A stretch of 64,000 nt of DNA, taken from positions 65,805 to 129,804 of the forward strand of contig NZ_FZOA01000002.1 in assembly GCF_900187985.1 (NCBI RefSeq), in the 5' to 3' direction. The notes under the pieces are model-generated. The model searched no databases. It had not been told where the DNA came from and saw only the letters and a list, made by a program, of their open reading frames with translations. The stretch comes from Methylobacillus rhizosphaerae. Lineage in GTDB: Bacteria; Pseudomonadota; Gammaproteobacteria; Burkholderiales; Methylophilaceae. Positions 1 through 64,000 of this stretch are shown piece by piece (within the stretch, counting starts at the first letter, position 1; the number at the start of each line of letters is the position of its first letter). The position numbers and the translations under genes were made by a program.

Positions 1-735
1 GCCAGCGCGTTGGCCGAGATTGTCGGCACCAGCGGTACGCAGCAGGTTGCTGACGAGGTTGCGCAGCACTGTGGCAACGATCCAGCCGACACCACCGATC
101 ACCAGCGCGGCGACGGCATTGGGCAGGATATCAAGTGCTCTGCCTATCATGTCGCGTAGCGGGTCGAGCAAACCTTGCAGTTGCAGTGCGCCCAGCACGG
201 CTGGCACAAACAGCAGGATTACCAGCCAGAACAGTGCCTGAGCCAAGCCGTCGCTGATCGGGGACATGCCGGCATGTTCGGCCAGTCTTTCATCCAGCGT
301 GGTTTTTGCCAGTATGCGAGTGATGACTGCTCGCACCAGGCTGGCCAACAACCAGCCTATCAACGCCAGTATCAGTGCTGCCAGGATGCGTGGTGCATAG
401 GCGAATATTTCGGTAAGTAGTGCGGCGAAGGGGCCGGATACCATGGCTAGGTTGAGCGAGGTGAGCACCGCGATAAAGGTGAACAACAGCACGATCCAGA
501 ACAGACTGACTGCTGCACCTTTTTCGATATCCACTGGTTTACCGGTCTGCCCGGTCAATTGTGCAAAGCGGCGGTTCATACCCGCCATACCCAGGCCACG
601 CCGTACTCCGGCACGCACCAGCACTGCGAATAGCCAGCCCAGCACGAGAATGGTCAGTGCGCCAAGTAGTTGAAGCATATTGTCACCGAGACCGGATTGC
701 ACCGCCCCCCACATGCTGTTCCATTCCATATCCAT
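1..735 (-). CDS. Mechanosensitive channel-type membrane protein (CmpX/TM-helix-repeat family), 5' part
   Basis: Partial gene: 245 codons are present and the reading frame runs off the window at base 1. The start ATG (733-735) has a strong GGGAGGA ribosome site about 5 bases upstream. The translation begins MDMEWNSMWGAVQSGLG and contains repeated hydrophobic helices, each followed by an R-A-G-V-R-R or R-N-L-V-type basic stretch, ending in a conserved G-A-D-N-L-G-Q-R segment. This is the pattern of the 'conserved TM helix' repeat found in CmpX and related mechanosensitive-channel-like proteins of the inner membrane. These proteins are linked to membrane tension or envelope stress; the exact conducting function is often unproven. 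The C-terminal domain is outside the window, so I cannot tell whether a MscS beta-domain follows. Confidence 0.7.
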   Translation of the reverse strand, partial: MDMEWNSMWGAVQSGLGDNMLQLLGALTILVLGWLFAVLVRAGVRRGLGMAGMNRRFAQLTGQTGKPVDIEKGAAVSLFWIVLLFTFIAVLTSLNLAMVSGPFAALLTEIFAYAPRILAALILALIGWLLASLVRAVITRILAKTTLDERLAEHAGMSPISDGLAQALFWLVILLFVPAVLGALQLQGLLDPLRDMIGRALDILPNAVAALVIGGVGWIVATVLRNLVSNLLRTAGADNLGQRAG

Positions 736-1238
736 GTGATCCTCCCATTAATGTTTAAGATGATAATTTTTTTATCTTACGTTTTTAATAATGAGCGTGC
801 TGGGAAAGGCTTGTCAACCGATCACTGACCTCAAGATGTGATGGCGCTGCATCATTGCCACGCAGCCTTTCGCTTGCCAGCGAGTGACTTTCCTTTGCTT
901 CGCCAACGCAAAGTCACCAAAGTAAAGACGATCCTGATTGCTCTGGATGGGAACAGCTTCCCGGTGTTGCGCGCTTTATCCGGGCGCTGGCTGAACTCGC
1001 TGTGCTCAGACAGAGTCCAGCGCTTGATCCGGCCTAACCTGTGCTACTCGGCTCAGTCAGACGGGGGAAAGGTCAAGGTTGTGTAGAGGGGAACAAAGAG
1101 AATTGTTTACATTTGTGCAGTCATTCCGGCCTGTGGGCCGGAATTTTGTGGTGCTTCGCTGCAGGTTGTTGGACGAGACCCCGGATCAAGTCCAGGGTGA
1201 TATTGGTCTTGAGGACAGGGGGGCAGGTGGCTCTGGGG
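736..1238. other. 503-base gap with degenerate dispersed repeats, no convincing gene
   Basis: The gap lies between two minus-strand genes. At 884-917 an inverted repeat (GTGACTTT / AAAGTCAC) encloses a TTTGCTTCGCCAACGCAA-type core. Together with the following 150 bases this resembles the dispersed non-coding repeats that often yield spurious short ORFs in proteobacterial genomes. At 1120-1147 and 1176-1200 are fragments of the GTCATTCCGG...CCGGAAT family also seen at 4071-4140, 7509-7535 and 56608-56639. The short open frames here lack ribosome sites and plausible protein composition. The first ~60 bases (736-800) are AT-rich and may hold the promoter of the channel gene. Confidence 0.5.
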
Positions 1239-2690
1239 TTATAGTTGTTCGCTGTCGAGTTTGCGGATACTGGTGTTCAGGGAGCCAAGTTCAAAATGCT
1301 GTTTATTGCGTTTGAGCAGGCGCATGATGCTGATGACGACAACCGGGGTCAGGGCGGCCAGCAGGAAGGATTCCAGCAGGTGTGTGACCGGCTGGCTGGG
1401 CATGGGGAACATGAACAGGCCTGCGGCCAGGCCGGCAATGGTGCCTGTGGTTGCTTCACGCCCGGTATGGGAGCGGCTGAACAGGCCAAAGAAGACCGGG
1501 AAGGCAGCCGCAGCACAGAGCAGGTCGGCGAGCAGGAATAGGTAGAGCACGCTGTACCCCTGGGCTGCCACAATCATGACCGGGATTGCCAGTAGGAGCA
1601 CCAGCCAGCGGGACAGCCGCATCAGGCTGGCTGCGCTGCTTTTCGGGGCAATCCTGCCAATGTCTACGGCGACGATGCTGGAGATGGCACTGATGGCGGT
1701 ATCGACGCTGCACATGACCAGGGAAATGCCCAGTGGAATCAGGGCGATGGCGAGCCAGAGCGGGATGTTGGGCATGATGACGCTGAACAGTGCGACTGAG
1801 CTGTCGCCATCGGGTGTCATGCCCATGAAGGCCAGGCCGAACAGGCCCATGATGAAAATGAACGGGACGACCAGCACGCCTCCCAGCAGGAAGCCGTTGC
1901 GCATGGTGGGAATGTCTTTGGCGGAATAAATGCGTTGCCAGTTGCCCTGGTGGAAAATGCCGGTGAGCAGGATGGCGACAAAGAAGGTCAGCCCGGCCTT
2001 GATGCCGCCTGCATCGCCAAGGTCAATCAATTGAGGCGCACTTTCCTGCAGTCTGCTTGCAATCGGTGCGATGCCGCCGGTGGCTTGCCAGCCTATCAGT
2101 ACCAGCATGATCAGCAGCGGGATGATAATGACGATTTGCACCTTGTCGGTAAAAATGGAGGCACGCAGGCCGCCATACGTGGTGTAGAGCAATGTGAAAC
2201 CAAGCACGATGGCGGCTGTGGCCCAGAGAGGGACAGGAGCGAGCAGGGTGACCATTTTGCCTATGGCAGTGATTTCCGCTGTCATGGCGATGAACAGGTA
2301 AAACAGCATGATGCTGAGGGCCAGCAAGTACATGGGTTTGCCATAACGGGCGATCAGAAATTCGGTGAGCGAATGCCCGTTGGGCATGAGTTCGCGCATG
2401 CGCTTGCCCAGCGGGATCATGGCAATGCGTGGTGACATCGCTCCCAGCGCATAGCCGATGACGGCGGTGAGGCCACCCCAGGTGGCAGCCTGGGCAGGGG
2501 AGAACAATATCCACGCACCCAGCGATGAGGCCAGCAATGTCATAATGCTGGCGATGGAACCCTGGCTGTTGCGGGCAACAATATATTCTTCAAGGTTGCC
2601 GCGGAACCGGCGTGAATAGGCCATGCCAAGAATGGCGAAAATCGCGGCAAAAAAGACGAGCCAGCCAAGGGCTGCTTGGGTACTGAGCAT
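1239..2690 (-). CDS. thiV: Sodium:solute symporter under TPP riboswitch control (ThiV/PanF-like)
   Basis: A 483-residue polytopic protein of the SSS family, about 12-13 hydrophobic helices, with the same length as E. coli PanF. Recognisable features include the SSS-typical segment G-L-T-A-V-I-G-Y-A-L-G in helix 2, the basic L-G-K-R-M-R-E loop, and the Y-T-T-Y-G-G-L-R-A-S motif near residue 175. The transcript starts behind a TPP riboswitch (2750-2866, same strand), so expression should fall when thiamine pyrophosphate is plentiful. SSS permeases with this control were described in Methylobacillus as thiV and predicted to import a thiamine precursor (hydroxymethylpyrimidine) or thiamine. The family and regulation are visible in the sequence; the substrate is inferred. 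The gene is transcribed divergently from the second TPP-controlled unit at 3180. Confidence 0.75.
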   Translation of the reverse strand: MLSTQAALGWLVFFAAIFAILGMAYSRRFRGNLEEYIVARNSQGSIASIMTLLASSLGAWILFSPAQAATWGGLTAVIGYALGAMSPRIAMIPLGKRMRELMPNGHSLTEFLIARYGKPMYLLALSIMLFYLFIAMTAEITAIGKMVTLLAPVPLWATAAIVLGFTLLYTTYGGLRASIFTDKVQIVIIIPLLIMLVLIGWQATGGIAPIASRLQESAPQLIDLGDAGGIKAGLTFFVAILLTGIFHQGNWQRIYSAKDIPTMRNGFLLGGVLVVPFIFIMGLFGLAFMGMTPDGDSSVALFSVIMPNIPLWLAIALIPLGISLVMCSVDTAISAISSIVAVDIGRIAPKSSAASLMRLSRWLVLLLAIPVMIVAAQGYSVLYLFLLADLLCAAAAFPVFFGLFSRSHTGREATTGTIAGLAAGLFMFPMPSQPVTHLLESFLLAALTPVVVISIMRLLKRNKQHFELGSLNTSIRKLDSEQL

Positions 2691-2749
2691 GATGTGGGCG
2701 GTTCCTGCAATCGACGAACGGCAGGCAGCCCGCGCACTTGGGGCGGTGC

Positions 2750-2866
2750 TTCCTTCCTTTCGCCGGTATTATCCGGATCAAGTAAAGAGCCTGTTCACCA
2801 TGATGAGCAGGCTCTAAGGGTCATGGCCATTGCCATTTCTCAGCCGCGAGCGGCTCCCCTAGGGTT
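2750..2866 (-). promoter_or_regulatory. TPP riboswitch (THI box) upstream of the SSS symporter
   Basis: On the minus strand the conserved blocks occur in order: AGGGGAGCC, then CGGCTGAGA, then ACCCTTA, then CTTGATCCGGATAATACCGG, then CGAAAGGAAG. P2 is AGGG/CCCT, P3 a short AGCCG/CGGCT hairpin followed by the invariant UGAGA, and P5 is the CCGG/CCGG hairpin with AUAAU. Two additional hairpins are present: ATGGC/GCCAT after UGAGA, and an 8-bp AGAGCCTG/CAGGCTCT stem between the P2 and P4 strands. The element ends about 60 bases before the start codon. No U-run terminator was seen downstream, so control of translation initiation is more likely than attenuation (inference). Confidence 0.9.
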
Positions 2867-2956
2867 AAGAGTGGAATTATAGCGATATTCTTCCGCAATG
2901 CGATGAATGCATGCGAATAATTCATGTTTCGTGATATGGTTCGGCCTCAGAGTGGT

Positions 2957-3025
2957 TAACAAAACTCAGGGTAGCAATCCTGGCTGGCTGCACGGCGGGA
3001 TAACAGCATCAGGAGAGTTTTGTTA
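2957..3025 (+). repeat. 11-bp inverted repeat in the leader ahead of the second riboswitch
   Basis: TAACAAAACTC at 2957-2967 is perfectly repeated in inverted orientation (GAGTTTTGTTA) at 3015-3025, enclosing 47 bases that contain a smaller CAGG/CCTG hairpin. It ends about 11 bases before the TPP riboswitch at 3036. It could be a structured 5' leader, a terminator of antisense transcription, or the footprint of a small inserted element. No open frame or recognisable protein site lies within it. Confidence 0.4.
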
Positions 3026-3035
3026 GCTATTCTTT

Positions 3036-3126
3036 GGCACGGGGTGTCCCTTTTACGCTGGTGAAAGGGGCTGAGAGCATACCCGTTGTACCTGACCCAG
3101 ATCATTCTGGCGGAGGAATGCCTGTC
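3036..3126 (+). promoter_or_regulatory. TPP riboswitch (THI box) upstream of the short-chain dehydrogenase
   Basis: A canonical element: P2 strands ACGGGGT and ACCCGT, a P3 hairpin CCCTTTT...GAAAGGGG, the invariant GGCTGAGA, then CCTGACCCAGATCATTCTGG (P4/P5) and the closing CGGAGGAATGCC. Unlike the minus-strand copy it has no extra hairpins. The aptamer ends about 54 bases upstream of the ATG at 3180, enough for an expression platform. No U-run terminator was recognised. High thiamine pyrophosphate is expected to lower expression of the gene at 3180. Confidence 0.93.
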
Positions 3127-3179
3127 GCAGCTTGTCCTGCCTTGTATTTCCTTGCCGTGGATCATTGCAAAGGAATTAC

Positions 3180-3959
3180 ATGAGCAACTTATCTTCATTT
3201 CCCATTCAGGATCAATTGGTACTTGTTACCGGCGCGGGGCGCGGGCTGGGTGCGCATATTGCCCGTGCTTTCCTGCAGCAGGGCGCGTGCCTGATCGTGA
3301 ATTACCTGCATAGCGCGGATGCTGCCGCTACATTGGCCGCTGAGGCACCAGAGCGTGCATTGGCAATTCAGGCTGATGTGAGTGATGCTGCCGCTGTCCA
3401 GGCCATGATGGCGCAGGCAAGGGCGCATTTTGGCAAGCCGGTGATGACCGTGGTGAACAATGCCTTGCCTGACTTCAAGTTCAATGGCGATGCCAGGCCA
3501 CATGCAGATACCCTGGGCTGGGAAAGCCTGCATCAGCAATTTGCAGGTGTGGTGCGTGGCGCGCTGAATACGATACAGGCTGCCTTGCCCGGCATGCGTG
3601 AGGTGGGCGCTGGCAGGGTGATCAATATTGGTACCAACCTGTTCCAGAACCCGGTGGTGCCTTACCACGATTACACCGCTGCCAAGGCGGCCTTGTTATC
3701 GCTGACGCGTACCCTGTCGCAGGACCTGGGGCCAGATGGTATTACTGTCAACATGGTGTCTGGCGGTTTGCTGCGCACGACCGATGCTTCTGCTACCACG
3801 CCGGATGCCGTGTTTGACCTGATCGCCGCGAGTACACCATTGCGCCGTGTTACCACACCGCAGGAATTTGCCGATGCTGTATTGTTTTTTGCCTCGCCCT
3901 GGTCGCGTGCTGTGACGGGGCAGAACTTGGTAGTGGACGGCGGGTTGGTGAAAAACTGA
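3180..3959 (+). CDS. Short-chain dehydrogenase/reductase (FabG-like) under TPP riboswitch control
   Basis: A 259-residue classical SDR. The start at 3180 is chosen because AAAGGAATTAC precedes the ATG and the protein then begins 13 residues before the nucleotide-binding strand. The cofactor motif V-T-G-A-G-R-G-L-G is at residues 16-24, N-N-A at 93-95, and the catalytic pair Y165/K169 in Y-T-A-A-K. Position Y-13, normally the catalytic serine, is Thr152. Riboswitch control ties it to thiamine metabolism; TPP-regulated SDRs of this kind were noted in comparative work (I recall the name oarX, not used as a symbol here). The reaction is unknown: it could reduce a thiazole or pyrimidine precursor or a salvage product. 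It may be co-transcribed with the flavin monooxygenase at 4230, though a 270-base repeat-bearing gap intervenes. Confidence 0.8.
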   Translation: MSNLSSFPIQDQLVLVTGAGRGLGAHIARAFLQQGACLIVNYLHSADAAATLAAEAPERALAIQADVSDAAAVQAMMAQARAHFGKPVMTVVNNALPDFKFNGDARPHADTLGWESLHQQFAGVVRGALNTIQAALPGMREVGAGRVINIGTNLFQNPVVPYHDYTAAKAALLSLTRTLSQDLGPDGITVNMVSGGLLRTTDASATTPDAVFDLIAASTPLRRVTTPQEFADAVLFFASPWSRAVTGQNLVVDGGLVKN

Positions 3960-4070
3960 TGTGCTGACTGCTTGGCTGGGTATGGGAGCTGACTTGGCAT
4001 CCTGCTCGCCAGATCAAGAGATGTTGAGCCAGATTCGGCCACATGAGGATGTAGTGTGGTCATTGGAATG

Positions 4071-4140
4071 GTCACCCCGGACTTGATCCGAGGTCTGGTG
4101 CTTTATGCAAACAAGATGCCGGATTAAGTCCGGCATGACA
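4071..4140. repeat. Dispersed palindromic repeat (GTCAYCCCGGACTTGATCCG family)
   Basis: The unit GTCACCCCGGACTTGATCCG at 4071 is followed by an inverted partner at 4116-4140 (ATGCCGGATTAAGTCCGGCAT plus GACA), which is itself a hairpin with arms ATGCCGGA/TCCGGCAT. This type of repeat, reading CCGGACTTGATCCGG, is scattered in many proteobacterial genomes. Related copies in this window lie at 1120-1147, 1176-1200, 7509-7535 and 56608-56639, all between genes. The remainder of the 3960-4229 gap shows nothing else I can name. Confidence 0.65.
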
Positions 4141-4229
4141 GCACAGTGTGATGCTGAGCCAGCACGGAGCATATCAGAGCAAGGGCTGACAATCACTGGC
4201 TGAGTTTCATGTAAAAGGTTTACTTAAAT

Positions 4230-5519
4230 ATGATGCACATTAACCTGTTTCTGTTCGGCTGCGGCCACCACAACGCAGCCTGGCGCCACCCGAATTCCCC
4301 AGTCGAGCGACTGGGTGATATCCGTTATTACGAGGAAATGGCGCAGCTGGCCGAACGCGGCAAGCTGGATGCGGTGTTTTTTGCTGACGGCCATGCGACT
4401 AACAACATTACCGATGGGCCGCGCTGGTTCCTGGAGCCGGTGACCATGCTTACGGCCATTAGCCGCGCCACCCAGCACATCGGCCTGGTAAGCACGATTT
4501 CCAGCACTTTCTTCACGCCTTTTCATGCCGCGCGGCTGATGGCCTCGCTCGACCATATTTCCGGCGGGAGGGCAGGTTGGAACGTGGTGACCTCCATGTT
4601 TGATGTCGAGGCGCGTAATCATGGCTACGAAGCCATGCCTGGCCATGCTGAGCGCTATGCCAGGGCGGATGAGTTCATCCAGGCGGTGCTGCAATTGTGG
4701 GATAGCTGGGACGATGGCGCATTGCTCAATGACCGCGCCGGGGATTATGTCGATGAAAACCGGGTGCGGCAGATCAATCACCACGGCGAACATTTTCTGG
4801 TCGATGGGCCGTTGACCGTGCCGCGTCCGCCGCAGGGCAACCCGGTGCTGTTCCAGGCAGGAGCTTCCGGTCATGGACGCGCACTGGCTGCCAGGTATGC
4901 AGAAGCCATTTATGCCGTGGCCTGGGATCTGCCATCCGCCCAGGCGTATTACCGTGACGTCAAGGACAGGATACGGGCAGCAGGCCGGACTGTGGATGTG
5001 CCCATCCTGCCGGGGCTGGTGACATTTATTGGCTCAACGGAAGCCGAGGCGCGCGCCAAGCAACGAATGCTGGATGAACTGTTGCCTGCGGAAACCTCGT
5101 TGCGGCAATTGCAGTTGTTTATTGACCAGGATTGCATGGACTGGGAACTGGATGCGCCAGTGCCTCCACTACCACCGCTGGAAGCGTTCAAGGGACCCAA
5201 GGGCCGCTATGCCACGGTGCTGCGCATCATAGAAACTGAACAGCCTACCGTGCGCGAGTTGCTGGGTAGGTTGGCAGCCGGAGGAGGGCATTGCACCATG
5301 GTGGGTACGCCAGAGCAGGTGGCTGATCAGATGGAGCACTGGTACCGCAACGGTGGGGCAGATGGCTTCAACCTGATGCCGCCTATGCAGCCTGAAAGCG
5401 TGCAGGATTTTGTTGATTATGTAATCCCCATCCTGCAGCAGCGCGGCCTGTTCCGTCAGGATTACGAGCACACAACCTTGCGTGGGCATTTGGGGTTGGA
5501 GCGGCCAGGAAGAAAATAA
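4230..5519 (+). CDS. LLM-class flavin-dependent monooxygenase (NtaA/SnaA/DszA/DmoA type)
   Basis: 429 residues, the usual size of two-component FMNH2-dependent monooxygenases of the nitrilotriacetate/dibenzothiophene-sulfone/dimethylsulfide type. The N-terminal strand M-H-I-N-L-F-L leads into the TIM barrel. W-R-H-P near residue 18, F-F-A-D-G (50-54), E-P-V-T-M-L-T-A (71-78) and the strongly conserved S-G-G-R-A-G-W-N-V-V-T-S (about 111-122) are hallmarks of this branch, as is Y-A-R-A-D-E-F (143-149). FMNH2 must be supplied by a separate flavin reductase, which is not seen nearby. The substrate cannot be read from sequence; candidates are small organosulfur or amine compounds. The second of two adjacent ATG codons (4233) is an equally possible start. 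Position suggests a link with the TPP-controlled SDR upstream, but this is weak. Confidence 0.8.
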   Translation: MMHINLFLFGCGHHNAAWRHPNSPVERLGDIRYYEEMAQLAERGKLDAVFFADGHATNNITDGPRWFLEPVTMLTAISRATQHIGLVSTISSTFFTPFHAARLMASLDHISGGRAGWNVVTSMFDVEARNHGYEAMPGHAERYARADEFIQAVLQLWDSWDDGALLNDRAGDYVDENRVRQINHHGEHFLVDGPLTVPRPPQGNPVLFQAGASGHGRALAARYAEAIYAVAWDLPSAQAYYRDVKDRIRAAGRTVDVPILPGLVTFIGSTEAEARAKQRMLDELLPAETSLRQLQLFIDQDCMDWELDAPVPPLPPLEAFKGPKGRYATVLRIIETEQPTVRELLGRLAAGGGHCTMVGTPEQVADQMEHWYRNGGADGFNLMPPMQPESVQDFVDYVIPILQQRGLFRQDYEHTTLRGHLGLERPGRK

Positions 5520-5571
5520 GGTCGCAGATAATCCTCCAATGCTGGCCGGAGATGAATGCGACGGGGCAGCT

Positions 5572-6705
5572 TCACTCTTTGCAATTTTCCGACTGGCTTT
5601 CTTCTTGATTAGCCTGTTGATCTTTCCGTGACCTGGCTTGCGACTCCTTGTCGAGCAAAAGCCGTTTGCGTTCCACGCCCCAGCGATAGCCCGAGAGCGC
5701 ACCATCGGTACGCACGACCCGATGGCAGGGAATTGCCACCGCCAGCGCATTGGCCCCGCACGCTTGGGCGACCGCGCGGACAGCCTTGGGCATGCCGATT
5801 TTTTCCGCAATCTCGCTATAACTTGCCGTGCTGCCATAGGGAATGTGGCGCAGCGCCTGCCATACCCGCTGCTGGAATGCCGTGCCGCGCACATCCAGGG
5901 GCAGATTCAGCCCAAGTTGCGGCGCTTCGACAAAACCTACCACCTGCGCCACTAGCCGTTCATAAGTGACATCAGCGCCGATCAGGGTGGAACGGGGAAA
6001 CCTATCCTGCAAATCCCGCAGCAGGAATTCCGGGTCGTCATCCATCAGGATGGCACACACGCCTTTGGCGCTGCTGGCAACCAGAATGCTGCCCAGCGAG
6101 CATTCCGCAATCGCAAACCTGATCTCGGTATCCTGACCGCCTTTTTTATAATTTGACGGTGTCATTCCCAGTACCTGTTCCGCTGTCTCGTAAAAACGGC
6201 TGCTGGAGATGTAACCGGCGGCATAAATGGCGTCCGTGATCTTATTCTGCTGACCGAGATACTCCTTTAACGCCCGCTGATGTTGGGCGGTTAGATAGGC
6301 CTTTGGTGTCAGCCCTGTGGTGGCCTTGAACAGACGATGAAAATGATGCTCGCTCATGCCGACATGCGCTGCGATCTGCGCCAGAGTGGGCGCTGCGCTG
6401 GATTGCTCGATGAAGCGGCAGGCCTGTTCCACCAATATGCGATGCCGCTCCGCAAGGTGGGGTTGATCCGGCTTGCAACGCTTACACGGTCTGAAACCCG
6501 CCTCTTCAGCCTCTGGCGCGGTGTTGTAGAACAACACATTTTCAGGGCGCGCAGGGCGAGCGCCACAGGAAGGTCGGCAATATACGCCGGTTGTCCTGAC
6601 CGCATAATAAAATGTCCCATCCGCAGTGGTGTCGCGCGCCAGTACTTTCTGCCAGCGAGGGTTGTTCAAGGTGGTAGCGGCGCGTTCAGCAGTCGTTTCG
6701 TCCAT
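5572..6705 (-). CDS. ada: Ada: methylphosphotriester/O6-methylguanine-DNA methyltransferase and AraC-type activator
   Basis: A full-length Ada-like protein of 377 residues from the ATG at 6705; an upstream ATG at 6744 would add 13 residues but E. coli Ada aligns from near 6705. The N-terminal zinc domain has C43, C47, C74 and C77 (Y-C-R-P-S-C and P-C-K-R-C); C43 would accept methyl groups from phosphotriesters. An AraC helix-turn-helix follows (H-V-G-M-S-E-H-H-F-H-R-L-F and L-G-M-T-P-S-N-Y). The C-terminal methyltransferase carries the acceptor cysteine in I-P-C-H-R-V-V-R. By family knowledge it repairs alkylated DNA and, once methylated, activates adaptive-response genes. A lysine-rich tail follows the catalytic domain. 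It is a single-gene unit, oriented opposite to its neighbours. Confidence 0.93.
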   Translation of the reverse strand: MDETTAERAATTLNNPRWQKVLARDTTADGTFYYAVRTTGVYCRPSCGARPARPENVLFYNTAPEAEEAGFRPCKRCKPDQPHLAERHRILVEQACRFIEQSSAAPTLAQIAAHVGMSEHHFHRLFKATTGLTPKAYLTAQHQRALKEYLGQQNKITDAIYAAGYISSSRFYETAEQVLGMTPSNYKKGGQDTEIRFAIAECSLGSILVASSAKGVCAILMDDDPEFLLRDLQDRFPRSTLIGADVTYERLVAQVVGFVEAPQLGLNLPLDVRGTAFQQRVWQALRHIPYGSTASYSEIAEKIGMPKAVRAVAQACGANALAVAIPCHRVVRTDGALSGYRWGVERKRLLLDKESQARSRKDQQANQEESQSENCKE

Positions 6706-6857
6706 GATGCACACTTTAGTCCTCTCAGGTCTTTCAGGCATCATAAGCCACGCTTTTCATACAAACACTCCAGCTCTTGCTTTTGAATTCCATTTATTGA
6801 CATGCCAGATCCGTCCAGGTCTTGTGAGGAATGCCAAGGTGTTTTGACAGCAAATGC

Positions 6858-6887
6858 TTGACGTTGTGTACATTCGTACAGTACATT
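6858..6887 (+). promoter_or_regulatory. Promoter with overlapping GTACA-repeat operator of the LexA/UmuD-like gene
   Basis: A -35-like TTGACG (6858-6863) and a -10-like TACATT (6882-6887) are 18 bases apart. Between and overlapping them lies TGTAC-ATTC-GTACA (6867-6880), a perfect 5-bp palindrome with 4-base spacer, followed at once by another GTACA (6881-6885). The placement is what an autorepressor would need. The arms differ from the E. coli LexA box (CTGT-N8-ACAG) but share its overall symmetry. A transcript from this promoter would start at about 6893-6895, essentially at the ATG. Confidence 0.55.
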
Positions 6888-6894
6888 TTTGTTT

Positions 6895-7479
6895 ATGGGA
6901 CAAGATAAAGATTTTGAATATCTGGGCAAGATCCAGGACTATTTCGCTGAACACAAGACATTGCCTACATTCAGCCATGTGGCGCAACTACTCGGGTTCA
7001 AGTCAAAAAATGCCGTGACTTCGTTTGTGGCACGCCTGAAACTGCAAGGTTATCTCGACTATGCACCGGATAAACGGCTCAAGCCGGGACGGCGTTTTTT
7101 CGAGCGCATCATTGCCGAAAGTACGGTACAGGCCGGATTTGCCACGCCTGCATATGGCGACAGTCTCGACACCATGGGGATTGATGACTACCTGATTGAA
7201 AAGCCATCGCAGACGGTTTTGATCACCGTACGTGGTGAATCCATGAAAGATGCCGGTATTTTCAACGGAGATACCGTAATTGTGGAGAAGCGCGCTTTTG
7301 CCAATGTGGGTGATATTGTCGTGGCGATCCTCAATAATGAATTCACCCTGAAAACCCTGGGCAAGGAAGGCGACAAGTTTGTATTGATTCCTGCCAACAA
7401 GGATTTCCCGGTACTGCGGCCCCAGGATGGTTTCGAAATCTTCGGGGTGGTCGTCGGCCAGTTCCGTAAATACGATTGA
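6895..7479 (+). CDS. LexA/UmuD-like S24-family self-cleaving repressor with N-terminal winged helix
   Basis: 194 residues from the ATG at 6895 (a TTG two codons upstream is less likely). Residues 1-70 form a LexA-like winged-helix domain with P-T-F-S-H-V-A-Q-L-L-G-F-K-S-K-N-A-V as recognition region. The C-terminal half matches UmuD/LexA peptidase: cleavage site Ala80-Gly81 in V-Q-A-G-F, nucleophile Ser116 in G-E-S-M, general base Lys153 in T-L-K-T-L. The Ser-Lys spacing of 37 equals UmuD (60/97). The C-terminal half reads more like UmuD than LexA, but the DNA-binding domain makes it a regulator. No umuC-like polymerase or other SOS gene is adjacent. It probably represses itself through the 6867-6885 site and may control a damage regulon. 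No Shine-Dalgarno precedes the ATG, so translation may be leaderless. Confidence 0.82.
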   Translation: MGQDKDFEYLGKIQDYFAEHKTLPTFSHVAQLLGFKSKNAVTSFVARLKLQGYLDYAPDKRLKPGRRFFERIIAESTVQAGFATPAYGDSLDTMGIDDYLIEKPSQTVLITVRGESMKDAGIFNGDTVIVEKRAFANVGDIVVAILNNEFTLKTLGKEGDKFVLIPANKDFPVLRPQDGFEIFGVVVGQFRKYD

Positions 7480-7508
7480 GGGCACCAAGCCTCAGTCCAT
7501 CATTTCCT

Positions 7509-7535
7509 GTCATCCCGGCCTTTGAGCCGGGATTT
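7509..7535 (+). terminator. Repeat-derived hairpin after the LexA/UmuD-like gene
   Basis: GTCATCCCGGC...GCCGGGAT forms a stem (ATCCCGGC/GCCGGGAT) with a short TTTGA loop and is followed by TTTTATTATG. It begins 30 bases after the stop codon and belongs to the GTCATCCCGG repeat family. The weak T-run allows a role as terminator, but this is unproven. Confidence 0.5.
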
Positions 7536-7689
7536 TATTATGTTTTCGTCTATTCACGAGATACTGTGACTGGGATCACAGGTGTTGCAGCTATGTCACT
7601 GCACGGTTTTGGGCGGCCACGGCATGGCCGAGTATGACAGATGCCAGGTATTGCCTAAATTTTAGGCAGTATTGCTTTGTTGCATTGCC

Positions 7690-7748
7690 ATCAGCTACTT
7701 ACTGTCCTCATCCCCAGACTGCTCACAAAGTTACCCACAGATTTTGTG
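7690..7748. repeat. 59-base intergenic repeat, copy A (DnaA-box-like TTACCCACAG)
   Basis: The segment running from ATCAGCTACTTA through CCCCAGACTGC, CACAA and TTACCCACAGATTTTGTGA is nearly identical to 34111-34170, about 26 kb away. The 3' part has inverted arms TCACAA/TTGTGA flanking TTACCCACAG, one base from the DnaA box TTATCCACA. Both copies are outside genes. The rest of the 7480-7794 gap (315 bases) holds the hairpin at 7509 and otherwise nothing I can identify. Confidence 0.6.
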
Positions 7749-7794
7749 AGTGTCAGTAATATTACTTCTGGCATGCCGGGTTCTGGTCATGATG

Positions 7795-8820
7795 TCAGCC
7801 CCATGGTAGCTGCAGTCTCAGCATGGATGGCGTGAGCCCGGTCCAGCGCTTGAGAGAGCGGCGGAAATTATTGGCATCGTGAAACCCCAGGTAGTCCGCA
7901 ACTGCGTCATTGCTGTAGTCTTGTCCCTGTATCAGTTGGATGGCGATATGCATGCGTGCCTGGTCCAGTTCAGCCTGGAAATGGGTGTGGTGCGTTACCA
8001 GGTGGCGCTTAAAGGTGGCGGGGCTGACGCCGAAGACCGCGCTGGTTTGTTCTAGTGTCGGGCTGGCGCGGATATGCTCAGATAGGTAGTCATAGAGGGT
8101 GGACAATAGGCTGCGTCTGTATTGCAGACGGATGCTGGCAAGAGCTGTTGTAACGGCCATGTCACTGCCGTGCGGCCAGGGATGGTCGAGATATTCCACT
8201 GGCAGGCACATGCTGTCCATTTGCTCGTTGAAATACAGCTGGTTGCCCAGGTGTACGACATATTGTTCAGGATGTGCAGGGCGTGTGCGGTTGAAGCGAT
8301 AGCTCCAGGGCAGCCTGTTTCCAGATAGCCAGCGGCTCATACTGCTGATTGCGGTCATCATCATTTCGACAATGAAGCTGCGCAGGCGCGGCGTGACACA
8401 ACTTTCAGTCCAGTAGAGTATGACCTGGCCCTTGTGTTCCATAAGGTGGGGAGCAAGCAGGGGGCTGAGGCAGGACTGGAAGGAAATGAAGATATCCAGT
8501 GCCTGACGCAGGTTGCGGGCATGCAGCAAGGCATGGCTCAGGTTGCCGTAATGTCCGGGTAGCAATTGTTGGCCCAGCATGAAGCTGGTATCACTGGCAG
8601 ATAGCCCGCTTTGCAGGTTGGCAAGCAGTTGCAGGTACTCAGCCGGGCTGATCAGTGTATCAGCTGCCAGGACATCTGCTTCTGACAGTCGTGTTTTTTG
8701 CAACAGGGCATGTACGGGTAAGTCCCTGCTGCTGGCATATTCAAGTAGTAAGGCTGCCTGGTGCTGTGCCGGAATGAACCTGGTCATAATCAGGTAGCAT
8801 GGTTGTGGAATATCATTCAC
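7795..8820 (-). CDS. AraC-family transcriptional regulator with N-terminal sensor domain
   Basis: 341 residues. The N-terminal ~220 residues match the arabinose-binding/OruR-type sensor half (conserved L-P-G-H-Y-G-N-L-S-H-A-L). The C-terminal 100 residues are a double helix-turn-helix (S-A-V-F-G-V-S-P-A-T-F-K-R-H-L and Y-L-G-F-H-D-A-N-N-F-R-R-S-L-K-R-W-T-G). The start ATG overlaps the stop codon of the GGDEF gene (ATGA, 8817-8820), so it is translationally coupled to it. The regulator is close to the phytase/TonB receptor genes, but it faces away from them and the link is only positional. The effector is unknown. Confidence 0.85.
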   Translation of the reverse strand: MNDIPQPCYLIMTRFIPAQHQAALLLEYASSRDLPVHALLQKTRLSEADVLAADTLISPAEYLQLLANLQSGLSASDTSFMLGQQLLPGHYGNLSHALLHARNLRQALDIFISFQSCLSPLLAPHLMEHKGQVILYWTESCVTPRLRSFIVEMMMTAISSMSRWLSGNRLPWSYRFNRTRPAHPEQYVVHLGNQLYFNEQMDSMCLPVEYLDHPWPHGSDMAVTTALASIRLQYRRSLLSTLYDYLSEHIRASPTLEQTSAVFGVSPATFKRHLVTHHTHFQAELDQARMHIAIQLIQGQDYSNDAVADYLGFHDANNFRRSLKRWTGLTPSMLRLQLPWG

Positions 8821-9719
8821 GATACGCTGACAGTTGTGAACATGACGGGCATGGCCGCTTCTAATGTTGTATTCATGTCGGCCAATAACTGTTCGGGGTT
8901 CTGGTTGGCTCTGGCACAGGTTGTGCGGGATGAGAGATGGATACGCTGTAAGCCGTCGCGGGTGTGGTGTGCCAGCGTGCTGATGGCTTGGCTCAGTTGC
9001 ACTTCCATCCAGTGGGCATGCGCTTCGTTCATGCTAGGCAGCAGGATGGCAAACCTGTCGCCGGCATAGCGGCAGAGCAGGTCTTGTGGCCTGAGGTTGA
9101 GCAGTAGCAGGTGGCTGACTGCCTGCAGCAGCCTGTCACTTTCTGCTTGTCCGAATTGCCGGTTGATTTGCTGGAAGTTATTGATATCCAGCAAGATCAA
9201 GATGCCTTCTTCTCCGTTTTGCTGTTTTTGCTGCAGGCGGATTTGCCGATACAGGTAGTCGGCATCCGCTAGCTGGGTGATGTGGTCGAATGATCGATGA
9301 TCGCGAAACAGGCGCTCACGTTTCTGCATGTGTGTGTTGAGAATGGCTTGCTCCTGCCGCCAGTAGTAGAGGCCAATCGTGACGATCAGCATACCGACCG
9401 GCATGCAGGCTTCAAGCCAGTTATCCCAGTACTGGCTTGATGGCACAGAGAAAAATTCATCCATGCAGTCAGCCCAGGCCCCGAGCATGATGGTCATCAG
9501 GCCGCCTGCCAGCAGTGTGGTGACCCGGCCACCTGGCCGACTGTATAGGATCAGGAGTGCCCACAAGGTTGCCAGGACAGCGGTACCGCCTTCACTGACA
9601 ATATCCATCCAGTTCCAGGCTGACATTGGCACTGCCTGCCCCAGGCTGGAGTAGAGCATGGCAGTCAGCAGTAATACGGTAAGCACGATGCATGGTACGC
9701 GATAATGGTTCGGCAGCAT
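8817..9719 (-). CDS. Membrane GGDEF-domain protein with degenerate active site (AGDRF)
   Basis: 300 residues: five or so hydrophobic helices in residues 8-120, a short linker, then a GGDEF domain (about 140-295). The domain has the expected D-I-N-N-F-Q-Q-I-N-R-Q-F-G (178-190) substrate region. The signature itself is A-G-D-R-F (219-223) instead of G-G-[DE]-[DE]-F; the arginine replaces an acidic residue needed for metal and GTP chemistry. The protein is therefore probably not an active diguanylate cyclase and may instead bind GTP or act as a receptor partner. No EAL domain or R-x-x-D inhibitory site is evident. It is the first gene of a two-gene unit with the AraC regulator. Confidence 0.8.
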   Translation of the reverse strand: MLPNHYRVPCIVLTVLLLTAMLYSSLGQAVPMSAWNWMDIVSEGGTAVLATLWALLILYSRPGGRVTTLLAGGLMTIMLGAWADCMDEFFSVPSSQYWDNWLEACMPVGMLIVTIGLYYWRQEQAILNTHMQKRERLFRDHRSFDHITQLADADYLYRQIRLQQKQQNGEEGILILLDINNFQQINRQFGQAESDRLLQAVSHLLLLNLRPQDLLCRYAGDRFAILLPSMNEAHAHWMEVQLSQAISTLAHHTRDGLQRIHLSSRTTCARANQNPEQLLADMNTTLEAAMPVMFTTVSVS

Positions 9720-10047
9720 TTCGGTGATCCCGGGTCTGAAATGATGACAATCTTAGGTTGGTTCCATGACAAAACGATGATGGAAATCTGCTAACCGGGG
9801 AGGGGTGCAATCAGCTCATACAGAAGCTGAATTGCTGCATAAAAACTACTGATTTTTATAAAAATTTGTTTTATATCAATGTGATATATCATTTGTGAGG
9901 GAGTCATATCGGCTCATTGGCGGATGAAAATTGGGATAAATCCGGTTTTTCAGCCAACCGGGAGCGAAGCTGTCACGGAAATGACATATGGCATGATTAG
10001 TTTGTACGGCATTCAAAACAACCATATTAGGTTTAAAGGGGAATGAC
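9720..10047 (+). promoter_or_regulatory. Regulatory region of the TonB receptor/phytase genes
   Basis: A 328-base gap between divergent units. It contains two palindromes: TATATCA-ATG-TGATATA (9872-9888) in an AT-rich stretch, and TGTCA-CGGAAA-TGACA (9971-9986). A sigma-70-like promoter, TTGTAC (10002-10007) and TATTAG (10025-10030) with a 17-base spacer, lies 16 bases downstream of the second palindrome, a typical activator position. The TGTCA arms recall half of a Pho box (CTGTCAT), but the repeats are inverted, not direct, so PhoB binding is not supported. The promoter for the minus-strand GGDEF gene must also be in this gap but was not recognised. Confidence 0.5.
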
Positions 10048-12567
10048 GTGCAGGTAAATTATATTCAACTCACCCGGGAAAATAGTGGATGCCGCTTTCC
10101 CATCAGGGTAACTGCGGCCGCCATTGCCTTGATGGGTAACAGTCTGGCGTATGCGGAAGATACTGCTGTGGTGTTGCCGGTAGTGTCTGTCGTTGGGCAG
10201 GCGGCCAGTATGGATAGTGCACTGGATGTGCAGCAGATGTCTGACAATATCGTCAGTGTTGTGCATGCCGACGATATAGGCCAGCTACCTGATACCAATG
10301 CCGCAGAAGCATTGCAGCGTATTCCAGGCATTTCTATTGAGCGTGATCAGGGAGAAGGACGGTATGTGCGTATCCGCGGCCTCGGGCCTGACCTGAACGC
10401 AGTCACCATCAATGGCAGCCTGGTGCCAGCGCCGGAGAGCGATAGGAGGGCGGTATCGCTGGATGTGCTGCCTGCCGGCTTGATACGCTCACTGGAGGTT
10501 AGCAAGACGCTGATGCCGAGCCAGGATGCCAACTCGATAGGTGGGACGGTAGAGGTCAAGACGATTTCCGCGTTTGACCATAAAGGGACGTTCTATTCAC
10601 TGGAAGCAGGGGCATCTCACGATACCAATACTGACCAGGAAAGTCCCAATTTTGCAGCAGCATGGAGTGACCGCTTTCTGGATGGAAAACTGGGGATTGC
10701 CTTGGGTGTCAACTCATCCAAACGTAAATTTGGCTCGGATAACGCTGAAACCGGTGGTGCATGGGATTTGTCCGGCCCGCGTCCGGCACTAGAAGAATTC
10801 CAGCGGCGGGATTACAGCATTACGCGTGAACGCCAGGGAGGGATTTTTAACCTGGATTACCGGCCCAATGACAAAGAGTCCTACTATCTGCGTACGTTGT
10901 ACAGCCGCTTTATCGATAAAGAGGTGCGCCAGCGCCACAATATCGAATTTGATGACCCGCAGCAGGTGGGAGAGCTTGGTACTGCCGAATCATCCCGTGA
11001 GCTGAAATCGCGTGAGGAAACACAGGATATTGCTTCGGTCGTGCTTGGTGGCGAACGCACTTTCAATGATTGGAAAGTCGCAGTGGCAATGGGGGCTAGC
11101 CGCGCCAGTCAGGATACACCGGATGCGATTGATGCGGCGACGTTTGAATCCGGGCAAAGTTATCTTGCGGGTTACTCCAGCAGCAGGCTGCCGCGCCTGA
11201 TTAGTGATGGCAGCATCAACAATGCCAGTGATTATGAGCTGGACTCCATTGAGCTGAGCAAACAGAAAACTGTGGACCGCGAGCGCAACCTGAAAGTAGA
11301 TATTGATCACAAATGGTCTGCGCTGGGCGTGGATTCTGAATTGAAATTCGGTGCCAAGGCCAGCCGCCGCAAGAAAACCAATGAAATGACAGCCTGGGAG
11401 GTGGATGGGGGGGATTTTGGCAATCCCGGCCTGGGAGATTTTCTTGGCAATCATGTGGATTATGATTTCGGTAATTATGGTCCAACTGTCAGTAGCTCTT
11501 CCATCAGGCATTTTCTCTCTGGTGTGAACCTGTCTGACTACATTAACGCAGAGGAATCCAGGATCAACGATTTCTCCATGCGTGAAGACATTAATGCTGC
11601 TTATGTGCAGAATACTTTCAACTATGGAATGTGGCGTGTCCTGGCCGGGATGCGATACGAGCAGACCAAGTTCAGTGCCAATGGCACCTCGGTGACAGAT
11701 GGCGATTACACGGCGGTGCAGGCTGGCAGTAAATATCACCATTGGTTGCCAGCCCTGCATATCCGCCGTGACCTGGACAACGATACTTCTATACGTGCTG
11801 CCATTACCAACTCTGTAGTGCGCCCGACTTTTGGCCAGCTTGCGCCTGGCGTGGTCATCAATGGTGACGAGGCCAGCTTCGGCAATCCTTCCCTCAATCC
11901 GATGGAGTCCAGGAACCTGGACCTGGGCATTGAAAAGCGTATTGGTTATGCTGGGGTGTTGTCTGCTTATGTTTTCCATAAGGATATCAAGAACTTTGTC
12001 TATCGTACGGATATGGCAGGCAGTGGGATATGGGCGGATTTTGACCAGGCGGATACTTTTGCCAATGGCAGTTCTGCTTCGGTGAAAGGGTTGGAACTGG
12101 CGTATGCACAAAGTTTCCGTGAAGTATTGCCGGCACCGTGGAATGGTTTGTTATTGTCAGCCAATGCGACTTTTGTCAGTTCCAGTGCCAAGATTGCAGG
12201 ATATAGCGATGGCGTGTCCATCACCCGTAATATTGCCTTGCCCAGTCAATCTGACCGGACTTTCAACCTGGTAGTCGGGTATGAACAAGGACCATTGAAT
12301 ATGCGCCTTGCTGCCAATTACAAATCCAAATATCTGCTGGAAGTCACGGATATCAGCGACTCGCGCGCAGACCAGTATGTGGATGCACAGACCCAGTATG
12401 ATTTTTCTGCACGCTACAACCTTAACCGGCAGATGCAGCTTGCATTTGAAGTGCTCAATATCACCGATGAGAAATATTATGTGTACACAGGTAACCGCAG
12501 CCTGAATTCACAGTACGAGTCCTATGGGCGTACTTATCGCCTAAGCATGAAGATTGCGACTTTCTAG
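10048..12567 (+). CDS. TonB-dependent outer-membrane receptor (phytase-associated)
   Basis: 839 residues from GTG at 10048, preceded by AAAGGGGAATGAC; no in-frame ATG gives a signal peptide. An N-terminal signal (A-A-A-I-A-L-M-G-N-S-L-A-Y-A, cleavage near residue 36) is followed by a TonB-box-like V-V-S-V-V-G and a plug domain (I-G-Q-L-P-D-T-N-A-A-E-A-L-Q-R-I-P-G-I, R-G-L-G-P-D-L-N, N-S-I-G-G-T-V). The barrel ends in an aromatic residue (K-I-A-T-F). The D-T-N-A-A-E-A-L plug resembles the Xanthomonas/Caulobacter receptor subfamily for plant-derived compounds and complex substrates, not classical siderophore receptors. With the phytase gene 34 bases downstream, uptake of phytate or its inositol-phosphate products across the outer membrane is the likely role (inference). 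Confidence 0.85.
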   Translation: MQVNYIQLTRENSGCRFPIRVTAAAIALMGNSLAYAEDTAVVLPVVSVVGQAASMDSALDVQQMSDNIVSVVHADDIGQLPDTNAAEALQRIPGISIERDQGEGRYVRIRGLGPDLNAVTINGSLVPAPESDRRAVSLDVLPAGLIRSLEVSKTLMPSQDANSIGGTVEVKTISAFDHKGTFYSLEAGASHDTNTDQESPNFAAAWSDRFLDGKLGIALGVNSSKRKFGSDNAETGGAWDLSGPRPALEEFQRRDYSITRERQGGIFNLDYRPNDKESYYLRTLYSRFIDKEVRQRHNIEFDDPQQVGELGTAESSRELKSREETQDIASVVLGGERTFNDWKVAVAMGASRASQDTPDAIDAATFESGQSYLAGYSSSRLPRLISDGSINNASDYELDSIELSKQKTVDRERNLKVDIDHKWSALGVDSELKFGAKASRRKKTNEMTAWEVDGGDFGNPGLGDFLGNHVDYDFGNYGPTVSSSSIRHFLSGVNLSDYINAEESRINDFSMREDINAAYVQNTFNYGMWRVLAGMRYEQTKFSANGTSVTDGDYTAVQAGSKYHHWLPALHIRRDLDNDTSIRAAITNSVVRPTFGQLAPGVVINGDEASFGNPSLNPMESRNLDLGIEKRIGYAGVLSAYVFHKDIKNFVYRTDMAGSGIWADFDQADTFANGSSASVKGLELAYAQSFREVLPAPWNGLLLSANATFVSSSAKIAGYSDGVSITRNIALPSQSDRTFNLVVGYEQGPLNMRLAANYKSKYLLEVTDISDSRADQYVDAQTQYDFSARYNLNRQMQLAFEVLNITDEKYYVYTGNRSLNSQYESYGRTYRLSMKIATF

Positions 12568-12601
12568 GATGAGTTCGACTCACATGAATAATGGAATCAA
12601 G

Positions 12602-14431
12602 ATGTCACGATTAAAGAACAAATTGTTTTTTGCATTACTGCTGCTGTTACCGGTGTGGGGCGGGCAGGCAGCTGAAATCAAGGCGCTGCCGGCATTGAAG
12701 CAGGATTTTCATGAGGTGGCGGCCTTACCTGATGGACGCTGGCTGGCACTCGACAAACATGCGGTGCGTCTGCTGGACAAGGATGGCAGGCAGCAGGATA
12801 GCCTGGATGTGAGGGCCCAGCACCTGGATACCCGCGTGACAGAGGGTGGCATGCAGGCTGTGGTGTTTGATGCAGACCACCAGCAGCCCTGGATTCTGCA
12901 GGTCGGGCAACAGAAGCTGCAGGTCCGCACAAAGCTTGCACCAGTCATGTTTGCGCTGGAAACCCTTTGTCTATATCAGGATGCACAGCAACTTAGTCAT
13001 GTATTCCTGATTGCCAAGGATGGCATGGCTGAGCAATGGTTATTATCAGGCAAGTCACCACAATTGTTTCGTCGTTTGGCATTACCGCCAGGAGTGGAGC
13101 ATTGCCGGGTGGATGACAGCAGACAGGCACTGTATGTTAGTGAGCCGGGGTTAGGCGTATGGCGCTATGACGCCAACGGTGAGGGAGTTCCTGAACGCGA
13201 CCTGATCCTGGGACGTCAGCCATATGGTGTATTGATGGGTGCGGCCGGAGCGCTGGCGGTATTGCCATCTGGGCTGGCGGTGCTGGATGCGACTGCAGGC
13301 AAGGTGCATATCCTTGGTGCGCATGGAAAATCGGTGAAGCCGGTTGTCGATGTACCCGGTGCGCATGCTTTGGCTGTGTCAGGAAGGGATGTACTGATAG
13401 GGGGGAAACAGCGTTGGCAGGCGTTAGTGCTGGGTGATATGCCCCATGTTTCTGCTGGCAGGGAGAAACTTCCAGTGATCGTGGCGCGCGGGCAGACAGC
13501 TACTATGGCGCGGGCAGGAGATGCAGCGGATGATCCGGCTATTTGGATACATCCGCAAAGCCCTGCGCAATCGCGCATCATCGCGACCAACAAGAAGCAG
13601 GGGTTGCTGAGTTATGACCTGAAAGGCAAACAGCTCCAACTGCTCGAAGCCGGGCGTCTTAACAATGTCGATGTACGCCAGAATATCTCCTGGCCGGGAA
13701 GCAAGGTTGACCTGGCAGTGGCAACCCAGCGAGATGAGGCTGCAATAGCGGTATTCGAGATTGACGGCCAGGGCAATCTGCGCGATGTTGCCCGTATCAA
13801 GACTGGTCTTGAGGATATTTATGGTACTTGCTTATTCCAGCCAGCAGCAGGTGGGCTGGAGGTCTTTGCCAATGACAAGGATGGGCGTTTTGAGCATTAC
13901 CGTATTGAGCGGCAGGGCAAGCGTTACGAAGGAAAGTTACTGCGCGGCTTCAGGGCGGCCAGCCAGCCGGAAGGATGCGTTGTGGATGATAGCCGTCAGC
14001 GCCTGTTCTTTGGCGAGGAGAAGCGCGGCATATGGACACTCTCTGCCAATGCTGAGAACAAGGGGGTGCCACAGTTGATATTGCCGGTTGGTGAATACCT
14101 GAAGGCCGATGTGGAAGGAATGGCGATCTATCACGGTAAGCGGGCGAGTTACCTGCTCGCATCAAGCCAGGGGAACAGTAGTTTTGTCGTGCTGGATGCG
14201 CAGGCCCCTTATACCTATCGTGGCGCATTCCGGATCGGCATCAATGCCCAGGCAGGGATTGATGGAGTATCAGACACGGACGGCCTTGAGGTCAGTGCCG
14301 TGAATTTTGGCACTGACTACCGCTATGGATTGCTGGTAGTACAGGATGGCTACAAGCGCTTGCCGGATGGTACCCAGAATTTTAAGTATGTCGCTTGGGA
14401 GGACGTTGCGCGTGCACTGAATCTGGAGTAG
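12602..14431 (+). CDS. Two-domain beta-propeller phytase (3-phytase), secreted
   Basis: 609 residues from ATG 12602, chosen because a clean signal peptide follows (M-S-R-L-K-N-K-L-F-F-A, cleavage after Q-A at about residue 23); in-frame ATGs at 12569 and 12584 would put a polar stretch before it. The C-terminal half (from about 306) matches Bacillus-type beta-propeller phytase: A-G-D-A-A-D-D-P-A-I-W, T-N-K-K-Q-G-L, G-R-L-N-N-V-D-V-R, E-G-C-V-V-D-D, A-D-V-E-G-M, L-L-A-S-S-Q-G-N-S-S, S-D-T-D-G and Q-N-F-K-Y-V-A-W-E. The N-terminal half is a diverged, incomplete propeller. Beta-propeller phytases are calcium-dependent and release phosphate from phytate outside the cytoplasm. It directly follows the TonB receptor, so the pair looks like an operon for phytate use. 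Confidence 0.92.
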   Translation: MSRLKNKLFFALLLLLPVWGGQAAEIKALPALKQDFHEVAALPDGRWLALDKHAVRLLDKDGRQQDSLDVRAQHLDTRVTEGGMQAVVFDADHQQPWILQVGQQKLQVRTKLAPVMFALETLCLYQDAQQLSHVFLIAKDGMAEQWLLSGKSPQLFRRLALPPGVEHCRVDDSRQALYVSEPGLGVWRYDANGEGVPERDLILGRQPYGVLMGAAGALAVLPSGLAVLDATAGKVHILGAHGKSVKPVVDVPGAHALAVSGRDVLIGGKQRWQALVLGDMPHVSAGREKLPVIVARGQTATMARAGDAADDPAIWIHPQSPAQSRIIATNKKQGLLSYDLKGKQLQLLEAGRLNNVDVRQNISWPGSKVDLAVATQRDEAAIAVFEIDGQGNLRDVARIKTGLEDIYGTCLFQPAAGGLEVFANDKDGRFEHYRIERQGKRYEGKLLRGFRAASQPEGCVVDDSRQRLFFGEEKRGIWTLSANAENKGVPQLILPVGEYLKADVEGMAIYHGKRASYLLASSQGNSSFVVLDAQAPYTYRGAFRIGINAQAGIDGVSDTDGLEVSAVNFGTDYRYGLLVVQDGYKRLPDGTQNFKYVAWEDVARALNLE

Positions 14432-14462
14432 TTCATACCCCATTCAGTATCAGGCTGGCAGT

Positions 14463-15020
14463 TTAGTTGCCGGCCTGCAAGGCTTTCCATCCTGCATCCC
14501 GCATGCATAGTAATAAACCACGGGTCACCCTGGCTGTTTTCCCTGACATGTCGGGTTGGTGTTCTTCACCTAACTTGGCAACACAGGTTTGCATATCATT
14601 TTTCAGGATGTCAGCACCCTTGCCTGTTTTCCACCATGAGCTGACGATAAACATATCCATGGGATCTGCCAGCTTCTTGACCGGGAGCGGCGAGGTGGTG
14701 GCATGGTCGGCAGATGTACTTTCCGTTAGAGGAGTGGCAGCAGCGCTGTTGCGATAATCCGCTTTGATGCTGGCCTTGATCACCGGGTCAGCATCTTCAC
14801 TGACATCTTGTGGAGAATGAACTAACCACCCATTGTTTTCCATACACTTCGTAAATTCAGGCTCCAGCGGTTCTGCTGTCTGGCATTGTTTTCTGGCCTC
14901 ATTCAAATCTTGAATCCCTGCACCGCGTTTGTAGGAAAACTCGCCACCACATGCAGCCAGCATGATGGATGCAAGTAGCACTGTGGCAGTGTGGTAGTTG
15001 CCATTTCTCTTAAATTTCAT
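14463..15020 (-). CDS. Putative lipoprotein with two C...C-M-x-x-x-G-W modules
   Basis: 185 residues with a lipoprotein signal: L-A-A-C, lipidated Cys24. I do not recognise a named family. Two segments show the same pattern: residues about 46-66 (C...K-C-M-E-N-N-G-W) and about 146-179 (C...L-C-M-R-D-A-G-W), each with a cysteine pair likely to form a disulfide in the periplasm. They are separated by a serine/threonine-rich linker. The gene lies between the phytase and the formamide/urea block, on the opposite strand to both, with its own ribosome site (GGGAGGGAAACAC before ATG). Envelope location is well supported; function is unknown. Confidence 0.75.
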   Translation of the reverse strand: MKFKRNGNYHTATVLLASIMLAACGGEFSYKRGAGIQDLNEARKQCQTAEPLEPEFTKCMENNGWLVHSPQDVSEDADPVIKASIKADYRNSAAATPLTESTSADHATTSPLPVKKLADPMDMFIVSSWWKTGKGADILKNDMQTCVAKLGEEHQPDMSGKTARVTRGLLLCMRDAGWKALQAGN

Positions 15021-15232
15021 GTGTTTCCCTCCCTGAGTGGGCAGCCTGCAATCAGTCCTGCCGGTGTTTGCCTGGACTCAAGTTATCACGCTAGTTCATC
15101 TCGTCATGTACGCAATATGACGTATTCAAGCCGTGCCCCTCAATCGCTAATCTGGCAACACGAAAAGATTTAGCGGGTAGTTCACGTTACGGGTTAATGG
15201 TTTTTGGTGAAACTTTAAAAGGGGTAAGGGAA

Positions 15233-16381
15233 ATGAAATTCAAGTTGAAGAAATGTGCGCTCATGGCCGCAGTGGCAGCATCTGCTGCATTGCCATCCAT
15301 GAGCTCCCAGGCAGCTGGCACGATCACGTTTGGCGAAGATAAGTCCATCAGTATCGGCCTAGGAGTCCGGACTGCATTTACCAGTGTGAAGGATGGCGCG
15401 CCCAATGGCAGTTCGCGCTCCAAGGATTTTGATGTGGATGATGCGCGTATCTATATCAATGCGTCCTTCAATAAATACATCAAGGGGACTTTCAACACTT
15501 ATACCACGACAAGTGCTGCGGATGGACAGGACAGCATCCGTACCCTGGATGCTTATCTACAGTTCGAGTTCATGGATGAGTTCAATATCTGGATGGGGCA
15601 ATTATTGCCACCTACTGACCGTGCCAACCTGGATGGCCCGTTCTTCCTCAATGCCTGGTCTTATCCTGGCGTGGTTTCCCGTTATCAGAACAAGTTTGTA
15701 GGCCGGGATGTGGGTGTCACAGTCTGGGGCAAGTTGCTGGACAAGCGTCTGGTGTATTCCGTGGGTGCTTATGAAGGTAACCGGGCTTCATCGTTCACTG
15801 GTGCTGCCAGCCCCAACCGTTCCGACAATCTGATGTACAGCGGGCGTATCCAGTATGACTTCTGGGATGCAGGCAATGACCCGGCGTATTACACCAGCAG
15901 TGCCTATTACGGCAAGGATGTGCTGTCTGTTGCCCTGGTTGGCATGTACCAGAAAGATGCCGTAGGTGCTATCGGTGCCAGCGATGACTACCTGGCCTAC
16001 AACATTGATGCCTTGTTGGAGAAGAAGTTTACTGCAGGGGTGCTGAATCTTGAAGGTGCTGCCTACAAATATGACTTCAGCAATACGGCAGTCAATGCTG
16101 ACCCTGATGGGGCAAAGTCAGGCAAGGCATATCTTGGCCTGGTGTCATGGATGTTCAACGATACCATTGGCTGGGGCAAGTTCCAGCCTTATGCGCGCTA
16201 CCAGAAATTCACTGCCGAGAGCGGCACGCTCTTCAACCCGGACGTCAAGGAGTATGACCTTGGCCTGAACTACATCATTGATGGCCATAACGCCCGTATC
16301 AGTACTGTGTACACCAAGACCAAGACTGAAAATGCCAGTGATATCGACAAATTCACGGTCGGCCTGCAGTTGCAATTCTAG
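15233..16381 (+). CDS. fmdC: Outer-membrane porin for short-chain amides/urea (FmdC-like)
   Basis: 382 residues from the ATG at 15233 (GGGTAAGGGAA ribosome site). A signal peptide (K-F-K-L-K-K start, cleavage at S-Q-A near residue 27) is followed by a beta-barrel-like sequence of alternating residues ending in L-Q-L-Q-F, the terminal aromatic typical of porins. In Methylophilus methylotrophus the fmd cluster begins with fmdC, an outer-membrane porin induced by amides and urea under nitrogen limitation; gene order here is the same (fmdC-fmdA-fmdB, then the urea importer). It should permit diffusion of formamide and urea into the periplasm. The preceding 212-base gap is the likely promoter region; I found no clear sigma-54 (-24/-12) motif. 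Confidence 0.82.
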   Translation: MKFKLKKCALMAAVAASAALPSMSSQAAGTITFGEDKSISIGLGVRTAFTSVKDGAPNGSSRSKDFDVDDARIYINASFNKYIKGTFNTYTTTSAADGQDSIRTLDAYLQFEFMDEFNIWMGQLLPPTDRANLDGPFFLNAWSYPGVVSRYQNKFVGRDVGVTVWGKLLDKRLVYSVGAYEGNRASSFTGAASPNRSDNLMYSGRIQYDFWDAGNDPAYYTSSAYYGKDVLSVALVGMYQKDAVGAIGASDDYLAYNIDALLEKKFTAGVLNLEGAAYKYDFSNTAVNADPDGAKSGKAYLGLVSWMFNDTIGWGKFQPYARYQKFTAESGTLFNPDVKEYDLGLNYIIDGHNARISTVYTKTKTENASDIDKFTVGLQLQF

Positions 16382-16452
16382 TTGGGGGATGGCCGTCATC
16401 CTTAGCTGAGATGGCGGCTGTCGTGAGTTTAGTTGTTAAAGGAGACGTACAG

Positions 16453-17676
16453 ATGAAGACATTGATTAAGCTGGATTTTGACAAGCCAGCCTGGGAACAG
16501 GATGGACAGATCCATAACCGTTGGCACCCTGATTTGCCGATGGTGGCGATGGTCAAGCCTGGTGATGAATTCCGTGTCGAGTGCATGGATTGGACGGGCG
16601 GGCAGATTGGCAACAACGACAGCGCAAATGATATCCGCGATGTGGACTTGTTGCAGGTGCATTACCTGAGCGGCCCGATCGGTGTCGAAGGCGCTGAGCC
16701 GGGTGATCTCATGGTGGTGGAAATCCTGGAGATAGGCACACTGGCGGACCAGCAATGGGGTTTCAACGGATTGTTCGACAAGAACAATGGTGGCGGTTTC
16801 CTGACGGATCACTATCCAGATGCTTCCAAGAGTATCTGGGATTTCCACGGCATCTATACGACTTCCCGTCATGTGCCCAACGTCAAGTTTGCCGGCATCA
16901 TGCATCCCGGCCTGATTGGTTGCCTACCATCCCGCGAGTTGCTGGATACATGGAACAAGCGTGAGGCGGACCTGATTGCCACTGATCCAGATCGCGTGCC
17001 TGCACTGGCATTACCGCCGAATGAAACCGGTGCCGTCATGGGACGTTTGGCTGGTGAAGATGCCAAGGCAGCAGCGAAAGAGGGCGCGCGCACCGTGCCG
17101 CCACGTGACCACGGCGGCAATTGCGATATCAAGAACCTGACCAAGGGTTCAAAGATTTTCTTCCCAGTGTATGTGAAGGATGGCGGTCTCTCCATGGGTG
17201 ACCTGCACTTCTCCCAGGGCGATGGTGAGATTACGTTCTGTGGTGCGATTGAAATGGCTGGTTACCTGGATATCAAGGTGAGCCTGATCAAGGACGGGGT
17301 GAAGAAATATGGTGTGAAGAACCCATTGTTTCAGCCTAGTCCATTGACACCTAACTATCGTGACTACCTGATTTTTGAAGGTATCTCTGTCGATGAACAA
17401 GGTAAGCAGCATTACCTTGATGTACAGGTTGCATACCGCCAGGCTTGCTTGAATGCGATTGAGTACCTGAAGAAGTTTGGCTACAGCGGCGAACAGGCGG
17501 TGGCGATTCTCGGCACGGCACCGGTGGAAGGCCATATCAGTGGCGTGGTGGATATCCCGAATGCCTGCGCCACCCTGTGGCTGCCAACGGAGATATTTGA
17601 TTTCGACCTGAAGCCGAATGCTGACGGGCCAGTGAAGATCATCACCGGCAATGTGGATGTTGCCAAGACATCCTGA
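16453..17676 (+). CDS. fmdA: Formamidase
   Basis: 407 residues from ATG 16453 behind AAAGGAGACGTACAG, matching the ~405-residue formamidases of the acetamidase/formamidase (FmdA_AmdA) family. Typical blocks are H-N-R-W-H-P-D (21-27), the W-T-G-G-Q-I-G-N-N-D-S-A-N-D-I segment (47-61), H-P-G-L-I-G (about 152-157), R-D-H-G-G-N-C-D (about 217-224), and the F-C-G-A-I-E-M region. It hydrolyses formamide to formate and ammonia in the cytoplasm. In a methylotroph the formate can be oxidised for energy and the ammonia assimilated. The gene is 71 bases after fmdC and 46 before fmdB, so one transcript is expected. Confidence 0.95.
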   Translation: MKTLIKLDFDKPAWEQDGQIHNRWHPDLPMVAMVKPGDEFRVECMDWTGGQIGNNDSANDIRDVDLLQVHYLSGPIGVEGAEPGDLMVVEILEIGTLADQQWGFNGLFDKNNGGGFLTDHYPDASKSIWDFHGIYTTSRHVPNVKFAGIMHPGLIGCLPSRELLDTWNKREADLIATDPDRVPALALPPNETGAVMGRLAGEDAKAAAKEGARTVPPRDHGGNCDIKNLTKGSKIFFPVYVKDGGLSMGDLHFSQGDGEITFCGAIEMAGYLDIKVSLIKDGVKKYGVKNPLFQPSPLTPNYRDYLIFEGISVDEQGKQHYLDVQVAYRQACLNAIEYLKKFGYSGEQAVAILGTAPVEGHISGVVDIPNACATLWLPTEIFDFDLKPNADGPVKIITGNVDVAKTS

Positions 17677-17722
17677 TAGCAGATTTCTTGATTGACGATT
17701 TGAAAGCACAAGGGGAGCAGCC

Positions 17723-18073
17723 ATGCCTATGTATGAATATCGATGCGACGAGTGCGGCGTGTTTTCCGCACTGGGGAAGATGAGCACATCCAGTGATCCC
17801 GTGATCTGTCCGGATTGCGGCGAGTTGAGCGAGCGCATTCTTTCGGCACCGCGTCTGGCCATCATGGGCAAGGCTCAGCGAAGTGCGCATGAACGCAATG
17901 AAAAATCTGCCCATGAGCCCCGGTCCACGCGCCGCTCCAGCTGCGGATGTAGTGGGACTCACACTTGTAGTTCGTCATCCACTTCCAAGAAATCCGCTCA
18001 GGGAAAAGAGAAAGGAAGCTTATTGCAGATGCAGACGAAAAAGACGGCCCGCCCTTGGATGTTGGGGCATTAG
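17723..18073 (+). CDS. fmdB: FmdB-family zinc-ribbon protein
   Basis: 116 residues. The N-terminal ribbon has C-D-E-C (8-11) and C-P-D-C (about 33-36), as in FmdB (M-P-x-Y-E-Y-x-C start). The C-terminal half is serine/cysteine/lysine-rich and low-complexity, with a second C-G-C cluster. FmdB was proposed as a regulator of formamidase expression in M. methylotrophus, though its mechanism is not established. The ribosome site is AAGGGGAGCAGCC. Its stop codon touches the first copy of the palindromic element at 18073. Confidence 0.88.
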   Translation: MPMYEYRCDECGVFSALGKMSTSSDPVICPDCGELSERILSAPRLAIMGKAQRSAHERNEKSAHEPRSTRRSSCGCSGTHTCSSSSTSKKSAQGKEKGSLLQMQTKKTARPWMLGH

Positions 18074-18177
18074 GGATGTCCCAGCATTGCACGATAGCGG
18101 CGTTGCGCCTCCTTGCCGTACCTGGTTTGTACTGTCTGCGTCGGCGCGCCTTGCTCTCGCACAATGCTGAACATCCC
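18073..18177 (+). repeat. Palindromic element copy 1 (between fmdB and urtA)
   Basis: A ~105-base imperfect hairpin: outer arms GGGATGT...CAGCATTG pair with CAATGCTG...ACATCCC, and the inner arm GCGCC pairs with GGCGC. The apex is the conserved CTTGCCGTAC / GTACTGTCTGCG pair around a short loop. The same conserved apex occurs at 23168, 24551 and 26715 with different but complementary arms. It starts at the fmdB stop codon and ends 54 bases before the urtA ATG. It may stabilise the fmdCAB message or attenuate read-through. Confidence 0.75.
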
Positions 18178-18231
18178 AGATATTAAGTTAATTGATCACC
18201 CCACTTTTTTAGTTTTTTCAGGAGAAATCTG

Positions 18232-19476
18232 ATGAGTAAGACAAATCGACGCCAGTTCATCACCAAGGCAGGCGCCTTGATGGGAGCCATGCTTGCAGCA
18301 GGTATTGTTTCCGGCAGTGCTTATGCGGCAGACTTCGCGACTGCCAAGGTTAACACCACCAAGCTGGCAGTGACCGACACCACAGTCAAGGTCGGTATCC
18401 TGCATTCATCCACTGGCACCATGGCGATCAGCGAAACCGGTTCCATCCAGGCTGAGAAGCTGGCTATCGCCCAGATCAACGCCATGGGCGGCGTACTGGG
18501 TCGCAAGATCGAGGTTGTCCAGGAAGATGGTGCCAGCGATTGGCCGACATTCGCCGAAAAATCCAAGAAGCTGCTGGAAAAGGACAAGGTAGCCGCCGTG
18601 TTCGGTTGCTGGACTTCCGCTTCACGTAAGGCGGTACTGCCAGTGTTCGAGAAGGACAATGGCCTGTTGTTCTACCCGACTTTCTATGAAGGGCTGGAGC
18701 AATCCAAGAACGTGTTCTACACCGGACAGGAAGCCACACAGCAAATCCTGGCTGGCCTGGATTGGATCGCCAAGGAAAAGAAGGCAAAAACCTTCTACCT
18801 GATCGGTTCTGACTACATTTGGCCGCGTACTTCCATGAAGATAGCCCGCAAGCACATTGAGCAGCATCTTGGTGGCAAGGTCGTGGGTGAAGAATACATC
18901 GCCCTGGGCGATACCCAGTTCGGCTCAGTCATCAACAAGATCAAGCTGAAGAAGCCTGACGTGATCTACGCAGCAGTGGTGGGCGGCAGCAACGTGGCAT
19001 GGTTCAAGCAGTTGAACGCTGCGGGCCTCAATTCCAAGAAGCAGAACATGCTGACCATTTCCGTGACTGAGGACGAAGTCCTGGGCATCGGTGGCGAGAA
19101 CCTCGAAGGCTTCTACTCTGCGATGAAGTACTTCCAGTCGCTGAAGAACGCTAACAACGAGAAGTTCGTTGCCGAGTTCAAGAAGATGTGGGGTCCCAAG
19201 GCTGTGATCGGCGACGTGACGCAGGCTGCTTACCTTGGCCCATGGCTGTGGAAGGCTGCAGTGGAGCGTGCCGGTAGCTTCGACGTGGACAAGGCAGTTG
19301 CCGCCTTGCCTGGCTATGAGTTCAAGGAAGCGCCTGAAGGCTATGTCAAGGTTGATTCCAACCATCACCTGGAAAGCAAGCTGCGCGTGGGTAAATGGCT
19401 GGCTAATGGCCAGGCTGAAGTGGTCTACGAATCTGACCTGATCAAGCCTGATCCATTCCCCAAGGGCTACCAGTAA
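18232..19476 (+). CDS. urtA: Urea ABC transporter, periplasmic substrate-binding protein (FmdD)
   Basis: 414 residues of the Leu/Ile/Val-binding-protein-like urea receptor family (UrtA; called FmdD in Methylophilus). It has a twin-arginine signal N-R-R-Q-F-I-T-K (5-12) and A-Y-A cleavage near residue 32, so export should be by the Tat pathway. Mature features are V-K-V-G-I-L-H-S-S-T-G-T-M-A, V-Q-E-D-G-A-S-D-W-P-T-F, F-G-C-W-T-S-A-S-R-K, L-F-Y-P-T-F-Y-E-G and the W-P-R-T loop, all typical of UrtA. It binds urea (and probably short amides) and delivers it to UrtBC. The ribosome site is AGGAGAAATCTG. It is the first gene of the importer and usually the most strongly expressed. Confidence 0.96.
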   Translation: MSKTNRRQFITKAGALMGAMLAAGIVSGSAYAADFATAKVNTTKLAVTDTTVKVGILHSSTGTMAISETGSIQAEKLAIAQINAMGGVLGRKIEVVQEDGASDWPTFAEKSKKLLEKDKVAAVFGCWTSASRKAVLPVFEKDNGLLFYPTFYEGLEQSKNVFYTGQEATQQILAGLDWIAKEKKAKTFYLIGSDYIWPRTSMKIARKHIEQHLGGKVVGEEYIALGDTQFGSVINKIKLKKPDVIYAAVVGGSNVAWFKQLNAAGLNSKKQNMLTISVTEDEVLGIGGENLEGFYSAMKYFQSLKNANNEKFVAEFKKMWGPKAVIGDVTQAAYLGPWLWKAAVERAGSFDVDKAVAALPGYEFKEAPEGYVKVDSNHHLESKLRVGKWLANGQAEVVYESDLIKPDPFPKGYQ

Positions 19477-19504
19477 GCGTTCAGTGTTTCATTAAGTGCA
19501 ATAC

Positions 19505-19532
19505 CGCAACAACTCTGCAAGGGGTTGTTGCG
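19505..19532 (+). other. Intra-operon stem-loop between urtA and urtB
   Basis: CGCAACAAC (19505-19513) and GTTGTTGCG (19524-19532) form a perfect 9-bp stem with a 10-base loop. No T-run follows, so it is not a classical terminator. Such a stem after the binding-protein gene commonly protects the upstream message and lowers expression of the membrane components; that role is an inference here. Confidence 0.65.
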
Positions 19533-19581
19533 ATGTGTAAGTGCAATAAATCTTCTGTAAGTAAAAGGCTGGAGGCCGATT

Positions 19582-20499
19582 ATGTTTGATTATTCAATGG
19601 CAGAGATAGGCAATATCGTTGTCATGCAGGCTTTCTCAGGGCTGAGCCTGTTCAGCGTGCTTCTCCTGATGGCACTTGGCCTGGCGATCATCTTCGGGCA
19701 AATGGGCGTGATTAACATGGCCCATGGCGAATTCATGGCGATAGGCGCCTATACCACCGTGTTTCTTTCCCGAGTGGCCGAGACTTACGGAATCGTCAAT
19801 TACTACTTCCTGTTTGCGATTGTTGCCGCGTTCATTGTGGCGTTCATTATTGGCTATATCGTCGAGTTTGCCCTGATACGGCACTTGTACAAGCGGCCGC
19901 TCGATACTTTGCTTGCCACCTGGGGGTTGAGTTTGGTGATGCAGCAGATTTTTCGTTCCACTTTTGGTGCCAAGGAGGTTAGCGCCGTGTTGCCAGAATG
20001 GCTCATGGGTTCCTTCCAGCCGACGCCTGATATTGATATTCCGATCAATGGAGTGTTTGTACTGGTGCTGGCCGCGGTGGTCACATTGGGTGTTTTTCTC
20101 TTCATGTTCCGTTCCCGCTGGGGCCTGCGTGTGCGCGCCACGGTGCAGAACCGAGTGATGGCTGGCGCGGTTGGTATCAATACCAAGAAGGTTGACCGTG
20201 TGACCTTTGCGCTTGGCTGCGGTATCGCTGGTGTGGCGGGTGCAGCATTCACCACGATTGCTTCCACCGGCCCTACCACAGGCTCGCTCTACATCGTCGA
20301 CAGCTTCATGGTCGTCGTGTTCGGCGGCGCAGCCAGCGTATTAGGCACGATAGCTTCCGCCTTCGGCATCGCTCAGGCGCAATCCATCCTGCAGTTCTTC
20401 ATGACCAGCTCCATGGGCAAGGTCGCGACTCTGATGGTGATCGTCGGCATCCTCATGATGCGTCCGGAAGGTCTGTTTGCATCCAAAGTACGTAAGTAA
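19582..20499 (+). CDS. urtB: Urea ABC transporter permease UrtB (FmdE)
   Basis: 305 residues with about eight transmembrane helices, of the LivH-like permease branch. Characteristic segments are L-A-I-I-F-G-Q-M-G-V-I-N-M-A-H-G-E-F-M-A-I-G (~32-53) and the cytoplasmic coupling region R-A-T-V-Q-N-R-x-M-A-G-A-V-G-I (~185-200). UrtB lacks the long N-terminal extension found in some homologues. The ribosome site GGAGGCCGATT precedes ATG. It forms the membrane channel with UrtC. Confidence 0.95.
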   Translation: MFDYSMAEIGNIVVMQAFSGLSLFSVLLLMALGLAIIFGQMGVINMAHGEFMAIGAYTTVFLSRVAETYGIVNYYFLFAIVAAFIVAFIIGYIVEFALIRHLYKRPLDTLLATWGLSLVMQQIFRSTFGAKEVSAVLPEWLMGSFQPTPDIDIPINGVFVLVLAAVVTLGVFLFMFRSRWGLRVRATVQNRVMAGAVGINTKKVDRVTFALGCGIAGVAGAAFTTIASTGPTTGSLYIVDSFMVVVFGGAASVLGTIASAFGIAQAQSILQFFMTSSMGKVATLMVIVGILMMRPEGLFASKVRK

Positions 20500-20509
20500 G
20501 GGGAATAAT

Positions 20510-21670
20510 ATGAATGAAACATTAAGCAAAATACTAGGCGGAAAGCAGGGAGCTATCGGCCTTGGTATTCTCGCCGCCCTCATCCTGGTGCTGTTGCCGC
20601 TGGGCTTGGATCCCTTCCGTCTTGGATTGGTCGGTAAGTACCTCACTTATGCCTTCGTCGCGGTCAGCCTGGTGCTGCTGTGGGGTAACGGCGGTATCCT
20701 GAGCCTGGGGCAGGGCATCTTCTTCGGCCTCGGTGGCTATGCGATGGCGATGTTCCTCAAACTGGAGGCCTCCGACCCGGTAAGCACTGCGATCCAGTCC
20801 ACCCCTGGTATTCCTGACTTCATGGACTGGAACCAGCTCACGGCCCTGCCATGGTTCTGGGAGCCGTTCAAGAGCTTGCCGCTCACCATTCTGGCAATCC
20901 TGATTGTGCCAACATTGTTTGCCTTCCTGATTGGTTACGCCATGTTCAAGCGTCGTGTTGGTGGAGTGTATTTCGCCATCATTACTCAGGCGATTGCGCT
21001 GATTCTGAGCATCCTCATCATCGGTCAGCAAGGCTATACCGGCGGCGTGAATGGTATTACCGATCTCAAGACCTTGTTGGGCTGGGATATTCGCACTGAT
21101 AGTGCCAAGTATGTGTTGTATTACGTGAACGCAGCATTGCTGATCGGCTGCATCCTGCTTTCGCGCTATGTCCTCAGCAGCAAGTTCGGCATGCTGCTGT
21201 TGGCGATGCGCGATAAGGAGGAGCGCGTACGCTTCTCTGGTTACGATGTGTCCAACTTCAAGATATTCATCTTCTGCCTGTCCGCCATGATCTCGGCAAT
21301 TGGCGGTGCGATGTTTACTTTACAGGTTGGTTTCATGTCACCCACTTTCATCGGTATTGTGCCTTCGATTGAAATGGTGATCTTCGCAGCCGTGGGTGGT
21401 CGCATGTCCCTGATTGGAGCGGTATATGGCACCTTGCTGGTGAATGCGGGCAAGACCATGTTCTCCGAAACCTATCCAGAGCTGTGGTTGTTCCTCATGG
21501 GTGGCTTGTTCATCGCTGTGGTGATGTTCTTCCCGAATGGTCTGGCAGGTATCTACGACAAGTATGCGAAGAAAGTACCTTTCCTGCGCAAATTGTCTGA
21601 AGAATCACCGAAGGCCAGAAAGGCTGAAACAGTGCTGGTTGAAACCAAGGAAGCGGGGGTAAAAGCATGA
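20510..21670 (+). CDS. urtC: Urea ABC transporter permease UrtC (FmdF)
   Basis: 386 residues, LivM-like permease with about ten transmembrane helices. ATG 20510 follows AAGGGGAATAAT and starts M-N-E-T-L-S-K; longer upstream frames overlap urtB and have no signal. Typical blocks are N-G-G-I-L-S-L-G-Q-G-I-F-F-G-L-G-G-Y-A-M (~63-82), R-V-G-G-V-Y-F-A-I-I-T-Q-A (~148-160), G-G-V-N-G-I-T and A-M-R-D-K-E-E-R-V-R-F-S-G-Y. The stop overlaps the urtD start by 4 bases (ATGA, 21667-21670), giving translational coupling. Confidence 0.95.
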   Translation: MNETLSKILGGKQGAIGLGILAALILVLLPLGLDPFRLGLVGKYLTYAFVAVSLVLLWGNGGILSLGQGIFFGLGGYAMAMFLKLEASDPVSTAIQSTPGIPDFMDWNQLTALPWFWEPFKSLPLTILAILIVPTLFAFLIGYAMFKRRVGGVYFAIITQAIALILSILIIGQQGYTGGVNGITDLKTLLGWDIRTDSAKYVLYYVNAALLIGCILLSRYVLSSKFGMLLLAMRDKEERVRFSGYDVSNFKIFIFCLSAMISAIGGAMFTLQVGFMSPTFIGIVPSIEMVIFAAVGGRMSLIGAVYGTLLVNAGKTMFSETYPELWLFLMGGLFIAVVMFFPNGLAGIYDKYAKKVPFLRKLSEESPKARKAETVLVETKEAGVKA

Positions 21671-22410
21671 GTAACACCGATTTTGTACTGGCAGTCGAAG
21701 ATCTGACCGTATCGTTCGACGGTTTCAAGGCGGTCGACAAGCTCAATATGTACATCGACAAGAACGAACTGCGTGTGGTGATCGGACCTAACGGCGCGGG
21801 AAAGACCACGGTACTGGACCTGATCTGCGGCAAGACCAAGTCCACCGCTGGTTCGATCAAGTTCAAGAACCGCGAGCTGACCAGGCTTTCCGAGCACGAG
21901 ATCGTACGGGCCGGGGTAGGACGCAAGTTCCAGACGCCGTCGATCTACGAAAACCTCACGGTGTACCAGAACCTGGAAGTTTCATACCCCAAGGGCCGTG
22001 GGGTGTTCGGCAGTCTGTTCTTCAAGCGCAGCGATGAAGTGGTGGCACAGGTGCGCAAGATTGCCAGGGAAATCATGATGGAAGACATCCTGGGCATGGA
22101 GGCTGCACTGCTGAGCCACGGTCAGAAGCAATGGTTGGAGATCGGCATGCTGCTGATGCAGGAACCGGAACTGCTGATGCTGGACGAGCCGGTGGCAGGC
22201 ATGAGTGCCAAAGAGCGCGACCAGACGGCGGAGCTTTTGAACCGCATCTGCCAGAATCGCTCCGTGATCGTGATCGAGCACGACATGGAGTTCGTCAAGA
22301 AGATCGCGCACAAGGTCACAGTGCTGCACCAGGGCAAGATTCTTGCCGAGGGAGCCATGGACAAGGTGCAGGCCAACGAAAAAGTGATTGAGGTCTATCT
22401 GGGACACTAA
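21667..22410 (+). CDS. urtD: Urea ABC transporter ATPase UrtD
   Basis: 247 residues, LivG-like. Walker A G-P-N-G-A-G-K-T-T (~39-47), Q-loop in G-R-K-F-Q-T-P-S-I-Y, signature L-S-H-G-Q-K-Q-W-L-E-I-G (replacing LSGGQ, as usual in UrtD), Walker B L-L-M-L-D-E-P, H-loop V-I-E-H-D-M-E-F-V. It pairs with UrtE to power urea import. It is coupled to urtC by a 4-base overlap. Confidence 0.96.
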   Translation: MSNTDFVLAVEDLTVSFDGFKAVDKLNMYIDKNELRVVIGPNGAGKTTVLDLICGKTKSTAGSIKFKNRELTRLSEHEIVRAGVGRKFQTPSIYENLTVYQNLEVSYPKGRGVFGSLFFKRSDEVVAQVRKIAREIMMEDILGMEAALLSHGQKQWLEIGMLLMQEPELLMLDEPVAGMSAKERDQTAELLNRICQNRSVIVIEHDMEFVKKIAHKVTVLHQGKILAEGAMDKVQANEKVIEVYLGH

Positions 22411-22423
22411 TGCATGCAAGATT

Positions 22424-22449
22424 CGGCGCGATGTATTCAAATCGCGCCG
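22424..22449 (+). other. Intra-operon stem-loop between urtD and urtE
   Basis: CGGCGCGAT (22424-22432) pairs perfectly with ATCGCGCCG (22441-22449) around an 8-base loop. It sits in the 66-base urtD-urtE gap, has no T-run, and ends about 28 bases before the urtE start. A processing or stability role is possible. Confidence 0.6.
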
Positions 22450-22476
22450 CTAGCCCGGACAACGAAAGGATAGGAA

Positions 22477-23166
22477 ATGATTGAGATTGAAGACCTGACA
22501 GTCAGCTATGGACAAAGCGAAGTTATTCACGGCATCAGCTTTACTGCTGCCAAGAATGAAACCTTGGCGATCATGGGCCGCAACGGTATGGGCAAGACGA
22601 CTTTGTTCAAATCGCTCATGGGCATCCTGCCAAGCAAGAGCAAGAAAGCCAGCGTGGACGGCGTGGATATCGGCGGCAGCGAAACCTTTCAGCGCGTGCA
22701 GAAAGGTCTGGCCTATGTGCCGCAGGGCCGTATGATCTTCCCGACCATGACTGTGCAGGAAAATATTGAGACCGGCCTGGAAAAATCCAAAAACCGTGAA
22801 ATTCCTGAAGATATATTTGCTCTGTTTCCTGTACTTTATGACATGAGAAACCGCAAAGGTGGCAACCTTTCCGGCGGCCAGCAACAGCAGTTGGCAATCG
22901 CCCGGGCATTGGTAACCAACCCCAAGGTCTTGTTACTGGATGAGCCTACTGAGGGTATCCAGCCCTCCATCATCAAGGACATTGCCAAGGTGCTGAATGA
23001 AATCCGTAAGATGCGCGAGATCACGATCATTGTTTCGGAGCAGGTGCTGAGCTTCACCATGGAGATCGCGGACCGTATCATCGTCATTGACAAGGGCAAC
23101 TTCATTCATGAAAACAAGCGCAGCGAGGTGGATGCGGCCAAGATCAAAGGCTACCTCTCCGTATAG
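22477..23166 (+). CDS. urtE: Urea ABC transporter ATPase UrtE
   Basis: 229 residues, LivF-like. Walker A G-R-N-G-M-G-K-T-T (~35-43), Q-loop Y-V-P-Q-G-R, signature L-S-G-G-Q-Q-Q-Q-L-A-I-A-R, Walker B V-L-L-L-D-E-P-T-E-G-I-Q-P. It completes the five-gene importer urtABCDE. The start has AAAGGATAGGAA upstream. Confidence 0.96.
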   Translation: MIEIEDLTVSYGQSEVIHGISFTAAKNETLAIMGRNGMGKTTLFKSLMGILPSKSKKASVDGVDIGGSETFQRVQKGLAYVPQGRMIFPTMTVQENIETGLEKSKNREIPEDIFALFPVLYDMRNRKGGNLSGGQQQQLAIARALVTNPKVLLLDEPTEGIQPSIIKDIAKVLNEIRKMREITIIVSEQVLSFTMEIADRIIVIDKGNFIHENKRSEVDAAKIKGYLSV

Positions 23167-23167
23167 G

Positions 23168-23281
23168 AAAACAAACAAAACAGCCTGCTGGCGGCGTTGC
23201 GCTCACTTGCCGTACTTATCGTACTGTTTGCGTTCGCGCGCCTTGTCAGCACCGCTGCGCTGGCTTTTTTGATTGTTTTGA
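23168..23281 (+). repeat. Palindromic element copy 2 (between urtE and ureD)
   Basis: Second copy of the element with the conserved apex CTTGCCGTAC / GTACTGTTTGCG. Inner arms GCGCTCA/TTCGCGC and outer arms AAAACAGCC...GGCTTTTTT pair, and the outer 3' arm is T-rich, so this copy could also act as a terminator between the importer and urease genes. It begins 2 bases after the urtE stop codon. Confidence 0.75.
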
Positions 23282-23351
23282 ACGTGAGAGAAGGTTCAAT
23301 AATGAGTGATTGATTTCGAGATGCTGGCGTTTTTATGGCAGGATGCTGCCG

Positions 23352-24209
23352 ATGGATGACTCACAAACAACAAGGATGGCATGGATGAACAAGCGCTGGC
23401 AGGCCATGCTGGCGCTCGATTTTGCAGCCAAGGCCGGGCGGACGACGCTGGTAGGAAAACGCCACCAAGGGCCGCTGGTGGTACAGAAAATGCTTTACCC
23501 GGAAGGAGGCGAGGTCTGCCACGGCATCATCATCCATCCGCCGGGCGGGGCGGCGGGCGGCGACCAGTTGCAATTGCAGGCAACCCTGGGAGCATCAGCT
23601 AAAGCCTTGTTGACTACGCCGGGCGCTGGCAAATGGTACAAGGCTAACCAGTTGAGCGCGAGTCAGAATATATGTTTCCGACTGGCTGCCAATAGCTGCC
23701 TGGAATGGCTGCCGCAGGAGAATATCCTGTTCGACGGCAGCGATGTGCGCTTCAGCAGTGAAATCGACCTGGCTGAGGGGGCCGTGTTCTGTGGCTGGGA
23801 CATTGTTTGTTTTGGTCGCCAGGCACGGGGGGAACAGTGGCGTGAGGGGGAGTTGCGTCAGGTGATGCAAGTGCGGCGTGAAGGGTGCTTGATCTGGAAC
23901 GAGCGCCTGTTTATCCAGCCGCAAAGTCTGCTAATGCGTTCTGGTATTGGTTTGAGGGGTATGCCGGTCAATGGCAGTCTGGTGGTTGCCGCAGGAGCGG
24001 TACCTGCGGAGATTGTCGCAAACTGTCGGGCAATCGAGCCGCGCGGCGATGCGCATTATGGTGTGACTGCCTTGCCGGAGATATTTTCGGCACGTTATGT
24101 TGGTCGTTCCTCGGAGGCGGCAAGGGAGTATTTTGAACAGCTCTGGCAAGTGCTCCGGCCGTGGTATGCGGCACGCCTTGCCATCAGGCCACGGATATGG
24201 AATACCTGA
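23352..24209 (+). CDS. ureD: Urease accessory protein UreD
   Basis: 285 residues from ATG 23352 (AGGA 9 bases upstream); an earlier in-frame start is possible but UreD proteins usually begin close to the W-x-A-x-L-x-L-x-F segment, here W-Q-A-M-L-A-L-D-F. Conserved blocks are Q-G-P-L-V-V-Q-K-x-L-Y-P-E-G (~53-66), H-P-P-G-G (~76-80), G-D-x-L, T-T-P-G-A-x-K-x-Y and L-E-W-L-P-Q-E-x-I. UreD binds apo-urease and forms the nickel delivery complex with UreF and UreG. It heads the urease gene set ureDABC. Confidence 0.93.
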   Translation: MDDSQTTRMAWMNKRWQAMLALDFAAKAGRTTLVGKRHQGPLVVQKMLYPEGGEVCHGIIIHPPGGAAGGDQLQLQATLGASAKALLTTPGAGKWYKANQLSASQNICFRLAANSCLEWLPQENILFDGSDVRFSSEIDLAEGAVFCGWDIVCFGRQARGEQWREGELRQVMQVRREGCLIWNERLFIQPQSLLMRSGIGLRGMPVNGSLVVAAGAVPAEIVANCRAIEPRGDAHYGVTALPEIFSARYVGRSSEAAREYFEQLWQVLRPWYAARLAIRPRIWNT

Positions 24210-24247
24210 GCCTGGCGTTAAATTGAATTGATAAAGAAGAAAGATTG

Positions 24248-24550
24248 ATGGAACTGAGCCCAAGAGAAAAAGACAAGCTGCTGATCTTTACCGCAGCATT
24301 GGTTGCAGAGCGCCGCAAGGAGCGTGGCCTCAAGCTGAATTACCCGGAGTCGATTGCATTCATTAGCGCCGCGATCATGGAGGGCGCGCGTGACGGCAAG
24401 ACGGTGGCGGAATTGATGGGGTATGGCGCGACCTTGCTGAGCCGTGACGATGTGATGGAAGGCGTGCCGGAGATGATTCCAGAGATACAGGTGGAGGCGA
24501 CTTTTCCGGATGGGACGAAATTAGTCACCGTCCACCAACCGATTCCCTAA
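24248..24550 (+). CDS. ureA: Urease gamma subunit
   Basis: 100 residues, the standard size. It starts at ATG 24248 ([11 protein letters not shown]), with a weak AAGAAG ribosome site; an adjacent TTG would add one residue. Conserved [22 protein letters not shown] and T-V-H-x-P-I are present. It assembles with UreB and UreC into the (UreABC)3 enzyme. Confidence 0.97.
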
Positions 24551-24654
24551 GCATGGCGCTGCAAGCGCGGATGGCGGCGTTACAAATTCTTGCCGTACTC
24601 AATATGTACTGTCTGCGAATTTGTGTCTTGCCCTCCACGTTTGCAGCACCATGC
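24551..24654 (+). repeat. Palindromic element copy 3 (between ureA and ureB)
   Basis: Third copy. The apex CTTGCCGTAC / GTACTGTCTGCG is conserved; the inner arm is ACAAATTC pairing with GAATTTGT, and the outer arms GCATGGCGCTGCAA and TTGCAGCACCATGC pair. It starts directly at the ureA stop codon and ends about 50 bases before ureB. It separates two genes whose products are needed in equal amounts, so full termination here would be counterproductive. Confidence 0.8.
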
Positions 24655-24705
24655 TGAGATTGGCGTAAAACGAAAAACAAAACATTGATCATTGGAGTAT
24701 CCAGC

Positions 24706-25014
24706 ATGATCCCAGGTGAAATGAAAATAGACGCAGGCGAAATCCTGCTCAACGACGGGCGCGAGACAGTGACGCTGGAGGTGGCGAATACGGGCGACCG
24801 ACCGATCCAGGTAGGTTCGCATTACCATTTTTACGAGGCCAATGAAGCTTTGTCGTTCGAGCGGCAACAGGCTTATGGCTTCCGCCTCGACATTGCGGCA
24901 GGTACGGCGGTGCGTTTCGAGCCGGGACAGAGCCGTACGGTGCAATTGGTGGCCTTGAGCGGTAAGCGCGAAGTGTATGGCTTTGCTGGCAAGGTGATGG
25001 GAGTGCTGAAATGA
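24706..25014 (+). CDS. ureB: Urease beta subunit
   Basis: 102 residues from ATG 24706 (TTGGAG upstream), beginning with the standard M-I-P-G-E-M; longer upstream frames lack this. Conserved [21 protein letters not shown] and the C-terminal G-F-x-G-K-V-M-G are present. Its stop overlaps the ureC start (ATGA, 25011-25014), coupling the two large subunits. Confidence 0.97.
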
Positions 25015-26714
25015 GTGTGAATATCGACAAGCGTGCCTATGCCGAGATGTTCGGCCCAACGGTGGGTGACCGTGTGCGCCTGGCTGATACCGAGCTATGG
25101 TTGGAGGTGGAGCAGGATTACACCATCTACGGCGAGGAGGTGAAGTTCGGCGGCGGCAAGGTGATACGCGACGGCATGGGGCAAGGCCAAGGTTTGGCGA
25201 GCGAAGTGGCGGATACGGTGATTACCAATGCGCTGATCGTCGACCATTGGGGCATCGTCAAGGCCGATATCGGCATCAAGGGCGGTTATATCTCTGCCAT
25301 CGGTAAAGCGGGAAATCCCGATATCCAGCCTGGCGTGGGGATTGCCATTGGTGCGGGTACCGAGGTTATCGCAGGCGAGGGCATGATCGTTACTGCGGGG
25401 GGCATCGACACTCACATCCATTTCATCTGTCCGCAACAGATCGAGGAAGCATTGATGTCCGGCGTCACCAGCATGATAGGCGGCGGCACTGGTCCGGCGA
25501 CTGGCACCTTTGCCACAACTTGTACGCCCGGCCCCTGGCATATCCACCGTATGTTGCAATCGGCAGATGCGTTTCCGATGAACCTGGGTTTTCTCGGCAA
25601 GGGTAATGCCAGTCTGCCGCAACCGTTGCGTGAGCAGGTCGAGGCAGGCGTGGTCGGGCTCAAGCTGCATGAAGATTGGGGCACGACGCCTGCTGCGATT
25701 GATAATTGCCTGAGCATCGCTGAGGAAATGGATGTGCAGGTAGCGATTCATTCCGATACTCTCAATGAATCTGGTTTCGTCGAGACCACGCTGGATGCGT
25801 TCAAGGGCCGCACTATCCATACCTTTCATACTGAGGGCGCGGGCGGCGGCCATGCGCCGGACATCATCCGTGCGGCGGGATATCCCAACGTATTGCCGTC
25901 GTCGACCAACCCGACCCGGCCTTTTACCATCAACACCATAGACGAGCATCTGGATATGCTCATGGTCTGCCATCACCTCGACCCGGCGATTGCCGAGGAC
26001 GTAGCATTTGCCGAGAGCCGCATCCGTCGCGAAACCATCGCGGCAGAGGATATCCTGCATGATCTCGGCGCGTTTGCCATGATGTCCTCAGACTCGCAGG
26101 CCATGGGCCGCGTGGGTGAGGTGGTGATTCGCACCTGGCAGACCGCGCATAAGATGAAAGTACAGCGTGGCCCGCTGGAGCAGGATAGCGAGCGCAACGA
26201 CAACTTTCGCATCAAGCGCTATATCGCCAAATACACGATCAACCCGGCATTGACGCACGGCATCGCCCACATCGTCGGCTCGATCGAAGTTGGAAAGTTG
26301 GCTGATCTGGTGCTCTGGCGTCCGGCATTTTTCGGCGTCAAGCCTTCCACCATCCTCAAGGGTGGCATGATCGCGGCTGCTGTGATGGGCGACGCCAACG
26401 CTTCCATCCCGACGCCGCAGCCCGTGCATTACCGCCCAATGTTTGGTTCATACGGTGGGGCATTGCAGACTTCGGTGACATTTGTTTCCCAGGCGGCATT
26501 GAGCAACCCGGAAGTGGCGGCATTGAACCTGAAAAAACCATTGGTCGCGGTCAAGGGCACGCGTGGCGTGAAGAAAACGGACATGGTGCACAACGGCTGG
26601 ATGCCGGAGATTGATGTGGATCCGGAAACCTATGAGGTACGGGCGGATGGCATGGTGTTGAGTTGTGAGCCGGCAGAAATACTTCCTCTAGCCCAACGCT
26701 ACTTCCTGTTTTGA
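25011..26714 (+). CDS. ureC: Urease alpha (catalytic) subunit
   Basis: 567 residues. All catalytic residues are in place, offset by one from Klebsiella: nickel ligands His135 and His137 (D-T-H-I-H-F), carbamylated Lys218 (G-L-K-L-H-E-D-W-G), His247, His273, Asp361, and the flap histidine in V-C-H-H-L-D (~321-322). It hydrolyses urea to ammonia and carbamate in the cytoplasm. It overlaps ureB by 4 bases; the palindromic element copy 4 follows its stop codon immediately. Confidence 0.98.
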
Positions 26715-26813
26715 CGCGCACAGACTAGCGTCCCTGGCGGCGTTGCTTTAGCTTGCCGTACTAAGCGTACTGTCTGCGCTAAAGCGCCTTGCCAGGAACG
26801 CCAGTCTGCACGC
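26715..26813 (+). repeat. Palindromic element copy 4 (between ureC and ureE)
   Basis: Fourth and most regular copy. Inner arm GCTTTAGC pairs with GCTAAAGC; outer CCTGGC pairs with GCCAGG and CAGACT with AGTCTG. The apex is again CTTGCCGTAC and GTACTGTCTGCG. It begins at the ureC stop codon and ends about 110 bases before ureE, which is a comparatively long gap within the operon. Confidence 0.8.
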
Positions 26814-26924
26814 TCAAGTAAGAGTTGAGGGTGTTGAAGTGTACGTCTACGGCAAAGCGCCTAGTCAGAATCGCTTTATTGAGCGCTTGTGGTATGACCA
26901 TTTTGGAGAGTTTGAAAACTGAGC

Positions 26925-27419
26925 ATGCTAGGAATCAGCAAGAAAATAGAAACCGCCAGCCAGGTTGACGATCAACTGGTGCTGCCGTTCGACCGCAGAC
27001 AGAAGAGCCGTTTGCGCGTCGTGTTGGCTTCTGGCACTGAGGCGGCTTTGCTGCTGGAGCGCGGCACGGTGTTGCGTGGCGGCGATTTGCTGCAGGCCGA
27101 GGATGGACGTGTGGTGCAGGTGGTTGCTGCAGATGAGCCTGTATTGCGGGTGACGGCAGCGACGCCACGCGAACTGGCGCGGGCGGCTTACCATCTGGGC
27201 AACCGCCACGTGCCGCTTGAGGTTGGTGACGGCTGGCTGCGCCTGGAGCAGGATCATGTATTGCAGGAAATGCTGCTCGGGCTGGGCGTACAGGTGCAAG
27301 GGCAGATGGCCTCGTTCGAGCCAGAGGCTGGTGCATATGGCGGCGGGCATCGCCATCATCATGATGACAGCGATGTGCCTTCGATTCGCCAGCCGGCACG
27401 CCTGAGGATGCATGAATAA
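26925..27419 (+). CDS. ureE: Urease nickel metallochaperone UreE
   Basis: 164 residues. N-terminal peptide-binding-like domain, then the metal-binding domain with L-G-N-R-H-V-P-L-E (~90-98; conserved metal-binding His94 region), Y-L/D-H-V-L-x-E-M-L-type block and a histidine-rich tail (H-R-H-H-H-D-D, ~146-152). UreE delivers nickel to the UreDFG complex. The nearest ribosome-like site (GGAGAG) is about 17 bases from the ATG, farther than usual. The 3' end overlaps ureF by 8 bases. Confidence 0.93.
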
Positions 27420-28095
27420 GTCCCAGTCTCTGGTGCGGCTGCTGCAACTGGCAAGCCCGATGCTGCCGGTCGGGGCGTACAGCTACTCTCAGGGGTTGGA
27501 GTGGGGCATAGAATCGGGCGAGGTGCACGACCTGGTGAGTGCTCAGGCCTGGATAGGTGATGTGTTGCAGGTTTACCAAGGTGGTTTTGAGCTGCCTGTG
27601 CTGAGCCGGTTTTATCGTGCGTGGCAAAGCGGTGATGCTGATGCTTTGAATGATTGGAATGCATTTTACCTGGCTGGGCGTGACAATGCCGAGGCGTTGG
27701 CCGAAAGCAGGCAGATGGGGTATTCGCTCAAGCGCTTGTTGCTGGAGTTCGATGATTTGCCTGATGCCTGGACGATGATGATGGAGGCTTTGCCAAGTGC
27801 TTCATTCCCGGCTCTGTATGCGGGCATCAGTCAGGCTTGGGGTATAGATGAGCAGGATGCCTTGCAGGCATATGCCTGGTCGTGGCTGGAAAACCAGGTT
27901 AGTGCTGCGATGAAGGCAGTGCCGCTGGGACAGGTGGCAGGGCAGAAAATATTGCTGAGTGTGGCGGACAGTATTTCTGTATTGGTGGAAGAGGCAATGC
28001 ACCTACCGGATTTCATGATCAGCAATTTCTGCCCCATCCTGACAATAGCGGGATGCAGGCACGAAACGCAATATAGCCGCTTGTTCAGGTCATGA
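27412..28095 (+). CDS. ureF: Urease accessory protein UreF
   Basis: 227 residues. Starts at ATG 27412, overlapping the end of ureE. Conserved [21 protein letters not shown] (~9-29), the R-Q-M-G-Y-S-L region, and the C-terminal L-F-R-S close to the usual R-L-F-R-S ending. UreF recruits UreG to UreD and gates GTP hydrolysis during nickel insertion. The end lies at an AT-rich interruption before ureG. Confidence 0.94.
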
Positions 28096-28352
28096 TGGTT
28101 TGTTGTATTGCCAGCTACACGATCGTGTTCTACTTGCTGGATTTTTTCGTGTCTATATCTCTTTAACTGTTTAATACAAAAAACCCTGACGTCTATTTAT
28201 AAAAAAATACATTTTTATTATAAATAGACTATAAAAATTTGATTTGTTTTCTAAATTAAAATTCGGGACTGGCAAGGTCTAGGGTAGGAGTGGCCGGACT
28301 TTTGCTTGCAATGCCAGTAACTTTGAATCACAAACCAGGATGGAAGCAAAAG
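28096..28352. other. AT-rich spacer with 12-bp perfect inverted repeat inside the ure operon
   Basis: This 257-base spacer separates ureF and ureG, which elsewhere usually touch. Bases 28150-28265 are conspicuously AT-rich against GC-rich neighbours. GTCTATTTATAA (28191-28202) is perfectly repeated in inverse at 28218-28229 with a 15-base loop. No gene is visible. It may contain an internal promoter for ureG-ureJ or be the remnant of a small insertion. Confidence 0.5.
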
Positions 28353-28964
28353 ATGCAGATTAAGGAGCCTTTACGTGTCGGGATAGGTGGCCCGGTCGGG
28401 TCAGGCAAGACGGCACTCACTTTGGCCTTGTGTCAGCGTTTGCGCGATGTGTACAACATCGCGGTGGTAACCAATGATATTTATACCCGAGAGGATGCCG
28501 AGTTCCTCACGCACAACGAGGCCCTAGCGCCAGAGCGCATTATTGGAGTAGAGACGGGCGGCTGCCCACACACGGCGATTCGCGAGGATGCATCGATGAA
28601 TCTTGAGGCGGTGGCGCAACTGAGCGAGCGCTTCAACCCGCTGGATATCGTGTTTGTCGAGAGCGGGGGAGACAACCTGGCGGCAACTTTCAGCCCGGAA
28701 TTGTCTGACCTGACAATCTACGTGATTGATGTTGCCGCGGGGGAGAAGATTCCGCGCAAGGGGGGGCCTGGTATCACTAAGTCCGATTTGCTGGTCATCA
28801 ATAAGATCGACCTGGCACCCATGGTAGGAGCATCTCTTGAAATAATGGACAGGGATGCGCGCAGGATGCGCGGCGAGCGACCATTTATTTTTACCAATCT
28901 CAAGGATGGTAAAGGACTGGAGGATATCGTCAGTTTTATTGAAAAGCAGGGATTGATGCTCTAG
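28353..28964 (+). CDS. ureG: Urease accessory GTPase UreG
   Basis: 203 residues from ATG 28353, giving the usual start [10 protein letters not shown]. Walker [10 protein letters not shown] (12-20), [11 protein letters not shown] (~68-78) with the nickel-binding Cys-Pro-His, the E-S-G-G-D-N-L block and the N-K-I-D-L-A specificity motif. It is the SIMIBI-class GTPase that carries nickel to urease. It is followed 24 bases later by ureJ. Confidence 0.97.
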
Positions 28965-28988
28965 GGCATGTATTCAAAGGATAATCAT

Positions 28989-29549
28989 ATGAAAATTGCG
29001 CGTTTGGCAGCATTGGGGCTGCTGGTATTTTCTCCTCTGGCATTGGCTCATCCGGGCCATGCTGTTCATGGTTTCTCAGCAGGTTTTATGCATCCTCTGA
29101 CAGGACTGGATCATCTGTTGGTAATGCTGGCAGTTGGCGTCTGGGCCGGTAAAATTGGTGGTGCTGCACGTTGGCAATTGCCGCTGACGTTTGTTGTGGT
29201 TATGGCGCTGGGTGCCTTGCTGGGAATGACGGGCTATAGTCTGGCACCGATTGAGACACTGCTGGCAGCCAGTGTGATGGCACTAGGTGTCTTGCTGGTA
29301 GTCAGCTTCAGGTTACCGCGCTTGTTACAGTTGGGCCTGGTTGCGCTGTTTGCTGTGTTACATGGCCTGGCACATGGTGCCGAACTATCTTCTGGGCAAG
29401 GGGCATACGTCATGCTGGGCATGTTGTTGGCAACGGCCTTGCTACATGGAGTGGGAGTGAGTCTGTCTGCCAGCCGCTTGCCTAGATTGGTGCAATCTGT
29501 CATCGGCTGCACCATGATTGTGCTCGGGGCTTGCTTCCTGGCGGTGTAA
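28989..29549 (+). CDS. ureJ: HupE/UreJ-family nickel permease-like protein
   Basis: 186 residues from ATG 28989, chosen for the AAAGGATAATCAT ribosome site and the signal-like start M-K-I-A-R-L-A-A-L-G-L-L-V-F-S. It has six or so hydrophobic helices, with the diagnostic H-P-G-H (28-ish) and G-F-M-H-P-L-T-G-L-D-H-L-L-V-M-L-A-V-G motif. The conserved histidines are considered metal ligands. It is thought to import nickel for urease or hydrogenase maturation. It closes the urease gene set. Confidence 0.88.
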   Translation: MKIARLAALGLLVFSPLALAHPGHAVHGFSAGFMHPLTGLDHLLVMLAVGVWAGKIGGAARWQLPLTFVVVMALGALLGMTGYSLAPIETLLAASVMALGVLLVVSFRLPRLLQLGLVALFAVLHGLAHGAELSSGQGAYVMLGMLLATALLHGVGVSLSASRLPRLVQSVIGCTMIVLGACFLAV

Positions 29550-29699
29550 TGCTGTAGCCGCCAGCCTGAAGGAAATGCGGCGAGCGTTGATGGGAGGAAG
29601 TTGGGTGCAGATGGTCTCGCCTGTGTCATTATCGTGCGTATCTGGCTTGAAACTTGCTGGAATCAACTCAGGTTTCAACGCAGGAAATGACACGCCTAC

Positions 29700-32600
29700 A
29701 TGGCCATTATTAACGATCAGCACGCGGAAGCTGTAGCAACAGAACCCACCCAGCGCATTGTCAAGGTGCGCCGGGACTACAATACTTGGGTAGTCAACGA
29801 AACCCTGGAGGATTACGCCTTGCGGTTTACGCCCAAGGCTTTCCGGAAATGGTCGATTTTTCGTGTCGCCAATACCGCATTCGGCGCTATTTCTTTTCTG
29901 GTGCTGGAAGCCATTGGTGGCACGCTGGCGGTCAATTATGGTTTTACCAATACGCTCTGGGCCATTCTGGCGATTGCCCTGATCATTTTCATGACCGGCC
30001 TGCCTATCAGTTATTACGCGGCAAAATATGGCCTGGACATGGACCTGCTCACGCGTGGGGCAGGCTTTGGCTATATAGGCTCGACCATTTCATCCTTCGT
30101 CTATGCTTCATTCACCTTCATCCTGTTTGCGCTGGAGGCGGCCATCATGGCCTATGCGCTGGAGCTTTATTTTGAGCTGCCGCTCTATGTGGGATACCTG
30201 GTAAGTGCGTTGCTGATTGTGCCGCTGGTCACGCACGGCGTCACCTTGATCAGCCGTATCCAGATGATTACCCAGCCGATCTGGTTATTGCTGCTGGCAT
30301 TGCCTTACATTTTCATTATCTACAAAGACCCTGGGGTGATCAGCCGCCTAGCGGAATTTTCCGGCAAATCCGGTTATGACGGTGATTTCAACTTGCTGAT
30401 GTTTGGCACAGCCATGGCGGTGGGCATGGCATTAATTCCGCAGATCGGCGAACAGGTGGATTTTCTGCGTTTCATGCCGCAGAAAACCAGGAAGAACCGT
30501 TTTCGCTGGCATTTTGGGGTATTGATGGCCGGGCCGGGATGGATTTCACTTGGCATGCTCAAGATGTTGGGGGGAGCGCTGCTTGCTTATCTGGCGGTCG
30601 AGAATATTCATTCATTTGAACAGGCGGTGAATCCCAACCAGATGTACCTGGCAGGTTTCGGCCAGGTGTTCTCCAACCCTGAAGTCGTGCTGGCGGTCAC
30701 GGTTTTTTTCGTGGTCATATCGCAGATCAAGGTGAACATGACCAATGCCTATGCCGGATCTCTGGCATGGTCCAATTTCTTTGCCCGCCTGACCCACAGT
30801 CATCCGGGGCGCGTGGTATGGGTGGTATTCAATGCCATGATCGCCATTATCCTCATGGAGATGGATGTGTTCCAGGCGCTGGAACAGGTTTTGGGCCTGT
30901 ATTCCAATATTGCGATTTCCTGGATCACGGCCGTGGTGGCTGACCTGGTCATCAACAAACCACTAGGGCTGAGCCCCAAGGGAATCGAGTTCCGTCGGGC
31001 TTATCTTTACGATATCAACCCGGTAGGGGTCGGGGCGATGGTGATTGCTTCATTGCTATCGGTGGCTGCCTTTTTCGGCATATTCGGTCTTGAGGCTGAA
31101 GCATTTTCCGCCATGATCGCGCTGGTCTCTGCACTGGTGGCTTCGCCTTTGATCGCCTGGCTGACAAAGGGAAAATACTATATTGCCCGTCATCCTGTGA
31201 TTTACCAGCCAGGCAGACAGGTGCAGCGTTGTAGCATCTGCGAAAGGGAATATGAAGTCGAGGACATGGCGCATTGCCCGGCATATCAGGGTGCCATCTG
31301 TTCCCTGTGTTGTTCGCTGGATGCGCGTTGCAACGATATCTGCAAGCCGCAAGGCCGTATCGAACACCAATGGCAGCTGGTGATGCGGCGGGTACTGCCG
31401 GAAAAGTGGGCCGAGGTGATGCAGAGTGGTCTGGGACATTACCTGCTATTGATGGCGGTGACACTTGCCTTCCTGAGTGCCTTGTTCGGCTTGATTTATT
31501 TTCATGAGTCCCTGACATTTACCGGCCCCAAGGAGGCTTTGCTGCCCGAGCTGCGCTTGGGATATTTCAAGGTGTTTGCGGCGCTGGCTTTCGCCAGTGG
31601 CATTATTGCCTGGTGGATTGTGCTGACTTCAGAGAGCCGTCGTGTTGCGCAAGAGGAATCCAATCGCCAGACCAACTTGTTGCAGCGTGAAATTGTCCTG
31701 CACCGGCAGACAGATGCGGAGCTGCAACGGGCCCGGCAGCAGGCTGAACAGGCTAACCAGGCCAAGAGCCGGTATATCACTGGAATCAGCCATGAGCTGC
31801 GTACGCCGTTGAACAGTATCCTGGGATATGCGCAGCTGCTGGACAATGATCCTACTATCCCTGACAGCAGGCATCAATCCATCCGTGTCATCCGCCGCAG
31901 CGGGGAGCACTTGCTATCCCTGATAGAAGGCACGCTGGATATTGCACGTATCGAGAGTGGAAAGTTTGCATTTGACCTGAGATTGGTGCGTTTCCCCGAG
32001 TTCATACAGCAACTGGTCAGTATGTTCGAAATACAGGCGCGTAACAAAGGTATCAGTTTCCATTATGAACAGCATGGCGAACTTCCCAAGGTGGTGCGTA
32101 TCGACCAGAAGCGCTTGAGCCAGATATTGATCAACATCCTTGGCAATGCCGTCAAGTTCACCCGGCAGGGCGGCGTTTCCTTCAAGCTGGTTTATGCGCG
32201 GGAAATGCTGAATATTAGTATTGACGACACGGGCCCCGGTATCGCCCCGGAAGAAATCGAGAAAGTGTTCGAACCGTTTGCGAGAGGTTCGGCCGCTACG
32301 AGCAATATTGGAGGCACCGGCCTGGGACTGACTATCAGCAAGATGCTGACTGATCTCATGGGTGGGCAGCTGACTGCGAGAAGTATCCTGGGACAGGGCA
32401 GCCAATTCAGTATCCGCCTGTTTCTTTCACAGGTCAGGGTGGAGGAAGACATTGAAACTGCCTCCATGCCCACACCCATAGCCTATAAAGGAGCACGGCG
32501 CAGGATTCTGGTGGTCGACAATGAGCAGGTGGACCGTGAGCTGCTCAAGCACATCCTGCAGCCGTTGGGATTCGAGGTAGCGGAAGCTGCCAGTGGTCGC

Positions 32601-33122
32601 GAATGCCTGCAGGTCTATACCGGCTTCCGTCCTGATGTGATTCTCATGGATCTTGCCATGCCGGATATGGATGGTTGGGAAGCCAGCTACATGATACGCA
32701 AGGTGCACCAGTCCGATGTGCCGATTGCCATTGTGTCTGCCAACGCCTTTGACAAGGGGCTGGAAAACACGGCAGGCATCCCGGCATCGGATTTTATCGT
32801 CAAGCCAGTGAATGTCATGGAATTGCTACGCTGGGTCGGGGAGCAGTTGAAGCTGGAATGGATTACTGATATTGGGCAGGTCCAGCCCGACGCATCTACT
32901 GTCACGCAGGAACCGGATGTTGAACCGCCGTCCAAGGGCGATCGGGATGAACTAATGGCATTGATCAAGATGGGATATGTGCGCGGGATCAGCCGCAAGC
33001 TTGATGAGATCGGCACAGATAGTCAATATGCGACATTTATTGCGGCCATGCGCAAGTTGTCACAGCAGTTTGAACTGGAAGCAATGCAGAAAATGCTGGA
33101 AGAAGTGAATGATGGCAGTTAG
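29700..33122 (+). CDS. Chimeric receptor: NCS1 permease + 8-Cys cluster + histidine kinase + receiver
   Basis: 1140 residues. Residues ~20-500 are a complete NCS1 (cytosine/purine/allantoin/hydantoin) permease with about 12 helices. An eight-cysteine cluster follows (C511, C514, C526, C534, C537, C538, C544, C548). Two extra helices (~581-605, ~618-643) and a coiled coil lead to HisKA with phospho-acceptor His698 in S-H-E-L-R-T-P, HATPase boxes N (I-L-G-N-A), G1 (D-D-T-G-P-G) and G2 (G-T-G-L-G-L). A receiver domain (~930-1050) has phospho-acceptor Asp984 (L-M-D-L-A-M-P). A ~60-residue helical tail (1080-1140) ends the protein. Transporter-kinase fusions such as CbrA use the permease to sense or import a ligand. 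Position next to urease suggests a nitrogenous ligand (urea, purine or pyrimidine); this is inference. It overlaps the response-regulator gene by 14 bases. Confidence 0.9.
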   Translation: MAIINDQHAEAVATEPTQRIVKVRRDYNTWVVNETLEDYALRFTPKAFRKWSIFRVANTAFGAISFLVLEAIGGTLAVNYGFTNTLWAILAIALIIFMTGLPISYYAAKYGLDMDLLTRGAGFGYIGSTISSFVYASFTFILFALEAAIMAYALELYFELPLYVGYLVSALLIVPLVTHGVTLISRIQMITQPIWLLLLALPYIFIIYKDPGVISRLAEFSGKSGYDGDFNLLMFGTAMAVGMALIPQIGEQVDFLRFMPQKTRKNRFRWHFGVLMAGPGWISLGMLKMLGGALLAYLAVENIHSFEQAVNPNQMYLAGFGQVFSNPEVVLAVTVFFVVISQIKVNMTNAYAGSLAWSNFFARLTHSHPGRVVWVVFNAMIAIILMEMDVFQALEQVLGLYSNIAISWITAVVADLVINKPLGLSPKGIEFRRAYLYDINPVGVGAMVIASLLSVAAFFGIFGLEAEAFSAMIALVSALVASPLIAWLTKGKYYIARHPVIYQPGRQVQRCSICEREYEVEDMAHCPAYQGAICSLCCSLDARCNDICKPQGRIEHQWQLVMRRVLPEKWAEVMQSGLGHYLLLMAVTLAFLSALFGLIYFHESLTFTGPKEALLPELRLGYFKVFAALAFASGIIAWWIVLTSESRRVAQEESNRQTNLLQREIVLHRQTDAELQRARQQAEQANQAKSRYITGISHELRTPLNSILGYAQLLDNDPTIPDSRHQSIRVIRRSGEHLLSLIEGTLDIARIESGKFAFDLRLVRFPEFIQQLVSMFEIQARNKGISFHYEQHGELPKVVRIDQKRLSQILINILGNAVKFTRQGGVSFKLVYAREMLNISIDDTGPGIAPEEIEKVFEPFARGSAATSNIGGTGLGLTISKMLTDLMGGQLTARSILGQGSQFSIRLFLSQVRVEEDIETASMPTPIAYKGARRRILVVDNEQVDRELLKHILQPLGFEVAEAASGRECLQVYTGFRPDVILMDLAMPDMDGWEASYMIRKVHQSDVPIAIVSANAFDKGLENTAGIPASDFIVKPVNVMELLRWVGEQLKLEWITDIGQVQPDASTVTQEPDVEPPSKGDRDELMALIKMGYVRGISRKLDEIGTDSQYATFIAAMRKLSQQFELEAMQKMLEEVNDGS

Positions 33123-34044
33123 AAAAGAAACAGTAGTAGTGTTGATTGTGGATGATGTCCCGGACAATCTGGCGGTGCTGCATGATGCGTTGGATGAATC
33201 GGGCTACATGGTGCTGGTTGCCAACAATGGGGAAGCGGCATTGGCGCGTGCGGAAGAAGCGCGACCCGATATCATCCTGCTGGATGCGATCATGCCGAGT
33301 CTTGATGGTTTTGAGGTTTGTACCAGGCTTAAGGCCAACCTCAATACCCGTCATATCCCGGTGATTTTCATGACTGGGCTGACCGAGTCCGAGCATGTGG
33401 TGGCAGGCTTTGCTGCCGGAGGGGCGGATTACGTCACCAAGCCAATACGTACCACGGAAGTCTTGGCACGCATCAGCACACACCTGCAGGCGTCGCGGCA
33501 GATACACCAGACACGCGGGGCGCTGGATGCATTCGGGCAGGCTGCCATTGCCATATTACCCGGCAGCGGGCGTATTGTCTGGCAGACACCTTTGGCAAGG
33601 GACTGGATGACGCGTTATTTTACGTCTGGCGATCTTGATGCGGAAACGCATACGCCAGCTATATTCCTCAAATGGCTGGATAGCGTGAAAACCAGCGGTA
33701 TGGAGGTGCATCCGCTGACCGTGGTACAGGGAGGCGGGCGCCTGGTCTTTTCCCCGGCAGACCTTGATAGTGAAGAGCAGTGGATTATCCTGTTGCGCGA
33801 AGAATCCGATGCCGCACAGACTGAAGCCCTGATGCAGGCATTCGGCCTGACGCAGCGTGAGTCAGAAGTGCTGTATTGGGTGATTCGAGGCAAGACCAAC
33901 CGTGATATCGGCGATATCCTTGGCACCAGCCCGCGTACCATCAATAAACATATGGAGCACGTGTTTGCCAAGCTGGGCGTTGAAACCCGTACTGCGGCTG
34001 CTTCACTGGCGACAAGTAAAATGCGTAGCGCCAAGGCTGGCTGA
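33109..34044 (+). CDS. LuxR-type response regulator partnered with the chimeric kinase
   Basis: 311 residues. Receiver domain 10-125 with acidic D15/D16, phospho-acceptor Asp59 (L-L-D-A-I-M-P), T-G and K-P (T-K-P-I-R). A ~110-residue middle region has W-Q-T-P-L-A-R-D-W-M, resembling a reduced PAS-like linker. The C-terminal LuxR helix-turn-helix (L-T-Q-R-E-S-E-V-L-Y-W-V...G-T-S-P-R-T-I-N-K-H-M-E-H-V-F-A-K-L-G-V) binds DNA. The start (33109) lies inside the end of the kinase gene, so the two form a coupled cognate pair. Targets are unknown; the adjacent urea/formamide genes are the natural candidates. Confidence 0.9.
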   Translation: MMAVRKETVVVLIVDDVPDNLAVLHDALDESGYMVLVANNGEAALARAEEARPDIILLDAIMPSLDGFEVCTRLKANLNTRHIPVIFMTGLTESEHVVAGFAAGGADYVTKPIRTTEVLARISTHLQASRQIHQTRGALDAFGQAAIAILPGSGRIVWQTPLARDWMTRYFTSGDLDAETHTPAIFLKWLDSVKTSGMEVHPLTVVQGGGRLVFSPADLDSEEQWIILLREESDAAQTEALMQAFGLTQRESEVLYWVIRGKTNRDIGDILGTSPRTINKHMEHVFAKLGVETRTAAASLATSKMRSAKAG

Positions 34045-34110
34045 TGATGAAATGAATACTGTGGCAGAGCTGGTGCTTATAAAATGAGCAGGCTTATTTC
34101 CATGCATCAT

Positions 34111-34170
34111 ATCAGCTACTTAATGGCTTTCTCCCCAGACTGCGCACAAGGTTACCCACAGATTTTGTGA
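34111..34170. repeat. 60-base intergenic repeat, copy B (DnaA-box-like TTACCCACAG)
   Basis: Near-identical to 7690-7748: shared blocks ATCAGCTACTTA, TCCCCAGACTGC, CACAA and TTACCCACAGATTTTGTGA, with differences only in the short middle stretch and at single positions. The CACAA/TTGTG arms flank the DnaA-box-like TTACCCACAG. It lies between the response regulator and the efp terminator. Confidence 0.6.
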
Positions 34171-34188
34171 TGCAGTATGACAGCCAAT

Positions 34189-34219
34189 AAAAAAAGGGAA
34201 CCCATGGGTTCCCTTTTTT
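34189..34219. terminator. Bidirectional intrinsic terminator between the response regulator and efp
   Basis: AAAAAGGGAACCCATGGGTTCCCTTTTT is a perfect palindrome: a GC-rich GGGAACCC/GGGTTCCC stem with A-run before and T-run after. It would end transcripts from the response regulator (plus) and from efp (minus), which converge here. Confidence 0.92.
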
Positions 34220-34235
34220 GTGTGTGGCAGCAGGC

Positions 34236-34793
34236 TTACTTCACGCGGTTCTTGTATTCCAGTGTGCGGGTGTCGATTTCGATCTTGTCACCGATATCGC
34301 AGAACAAAGGCACTGGCAATTCGAAGCCGGTGTTGATTTTGGCTGGTTTCATCACTTTGCCTGAGGTGTCACCCTTGACGGCTGGTTCAGTGTAGGTGAT
34401 TTCGCGTACTACAGAGTTTGGCAGTTCAACGGAGATAGGTTTGCCGTTGTAGAACACGACTTCACATTCCATGCCGTCTTCCAGGAACTTGAGCGCATCT
34501 TCCATGGTTTCCGCTTCAACTTCATACTGGTTGTATTCTGCATCCATGAACACGTACATGGGATCTGCGAAGTAGGAGTAGGTAACTTCCTTCTTTTCCA
34601 GTACCACGACATCAAACTTGTCATCAGCCTTGTAGACAGCTTCGCTCGGGGATTCTGTGAGCAGATTCTTGAATTTCATCTTGACCACGGAAGAGTTGCG
34701 GCCTGATTTACTGTATTCGGCCTTCAATACGACCATAGGGTCGTTGCCTACCATAAAGACGTTGCCTACGCGAAGTTCCTGAGCTGTTTTCAT
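34236..34793 (-). CDS. efp: Translation elongation factor P (arginine-rhamnosylated type)
   Basis: 185 residues, three beta-barrel domains. The tip of domain I reads S-K-S-G-R-N-S with Arg32, which is the residue modified by EarP, instead of the lysine used by the EpmA system. EF-P relieves ribosome stalling at polyproline stretches. It lies 59 bases downstream of earP in the same direction, so factor and modifying enzyme are co-transcribed. Proline-rich targets are expected genome-wide. Confidence 0.97.
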
Positions 34794-34852
34794 TGTGATG
34801 TCCTAGGACTTAAAAATGGTGAATGGTAAAAAGTCGCGCATTATACCTGAAA

Positions 34853-35965
34853 TTATTGGAAATTTCTCACGAAATTGACCAGTTGGGTAGTCATATCTGC
34901 TTGTTCAGCAAGGGATTGTGCCTGGCAGATGGTGTGCGCTTGTGCGGCGGGGAGTATCTTGAGCAGTTGAGGCCAGTCGCCAGAGGCCAATTGCATATGT
35001 GCCCAGGCGTGATGGAATGCTGACCATGTGCTGGCTGTTTCAGTGTCCAGTCCAGAAAGATAGCGTCCAAGGAAAGCCTCCAGCTTGATGATATGAGCAT
35101 CTTCTTCCTGCAGGTAAGGCTGCCAGATGAAAGGTTTACCTGCCCAGATGGCGCGAATCCAACTATCTTCGCCCCGTACAAAATTGAGGTCACACGACCA
35201 CAACAGGCGGTCATAGTCTGGCTGGCTGAGAAAAGGCAGAACTTCGACAGTCAGTGCGCCTTGTGTCAGGGAATCCCCCACGCAAAGGCGCGATTTCCCG
35301 AAAAAATGGCTCACAGGCTGCAACAAGCTACTTTCCGGGATCAGGCACTGAACAGGGCGTTCACTAGCGGCCATCCCGGTCAGCAGGGTTGCTATATCAG
35401 CTTGTGGATAGGCAAACAGCGAAACGCGCAATGCCGATGTATGATCAGTGGTCGGCTGTAATTGCTGGAGGGAGAGTTGATACTGCTTGCGTTGTGTCAG
35501 CAGGTCGTGTTCGCGCAACAGGCCGCCGGTGCGCTCCGTAAAGCCCGGGAAGAAAAAGGTTTTCTTCAAGGGTAGCCTGGGGTGGGGCGAGGGCTGTTGA
35601 TGGTATTCCTCGACCCATGTTTCCGCACTGAGGTAGTCGAGATTAATCCAGACAGGAGGTGTTGCCACCATGGCCTGTATATAGCTTGCAGGCAACTCGC
35701 AGGCGAATGCCTCAATGACGACCTCAGCTACGCTGTCACATATGAAATCATTGTCCCAGCAGGCAATCGTGACACCTTCGAGCTGCTGTTGTGGCAGTCC
35801 GGCATCAAGCCCCGGAAGCAGGCGCTGTGCGACAGGGATATCGTCGACCCATAGCCGCACATGGATACCATATTCCTGTGACAGCTGTCGTGCCAGCCGC
35901 CAGCAGACGCCGATATCGCCAAAATTATCGACAATCCGGCAGAAAATATCCCAGCGTTGGATCAT
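34853..35965 (-). CDS. earP: EF-P arginine rhamnosyltransferase EarP
   Basis: 370 residues with two Rossmann-like halves (GT-B fold, family DUF2331). The N-terminal W-D-I-F-C-R-I-V-D-N-F-G-D-I-G-V-C-W-R has Asp13 and Asp17 at the positions known as catalytic in EarP. The C-terminal F-V-R-G-E-D-S-W (donor-site glutamate) and W-A-G-K-P-F-I-W-Q-P-Y-L-Q block bind dTDP-rhamnose. It transfers rhamnose to Arg32 of EF-P. It overlaps greB by 4 bases and precedes efp. Confidence 0.95.
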   Translation of the reverse strand: MIQRWDIFCRIVDNFGDIGVCWRLARQLSQEYGIHVRLWVDDIPVAQRLLPGLDAGLPQQQLEGVTIACWDNDFICDSVAEVVIEAFACELPASYIQAMVATPPVWINLDYLSAETWVEEYHQQPSPHPRLPLKKTFFFPGFTERTGGLLREHDLLTQRKQYQLSLQQLQPTTDHTSALRVSLFAYPQADIATLLTGMAASERPVQCLIPESSLLQPVSHFFGKSRLCVGDSLTQGALTVEVLPFLSQPDYDRLLWSCDLNFVRGEDSWIRAIWAGKPFIWQPYLQEEDAHIIKLEAFLGRYLSGLDTETASTWSAFHHAWAHMQLASGDWPQLLKILPAAQAHTICQAQSLAEQADMTTQLVNFVRNFQ

Positions 35966-36459
35966 CCGATATCCGGTGCGTGGTAGCTGACATCTACGAC
36001 TTCAAAGCTTTCCTCGCCTGCTGGCGTCGCTACCCGGATCACGTCCCCGGGTTGTTTGCCGAGCATGGCGCGTGCCAATGGCGAAATCCAGCTGATATAT
36101 CCCTTGCCGGGATCCAGTTCATCCTGACCGACGATGCGGTAGTGGTGCTCACTATCCTTGTCCAGTGAATACAGCTCCACCCAGGCGCCAAAATAGATTT
36201 TTTCCAGGTCCTGCTGGGTCTGTGGATCAACTACAACGGCAATATCCATGCGTTTCATGAGAAAGCGCAGGCGCGAGTCTATCTGGCGCAGGCGCTTCTT
36301 GCCGTAGATGTAGTCGCCATTCTCGCTGCGGTCGCCATTGCCTGCTGCCCAGGAAACGTCACTGACGACCTTGGGGCGCTCAATCTTGTAAAGTTGTTCA
36401 AATTCATCCTTCAGGCGTGCGTAGCCTTCCGGGGTGATGTAGTTTTTCTGGTCTGCCAT
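35962..36459 (-). CDS. greB: Transcript cleavage factor GreB
   Basis: 165 residues. N-terminal coiled coil with the catalytic acidic tip N-G-D-R-S-E-N-G-D (Asp43 and Glu46), then K-K-R-L-R-Q-I-D-S-R-L-R-F-L, and a C-terminal FKBP-like domain with F-G-A-W-V-E-L, I-S-P-L-A-R-A-M-L and P-A-G-E-E-S-F-E-V. The basic patch and the R-F-L-M-K-R-M stretch fit GreB better than GreA. It rescues backtracked RNA polymerase. It is the promoter-proximal gene of a greB-earP-efp unit. Confidence 0.92.
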   Translation of the reverse strand: MADQKNYITPEGYARLKDEFEQLYKIERPKVVSDVSWAAGNGDRSENGDYIYGKKRLRQIDSRLRFLMKRMDIAVVVDPQTQQDLEKIYFGAWVELYSLDKDSEHHYRIVGQDELDPGKGYISWISPLARAMLGKQPGDVIRVATPAGEESFEVVDVSYHAPDIG

Positions 36460-36573
36460 AGGCTAGGCAAGTTAGATGGCAAGGCGCCGGCTGTCAAGCA
36501 GTATGCAGATGGAATTCAATGCACATGACACGGAAGCAGTTGCATCAGGTGGTAATCAAGTAAAATCCTTGTC

Positions 36574-39336
36574 ATGAATGCTCATGACACCCTGATTCTA
36601 TGTGCTACGGCACGCCTGGCGCGTGCATTGCAGCTTGACCATGGCAAGGCCTTGTTTGCTGCCGGGCAGACGCAATGGGCCTTGCTCAATACGGCAACCG
36701 TCAACCAATGGCTGGCTGGCCTGCTTGAATCCGCCATGCTGCAAGGTGATTTACAGATCGGGCAGATGCCACCCAATGTACTGAGCCAGGCGCAGGAGCG
36801 CATGTTGTGGGAATCCGTGATCACTGATGCCTTGGCTGCTGAGTCATCAGCCGCATTATTCGATACCAGGGGACTGTCTGGAGCAGCGCAGGAGGCCAAC
36901 CAGTTATTGCTGGAATGGCGCCTGCCGTTGCCTGATGCAGGGCATAGTGAAGAAACCCGCCAGTTTCTTGCCTGGCGGCGAGAATTTACTATCCGCTGCC
37001 AGCGTGATGGTTGGATAGAGTCGGTACGTTATTTCGACTGGCAGCTGGATCAGTTGGAGCATGGCCTGGGACAATTGCCGGGGAAGGTGACTTTTGCAGG
37101 GTTTGATCGTATCACCCCGCAGATACAGCGTTTGCAGGATATCCTGCGGCAGCGTGGCGTGAACGTCAGTCGCCATGTCACTGGTATGGAAAACGAGGGC
37201 CAATGTTGCCGGGTGATTCTCAATGACCAGGATGCCGAGTGCCGCGCCGCCGTGGCCTGGGCACAGGAAATACTGGAGCAGCAGCCGGATGCCAGAGTAG
37301 CCATTGTCGTGCCGGAGTTGGCCAGGTTGCGGGGAACATTGGCACGCTTGCTCGATGATGTATTGCACCCGGCCTGGGTGCGTCCGGCCATGGTGGAAGC
37401 TGCGCGCAGTTATGATTTTTCCCTGGGATTGCCCGTAAGCCGGGAGCCCGTGATTGAAACCGCGTTGTCCTTGCTGCAATTTTTCAGCCAGTGCAGGCCG
37501 CAGGACAAGGTAGAGCAGGAGGCGTTTTCCCGCCTTTTGTCACAGCCATACTGGTCGCATGCCGTGACCGAGGCTGATGCGCGTGCGCAGCTGGATGCGC
37601 GCATGCGCGAGCATTTGCCCTTGTCCATGAAGCTGTCCCGGCTGCAGCGGTTTGTCCGCAGGGAAATGGAAAGTACATCATTGCCTTTGTCCCTGGCGGG
37701 ATTGCAGGCGCATATCACCGCAGTGCTGGAAGTATTGCGTGAGTCGGTGAAAAAAGAGCTATTGCCGTCCGCATGGGTGGACGTCATCACGCGCGCCCTG
37801 GATGCCCTTGACTGGCCAGGCAGGCAGCGCAGCCTTTCCAGCTTTGAATACCAGGCGATACAGGCGTTTGGCAAGGTGCTGGAATCCCTGGCAGCACTGG
37901 ACGTTCTGCAACGGCCCATGAGCCTGGGCAGCGTATTGTCACGTTTGCGGGAGTTGTGCCGGGAACAGATTTATCAGCCGGAAGCCGAGGGAGAAGTACG
38001 CCTGCAAGTCATGGGGATGCTGGAAAGCAGCAGTAAACCGCTGGATGGTCTCTGGGTGATGGGGATGAATGACCATGTATGGCCTCCGGCACCACGCCCG
38101 AATCCGCTGCTGCCTGCTGCGATGCAGCGTGAGCATGGCTTGCCCAATGCGGATAGTGCCGTACAGATGGTGTTTGCCCAGGTGATACATCAGCGCCTGT
38201 TATACAGCGCGCAGCAGATTATATTTTCCAGTGCCTTGCGGGAGGGGGAGCGTGAATTGCGCATGAGCCCAGTGATACAGGCGATCCCGTTGCGCGATGG
38301 CCAGGTCAATCTGGCGCAAAGCCTGGCACAGAGGCTGGCGCAGCAGTATGCCCGCAGGATGGAGTGGTTGGATGACCATCAGGCACCTGCTGTTGGCGAG
38401 GGGGAGCATGTATCCGGCGGCACTGGCCTGCTCAAGGCCCAGGCGATCTGTCCTGCCTGGGCTTATTTCCAGTATCGCCTGCATGCTCGGGCGCTCAGGG
38501 TACCAGTCAATGGCCTGGATGCGGCTGAGCGTGGAACCCTGGTGCATCTGGTGCTGGAACATTTCTGGCGGGGGCGCAGCCTGCAGGACTTGCAGGTCAT
38601 GGATGAGGTGCAACTGGAACAAGCTCTGGCAGCGGCCGTGGAGCTTGCGTTGGCCCAATACATGGAAACCTGCGATACCGTATTGAGCGAAGCATTTATT
38701 CTGCTGGAAAGTCAGCGCCTGCAAAAACTCCTGCGCGGCTGGCTGGTATTGGAGCAGACCCGGGAGCAGCCATTCAGCGTACTTGCCAGCGAGCAGCGGC
38801 AGAAAATCCTGATAGAAGGAGTGGAAATCACCCTGGTCATAGACCGTATTGATGCCTTGCCGGATGGCAGTCGTATTGTCATGGACTATAAGACCGGGCG
38901 CAAACCGGATACCCGTAACTGGGCGCAACAGCGCATTACGGAACCACAGCTGCCGGTATATGCGGCATTTGTGCTCAGCACGACAGATCCGGGCACAGAG
39001 AGTGGCGAGATTACGGCTATTGCGTTTGCCATGGTCAAGTTGGGGGAATATGGCTTTGCCGGCTTATCCAGCACAGATGTATTGCCGGACATGACCACGC
39101 TGGATGATAAAAAGGCACGCGAGATATTCCCTGAAGCGGAATTCCCGGATTGGCACAGCGTATTGCAGCATTGGCGCAGCAGCATTACGGCGATTGTGCA
39201 TGAACTCAAGCGTGGTGAGGCAGCCGTGCAACTGCAGGAGGAAAAGGATCTGATGTATTGTGAAGTGAAGCCTTTGTTGCGGTTGCCGGAGCGACGCTTG
39301 CAATTCGAACACCGGCAGCAGGGAGAGGCCGAATGA
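36574..39336 (+). CDS. AddB/RecC-like PD-(D/E)XK nuclease subunit (probable DNA repair protein)
   Basis: 920 residues. A PD-(D/E)XK nuclease of the RecB family forms the C-terminus: R-G-T-L-V-H-L-V-L-E-H-F (~651-662), V-M-D-Y-K-T-G-R with Asp771 and Lys773, then Q-L-P-V-Y. The rest resembles the helicase-like fold of AddB/RecC (W-V-M-G-M-N-D-H-V-W-P-P; H-R/Q-R-L-L-Y-S-A). No Walker A motif is visible, so it is probably not an active ATPase. Of the four iron-sulfur cysteines of Bacillus AddB, only one (A-I-C-P-A-W) seems retained. It overlaps the helicase gene by 4 bases; together they would process double-strand ends for recombination. Confidence 0.82.
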   Translation: MNAHDTLILCATARLARALQLDHGKALFAAGQTQWALLNTATVNQWLAGLLESAMLQGDLQIGQMPPNVLSQAQERMLWESVITDALAAESSAALFDTRGLSGAAQEANQLLLEWRLPLPDAGHSEETRQFLAWRREFTIRCQRDGWIESVRYFDWQLDQLEHGLGQLPGKVTFAGFDRITPQIQRLQDILRQRGVNVSRHVTGMENEGQCCRVILNDQDAECRAAVAWAQEILEQQPDARVAIVVPELARLRGTLARLLDDVLHPAWVRPAMVEAARSYDFSLGLPVSREPVIETALSLLQFFSQCRPQDKVEQEAFSRLLSQPYWSHAVTEADARAQLDARMREHLPLSMKLSRLQRFVRREMESTSLPLSLAGLQAHITAVLEVLRESVKKELLPSAWVDVITRALDALDWPGRQRSLSSFEYQAIQAFGKVLESLAALDVLQRPMSLGSVLSRLRELCREQIYQPEAEGEVRLQVMGMLESSSKPLDGLWVMGMNDHVWPPAPRPNPLLPAAMQREHGLPNADSAVQMVFAQVIHQRLLYSAQQIIFSSALREGERELRMSPVIQAIPLRDGQVNLAQSLAQRLAQQYARRMEWLDDHQAPAVGEGEHVSGGTGLLKAQAICPAWAYFQYRLHARALRVPVNGLDAAERGTLVHLVLEHFWRGRSLQDLQVMDEVQLEQALAAAVELALAQYMETCDTVLSEAFILLESQRLQKLLRGWLVLEQTREQPFSVLASEQRQKILIEGVEITLVIDRIDALPDGSRIVMDYKTGRKPDTRNWAQQRITEPQLPVYAAFVLSTTDPGTESGEITAIAFAMVKLGEYGFAGLSSTDVLPDMTTLDDKKAREIFPEAEFPDWHSVLQHWRSSITAIVHELKRGEAAVQLQEEKDLMYCEVKPLLRLPERRLQFEHRQQGEAE

Positions 39337-42300
39337 GCGGGATGCACATGAATGCCGAGGAGTTGCTGCACCTGGATCAGCACAGCCGCCAGCGTGCCTT
39401 GGCACTGGAATCATTTATCGTGGAAGCGCCAGCGGGTGCTGGCAAGACGGAATTGTTGACACAGCGCTTTCTGCGTCTGCTGACTACAGTCCAGTCGCCG
39501 GAAGAAATCATGGCCATTACCTTTACCAAAAAGGCAGCTGCCGAAATGCGTGCCCGCATTATCGACAGCCTGGTGATGGCAGACAGTGGGAAGCTGCCGG
39601 AAGCACCACACAAACAGCAGACATTTCAGCTGGGGCAGGCTGCGCTGGCCCATGCTGCCCGCCTGGATTGGCAGTTACTGGATAATCCCTCGCGCCTGCG
39701 TGTTTACACCATAGATTCTCTGTCAGCTTCACTGACCATGCAGATGCCATTGTTGAGCCGTTTCGGCAGCCAGCCCGCCATCAGTGATGATGCAACGGTA
39801 CATTACCGCCTTGCGGCCGAACGCACCCTGGCGCTGGTGGATGATGACATTTATGGCGGGATAGCAAGACTGGCGTTGGGTTATGTCGAGAATGATGTGC
39901 AGAAGCTGACCCACCTGTTGGTGGACATGCTGGGGAGAAGGGATCAATGGCTGGAGTTTGCCAATCGCCAGGATACCCAGCAGCTTGCCGAACAGGCATT
40001 GACGCACTTGGTCAGTGCAGATATCCATGCTGCGGCTGATGCGTTTCCGCCGCGATTGCAAGCTGTATTGATGCCGATAGCACGCTATGCCGCTGCCAAC
40101 CTGGCCTGTGATATTCCGCAGGCATTGCTGTTGGATTGGGACAATGTGCTGCCAGCAACAGTATCGGCATTACCGGTATGGCTGGCGGTGTGCGATTTAT
40201 TGCTGACTGATAAAGGGACATTGCGCAAAAGCGTGAATGTGCGCAATGGTTTTCCCGCCACACCTGAGTCCAAACCATTCAAGGAGCAGTTTGCCGAAGT
40301 GGTAGCAACCTTGCAGCAGACACCAGGCGCTGAAGCTGCTCTGCATCGCTTGCGCAGGCTGCCTCATAAGCATGATGCGGAAAGCTGGCAGATGGTGGCC
40401 GCGCTCGCTGGATTGCTGAATATTGCAGTGGCCCAATTGTGGCTGGTCTTCCAGCAGGCGGGAGAGGTAGATTTTGTCGAAGTGTCGCAGCGTGCTTTGA
40501 TGGCGATTGATTCCGGGGATGGTGCTGCTCCCCGCGAACTGGCCATGAAACTGGATTACCGGATTTCCCATTTGCTGGTGGATGAGTTTCAGGATACCAG
40601 CCCGACACAGGTCAGGCTATTGCAGCATCTGACCCAGGAATGGGTGCCAGGCGATGGGCGTACCCTGTTTGCCGTGGGCGACCCCATGCAGTCCATCTAT
40701 CGCTTCCGCAAAGCCAATGTCGGCTTGTTTCTTGAAGTGGCAGCAGAGGGGATTGGCAGCCTGCAACTGGAACGTCTGCAACTCTGCCGCAACAATCGCT
40801 CCTGCCCGGCAGTGGTGGAATGGATCAATAGCACTTTCCGTCATGTGTTCCCGCCACGGGACAGTGTAGTGCAGGGTGCCATCCATTACCGTGATTTTGT
40901 GGCAACACGTGCTGACAGTGCAGGTGCTGGTGTGATGGTGCATCCGCTGGTGGCAGGCACTGACGATACGACAGAAAACATGCGGATATGCGAAGCAGCC
41001 CGGATCGTGGAGATTATCCGTCATACCTGGGCTGACAAACCTGGGGCCAGTATTGCGGTCTTGGTGCGCGCGCGATCACACCTGGAAACCCTGGTAGCGG
41101 AAATCCGCCGCCATCATGCTGACTTGCGCTTTCAGGCCGTGGAAATCGAGCAGCTTGCCGGGCGCCAGAGTGTGCAGGACCTGCTGGCGTTGACACATGC
41201 CTTGCTGCACCGCGCTGACCGGGTCAACTGGCTGGCAATCCTGCGTGCGCCATGGTGTGGATTGCGATTGGCGGATATGCATGTACTGGCAGGGCACGAA
41301 CGCCATCGCACGGTCTGGTCATTACTCAATGATGTGCGTATCAGCCAGGCCATGAGTGAAGATGGGCGCCAGCGTTGCCAGCATATGGTGCATGTGCTGG
41401 CTGAGGCCCTGTCACAGCAAGGACGTATGCCGCTGGGGCGGTGGCTGGAAAGTACCTGGATCATGCTGGGTGGTGCTCAGACCTTGTGGCAGGCAGGAGA
41501 TATTGTCGATGTCGAGGCTTATTTCAGGCTGGTGGAGCGTTTGGATCAGCAAGGTAGTTTCAGCCTGGAACGACTGGTGCAGGAAATGGACAAGCTGTTT
41601 GCCGAGCCGGATACACAGGCTGATGGGCAGCTGCAGTTCATGACCATCCATAAGTCCAAGGGACTGCAATTTGATACCGTAATCCTGCCCGGGCTGGAGC
41701 GCAAGCCTGCCAATGGTGCCACGCCCTTGCTGTTGTGGGAGGAGGTGGCTATCGAAACACCAGCAGGCAGCAGTACTGAACTGGTGGCGGCTCCTTTCAT
41801 TCCCAAAGGTTCTGCGGCGAAGGATGAACCGAATCCTTACAGCTACCTCAAATTGCTGGAAAAGGAGCGCACGGATAACGAGGGTGCGCGCGTGCTCTAT
41901 GTGGCTGCCACGCGCGCGGAGCGTAGCCTGCACCTGCTGGGGAGTGTGAAGCCGAACAGCAAGGGAGACCTCAAGCCTGCCAGTACTACATTCCTGGAGT
42001 TGTTGTGGCCTGCCATAGGCGGACAGTTCCTGCAGTCAGCGGATGAACCGTCTCGTCCTGTTTCTTGCGGGCAGGCTTTGCTGGCAGATTTTGTGCCGCA
42101 ACTCATTCGCACAGCGGAAGCTGACATACCATTGCTTTATATCGATAGCCGGCATGACAGTATTTCTTCTGGTGAGAAGCGCGGAGACACGCCGGTACTG
42201 AGCAGGCAGGCCAGTATCGAGGCCAGTATCGGCACACTGGCGCACAAATATGTGGAAATGATAGCCGCGCAGCCGGATTTCAACGGTTGGTTGCAACGGT

Positions 42301-42725
42301 TGCCGGGCCTGAAGCCTGCGATGATGCATTGGTTGCGCATGCAGGGACATTTTGGTGAGGTAGCCGAAACCGCAGCCGGGCAGGTCGTGAAATTGTTGGA
42401 GCTGACACTGCAGAGTGATGATGGGCGATGGGTGCTGGCTGCCAGGCCTCAGGCCGCTGCAGAACTTGCCATGGGGCATATGGGGGACAATGGCCTGAAA
42501 CGGCTGGTGGTTGATCGTTGCTTCATCGAGAACGGTGAGCGCTGGATCATTGACTATAAATCTACCCGCTTGCCTGAAAAGGCCGATGCGGCGGAGATAC
42601 GCAAAGCAGCCAGCAGTTTTGCCGCACAGCTGGAGGGTTATGCAGCCTTGTTTGCCACAGAAGGCTTACCAGTGCGAAAAGCTATTTATTTCATGACATT
42701 AGGAAAATTGAGCGAACTGCTGTAA
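39333..42725 (+). CDS. AddA/RecB-like UvrD-family helicase-nuclease
   Basis: 1130 residues. UvrD/Rep helicase motifs: Walker A A-P-A-G-A-G-K-T-E-L-L (~30-40), I-T-F-T-K-K-A-A-A-E-M, Walker B L-L-V-D-E-F-Q-D-T-S-P-T-Q, G-D-P-M-Q-S-I-Y-R-F-R-K-A, I-H-K-S-K-G-L-Q-F-D, V-L-Y-V-A-A-T-R-A. The C-terminal nuclease has G-T-L-A-H-K-Y-V-E and I-I-D-Y-K-S-T-R with Asp1074 and Lys1076, then Q-L-E-G-Y. It is the active motor and a nuclease for end resection with the upstream partner. The overlap at 39333-39336 (ATGA) indicates coupling. Two nuclease domains, one per subunit, define AddAB rather than RecBCD. Confidence 0.88.
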   Translation: MSGMHMNAEELLHLDQHSRQRALALESFIVEAPAGAGKTELLTQRFLRLLTTVQSPEEIMAITFTKKAAAEMRARIIDSLVMADSGKLPEAPHKQQTFQLGQAALAHAARLDWQLLDNPSRLRVYTIDSLSASLTMQMPLLSRFGSQPAISDDATVHYRLAAERTLALVDDDIYGGIARLALGYVENDVQKLTHLLVDMLGRRDQWLEFANRQDTQQLAEQALTHLVSADIHAAADAFPPRLQAVLMPIARYAAANLACDIPQALLLDWDNVLPATVSALPVWLAVCDLLLTDKGTLRKSVNVRNGFPATPESKPFKEQFAEVVATLQQTPGAEAALHRLRRLPHKHDAESWQMVAALAGLLNIAVAQLWLVFQQAGEVDFVEVSQRALMAIDSGDGAAPRELAMKLDYRISHLLVDEFQDTSPTQVRLLQHLTQEWVPGDGRTLFAVGDPMQSIYRFRKANVGLFLEVAAEGIGSLQLERLQLCRNNRSCPAVVEWINSTFRHVFPPRDSVVQGAIHYRDFVATRADSAGAGVMVHPLVAGTDDTTENMRICEAARIVEIIRHTWADKPGASIAVLVRARSHLETLVAEIRRHHADLRFQAVEIEQLAGRQSVQDLLALTHALLHRADRVNWLAILRAPWCGLRLADMHVLAGHERHRTVWSLLNDVRISQAMSEDGRQRCQHMVHVLAEALSQQGRMPLGRWLESTWIMLGGAQTLWQAGDIVDVEAYFRLVERLDQQGSFSLERLVQEMDKLFAEPDTQADGQLQFMTIHKSKGLQFDTVILPGLERKPANGATPLLLWEEVAIETPAGSSTELVAAPFIPKGSAAKDEPNPYSYLKLLEKERTDNEGARVLYVAATRAERSLHLLGSVKPNSKGDLKPASTTFLELLWPAIGGQFLQSADEPSRPVSCGQALLADFVPQLIRTAEADIPLLYIDSRHDSISSGEKRGDTPVLSRQASIEASIGTLAHKYVEMIAAQPDFNGWLQRLPGLKPAMMHWLRMQGHFGEVAETAAGQVVKLLELTLQSDDGRWVLAARPQAAAELAMGHMGDNGLKRLVVDRCFIENGERWIIDYKSTRLPEKADAAEIRKAASSFAAQLEGYAALFATEGLPVRKAIYFMTLGKLSELL

Positions 42726-42745
42726 GTTGCGTTAAAATTCGTGAA

Positions 42746-42827
42746 GCAACCAGCACTGCCTGGTTGGCCTCTTTATCTCGGGGGGGGATAAAGGAGGACT
42801 AGGGCGTGGGTTATCCCACGCTTTTTT
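42746..42827 (+). ncRNA. Candidate small RNA or structured 3' UTR after the AddA-like gene
   Basis: Just after the AddA-like stop codon three stem-loops lie in tandem: CAACCAG/CTGGTTG (42748-42767), CCTCTTTATC/GATAAAGGAGG around a G-rich loop (42769-42797), and GCGTGGG-TTAT-CCCACGC followed by six T (42804-42827), a textbook intrinsic terminator on the plus strand. A -10-like TAAAAT lies at 42734-42739; the best -35 (TTGAGC, 42709-42714) is 19 bases upstream, which is long. It may be an independent ~82-base RNA or simply the 3' end of the message. The terminator itself is secure; the RNA gene is speculative. Confidence 0.4.
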
Positions 42828-42851
42828 CCTTGTTTTGTTTCTCTGTCTGCC

Positions 42852-43472
42852 TTAAACGTCGCGTATAGCTTTCAAGTGGCGCCGGATATACCACGCGGCA
42901 AAAATGACCCCCAATACGACCAGTACCAGGTGGAACTGGTGAAAATAAACTTCGATAGACTCCCAATGCTGCCCGAGTTTCATGCCGATATAGGCGAGCA
43001 GGTAGCACCAGATCAATGATCCCAGGAAAGTGTAGACAATAAACTTGTTCATTGCCATGCGCGCGACTCCCGCCGGAAAGGCGATGAAAGTGCGCACGGC
43101 GGGCAGCAGTCGGCCAATGAAAATGATGGCATCGCCATATTTCTCGAACCAGCGGTCAGCGAGCTGCAGGTCATGATGGGAAATCAATACCCATCTGCCA
43201 TATTTCTCTACCAATGGGCGTCCTCCGAACATGCCCAGATAATACGCAGGGATGGAGCCAAGCACGCAGCCAATTGCCCCGGCCAGTGCCACGCCCCATA
43301 AATGCAGCTCACCCTTGAATACCAGGAAACCGGCAAAGGGCATGATAATTTCCGAGGGCAGGGGAATGCAGGCGGATTCAATCGCCATCAGCAATACAAT
43401 ACCGCCATATCCCATGCTGGAAATGATGCTGATGATCCATGCGGCAACGATGGCAATGATTTTTTCCAGCAT
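42852..43472 (-). CDS. DedA-family membrane protein
   Basis: 206 residues, DedA/VTT superfamily. Conserved E-S-A-C-I-P-L-P-S-E-I-I-M-P-F-A-G (~32-48), G-C-V-L-G-S-I-P-A-Y-Y-L-G (~68-80), and F-I-G-R-L-L-P-A-V-R-T-F-I-A-F-P-A-G (~118-135) with the re-entrant-loop arginines and proline. Family members act as undecaprenyl-phosphate or phospholipid flippases and support envelope homeostasis. The gene starts 1 base after the mfd stop codon, so it is co-transcribed with mfd. Confidence 0.92.
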   Translation of the reverse strand: MLEKIIAIVAAWIISIISSMGYGGIVLLMAIESACIPLPSEIIMPFAGFLVFKGELHLWGVALAGAIGCVLGSIPAYYLGMFGGRPLVEKYGRWVLISHHDLQLADRWFEKYGDAIIFIGRLLPAVRTFIAFPAGVARMAMNKFIVYTFLGSLIWCYLLAYIGMKLGQHWESIEVYFHQFHLVLVVLGVIFAAWYIRRHLKAIRDV

Positions 43473-43473
43473 G

Positions 43474-46400
43474 TCAGGTCAGTTCCTTGAGCAGATTCTT
43501 GATGAAGTCTGAGCGCAGTGTAATGTCCGGGAGCTGGGCTGTCACCCTGAGCTTGTCTGGGCCGTTCATGCGACAACGGCGATCACGCTGCAGCAGGGCA
43601 ATGAGCTTGGTTGGGTCAAGTTCGGTACTCGGTGCAAAATGCAACTGGATTGCGGAATCGCTGGCGTCGATCTTGTTGATGCCCAGCGGCTTGGCAGCGA
43701 TGCGCAGGCGGTGACAGGCCATCAGGGCTTCGCCCTGTTCCGGCAGCAATCCGAAACGGTCAATCAGCTCTTCCTGCATGGTGTCCAGGTCATCGTCGTC
43801 GTTGCAATTGGCCAGGCGCTTGTAGAGTACCAGGCGTTCATGCACATCCGGGCAATAGTCATTTGGTAATAATGCAGGAGTATGAAGATTGATTTCAGTG
43901 GTGACGCCGAGTGGTGCCGATAGATCCGGCTCCTTGCCTGCCTTGAGCTGTTTCACGGCATGGTTGAGCATGTCGGAATACAGGGTGAAGCCGATTTCCT
44001 GCATTTCCCCGCTCTGGCTGTCGCCCAAAAGTTCTCCCGCACCGCGGATTTCCAGGTCGTGCATCGCCAAATGGAAACCGGCACCCAGGTCTTCGAGCAG
44101 CTGGATCGCGTCCAGGCGCTTTTGCGCCTGTGGTGTGATATTGCGGTCGGGATCGGTCAGCAGGTAGGCGTAGGCCTGGTGATGTGAGCGACCCACACGT
44201 CCGCGCAGCTGGTGCAGCTGCGCCAGCCCAAACATATCGGCACGGTTCATGATAATAGTGTTGGCCGTCGGCACGTCGATGCCGGTCTCAATGATGGTGG
44301 TGCACAGCAACAGGTTAAAGCGTTGCTGGTAGAAGTCGCGCATCACATGTTCCAGCTCGCGTTCGCGCAGTTGGCCGTGCGCAATGCCGATGCGGGCCTC
44401 GGGCAGGATTTTCTCCAGCTTTTCTTTCATAACGAAGATGGTGTCCACTTCGTTGTGCAGGAAATACACCTGACCGCCGCGCTTGAACTCTCGCATGGCG
44501 GCTTCACGGATGATGCCTTCGGAATAATGGGTGGCGAAGGTCTTGATCGCCAGGCGCTTCTGCGGTGGCGTGGCGATGACCGAGAATTCGCGCAGGCCCT
44601 CCATCGCCATCGACAAGGTGCGTGGGATCGGCGTGGCAGTCAGCGTCAGCACGTCCACTTCGGCGCGTAGCGCCTTGAGTTGTTCCTTTTGTCGCACGCC
44701 AAAGCGATGTTCTTCGTCAAGGATGACCAGTCCGAGGTTCTTGAACTTGACGTCTTTCTGGATCAGGCGGTGAGTGCCGATGACGATATCAATGCTGCCG
44801 TCTTCCAGGCCCTTGAGTGCCTGCGCTTGCTCCTTGGCAGTGCGGAAACGGGAGATCTCGGCGATCTTGACCGGCCAGTCGGCAAAGCGGTCGCTGAAGT
44901 TGTTGAAATGCTGTTCCGCCAGCAAGGTGGTTGGCACCAGCACAGCCACCTGCCTGCCGCCCATGACGGCGACGAAGGCAGCGCGCAACGCCACTTCAGT
45001 CTTGCCGAAGCCGACATCGCCGCAGACCAGCCTGTCCATGGGACGTCCGGATTGCATATCGCTGATGACTGCTTCGATGGCGGCCAGCTGGTCCATGGTC
45101 TCCTCGAACGGGAAACCTTCGGCAAAAGCTTCGTAATCCTGTAAGCCCAGCTTGAAAGCATGGCCTTTGCGCGCTGCGCGTTGGGCGTAAAGATTGAGTA
45201 GTTCCGCAGCGGTGTCGCGCACCTGTTTCAGGGCTTTCTTCTTGGCTTTTTCCCAATGACCGCTGCCCAGGCGGTGCAATGGCGCAGACTCTGGCGGTCC
45301 GCCGGAGTAACGTGAGATCAGGAACAGTTGTGAAACGGGTACGTAGAGTTTGTCGTCGCCGGCATATTCCAATAACAGGAACTCAGTTTCGCCTTCGCCA
45401 AAATCGATATTGACCAGACCGCGGTAGCGGCCAACACCGTGCTGCTCATGCACCACAGGGTCATGCTCGCGCAATTCTGACAGGTCTTTCAGCATGCCTT
45501 CGGTATTGCGCTGTTTTTCCTTGTCGCGGCGGCGTTGCTGGCGCACGGTGTTGGCGTAGAGCTCTGCCTCGGTAATGACGGTAATATCGTCCAGCGCATA
45601 GCCACCGTGCAAAGGGCTGATACCCAACATGACGGGGATTTCGCTGGATTGGAAGGTGCTCCAGCTTTCTGCTACTTCGTATGTAATATTGTGGTCGGAA
45701 AAAAGCTGTGCCATGGTTTCGCGCCGCCCCAGGCTTTCCGCGGCGATCAGGATACGGCCCTTGTTACGGCGGATGAAGTCCTGCAATTTGTGCAGCGGAT
45801 GTTCGGAGCGTCGTTCCACTTCCAGTGAAGGCAGCTTCTTCTCCGAGGTGATACTCAGCTGTATTCGCGCCCAGGCATGGCTCTGGCTGAAAAATTCATC
45901 CGCCTTGATCAGCAGGGCTTCTGGCTTGAGTATGGGGCGTTCGGGATCATGCGCCAACTGGCGGTAACGTGATTGTGCATCCTGCCAGAATGATTGCGCA
46001 GCCTTGTCCAGGTCGCCGTGCAGGCAGAGCACGGCATCTGCTGGCACATAGTCCAGGAGTGTGGAAGTGTGCTCGAAAAACAAGGGTAAGTACCATTCGA
46101 TGCCACCACTGGCGAGCCCCTTGGAAATGTCTTTGTAGATGCGGCTGCGTGAAGGGTCGCCCTCGAAAGTTTCCCGGAAATTCTGCCGGAAGCGTGAAAT
46201 GCCGGTTTCATCCAGCGGAAACTCGCGTGCGGGCAGCAGGCGGATTTCCGCTACTGGATACAAGCTGCGTTGCGTGTCCACATCAAAAGTGCGGATAGTC
46301 TCGATTTCATCATCAAATAAATCCAGCCTGTAGGGTAGGACACTGCCCATGGGAAACAGGTCAATCAGGCCACCGCGCACGCTGAATTCCCCAGGGCTCA

Positions 46401-46878
46401 CGACCTGGCTGACATGATGATAACCGGCGTTGGCGCACTGGTTGCGCAAGGCTTCGATGTCCAGTGTCTGGCCCTTCTTCAGCATGAAGGTGTGGGCATT
46501 CAGATAGGCATTGGGTGGCAGGCGTATCAATGCCGTGGACGCCGGAACCAGCACGATGTCGCAGCTGTTCTGGCTGATCTGGTACAAGGTGGCCAGCCGC
46601 TCTGAAATCAGGTCAGGGTGTGGCGAGAAGTGATCGTAGGGCAGGGTTTCCCAATCTGGTAACAGGTGTACGCGTAGTTGAGGTGCATACCAGGGAATTT
46701 CCTCCAGCAGGCGCTGGGCATCGAAGGCACTGGAGGTGATTACGACCAGGGGGGATGTTGCATTTGCTGCGATGCGCTGATTGGCGAGTTGCGCCAATGC
46801 CAGACTGTCTGTGCCGGAAATCAGCGGATTGACGCGGGAGGTTTGACCTGTTGCCGGAATAGGCAGGGAGAACTGCAT
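43474..46878 (-). CDS. mfd: Transcription-repair coupling factor Mfd
   Basis: 1134 residues, close to the usual ~1150. The N-terminal UvrB-homology modules (D1-D2), the RNA-polymerase-interacting domain ([15 protein letters not shown], ~480-495), a RecG-like translocase with Walker [15 protein letters not shown] box [24 protein letters not shown], the Q-L-R-G-R-V-G-R motif VI, and the C-terminal D7 domain are all seen in order. Mfd displaces stalled RNA polymerase and recruits UvrA. Upstream 150 bases carry its promoter; dedA follows. Confidence 0.98.
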
Positions 46879-47026
46879 TGCTTTTGCCGTTACATATTGG
46901 ATAAGCGGCTTATTATAGCGCCAGGCACTACAGGCAGGCCAATAATGCTGGGTAGTGCTGTTTTAAATCCGGGGGAGAAAGGCATTCCAGGCTGTCCGAT
47001 GGCGGACATGCTGGAAGCCGGATAGC

Positions 47027-47293
47027 TCAATTGAACTGGGAGTTGATCTGGGCCTCGGCAGTTGCCCAGTATGCTATGGGGTCGCCGGAAAACCCATTGC
47101 TTTCGGCAAGAAAATAGGCAGCAACTTCAATCATGCGGTAACGTTCTTCTGCGCTGATACTGGCGGCGGCCTTGCTTGTTCCTGCTTTGCTGCTGGTTTT
47201 TCTGCTGACGGTTTTCCTCGCTGCTGCAGGTTTTGCAACGACTGCTTCAGGAGTGGTGGATTTCTTGACGGTAGTACTTTTTGGTGTAGCCAT
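47027..47293 (-). CDS. Small DUF2934-like protein with lysine/alanine-rich tail
   Basis: 88 residues from ATG 47293 (AAAGGAACCGAA ribosome site). The C-terminal ~40 residues (I-S-A-E-E-R-Y-R-M-I-E-V-A-A-Y-F-L-A-E, then G-D-P-I-A-Y-W-A-T-A-E-A-Q-I) match the DUF2934 pattern. The N-terminal ~45 residues are rich in Lys, Ala, Ser and Thr with several P-K-S/A-R-K-type steps, like histone H1-type tails, and could bind nucleic acid. Function is unknown. It stands alone between mfd and the tldD cluster. Confidence 0.75.
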   Translation of the reverse strand: MATPKSTTVKKSTTPEAVVAKPAAARKTVSRKTSSKAGTSKAAASISAEERYRMIEVAAYFLAESNGFSGDPIAYWATAEAQINSQFN

Positions 47294-47375
47294 TTCGGTT
47301 CCTTTCTTTTGGTAGGGACTTCCATGCTGGATTGAATACAAAGAGGTGAAGGCGGTAACCTTCACCTACATCATA

Positions 47376-48851
47376 TTAAACCGTTCCGCCTACCGTCAAG
47401 CCGTCTATACGCAGGGTAGGCTGGCCCACGCCAACCGGCACGCTCTGACCCTCCTTGCCGCAAGTGCCGACACCGCTGTCGAGTGCCATATCGTTGCCTA
47501 TCATGGACACTCGGGTAAGTACATCAGGGCCGTTGCCGATCAAGGTAGCACCTTTGACCGGGTAGGCCAGTTTTCCATCTTCGATCATCCAGGCTTCAGC
47601 AGCAGAGAACACGAACTTGCCGCTGGTGATGTCCACCTGGCCGCCTCCGAAGTTGGCTGCATACAGGCCTTTTTTCACTGACTTGATGATTTCCTCGGGC
47701 GCCATATTGCCATTGAGCATATAGGTGTTGGTCATGCGCGGCATGGGAATATGGGCGTAGGATTCGCGTCGGGCGTTGCCGGTCAGCGCCATGTTCATGA
47801 GCCGGGCATTGAGGCTGTCCTGCAGGTAGCCACGCAGGATGCCATCTTCGATCAGCACGGTGCGCTGGGTGGGGTTGCCTTCGTCGTCGATATTGAGCGA
47901 GCCTCTGCGGTTGCTGATCGTGCCGTCATCCACCACGGTGAGTCCCTTGGCAGCCACCTGCTGCCCGATGGCATTGCTGAATGCTGAGCTGCCTTTGCGG
48001 TTGAAATCGCCTTCCAGGCCATGGCCGATGGCTTCGTGCAACAGGATGCCGGGCCAGCCTGCGCCGAGGACGACTGTCATGCTGCCTGCGGGAGCAGGAC
48101 GGGCTTCCAGATTGACCAACGCTTGGTGCACAGCTTTCTGTGCATAGTCCTGCAATACTTCATCCGTGAAATAGCTATAGTCAAAACGACCGCCGCCACC
48201 TGCGGAGCCTTGTTCCCGTCTGCCATTTTGCTCGGCAATTACTTGTATGGAAAGACGTACCAGTGGACGCACATCGGCAGCCATCATGCCGTCATGGCGT
48301 GCGACCATGACGACTTCATATTCACCGGCCACTGAAGCCATGACTTGTGTCACCCGTGGGTCCTGTTTGCGGGCGAACATTTCAAGCCGTTCAAGTAGCT
48401 TGACCTTGGCATCAGCGCTCAATGAAGCAATCGGGTCTTGTGGCAGGTAGAGTTGCGGGGCTGCAATGCGCTGTACTGCCTGGGCCTGTTTTTCTTCGCC
48501 CAATGCCGCAATGGCGCGAGTGGCGGTTGCTGCCTGCTCAAGCGCAGAAAGATTGATGTCATCGGAATAGGCAAAAGCGGTTTTTTCCCCGCTGACTGCA
48601 CGCACACCCACACCCTGATCAATACTGAAGTTGCCGGATTTGACCTGGCCTTCTTCCAGCCCCCAGCTTTCTGCGCGGCTGTACTGGAAATACAGGTCTG
48701 CATAATCTACCTGGTGCGACATGATACTGCCAATTACGCCCTGCAATTGACCGACATTCAGCCCGCTCGGGGCAAGTAAAGTGTTGGTAGCCGTACTGAA
48801 ATGGGAGTTTTCAGCAGGGCTGGAAGCAGAAGGCAGGATATCGTGTTTCAT
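47376..48851 (-). CDS. tldD: Metalloprotease TldD
   Basis: 491 residues. The zinc-binding helix [13 protein letters not shown] (~268-280) and the C-terminal G[16 protein letters not shown] block are diagnostic. TldD with TldE degrades unfolded peptides and matures microcin- or CcdA-like substrates. tldE is not in the window. The gene is last in the minus-strand row yhdP, nitrilase, tldD, a common beta- and gamma-proteobacterial neighbourhood. Confidence 0.96.
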
Positions 48852-49000
48852 GATCGAGAATTTTCAGCAGTTGCAGTTGCAGTTGAATACCATCATAACA
48901 GGCCGGGATGTGCCTGCCGCTAAGTGTTTTCCTTAAATTACACTAATGACAATGGGGCTGCCCGGCGAGGTTTTCAAGCCGGGCAGTGAGATGGCGTGGC

Positions 49001-49858
49001 TTACAGTGTGCGGTGTTTCAAGGCCGGCAGGCTCTTGCGCAGGCTTTGCAGATATGCCGTATTAATGGATGCAATCACTACCCCTGAGCCGCGTGGCAGA
49101 CGGTCTTGCACCACGCCCCACGGGTCGACAATCATACTGTTGCCATGTGTTTCCCGGCCAGATGCGTGGTAGCCGCCTTGGGCGGGTGCCAGCACATAGC
49201 TGAGATTTTCTATGGCACGGGCGCGTACCAGGGTTTCCCAATGGGCCTTGCCTGTGGTTTCAGTGAACGCGGCAGGAATGACAATGATGTCGACTTCACC
49301 CATGGCGCGATACAGTTCGGGAAAACGTAGGTCATAGCAGACGGATAGGCCTATCTTGCCGAAAGGAGTATCAACAGTGACTACCTTGTCTCCCGGTTCT
49401 ATGGTGTTTTCTTCCTTGTAGTGTTCTTCGCCAAGATCAAGGCCAAACAAGTGTATTTTGTCATAACGTGCAACCTGCTTGCCCTTGTCATCGAATACCA
49501 GGCAGGCATTGCGCACCTTGTCCGGGTGTTCACATTCCAGCGGGACGGAACCACCGATAATCCAGACCTGGTGTTTTTTTGCTGTCTTGGCAAGAAACCG
49601 CTGGATCGGGCCGCTACCTTCTTTCTCCCGCGCTGCCACTTTGTCCGTGTCCTTGAGGCCCATAATGGCAAAGTATTCCGGCAGGGCGACAAGTTTTGCT
49701 CCCATGTTGACGGCGGTTTCGATCAGTCGCTCCGCTTCACTCAGGTTGGCTGCAACATTTGGGCCTGAAGCCATCTGGATGGCCGCAACGCGGCTGATTC
49801 CAGGAATGGAGTTCTTGTTCTTGCTCTTGGCAACTTTTTCTCGTGATTTGATAGCCAT
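49001..49858 (-). CDS. Carbon-nitrogen hydrolase (Nit-type amidase, probable deaminated-glutathione amidase)
   Basis: 285 residues. The nitrilase-superfamily triad is Glu61 (L-P-E-Y-F), Lys134 (Y-D-K-I-H-L-F) and Cys174 (S-V-C-Y-D-L-R-F-P). The R-F-P-E-L-Y-R and R-A-I-E-N steps fit the NIT1/NitB branch that hydrolyses deaminated glutathione or omega-amides, a metabolite-repair role. The first ~20 residues are lysine-rich and unusual for the family; an alternative start was not evident. It lies between yhdP and tldD. Confidence 0.85.
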   Translation of the reverse strand: MAIKSREKVAKSKNKNSIPGISRVAAIQMASGPNVAANLSEAERLIETAVNMGAKLVALPEYFAIMGLKDTDKVAAREKEGSGPIQRFLAKTAKKHQVWIIGGSVPLECEHPDKVRNACLVFDDKGKQVARYDKIHLFGLDLGEEHYKEENTIEPGDKVVTVDTPFGKIGLSVCYDLRFPELYRAMGEVDIIVIPAAFTETTGKAHWETLVRARAIENLSYVLAPAQGGYHASGRETHGNSMIVDPWGVVQDRLPRGSGVVIASINTAYLQSLRKSLPALKHRTL

Positions 49859-49923
49859 GATATAAATTCCAGACAGACAGTCTATTATCGAGTCGTTTTG
49901 TTACATTGATTAGGTACCCGGAA

Positions 49924-52900
49924 TTACTTGCCCAAGGGGGAAGCCTCCGGTGTCTTATTATCGCCCTTGCCGTTTTTTACTTCCACAGGATTATCCCAGG
50001 TTCCCACAAACTCATATTCCGAAGAAGCAATCTGATTCAGCGGGTCTTTCAGCAGTTTTTGCGCAAGGTAGGTAGCGGCACCGACGACAGGGCCACCTGC
50101 CAGCGCAGCGATGGAAAGGCTGTCACTGACATACGGAGTGACTTTGACTTTGATATGCTGGGTTTCTTTCTGCAAATTGGTTTCGCCGGTCATGGTGACT
50201 GAGGCAGTAGGGCCTTCCAGGTGGAAGTTATCGCTACGCATGATGCCGTCATCAATACGGACATTGGCATCGATCTTGTCGAAAGTGAAGCCACTGCTGA
50301 AAACGTCGCGGAAATCAAAACTGAGACGGCGCGGCAGATTCTGCAGGGTCAGGACGCTGAACAGGCGGCCAACACCGGGCTGTATCTTGAGGATCTGTCC
50401 CTTGCGCACATCAAGTTGCAGGTTGCCACTTAACAATGTGGTATCAAAATCATGCGGACTTCCAGGCCACTTGAGCTGGCCAGTCAAGTCGGCAGTGCCT
50501 CCCTTGATGGTATTGGGATAGCCGAAACTCTCAAGTGTCTGGCCTACATCACTGATTTTCCAGTTGATATTCAAGCGGGTATTGGGCCGTCGTTTCCAGT
50601 TGTGCCATTCGCCGTCCGCGTTCAGCTCACTTTCCGGTGTGCTGATACGTAATTTCTCTATACTCCAGTCGTCATGATGTTCATTTGCCAGCAACTCCAG
50701 TTTCCCCAACTGCTTGGTACCATACTCAAAACGGTCGGCAATGATGTCCAGTGATGGATATTCTGTAACCGTGCCTGGCTGGTTGAATTGGCCCTGGGTG
50801 CGCAGTGTCGCGGTGTCAGGGGTGGAGGATGGAATGCTGAGGCGTTGCAGGCGCGCCACGACCTTGCCGTTGCCCTGGCTGAGCCACTGGATATTGCCGG
50901 TCAGCTCCTTGCTCTGTACCTGCATTTGCCAACCACCGCTGATTGAGTTTGCTGCCATCTTGAGTTCATTGATACGGCGATCAAAAGCATCCAGTTTGTT
51001 GATATCCAGATCAATGCGCTGAAGATCAATTGCAGCCTGGTTATTGCCTTGCTGTTTGCCTGCAATCTCGCGCCACTCGTCAATATCCAAGTGATCCATG
51101 CTGCCATGGATGGTTAGGCCTGTCTGCTGCGGCAATGTTGGTGCCACATTGAAACCGATATCGCCACGCAGCAGTTTCCAGCTTCCGTCACTTTGTTTGC
51201 CTCGCATGAGTATGGCCCCCAATGCATTACCATAACTGATGTTGATGGTGTCCTGCAGTGGATTGGCCTGTTTGCGCTCCACCTTGAGTGCTGCTGTGTC
51301 ACTCATGGTTTTGTTCAAAGGGTAGGGCAGGCTCGACGTGATGCCTTGCAGGTTGGAGTGTATGGTAATGTTGGCGCCATTTGGCCCAACCACAATATTG
51401 CCGTTCCAGTCTGTCGTGCCGAAAATCCGCTCAAAGGGGCCGGGGCCGAAAGCCGCACGCAGACCACTGTCGTTGACCTGGCCGCGCGCGCTGATATTGA
51501 CGATATTATCCTTGCCGGTGTTGAGACTGACCTGGGCTGGGCCACCGTAGACCCAGGTGCTGAGGTTCTGTCCGCGTAGCTCGTGTTCGGTAAAGTCCAG
51601 TTTGCCATTGATACGCGACAATGCCGGAATGTCCTGGCTGGCAAGGCTACCGTTGGTAATGGTGTAACTGCCTTTGACCTTTGTGGCGTTGACATCATGC
51701 AGCGGGATCTGCAGATCCAGTGACAGCTTGCCATCGCCACTGGTTTTCAGGCCATGGGTGAAGCCGCCTGTTATCTCGGCCAGCGGGCTGGAGTTGAGAT
51801 ATTGGATTCCATTGCTGACAGGCCCCTGGCCTTCACTGACTACAGTCAGTACTGGCTGGTGCGCGGCAAGGTCGGGAATCGTGACCTTGCTTTTCACTAC
51901 CTGGGTACCCAGCGTGGTGCCCTTGTTGGCGTTGAGCTCCATGCGGTTGCCTTCAAACAGCATGTCCAGCGCGATATTCTCGATATCCGGCCATTCGGAG
52001 GCAAACTTGAGTGAGCCATCATGAATTTTGGCCTTGACCTGGAACAGCCCGTTTTTGTTACCTGCAAACGGGAAGTCATGCATATTGCCCTTGATGATGA
52101 CACTGACATCCTCACTCTTGCCTGCGAGAATTGCATCGTCCAGCCATGCTGTCGTATGCTCACCCAATATGTGCGGGTAGTAGAAGCGGGCATACTTGCC
52201 ATCCACACGATTGAATTTTGCAATCAGCTCCAGCATCCCGCCTTTTGAGTCCTGGTGCTGGAAGCTGGCGTTGACGGCGCCAGCGAGATGCGCATTGGAA
52301 ATGTTGAGGTTATTGACCCGGATTTCCGGCTTGCCATCGTTGGTTTTCCATTTGACCTGTCCTGTCAGCTTGGTCACGGGGATCGGCCAGCGCAATATAT
52401 CCTTGAAATTCAGTTCCGCGTGATGCGTATTCAGGTTGAGAATACCGCTGGTTTCATCGGCATTGACACTGCCGCTCAATTGCTTGAATCCGGGAATTTT
52501 CTGGTAGGCACGCATGCCCAGATCGTTGAACTGAGTCTGCACATGATATTTCTCTGGGAAGCCACCACGGCTGGTCCACGATAAGTTGAGTTTCTGCAGG
52601 TCGCCTTCGGGGTTGATCTGGTCCAGAGCTTCTCTGGCTTGCTCGGGTAGAGGGATGTGGGAAGCCAGGATATGGGCTGAAGCCAGTGAAATTTCATCCA
52701 GCGCCACACTGCCGCTGAGGATGGATTGCGTGCCTGATATCTGTGTACGGACTGCGATATTGCCGCGTTGCATATCCAGGCCTTCTGGCGTGGCGAGTTT
52801 CAGGTGCTTGGCGGTAAATTCCTGCCCATCCTTGTGCCGGATCCAGCCCAACCTGCCGGAAAGCGCATCAAGTTTGACTGCGGGCTGGTCCTGCATGATC

Positions 52901-53766
52901 TGGCTGGTGACATGATAAAGAATGACATCGCTGGTTACTTTTCCTGGTGCGCCATCCGCGAACTCCAGCCACACTCTTGCAGCACCATGTCCGCGGCTGA
53001 TCTCCATGAACTGCGATGGCAACCATTGCTGCCAGGCAGCAACATCAATGCCGTCCGCATGGGCGTAGAGGGTACCGCGCCACTCCTGCAGCTTGCTGAC
53101 ATCCTTGCCATACAGGTTGCCACGAATATCGATGGGGCCGGAAGCGGCAAGGGAAGGTACGGCCTGCAGGCCAAAGCGATGTTGTCCGATCAGGCCGGTC
53201 AGGGCAGGGTTTTCCAGGTGCAGATTGAGATTGTCCAGTATCAGGGGCGGCGCCTGTCTCAGGTTGTCGTGCCAGCTGATAGTGGCATTGCGCACATCAA
53301 TCGCGGTCTGGCGCAACAACCAGTTGGCAAATTCCGGTCTTGCCGGGCCATTGGTGGCAACGCCGGCGATATACACGATGCCATCTGGTTCACGGCGTAT
53401 GCTCAATTCCGGATCATGGATGATAAAGGAGCTGAGGCGTGGTTCAAGCAATGGGATGCTGAGCCAGGAAATACTGGCTTCGATATGCTTGAATGACAGG
53501 GCGACGCGCTGTTCTTGGTCATAGATGTCAATGTCACGCAGAACCAGCCTGGGGTTCAGACCATCCCAGCTGGCATACAGGTGCTTGATCGTGACGGGTT
53601 GCCCCAGCACAGTGCTGACCTTGGCGGCGATACGCTCGCGATAGTCATCGATGCTGGGCAACACCAGGTAGCGCAGGCTGAGTACAATGATGGAGAACGC
53701 AATGATGATGAACCACAGGGCGGCAAGAGTGGCGCGATAACACCAGAGCAAGGACTTTTTGACCAT
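49924..53766 (-). CDS. yhdP: YhdP-family AsmA-like envelope protein
   Basis: 1280 residues, the usual size. One N-terminal transmembrane helix (S-L-L-W-C-Y-R-A-T-L-A-A-L-W-F-I-I-I-A-F) anchors a very long periplasmic body of repeating beta-strands. The C-terminal AsmA-like segment has R-K-G-Q-I-L-K-I-Q-P-G-V-G-R-L-F-S-V-L-T-L-Q-N-L-P-R-R-L and F-D-F-R-D-V-F-S-S-G-F-T-F-D. YhdP, with TamB and YdbH, moves phospholipid between the membranes as a bridge-like protein. It is the first gene of the cluster leading to tldD. Confidence 0.95.
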   Translation of the reverse strand: MVKKSLLWCYRATLAALWFIIIAFSIIVLSLRYLVLPSIDDYRERIAAKVSTVLGQPVTIKHLYASWDGLNPRLVLRDIDIYDQEQRVALSFKHIEASISWLSIPLLEPRLSSFIIHDPELSIRREPDGIVYIAGVATNGPARPEFANWLLRQTAIDVRNATISWHDNLRQAPPLILDNLNLHLENPALTGLIGQHRFGLQAVPSLAASGPIDIRGNLYGKDVSKLQEWRGTLYAHADGIDVAAWQQWLPSQFMEISRGHGAARVWLEFADGAPGKVTSDVILYHVTSQIMQDQPAVKLDALSGRLGWIRHKDGQEFTAKHLKLATPEGLDMQRGNIAVRTQISGTQSILSGSVALDEISLASAHILASHIPLPEQAREALDQINPEGDLQKLNLSWTSRGGFPEKYHVQTQFNDLGMRAYQKIPGFKQLSGSVNADETSGILNLNTHHAELNFKDILRWPIPVTKLTGQVKWKTNDGKPEIRVNNLNISNAHLAGAVNASFQHQDSKGGMLELIAKFNRVDGKYARFYYPHILGEHTTAWLDDAILAGKSEDVSVIIKGNMHDFPFAGNKNGLFQVKAKIHDGSLKFASEWPDIENIALDMLFEGNRMELNANKGTTLGTQVVKSKVTIPDLAAHQPVLTVVSEGQGPVSNGIQYLNSSPLAEITGGFTHGLKTSGDGKLSLDLQIPLHDVNATKVKGSYTITNGSLASQDIPALSRINGKLDFTEHELRGQNLSTWVYGGPAQVSLNTGKDNIVNISARGQVNDSGLRAAFGPGPFERIFGTTDWNGNIVVGPNGANITIHSNLQGITSSLPYPLNKTMSDTAALKVERKQANPLQDTINISYGNALGAILMRGKQSDGSWKLLRGDIGFNVAPTLPQQTGLTIHGSMDHLDIDEWREIAGKQQGNNQAAIDLQRIDLDINKLDAFDRRINELKMAANSISGGWQMQVQSKELTGNIQWLSQGNGKVVARLQRLSIPSSTPDTATLRTQGQFNQPGTVTEYPSLDIIADRFEYGTKQLGKLELLANEHHDDWSIEKLRISTPESELNADGEWHNWKRRPNTRLNINWKISDVGQTLESFGYPNTIKGGTADLTGQLKWPGSPHDFDTTLLSGNLQLDVRKGQILKIQPGVGRLFSVLTLQNLPRRLSFDFRDVFSSGFTFDKIDANVRIDDGIMRSDNFHLEGPTASVTMTGETNLQKETQHIKVKVTPYVSDSLSIAALAGGPVVGAATYLAQKLLKDPLNQIASSEYEFVGTWDNPVEVKNGKGDNKTPEASPLGK

Positions 53767-53979
53767 ATTATTCTGTTGCGTTGTTTAAACTGCATGAAGT
53801 CCTGTCAAACAGGCTCCAATGTATTGGAAGGTGTCTCAGACCAGAGTATTTCATTGGTATGGGGCTTGGTCAACGCCTGATGGACGAAAATTGCCACGAT
53901 TGGCTTACAATAGCGGTGCCTTGCATATTATTTTCCCGCGGAATTTATCTTTTCCTTGAACATCGTTGAGTAGAGTTTC

Positions 53980-55881
53980 TTGATTCAGTTAAAAAACATT
54001 AAGTTATATCGTGGCGTGAAATGCCTGGTTGAAGAGGCAAGTTTCCAGCTCCACCCCGGTCATAAGGTCGGTCTCACAGGCGCCAACGGCGCCGGAAAAT
54101 CCAGCGTGTTTGCCATGTTGCGTGGTGAATTACACCCGGAATCCGGCGACCTGGACATCCCTCAGCACTGGAGTATTGCCCATGTCGCGCAGGAAACCCC
54201 GGCGCTGGCGGACGCCGCGATTGAATTCACCCTGGATGGTGATGCCGAGCTGCGTCAGATCGAGGCAGACTTACGCGCAGCGGAAGCGGCAGGTGAGGGC
54301 GAACGCGTCGGCGAACTCTATGCCAGGCTGGGGGAGATAGAAGGCTATTCCGCGCGCGCCAGGGCGGCAGAGCTGTTACATGGCCTGGGCTTCTCCAGCG
54401 CTGATCTTGCGCGGCCCGTGTCCGATTTCTCCGGTGGCTGGCGTGTGCGGCTTAACCTGGCGCAGGCATTGATGTGCCGTTCCGACTTGTTGCTGCTCGA
54501 TGAACCCACCAACCACCTCGATCTCGATGCGGTGATCTGGCTGGAAAACTGGCTCAAGGATTATCGTGGCACCTTGCTGCTGATATCGCACGACCGGGAT
54601 TTCCTCGACGCCATCGTCAACCATATTGCCCATATCGAGCAGCAGAGGCTGACTTTATATAAGGGCGGTTATTCGGATTTCGAGCGCCAGCGTGCCGAAC
54701 GCCTGGCGCAGCAGCAGGCGAACTATGAGCGCCAGCAGCGCGAAGTGGCGCACCTGCAGAAATACATCGACCGTTTCCGAGCCCAGGCTACCAAGGCCAG
54801 GCAGGCACAAAGCCGTATAAAGACGCTGGAACGCATGGAGCTTATCAACGCTGCGCATGTGGATAGTCCGTTCAGTTTCAGTTTCCGCGAGCCGCTGGCT
54901 GCGCCTGACCCATTGCTGGTGCTGGATGAAGCTGATGCTGGATATCAGGACACGATCATTTTGCAACGCATTATGCTGACTCTGCGCCCAGGCGAGCGCG
55001 TCGGCCTGCTCGGGCGCAACGGCGCGGGTAAATCCACCCTGATCAAGCTGCTGGCGGATACCATGCAGCCATTGCAGGGCAAGCGGGTGGAAGGCAAGGA
55101 TCTGCGCCTGGGCTACTTCGCCCAGCACCAGCTTGAGCAATTGCGCGCGGACGAATCGCCGTTGCAGCACATGTTGCGGCTCGACTCTGTCACGCGCGAG
55201 CAGGAGCACCGCAACTATCTTGGCGGATTCGATTTTCGTGGCGACATGGCGACCAGTGCTGTTGGCGCATTTTCCGGCGGCGAGAAGTCGCGCCTGGCAT
55301 TGGCCCTGTTGATCTGGCAGCGCCCGAACCTATTGCTGCTGGACGAGCCCACCAACCACCTCGACCTGGAAATGCGCCATGCCCTGACCATGGCCTTGCA
55401 GGATTATCAGGGCGGCATGGTGCTGGTCTCGCACGACCGTTCCCTGTTGCGTGCCACCTGTGACCGTTTCCTGCTGGTGACGGATGGCAAGGTACAAGAG
55501 TTCGACGGCGACCTTGAGGATTACCGCAACTGGCTCAACGAGCAGCGCCTGCGTGACAAGGCCGAGGAAGAAAAAAACAAGCCTGAAGCAACGCCCAATG
55601 CGCGAGCACAGAGCAAGGCAGAGCGCCATGCCCGCCTGCAGGAACGCAGGCCATTGCTCAAGGAGCTGGAACAACTGGAAAAGAAGATGGCCACCTGGCA
55701 GCCGGAGAAAGACCAGCTTGAACAAGCCCTGGCCGCACCCGAGCTATACCAGGAAACAGACAAGACCCGCCTGCAAACCCTGCAGAAACGCCAGGCCGAG
55801 CTGGAGCAACAATTGACGACAGCCGAGGAGCGTTGGCTAGCGTTGCACGAGCAGCTCGATGCCTTGCCTGAAATCAACTAA
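53980..55881 (+). CDS. yheS: ABC-F family ATPase YheS
   Basis: 633 residues from TTG 53980, beginning M-I-Q-L-K-N-I-K-L-Y-R-G as in YheS; no better ATG is in frame. Two ABC domains: Walker A G-A-N-G-A-G-K-S-S and G-R-N-G-A-G-K-S-T; signatures F-S-G-G-W-R-V-R-L and F-S-G-G-E-K-S-R-L; Walker B L-L-L-L-D-E-P-T-N-H-L-D-L twice. An inter-domain P-tRNA linker (Y-I-D-R-F-R-A-Q-A-T-K-A-R-Q-A-Q-S-R) is between them, and a C-terminal coiled coil (~520-630). ABC-F proteins act on ribosomes stalled at difficult nascent chains. There are no transmembrane segments, so it is not a transporter. Confidence 0.94.
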   Translation: MIQLKNIKLYRGVKCLVEEASFQLHPGHKVGLTGANGAGKSSVFAMLRGELHPESGDLDIPQHWSIAHVAQETPALADAAIEFTLDGDAELRQIEADLRAAEAAGEGERVGELYARLGEIEGYSARARAAELLHGLGFSSADLARPVSDFSGGWRVRLNLAQALMCRSDLLLLDEPTNHLDLDAVIWLENWLKDYRGTLLLISHDRDFLDAIVNHIAHIEQQRLTLYKGGYSDFERQRAERLAQQQANYERQQREVAHLQKYIDRFRAQATKARQAQSRIKTLERMELINAAHVDSPFSFSFREPLAAPDPLLVLDEADAGYQDTIILQRIMLTLRPGERVGLLGRNGAGKSTLIKLLADTMQPLQGKRVEGKDLRLGYFAQHQLEQLRADESPLQHMLRLDSVTREQEHRNYLGGFDFRGDMATSAVGAFSGGEKSRLALALLIWQRPNLLLLDEPTNHLDLEMRHALTMALQDYQGGMVLVSHDRSLLRATCDRFLLVTDGKVQEFDGDLEDYRNWLNEQRLRDKAEEEKNKPEATPNARAQSKAERHARLQERRPLLKELEQLEKKMATWQPEKDQLEQALAAPELYQETDKTRLQTLQKRQAELEQQLTTAEERWLALHEQLDALPEIN

Positions 55882-55915
55882 ATATCGTCATCAAGCGCAT
55901 GACTGAAGGAAAACC

Positions 55916-56482
55916 ATGGAAACCAGCTACTCCCAAAGACTCATCCTGACCTACGCCCTCTGCCTCAATGAAGCACGCACTGATGCCAGCGAGCCGCCCA
56001 GTACCAACCTCGAGGATTATGACGCACTGGAGGCCGCAACTTATCTGGCCTGCTACATCACCTTCCGCGCCATTAAAGATACTGGTCGCTCTCCTGCGGA
56101 TGAACGCGTCGAAAATTTCGACATGCTCGCGGTCTATCAGGCCTATGCCATGCTGGCCTATACCTACCTGACCCTGCCGTTGGGCGAGGAAGGCATTGAG
56201 CCGGATTATCAAGCTGCCGCCGTCACCATCGCCCGCTCCCTATTTGCAGAACTGGAAAACGAGGAACTGGCCGAAATCATCGAATCCGGTAATCACAAAT
56301 ACCAGCTGATCGGCGATGCCGAAGTCGAGCACTGGATGAACTACCGCCAGGACATCGAAAAAGTGCTCATGGCCTTCGTGATTGCCGCAACGGATGAAGA
56401 AGCGCCATTTGATAAGGAAGAACTAGTGCCTATGCTGGGGGCGTTGTTGAGTATGTTGTGTGAAGCGTTTGCGAGTGAGTAA
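55916..56482 (+). CDS. Unrecognised acidic all-helical protein
   Basis: 188 residues, preceded by a good AAGGAAAACC ribosome site and 34 bases after yheS, so probably in the same transcript. It is strongly acidic and predicted to be alpha-helical. Notable are repeated Y/L-A-C/M-L-A patterns (Y-L-A-C-Y-I-T-F-R, Y-A-M-L-A-Y-T-Y-L) and a near-symmetric arrangement of two such helices. No signal peptide, cysteines pairs or catalytic motif are seen. I do not recognise a family; a cytoplasmic role linked to YheS or translation is a guess from position only. Confidence 0.75.
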   Translation: METSYSQRLILTYALCLNEARTDASEPPSTNLEDYDALEAATYLACYITFRAIKDTGRSPADERVENFDMLAVYQAYAMLAYTYLTLPLGEEGIEPDYQAAAVTIARSLFAELENEELAEIIESGNHKYQLIGDAEVEHWMNYRQDIEKVLMAFVIAATDEEAPFDKEELVPMLGALLSMLCEAFASE

Positions 56483-56636
56483 GGGCAGTTCTGCTTTGAT
56501 GAATGGTGAGATGCTAACTGATTGAAACGGGTGGGTTATTCACCATCCGGAGAATTCTAGGCATGCTGGGCATATGGCAAGCCGGTATATCATTGCCGAT
56601 TGTCTGTGTCATCCCGGCCTGCATTCAGCTTGGGGT

Positions 56637-57032
56637 TCAAGCGTCAGTAAAATCGCCATCCACATAAAACCATCTGCCATTTTCCTGTACAAAGCGGCTG
56701 GTTTCATGCAGTTTCTCCGCCTTGCCGTTGACCTTGTAGCGGGCAATGAATTCGACGATAGCTTGTTCTGGTGTGACGTTTTCGGTGCGCAGGATACGCA
56801 GGCCCAGCCATTTAACAGGTGGCTCTGTGGCCAGTCCCAGTATGCCGGGGCGGGTAGAGGAATGCCAGCTTGTCAGCAGGTAGTCCTTCAGTCCCAGTGC
56901 ATAAGCCGCGTAGCGTGAGCGCATGAGCGCTTCAGCCGTGGGCGCAGATGTTCCCTGATGCCAGCGCGCGCAACATTGTGCATAGTCAGAGCCGCTCTGG
57001 CATGGGCAGGGAGTGGGATGCGTTGCCACCAT
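56637..57032 (-). CDS. ychJ: YchJ/UPF0225-type protein with SEC-C-like zinc motif
   Basis: 131 residues. N-terminal C-P-C-Q-S-G-S-D-Y-A-Q-C-C (9-21) is the SEC-C-type metal site. The following A-L-M-R-S-R-Y-A-A-Y-A-L-G (~36-48) and the C-terminal F-x-x-x-N-G-R-W-F-Y-V-D-G form the NTF2-like body of YchJ. Function is not established. The start codon lies 6 bases after the prfC stop, so it is co-transcribed with prfC. Its stop lies within a fragment of the GTCATCCCGG repeat (56608-56639). Confidence 0.88.
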   Translation of the reverse strand: MVATHPTPCPCQSGSDYAQCCARWHQGTSAPTAEALMRSRYAAYALGLKDYLLTSWHSSTRPGILGLATEPPVKWLGLRILRTENVTPEQAIVEFIARYKVNGKAEKLHETSRFVQENGRWFYVDGDFTDA

Positions 57033-57038
57033 CTCCGG

Positions 57039-58613
57039 TCAGAAAATCTCGCGGGTTTCGAGGAACTCGATGTCTGGATAGCGTTCCTGTGCCATTTGCA
57101 GATTGACACGGTTGGGAGCGAGATAGACGTATTCCTCGTTGCCATCCAGGGCGACGTTGAAGCCGTACTTGTCGGCAATTGCCTTGAGGTCTGAATCCGA
57201 CCCGCGCAGCCAGCGTGCAGTGGCGCAATCGTAGCTTTCGAATGCGACATCCACGCCATATTCATGTTCCAGGCGGTGCGCCACAACGTCGAACTGCAAC
57301 AGGCCGATGCCACCGAGGATCAAGTCATTGGAAAGCAAGGGGCGGAACAGCTGCGAAGCGCCTTCCTCGGCCAGCTGCTTGAGGCCGATCTGCAATTGTT
57401 TCATTTTCATCGGGTTCTTGATGCGCGCGCGGCGGAAGTATTCCGGCGCGAACGATGGGATGCCGATGAACTTGAGGTTCTCGCCCTCGGTGAAGGTATC
57501 GCCGAGCTTGACCGTGCCGTGATTGGGGATGCCGATGATGTCACCGGAATAGGCTTCGTCCATGGTGGTGCGGTCCTGCGCCATGAAGGTGATGGCGTTG
57601 TTCACCGATAAGGTCTTGCCACTGGCGACTTGCTTGATTTTCATGCCGCGTTCAAAGCGACCGGAACAGATGCGCAGGAAGGCGATACGGTCGCGATGCT
57701 TGGGGTCCATATTGGCCTGGATCTTGAACACGAAACCGGAGAATTTTTCTTCCATTGGTGAAACGCTTCGAGTGGATGTATTGCGTGCCAATGGCGCGGG
57801 AGACAGGTCCAGCACGGCATCCAGCAGTGATTGCACACCGAAGTTGTTGATGGCGGAACCGAAAAACACTGGGGTTTGCTTGCCATCGAGATAAGCCTGT
57901 TTATCGAACGTATTGGAAGCGCCGCGTACCAGTTCCACATCCAGGCGTAAGTCATCGGCCTGGGAGCCTATCAGTTCGTCCAGGCGTGGGTTGTTCAGAC
58001 CTTCGATGATTTCCGCCGTGCCTTTTTCTGCATGTGGGTCAAAAAATGCGATGGTATCGTTATAGAGGTGGTAAACGCCACGGAAGCTCTTGCCCATGCC
58101 GATAGGCCAGGTGACAGGCGCGCATTGCATGCCCAGTGTGGATTCAATTTCATCCAACAGTTCAATGGGCGCGCGCGATTCACGATCCAGCTTGTTGATG
58201 AAGGTAATGATGGGGGTATCACGCATGCGGCAGACATTGAGCAGCTTGATCGTCTGTGCTTCCACCCCATTGACCGAGTCGATCACCATCACGGCAGAGT
58301 CCACTGCGGTCAGGGTGCGGTAGGTATCTTCAGAGAAGTCATCGTGGCCTGGGGTATCCAGCAGGTTGACCATATGCTCACGATAGGGAAACTGCATGAC
58401 GGAAGAGGTCACGGAGATACCGCGCTGCTTTTCCAGCTCCATCCAGTCGGATGTGGCATGGCGAGCTGCCTTGCGGCCACGGACTTCACCAGCAACCTGG
58501 ATGGCACCGCCGAACCAGAGCAGCTTTTCGGTCAGGGTGGTTTTACCTGCATCGGGGTGGGAAATAATCGCAAACGTACGGCGGCGCTGGATTTCTGAAC
58601 TGAAACTGGACAT
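57039..58613 (-). CDS. prfC: Peptide chain release factor 3
   Basis: 524 residues. GTPase motifs G1 (P-D-A-G-K-T-T-L), G2 region ([10 protein letters not shown]), G3 (D-T-P-G-H-D-D-F), G4 (N-K-L-D), then domains II and III with G-R-F-E-R-G-M-K-I and [11 protein letters not shown]. It recycles RF1/RF2 after peptide release. Ends with ychJ downstream. Confidence 0.97.
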
Positions 58614-58784
58614 AACGGAATAGGGGATACGGGCAAAAGCGCTATTTTACCTGCTTTGTGTCCCGATTCCGCTGTGATTTATGCGTAATACTACATTTTT
58701 TATGGCAAATGGCCTGCCAGGGTATGTTGGCTCCAGCGCATGATCAGGTATCCGGGCGGATTTCCTGTGGCAGGGCCAGGCCAT

Positions 58785-59483
58785 TCAACCATGAGGCAAA
58801 GCCTCAATGCCCAGGCTACGGTTGGCAGGTACTGCGGTATCCAGCATGCCGGGTTTGGGCAGGTCCAGCGTTTGCATGATAGTGATGAATGCTGCGCGCG
58901 AGATGCCGGCCAGGCGTGGGTTGATGGCTTTTTCCTGCCCGATGCAGCTGACACGATAGCCCTTGTAATCGTGGCCGGGATAAACCAGGGTCTCATCCGG
59001 CAGGGTAAACAGCTTCTGCGTGATGCTGTCATAGAGAGTGCCTGCATCCCCGCTTTGAAAGTCTGTGCGGCCACATCCGTTGATCAGTAATGAATCACCG
59101 GTAAACACCTTGTCCTCCAGCAGGTAACTGACACTGCCCGCCGTATGTCCGGGTGTTGCCAGTACCTGGATGAAGTAGGGTCCCAGGCTGAGCTGGTCGC
59201 CATGTTGCAGCTGCAGGTCTGCGGCCAGCGCATCGCAGCGGCTGCCTATCCCTGTCAGTGTGTTGGTCTTCTCCCGCAACAAGCCGCTGGCCGTGATGTG
59301 GTCGGCATGCACATGGGTTTCCAGGGAGTATTTCAATACCAGATTATATTGTTCCAGCAATTGCAGGTAATGCTGCAGACCTGAGTTGACCGGATCGATC
59401 AGCAAGGCTTCGTGGCTTTCCGGATCAGCGATGAGATAAGTCAGGGTGCAAGAAGCTTCATCAAATAATTGCCTGAATATCAT
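58785..59483 (-). CDS. ETHE1-like persulfide dioxygenase (metallo-beta-lactamase fold)
   Basis: 232 residues. Iron ligands H57, H113 and D130 with H59, D61, H62 from T-H-V-H-A-D-H; P-G-H-T-A-G-S, F-T-G-D-S-L, G-C-G-R-T-D-F-Q-S-G-D (the ETHE1-typical substrate arginine), and Y-P-G-H-D-Y-K-G-Y near the C-terminus. These set it within mononuclear-iron sulfur dioxygenases that oxidise glutathione persulfide to sulfite. No rhodanese domain is fused to it. The DUF442-type gene at 62032 belongs to a family frequently found with ETHE1 enzymes. Confidence 0.9.
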   Translation of the reverse strand: MIFRQLFDEASCTLTYLIADPESHEALLIDPVNSGLQHYLQLLEQYNLVLKYSLETHVHADHITASGLLREKTNTLTGIGSRCDALAADLQLQHGDQLSLGPYFIQVLATPGHTAGSVSYLLEDKVFTGDSLLINGCGRTDFQSGDAGTLYDSITQKLFTLPDETLVYPGHDYKGYRVSCIGQEKAINPRLAGISRAAFITIMQTLDLPKPGMLDTAVPANRSLGIEALPHG

Positions 59484-59790
59484 GAGTGTCCTTTCCCTTT
59501 TTTCTTTGTTTCATGACATGGGACTTCAATCAAGTGACCATCTTCGCAGCAGGGATGTTCCCCGGAAGTGTGTGGTCGTGTCCAGGGGATAATGTCGCGC
59601 TACAGCTGTCTTTCAGGAAACTCGATGCCATGGTTGAGCAGGAAGATTCCAATTGAGGATGTTGCATCATTTTGAATTTAAAGACCAATTTTACCTGGGT
59701 GGCCGGGAAAATATGTTATGGTAAAAAAGTCATCATTCATTTCACTATCGAGGTGAACCCCAAAATTATCCCATTAGCGTTAGGATTTTT
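59484..59790 (+). promoter_or_regulatory. Divergent regulatory gap upstream of the mannitol gene
   Basis: 307 bases between the dioxygenase (minus) and mtlD (plus). A weak plus-strand promoter can be proposed at TTTACC (59691-59696) and TATGTT (59713-59718), 16 bases apart. TTAGGA 7-8 bases before the mtlD ATG is a usable ribosome site. No repeat, gene or riboswitch was recognised in the remainder. Confidence 0.35.
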
Positions 59791-61977
59791 ATGATTTTCA
59801 AGGAAAGACTCATCCATGCCGCCATATTCGATATGGATGGCACCATGTTCGATACCGAACGCCTCAGATTCACCACCATCAAACAAGCCTCTGCTGAATT
59901 GTTCGGCGAAAGCATCAGCGATGAAATCCTGATGGGCTCCCTAGGCCTGAGTGCCAAAAAAGCTGAAGAACTGGCCAAGAGCCGTTATGGCAATGATTAT
60001 CCCTATGCTGCTATCCGCGCCCGTGCTGATGAGCTGGAGCTGGCACATGTGCGCAAGCATGGTGTTCCTGTCAAACCCGGACTGTATGAAGTCCTGGAGC
60101 GCCTCAAGCGCAATGGCCTGCTGATGGCCGTGGCCACATCCAGCCGTCGGGTGATTGCTGAAGAGTACCTGATCAATGCGAATGTCATGAAGTATTTTGA
60201 TATCACGGTATGTGGTGATGAGGTCAAGCAGGGCAAGCCACATCCGGAGATTTTCAGGACAGCCGCAGCTGAACTCAACTGCCTGCCTGAACACTGCCTG
60301 ATGTTCGAGGATTCTGAGAACGGTCTGCTGTCCGCTTCGCGCGCGGGAGGGCTGCCTATCCTGGTCAGGGATATCAAGGAGCCGCGTCCGGAAATTAAGG
60401 CGCTGGCGTACCAGGCGTATGACAGCATGCCGGATTTTCTCGGGGAACTGGTCAAGTTCACTCCGGACCTGCCCAAACCGAAATTAACCGACGCCTTCCC
60501 GCAAACCATCAATAACGTGCGTGCCGGCATTCATGGTTTTGGCGCCATGGGAGGTGGGTATCTTGCCCAGATATTCTCGCATTGGGATGGTTATACGCGG
60601 CCTTACGAAATCATAGGCGCGAGCAACAATGCCACTTTGCGTAGCCTGGTTAATGCTTTTGGTAAATATGACGTGCATTATGGCAACGTGGCTTTCCACC
60701 AGACCATAGACCGCATCCGGCTGATTGATATGGCAGATGAAGCGGCGGTGTGCGATATGTACGTGATCTCGGAGATCATTGGTCTGTGCCTGCCTGAATC
60801 AGCGATCAAGCAGCAGGCTGGCATGATCGCCAAGGGTTTGATGGCGCGTTTCCAGAATGGCGCCAGGCCACTGGAGGTGCTGGTCATCTTGAATAAAGTC
60901 GGTGGTGCTGCCTTTGTCCGGCGCCAGGTGAAGGAAGCCATGCTGCGCATGCTGGATGCCCAGCAGGTCGAGCAGATCATGGCGATGGCGTGCTTCACTG
61001 AAACCGTAGTGAATCGCATGGTGTCAAAAATATCGAAAGAAATTCTGCTGAAACAGGTCAGGATTAATTTCGCTAGCTTTGAAAAGCAGACCCACAACAA
61101 ATTGCTGGCACCCATGGGTAATGTGGCGCCCCTGCATCAGGAGGCAGCGCTGCTGGCAGAACCCGGGCTCAACAGGATTGTCGGTCAGTTACGTCATGCC
61201 TCCCAGTTGAATCGTGCGCTGGATCAGTTGAGTGTCACATTGTTCGAAAGCGGCCCGGACATGGTGCTGTATGCGCGTAAGGGTGGGAAAATCCTTGAGC
61301 GACTGCGGCAGATCCAGCCGGTCGATAATATTGCCGAGATTCAGGCCATCAAGAACCGGCTCCTGAATGGCACACATGCCATTATCGCCTGGTACGCCAG
61401 TCTGCTTGGTTATCAGACGATTGGGCAGGGTATGGGGGATGAACGGGTGGTGATGCTGGTCAAGCGGCTGATCAACCAAGAAATCAAGCCCGCCATGCTG
61501 CAGGAGAATCCTGCGCTTGCCGAGTATATTAATGCATCATTCGTGAACAGTTTCATTGCCCGTTGCAAGGCATCATTTCGGGATCCATGCCGGCGCATAG
61601 GGCGCGATCCATTGCGTAAATTGCAGCGCAAGGAACGTATCATGGGAAGCATAGAGCTGGCGGCTCGGCATGGTATTACCACACCCATGCTGGAGTTCGG
61701 CGCAGCGCTGGGGATACTGTATGCCTTGCGCATGGTGACGCCAGAGGACAAGGAATGTCAGCGCATCAAGGCCTTGTTTGAAACCAGTGAATCCGTAGCC
61801 GATGTGCTGGCCTTTGATGGCGATTATCATGGAAAACCTTATCAGGGATTGAATAGGGAGGCAGATGCCGCCTTGATCGAGCGTATTGCCGAGCATTTGC
61901 GCCAGCTGGTCAATCCTGTATCTGCACACTGGCAATGGCCGCTGAACTACAATGATGCAGAGGAGATGGCTTCCTGA
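59791..61977 (+). CDS. mtlD: Bifunctional mannitol-1-phosphate dehydrogenase/phosphatase (MtlD fusion)
   Basis: 728 residues. Residues 1-220 are a HAD phosphatase of the beta-phosphoglucomutase type: nucleophile Asp14 and Asp16 (F-D-M-D-G-T-M-F-D), A-T-S-S, K-P-H-P-E and E-D-S-E-N-G-L. Residues ~240-728 are a polyol dehydrogenase: dinucleotide motif G-F-G-A-M-G-G-G (~249-256) and the catalytic K-N-R-L-L-N-G-T-H with Lys521, Asn526, His529. This architecture is that of Acinetobacter baylyi MtlD, which reduces fructose-6-phosphate to mannitol-1-phosphate and dephosphorylates it to mannitol, an osmoprotectant. In a ribulose-monophosphate methylotroph, fructose-6-phosphate is a central intermediate. 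No mannitol PTS genes are nearby, which favours synthesis over uptake. Confidence 0.9.
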   Translation: MIFKERLIHAAIFDMDGTMFDTERLRFTTIKQASAELFGESISDEILMGSLGLSAKKAEELAKSRYGNDYPYAAIRARADELELAHVRKHGVPVKPGLYEVLERLKRNGLLMAVATSSRRVIAEEYLINANVMKYFDITVCGDEVKQGKPHPEIFRTAAAELNCLPEHCLMFEDSENGLLSASRAGGLPILVRDIKEPRPEIKALAYQAYDSMPDFLGELVKFTPDLPKPKLTDAFPQTINNVRAGIHGFGAMGGGYLAQIFSHWDGYTRPYEIIGASNNATLRSLVNAFGKYDVHYGNVAFHQTIDRIRLIDMADEAAVCDMYVISEIIGLCLPESAIKQQAGMIAKGLMARFQNGARPLEVLVILNKVGGAAFVRRQVKEAMLRMLDAQQVEQIMAMACFTETVVNRMVSKISKEILLKQVRINFASFEKQTHNKLLAPMGNVAPLHQEAALLAEPGLNRIVGQLRHASQLNRALDQLSVTLFESGPDMVLYARKGGKILERLRQIQPVDNIAEIQAIKNRLLNGTHAIIAWYASLLGYQTIGQGMGDERVVMLVKRLINQEIKPAMLQENPALAEYINASFVNSFIARCKASFRDPCRRIGRDPLRKLQRKERIMGSIELAARHGITTPMLEFGAALGILYALRMVTPEDKECQRIKALFETSESVADVLAFDGDYHGKPYQGLNREADAALIERIAEHLRQLVNPVSAHWQWPLNYNDAEEMAS

Positions 61978-62031
61978 TATGCCGGAATACATGGGCTGGC
62001 ATGGTATATTGGCACTCTTGAAGGAGAAAAC

Positions 62032-62382
62032 ATGACGATCAGTATCAAGACCATCAGCGATCAGTTCAGCAGCTGTCCGCAATTGACTGTAGAGCAAGTG
62101 CCCGAGGCAGCGGCTGCCGGGTTCAGGACTATCATCAATAACCGGCCTGACGGTGAAGGCGGCGCTGAGCAGCCGTCCAGTGAGACGCTGCGCCAGGCGG
62201 CCGAAGCCAATGGCCTGCAATATGTGCATATTCCTGTGGTTCCCGGTCAGCTGACCCAGGCACAGGTCGATGAGCTGGCAGCTCTGCTGCCTGGGCTACC
62301 GACACCTATCCTGGGATTCTGCAAGGGAGGCATGCGTGCCACCAATATCTACCAGCATGCATTGGCAAAAATCGAGCAGTAA
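62032..62382 (+). CDS. DUF442/TIGR01244-type phosphatase or sulfurtransferase
   Basis: 116 residues. The family is recognised by D-Q-F-S-x-C-P-Q-L, F-R-T-I-I-N-N-R-P-D-G-E (~31-42), Y-V-H-I-P-V and the active loop G-F-C-K-G-G-M-R-A with Cys97 and Arg102. The six-residue C-x4-R loop resembles rhodaneses. Members occur as independent proteins or fused to metallo-beta-lactamase enzymes in sulfur metabolism. It lies 54 bases after mtlD with its own ribosome site (AAGGAGAAAAC). Confidence 0.88.
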   Translation: MTISIKTISDQFSSCPQLTVEQVPEAAAAGFRTIINNRPDGEGGAEQPSSETLRQAAEANGLQYVHIPVVPGQLTQAQVDELAALLPGLPTPILGFCKGGMRATNIYQHALAKIEQ

Positions 62383-62402
62383 TGGCTTGATGCAGAGAAA
62401 AG

Positions 62403-62429
62403 AAAACGGCACCCAGGGGTGCCGTTTTT
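62403..62429. terminator. Bidirectional intrinsic terminator between DUF442 gene and acs
   Basis: AAAACGGCACCC-AGG-GGTGCCGTTTTT: a perfect 9-11 bp stem with a 3-base loop flanked by A-run and T-run. It serves the plus-strand gene ending at 62382 and the minus-strand acs ending at 62458, which converge. Confidence 0.93.
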
Positions 62430-62457
62430 ATGCTTCCGGATATCGGACAGCGGACGA

Positions 62458-64000
62458 CTAGCTGGCGGATTGCTTGAGCTGCTCAAGAATGGCAGGGTTA
62501 TCCAGTGTGGAAATATCCGAAGTGATTTCCTCGCCTTTGGCCAGCGAGCGCAGCAAGCGCCGCATGATCTTGCCGGAGCGGGTCTTGGGCAGGTTCTCGC
62601 CAAAACGGATTTCGTCAGGCTTGGCAATCGGGCCTATCTCCTTGCCCACCCAGTCACGCAACTGGGCTGCAATAGCCTTGGCGGATTCGCCTTCTGGGCG
62701 CGCTCCCTTGAGGACGACATAGGCCACGATTGATTCGCCCTTGATGTCATGCGGCCTGCCGACAATGGCGGCTTCCGCCACCAGAGGGTTGGCAACCAGG
62801 GCCGATTCGATTTCCATGGTACCCAGGCGGTGACCAGATACATTGAGCACATCATCAATCCGGCCCATGATCCAGAAATAGCCATCTGAATCACGATGCG
62901 CAGAATCACCAGCCAGGTAGAGTCCCTTGAGCTCTTCCGGGAAGTAGGATTTCTTGAATCGTTCCGGGTTGTTCCAGATATTGCGGATCATGGACGGCCA
63001 GGGTTTCTTCACGACCAGCAGGCCGCCGCCTGTGCCTTCAATGGGGGTGCCGTTTTCCTCGACAATATCCATGATGATGCCAGGCAGTGGACGTGTGCAT
63101 GAGCCAGGCTTGAGGTCTATGGCGCCGGGCAGGGGGGCAATCATGTGCGCGCCGGTTTCAGTCTGCCACCAGGTATCGGCGATCGGACAACGCTCCTGTC
63201 CGACAACCGTGTGGTACCACATCCAGGCTTCCGGGTTGATGGGCTCACCTACGGTGCCCAGCAGGCGCAGGCTGGAAAGATCGTATTGCGTGGGCAAGTC
63301 GCCACCGAGCTTGATCAGGGAGCGGATCGCGGTAGGAGCTGTATAGAAAATGCTGACCTTGTGGCGCTCTATCATCTGCCAGAAGCGGCCAGCATCCGGA
63401 TAGGTCGGGATACCTTCAAATACAACCTGGGTGCTGCCGATCGCCAGCGGGCCGTAGGCCACATAGCTATGCCCGGTAATCCAGCCTACGTCTGCCGTAC
63501 ACCAGAAGATATCGCTATCCTGGTGGTCAAACACCCACTTCATGCTCATGATGGCGCCGAGCAGATAGCCGCCTGTCGAGTGCTGCACGCCTTTTGGGGT
63601 GCCGGTGGAGCCGGATGTGTAGAGAATGAAGAGCGGATGTTCCGCATCCACCCAGACTGGCTCACAGGTATCGCTTTCAGCCGCCTCGATTTCATGCCAC
63701 CAGAGGTCACGGTCTTTATTCCATGTGATATCGATGCCGGTGCGCTGGTAAACAATGACTTTTTCCACTGCTTCGCAGCCACCCTGGTTGAGCGCTTCAT
63801 CGACAGCGGTCTTGAGCGTGACAGCTTTGCCGCCACGCATGCCAGCGTCAGCGGTAATCACCAGCCTGGCACCTACATCGACGATACGTTCATGCAGGCT
63901 CTTGGCGGAGAAGCCGCCGAACACCACAGAATGAATGGCACCAATACGGGCACATGCCTGCATGGCCACAATGGCTTCAATCCCCATGGGCAGGTAGATA
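62458..64000 (-). CDS. acs: Acetyl-CoA synthetase, C-terminal part
   Basis: Partial: 514 codons are present; the 5' end lies beyond base 64000. The sequence enters in [13 protein letters not shown], a conserved internal segment. Acetate-CoA ligase hallmarks are [12 protein letters not shown] (P-loop), [25 protein letters not shown] (hinge) and [11 protein letters not shown] with the lysine that is reversibly acetylated in this family. It makes acetyl-CoA from acetate via acetyl-adenylate. Confidence 0.97.

Follow-up and report, generated by a model that had tools for sequence, protein, structure and literature searches.

Among the described systems closest to the locus reported here, CrbS/CrbR has a LuxR-type regulator, as does this locus, while the regulator of CbrA/CbrB is of a different type and CbrA lacks a receiver. 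CrbS/CrbR (MxtR/ErdR) of Vibrio and Pseudomonas has a membrane domain of transporter fold fused to a hybrid histidine kinase, and its target promoters are reported to contain a 17-base imperfect palindrome, many copies of which start with TAC and have GAC and GTC on opposite arms (PMC5715377). A transporter domain and a kinase likewise share one chain in CbrA of Pseudomonas (PMC13022988; PMC7096432), and the transporter-kinase system RpuS/RpuR of Sinorhizobium fredii is reported to control expression of the symporter MctP (PMC9100948). In Ks-Amt5 of the anammox bacterium Candidatus Kuenenia a nitrogen-compound transporter has been recruited as histidine kinase sensor, the fold being Amt/Rh and the compound ammonium (PMC5764959). 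The parts differ: an SLC5 domain with a STAC linker and acetate in CrbS/CrbR, SLC5 and STAC domains and histidine in CbrA, and SLC5/STAC and a pyruvate symporter in RpuS/RpuR, whereas the kinase described here combines an NCS1-like domain with an eight-cysteine linker and is linked to urea/amide genes. The NCS1 proteins Mhp1 and CodB (TC 2.A.39) share its fold over residues 34–491 together with profile homology, but have neither kinase nor cysteine module, and the Pfam NCS1 model misses the new family. The nearest literature found concerns SLC5 and Amt kinases, and the NCS1-type fold is an addition to these transporter-kinases.

The window, i.e. the whole stretch of 64,000 nucleotides of Methylobacillus rhizosphaerae DNA that was analysed, contains an NCS1-type hybrid histidine kinase gene on the forward strand (29700–33122, start ATG) encoding 1140 amino acids. 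Pfam identifies a HisKA domain (PF00512, residues 688–754, E 5e-17, 31761–31961), a HATPase_c domain (PF02518, residues 802–909, E 9e-26, 32103–32426) and a Response_reg receiver (PF00072, residues 936–1043, E 3e-22, 32505–32828), and with a phospho-accepting histidine and aspartate in HisKA and receiver respectively the protein is a hybrid histidine kinase. These two residues, His698 and Asp984, were placed correctly in the preliminary description, which had also recognised the three domains and a cysteine cluster, and they are invariant in all 88 full-length kinase sequences, the window's included. No C-terminal HPt histidine was found, since after the receiver no position is His in more than half of the 88 sequences; an ArcB/TorS-type kinase with its own HPt is thereby ruled out, and the matches to TorS, ArcB and related proteins that NCBIfam gives for the kinase half reflect only the common kinase core.

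Between the transporter domain and HisKA there is no Pfam match (Pfam may hold no STAC model) and the linker consists of a cysteine module and two helices. The module (residues 508–550, 31221–31349) contains eight cysteines at positions 511, 514, 526, 534, 537, 538, 544 and 548, all kept in 88/88 full-length kinases, and is predicted to bind a metal, probably zinc. Its best Foldseek matches are RING/PHD-type fingers, not significant at E 0.39 and above. The two extra predicted transmembrane helices that follow (residues 577–646, 31428–31637) correspond to predicted helices 577–607 and 611–676, their hydrophobicity having been judged by eye.

The membrane domain itself is invisible to direct sequence searches. 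PF02133, the Pfam NCS1 model, gave no match at E ≤ 1 to the window kinase or to 15 aligned N-terminal halves of its relatives and none across the window's own genome, and a PDB sequence search with the domain was also empty; these results were not read as absence, and structure and profile comparisons were therefore used instead. An AF2 model of residues 34–491 (29799–31172) matched CodB with Z 30.7 and Mhp1 with Z 29.5, against Z 24.5 for the best structure entry from another family, and a profile-profile comparison with PF02133 members (hhalign) gave 99.8% with E 6e-27 over 460 columns, the controls SSS and APC giving 0.1% each, which rules out an SLC5 (SSS) transporter domain. By predicted fold and profile ancestry the domain is of NCS1 lineage in the wider sense (TC 2.A.39-related). 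The preliminary description had spoken of a complete NCS1 transporter and proposed profile searches of residues 20–500 against NCS1 and of the remainder against HisKA/REC; the second search found both in Pfam, while the NCS1 kinship stood with predicted structure and profile-profile comparison but not with PF02133. NCS1 proteins of known function transport nucleobases, allantoin or hydantoins, those of Mhp1 and CodB being nucleobases and hydantoins, so the ligand of the kinase could be another ureido compound.

The kinase gene closes a long block of genes on the forward strand. The block begins with a porin-like outer membrane protein ORF (15197–16381, likely start ATG 15233; Pfam Porin_O_P, E 6e-6), a relative of which heads the urt block in several other genomes too, and continues with fmdA of the formamidase/acetamidase family (16411–17676; PF03069, E 6e-186), a gene for an fmdB-like zinc ribbon protein (17723–18073; TIGR02605, 58.5 bits, cut-off 31.3), the gene for an UrtA/FmdC-type substrate-binding protein of a urea/amide ABC transporter (18232–19476; TIGR03407, 517.7 bits, cut-off 492.75) and urtB, urtC, urtD and urtE (19582–23166; BPD_transp_2 and ABC_tran, two each). 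These are followed by ureD, ureA, ureB, ureC, ureE, ureF, ureG and ureJ (23310–29549; Pfam UreD, Urease_gamma, Urease_beta, Urease_alpha, UreE, UreF, cobW/UreG and HupE_UreJ), and the end of ureJ (28968–29549) lies 150 bp from the kinase start. Directly behind the kinase gene, overlapping it by 14 nt, is a gene for a LuxR/NarL-type response regulator of 311 amino acids (33109–34044) with a receiver (Pfam Response_reg, residues 11–122) and a GerE/LuxR helix-turn-helix (247–301); both the overlap and the position after ureJ had been reported before and are borne out by ORFs and Pfam. Of the 80 loci most similar to the window's, 75 have the regulator gene immediately downstream of the kinase gene and two have it displaced, while in three the contig ends too early to show it. 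Promoter and terminator scans of 14900–34200 gave results at chance level and a sigma-54 pattern was not above chance in the window, and for this reason no promoter is claimed for the block.

Homologues of the kinase are widespread, being present in at least 589 genome stretches and in 532 plasmid records. Inspection of the 80 nearest loci, a sample out of the at least 589 that favours near relatives, found ureABC, urt or fmdA genes within about 10 kb of the kinase in 64 and no urea gene nearby in 16, several of these on short contigs. According to the preliminary description, homologues lying mostly away from urea/amide genes would speak against a role in their control, and this is not what the closest loci show. 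In a class sample of 369 genomes, 18 contain a homologue (own genome included), of which 12 show linkage by manual tally, one with the kinase-free form only, and six do not; a strong ureC co-occurs in 16/18 of the positive genomes vs 69/351 of the others (Fisher 2e-9). Seven of nine kinase-bearing plasmid regions inspected show urea/amide linkage: in the seven annotated ones, from Alpha-, Beta- and Gammaproteobacteria, the pair adjoins urtABCDE with fmdA, formamidase or urease, or urtABCDE alone, while of the two unannotated ones one has only a kinase-free homologue alongside and the other (Sinorhizobium) has no urea gene by tblastn. The linkage thus recurs across three proteobacterial classes in differing gene orders. 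One genome (G197) contains two homologues and no strong urease or UrtA match, and no common theme appeared among ten neighbouring proteins from five unlinked loci (GGDEF/EAL, K+ transporter, QueC-like, ornithine cyclodeaminase and others).

Ahead of the block a predicted operator was identified, the 18-bp palindrome GTACGCAATATGACGTAT (15108–15125), with a motif learned without the window. The motif was trained on 57 of 63 distinct intergenic regions (kinase-adjacent promoters), with L103, L169 and L170 left out as places that the set already covered, along with one of the two L122 rows and both rows of L161 (from G441, which the set otherwise lacks); training row L173 has no kinase, a permease having been taken for one, and scores -1.1. 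The log-likelihood of the palindrome was 326 compared with 51–73 in eight resampled sets at equal search effort, a training value that is inflated because near relatives stayed in the set, so weight was put on tests outside the training regions. With score thresholds set after the scores were seen, 15108–15125 is the only site in the window reaching 15 (21.7, next best 10.5), no such site being found upstream of the window's kinase gene, and the exact pattern TACGYN6RCGTA occurs once in the window and in none of 100 shuffles.

Outside the window the palindrome goes with the kinase. A site was found upstream of fmdA in 30/30 regions of the window's family, own included, vs 0/30 body/3' controls, and in 1.56 Mb all 29 sites scoring at least 18 are upstream of kinase, urtA, porin, fmdA or ureA, at a distance of 2–159 bp between the centre of the site and the estimated start, and 21 of these sites are not in training regions. 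These positions lend support, from sequence, to the earlier proposal of fmd, urt and ure as targets. The site test also covered the unlinked loci other than L063 and L088 (14 of 16), and two of these genomes lack a strong UrtA. It placed a site before 11/12 strong urtA genes vs 0/18 weak paralogues, one of the 11 positive genomes (L257) being doubtful. In genomes with urt genes and no kinase, 0/10 and 0/29 urt regions (0/39 in total) contain a site, as compared with 3/4 kinase-positive regions at 15 or above that overlap the training set; since the genomes compared are related, and those lacking the kinase probably more distant from the training set, such counts do not amount to independent trials. 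Only 6/36 kinase/ureA divergent promoters reach 15, and only 5/11 urt-upstream regions of kinase-positive class genomes do so, with two short regions and three second urt copies among them. Across the own genome the bare pattern shows no enrichment, occurring at 6 places vs 11 for the reversed control. A site there at L326 scores 22.2, slightly above the window's, and is probably a chance occurrence among restriction/phage-like ORFs. Another, at L330, scores 16.4 and is situated 66 bp before an ORF for a CynX/NimT-like transporter (below the NCBIfam cut-off).

Homologues of the membrane domain without a kinase occur downstream of ureG in Klebsiella and upstream of ureEFG in Acinetobacter, and in genus g216 the genes divergent from the kinase are urtABCDE-fmdA-fmdB-amiE in two genomes and, in three others, a kinase-free homologue followed by fmdA-fmdB-amiE. 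As RpuS/RpuR does with its symporter, the NCS1 kinase may control the divergent permease in Acinetobacter and genus g216. NCBI labels some of these proteins allantoin permease or cytosine permease and others hypothetical, and the sole NCBIfam match of the Acinetobacter protein is a weak one. Alignment showed 90 positions shared by all six permeases and at least 13 of the 14 kinases, 39 of them polar or aromatic, and 22 that differ consistently between the 14 kinases and the six permeases, for example Glu70 of the predicted helix 67–80, which is Phe in the permeases. In the tree a single permease clade branches from within the kinases, so the permeases may derive from a receptor that lost its kinase; this direction stays tentative, given a very long NCS1 outgroup branch and an uncertain root. 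From their genomic positions the kinase-free homologues are a probable NCS1-related urea/amide permease family. A wider proposal, which we put forward only tentatively, is that an NCS1-related subfamily escaping the NCS1 model of Pfam is dedicated to urea and short amides, with kinase-fused transceptors controlling urt/fmd/ure via TACGTC-N4-GACGTA and a new class of kinase-free permeases able to replace UrtABCDE, including that encoded after ureG in Klebsiella urease operons.

Taken as a whole the data are best explained (probability about 0.78) if the kinase and its LuxR-type regulator form a two-component system that senses urea or short-chain amides and activates the porin-fmdA-fmdB-urtABCDE block. 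The NCS1-fold domain, akin to permeases of urease/formamidase operons, would bind the substrate, and the binding state would pass through the cysteine-rich, probably zinc-binding linker and the two extra transmembrane helices to HisKA. The regulator would then receive phosphate from His698, by way of Asp984, directly or by both routes, and would bind the palindrome TACGTC-N4-GACGTA and switch on the block, the ure genes too where they follow, and in some relatives the kinase gene as well. The earlier reading of a transporter-like sensor measuring a nitrogenous compound for fmd/urt/ure is supported by linkage and palindrome, with urea or short amides as the presumed ligand.

The membrane domain might in addition be a working transporter, so that the signal follows transport and not mere binding, a possibility favoured by the 90 positions common to kinases and permeases and by CbrA, an SLC5 kinase described as a transceptor (PMC13022988) and the subject of a paper titled 'Transport and kinase activities of CbrA' (PMC7096432). 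We nevertheless lean against it, considering the 22 consistent differences, Glu70 to Phe among them, the separate transporter supplied in urt-linked and permease-linked loci, and the Amt-type ammonium sensor kinase, described as binding without translocation (PMC5764959). An unlikely alternative is that the ligand is one of the classical NCS1 substrates (uracil, cytosine, allantoin, hydantoin), whose breakdown yields urea or ammonia, and that the urea/amide genes are controlled as a downstream step. This would fit the kinship to CodB and Mhp1 seen in fold and profile, and the NCBI names of some kinase-free homologues, but no annotated gene for pyrimidine, allantoin or hydantoin breakdown is present in the neighbourhood gene tables read (themselves incomplete), the kinase-free form replaces urtABCDE before formamidase and amidase genes and is found inside urease operons, and the match of the Acinetobacter protein to NF008241 reaches just 19.7 bits vs a cut-off of 326.

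The palindrome could also be bound by another fmd/urt regulator, e.g. FmdB, termed a positive regulator of formamidase (PMC13209695) and with an fmdB-like gene in the same block, or a nitrogen regulator, the kinase pair just travelling along. This we hold to be quite unlikely, as fmdA and an fmdB-like gene are present in 8/10 kinase-less urt loci and a site of 15 or above in none, while a site is located between the kinase and a kinase-free permease in 4/4 such regions used and before the kinase gene alone in four relatives, and the sigma-54 pattern is at chance level. That the neighbourhood is accidental, and the protein a conventional hybrid kinase with some unrelated function, is very improbable: the pair is indeed unlinked in 16/80 loci and 6/18 class genomes, but linkage across three classes with differing gene orders and the site before strong urtA in 11/12 unlinked genomes (L257 doubtful) speak against it.

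Urea and small amides commonly serve as sources of nitrogen, and in the literature searched no dedicated regulator was found for the urt/fmd/ure blocks considered. The sensing system proposed here offers a candidate regulator, operator sequence and sensor domain for this widespread gene block. On a Klebsiella pneumoniae plasmid the pair adjoins a urtABCDE-formamidase cluster, with a high-scoring site between urtA and the kinase. The plasmid cluster is similar to one for urea uptake that has been described for ST307 (PMC5506382). The paired sensor and permease homologues provide material for studying the change from transporter to receptor, or from receptor to transporter, and flag a probable urea/amide permease family now labelled cytosine or allantoin permease.

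The two genes are situated at 29700-33122 (kinase, 1140 aa) and 33109-34044 (regulator, 311 aa) and overlap by 14 nt, as the preliminary description had it, and the positions it gave for His698 and Asp984 were correct. In the kinase a HisKA domain (residues 688–754) is followed by HATPase_c (residues 802–909) and a receiver (residues 936–1043), and the regulator consists of a receiver and a LuxR-type helix-turn-helix. An alignment of 88 full-length kinases (the window's own, 78 of 80 loci from a genome scan and nine from plasmid records; L063 and L070 were omitted because their contigs end within the gene) revealed that His698, Asn816, Asp843, Asp984, Lys1035 and eight cysteines (511–548) are identical in 88/88. 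No position after the kinase receiver holds a His in more than half of these sequences, and an HPt domain is therefore unlikely. The regulator lies immediately 3' of the kinase in 75 of the 80 loci (the best 80 of at least 589), is displaced in two (L035 and L039), and in three (L053, L063 and L070) its position is cut off by a contig end.

The N-terminal part had been described as an NCS1 transporter. When searching with the Pfam NCS1 model no match was obtained to the window kinase, its own genome (GCF_900187985.1) or any of 15 relatives, and PDB sequence searches were empty. The structure predicted for residues 1–677 from 45 sequences (mean pLDDT 73.6, pTM 0.75) matched best to CodB (Z 30.7, 394 residues, 3.9 A), with Mhp1 at Z 29.5 (435 residues, 3.9 A) and the top non-NCS1 entry at Z 24.5. 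The profile comparison that had been proposed set the sensor domains of 14 kinases against seven PF02133 members encoded in other genomes of this class and gave a probability of 99.8% over 460 columns versus 0.1% for SSS and APC controls (12 sequences each), and six kinase-free homologues, permease-length relatives of the sensor domain, gave 99.6% for NCS1, 0.5% for SSS and 0.2% for APC. The structural match and the profile figures therefore place the sensor in a divergent branch related to NCS1, so the earlier name stands as kinship in fold and profile but not as a family recognised by the Pfam model. Between the sensor domain and HisKA lie a cysteine module (residues 508–550) and two further transmembrane-looking helices (residues 577–646). 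Structural matches of the module were mostly RING and PHD-type zinc fingers, none significant (best E 0.39), and zinc in this module is therefore putative.

Scanning one genome per species gave at least 596 pattern matches, of which at least 589 were confirmed; the best 80 of these were kept for neighbourhood counts and come from Methylophilaceae, Oxalobacteraceae, Comamonadaceae, Rhodocyclales, Stutzerimonas, Achromobacter and others. The proposed linkage was borne out, with urea or amide genes within about 10 kb of the kinase in 64 of these 80 closest loci (overlapping counts: at least one of ureA/B/C, at ≥55% identity, 46; close urt 10; distant UrtA 24; fmdA 4). The remaining 16 are without such genes within that distance, some being short contigs. 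The position after ureJ is seen in the window and in several Methylophilaceae loci, and kinase and ureA are divergently transcribed in many loci of Comamonadaceae. In a same-genus relative (L019; G002:C26) stop codons interrupt the kinase and fmdA copies, and the system may therefore be decaying there.

A kinase match was also found in 532 plasmid records, and in 506 of them it spans 80% or more of the query. Nine such regions were opened, and in all seven that are annotated the pair adjoins urea or amide genes. It is divergent from urtABCDE-type genes, fmdA and an fmdB-like gene in Methylobacterium, Burkholderia vietnamiensis, Azospirillum and Peteryoungia (with an aliphatic amidase in two of the four and a nitrilase-family gene in one), divergent from urtABCDE-formamidase on a Klebsiella IncFIB plasmid, and adjoins urtABCDE in Thioclava; in Sphingobium the order ureDABC-ureFG-accessory gene-kinase-regulator is near that of the window. 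On the Klebsiella plasmid (L126:10494-16231) a high-scoring copy of the palindrome treated below lies between urtA and the kinase, and the regulator, missing from the gene table, was detected by tblastn. Searching the two unannotated regions by tblastn, a kinase-free homologue adjoining the kinase and no urea gene was found in Acinetobacter baumannii, and neither in Sinorhizobium.

In an independent sample of 369 genomes of the class a homologue is present in 18, the window's own included, and a strong ureC in 16 of these 18 versus 69 of the 351 others (Fisher 2e-9). By our tally 12 of the 18 show linkage to ureC, urtA or fmdA on the same contig, one of them (G339) having the kinase-free form only; G092, G112, G188, G197, G257 and G300 are unlinked, G112 and G188 having short flanks. 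Two kinase copies occur in G197 (L137, L138), with no strong urease or UrtA match, and in G309 (L108, L119), less than 10 kb apart and one beside urtA.

The kinase-free homologues, labelled hypothetical, allantoin permease or cytosine permease at NCBI, are found directly 3' of ureG in Klebsiella pneumoniae urease operons (L172:7956-9563), before ureEFG-ureJ-ureDABC on Acinetobacter plasmids (L128:7947-9554), following ureDABCEFG in six genomes that belong to a single family, divergently oriented to fmdA-fmdB in Moraxella and before an aliphatic amidase in Arthrobacter; the Streptomyces copy is without urease or amide neighbours. A more distant relative, a Rhodococcus 'allantoin permease' beside an amidase gene (L130:3031-4494), shows 21% identity over residues 9-498 and gives no match in Pfam. 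Within one genus the pair is divergent from urtABCDE-fmdA-fmdB-amiE in two genomes and from permease-fmdA-fmdB-amiE in three, a similar case being G323 from another family, and nothing hints more strongly at a shared substrate than this exchange of ABC transporter and permease at one position. In Acinetobacter baumannii permease and kinase are divergently arranged neighbours, and a site lies between the two. The kinase-free proteins in the urease operons of Klebsiella and Acinetobacter are likely urea permeases. A tree built from 43 kinases, 16 permeases and three NCS1 proteins, its rooting uncertain, puts the permeases in a single clade (100/99) that nests within the kinases, and in one of the two branches of this clade the four fmd-linked permeases keep all eight cysteines; the urease-linked permeases read (Klebsiella, Acinetobacter and G339) keep four of the eight. 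Comparing 14 kinases with six permeases, 90 positions are common and 22 consistently different.

When analysing the intergenic regions between the kinase and its divergent gene (57 of 63 distinct regions used), a palindromic motif of width 18, ATACGTCAATTGACGTAT, appeared with a log-likelihood of 326, versus 51–73 in eight resampled sets at equal search effort. Scores of at least 15 were found in 14/16 urtA-divergent and 4/4 permease-divergent regions and in only 6/36 ureA-divergent ones. The window and its family are both outside the training set, and the only window site scoring at least 15 is a predicted operator at 15108-15125 (21.7; next 10.5), which heads the collinear block and lies 108 bp upstream of 15233, where the porin gene probably starts. 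The preceding genes at 10048-14431, first one for a TonB-dependent receptor and then one with a phytase domain, suggest phytate use. The window has a single exact copy of the core pattern (0/100 shuffles), the whole genome has it at six places versus 11 for the reversed control, and a site at L326:1500 (C4:31404), among restriction/phage-like ORFs and probably there by chance, reaches 22.2; the pattern alone is therefore not window-specific genome-wide. Another genomic site (L330:1500-1517, C11:176389; 16.4), lying 66 bp upstream of an ORF for a CynX/NimT-like transporter, is a possible extra target or due to chance.

Outside the training regions, fmdA was matched in 31 of 100 genomes, and all 30 loci used from the window's family (own included, the broken G002 copy omitted) have a site of at least 20 within 1.5 kb upstream, versus 0/30 for fmdA itself and the sequence 3' of it. 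Across 1.56 Mb of the 80 loci all 29 sites of at least 18 precede a kinase, urtA, porin, fmdA or ureA gene by 2–159 bp (site centre to estimated start), 21 being outside training regions. Among 14 genomes with an unlinked kinase, 12 have a strong UrtA, and in 11 of these a site of at least 15 lies no more than 1.5 kb upstream (at 200 bp or less in nine, at 1.31 kb in one and at 1.39 kb for the doubtful L257 site, 15.7); weak UrtA paralogues there gave 0/18. In kinase-less genomes with urt genes a site was found in 0/10 and, in a second set, 0/29, versus 5/11 kinase-positive regions of the latter sample (Fisher 7e-4, the regions not being phylogenetically independent). FmdB, considered as an explanation of the palindrome, fails to account for it, since eight of the ten site-less loci of the first set carry fmdA and an fmdB-like gene. 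For comparison, the CrbR site of Pseudomonas has a similar length and forms an imperfect palindrome, beginning with TAC in many of its copies (PMC5715377).

For a sensor that may also transport, the precedents point both ways: CbrA is reported to combine transport and kinase domains and is called a rare transceptor in a preprint (PMC13022988), whereas an Amt-type ammonium sensor kinase binds without translocation (PMC5764959). In open full text, as far as covered, neither an NCS1 histidine kinase nor such a regulator of urt/fmd/ure was found described. A Dechloromonas genome paper has, beside UrtA, a histidine kinase of 1131 aa and a receiver protein of 308 aa, sizes that would fit the pair (PMC2907700). 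Klebsiella ST307/CG307 papers name a plasmid urea-uptake cluster; in their text the terms 'histidine kinase' and 'two-component' (PMC13060141) and 'histidine kinase' and 'response regulator' (PMC5506382) are absent. A 2026 plasmid paper reports a Pseudomonas amiE-fmdA-fmdB-urtABCDE locus without amiC/amiR (PMC13209695).

Sequence analysis establishes the domain make-up, the fold, the conservation of catalytic residues, the linkage and a kinase-associated palindrome; the observation is real, and its interpretation as a transporter-kinase and LuxR-type regulator tuning fmd/urt/ure is strengthened. In the proposed mechanism the sensor would bind urea and/or a short amide, the ligand state would alter phosphorylation of His698, and the phosphate would pass to the regulator, which may then bind the palindrome and activate. 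Transporter-fused kinases are a known kind, and what is new here is a variant whose predicted operator and ligand can be tested directly.
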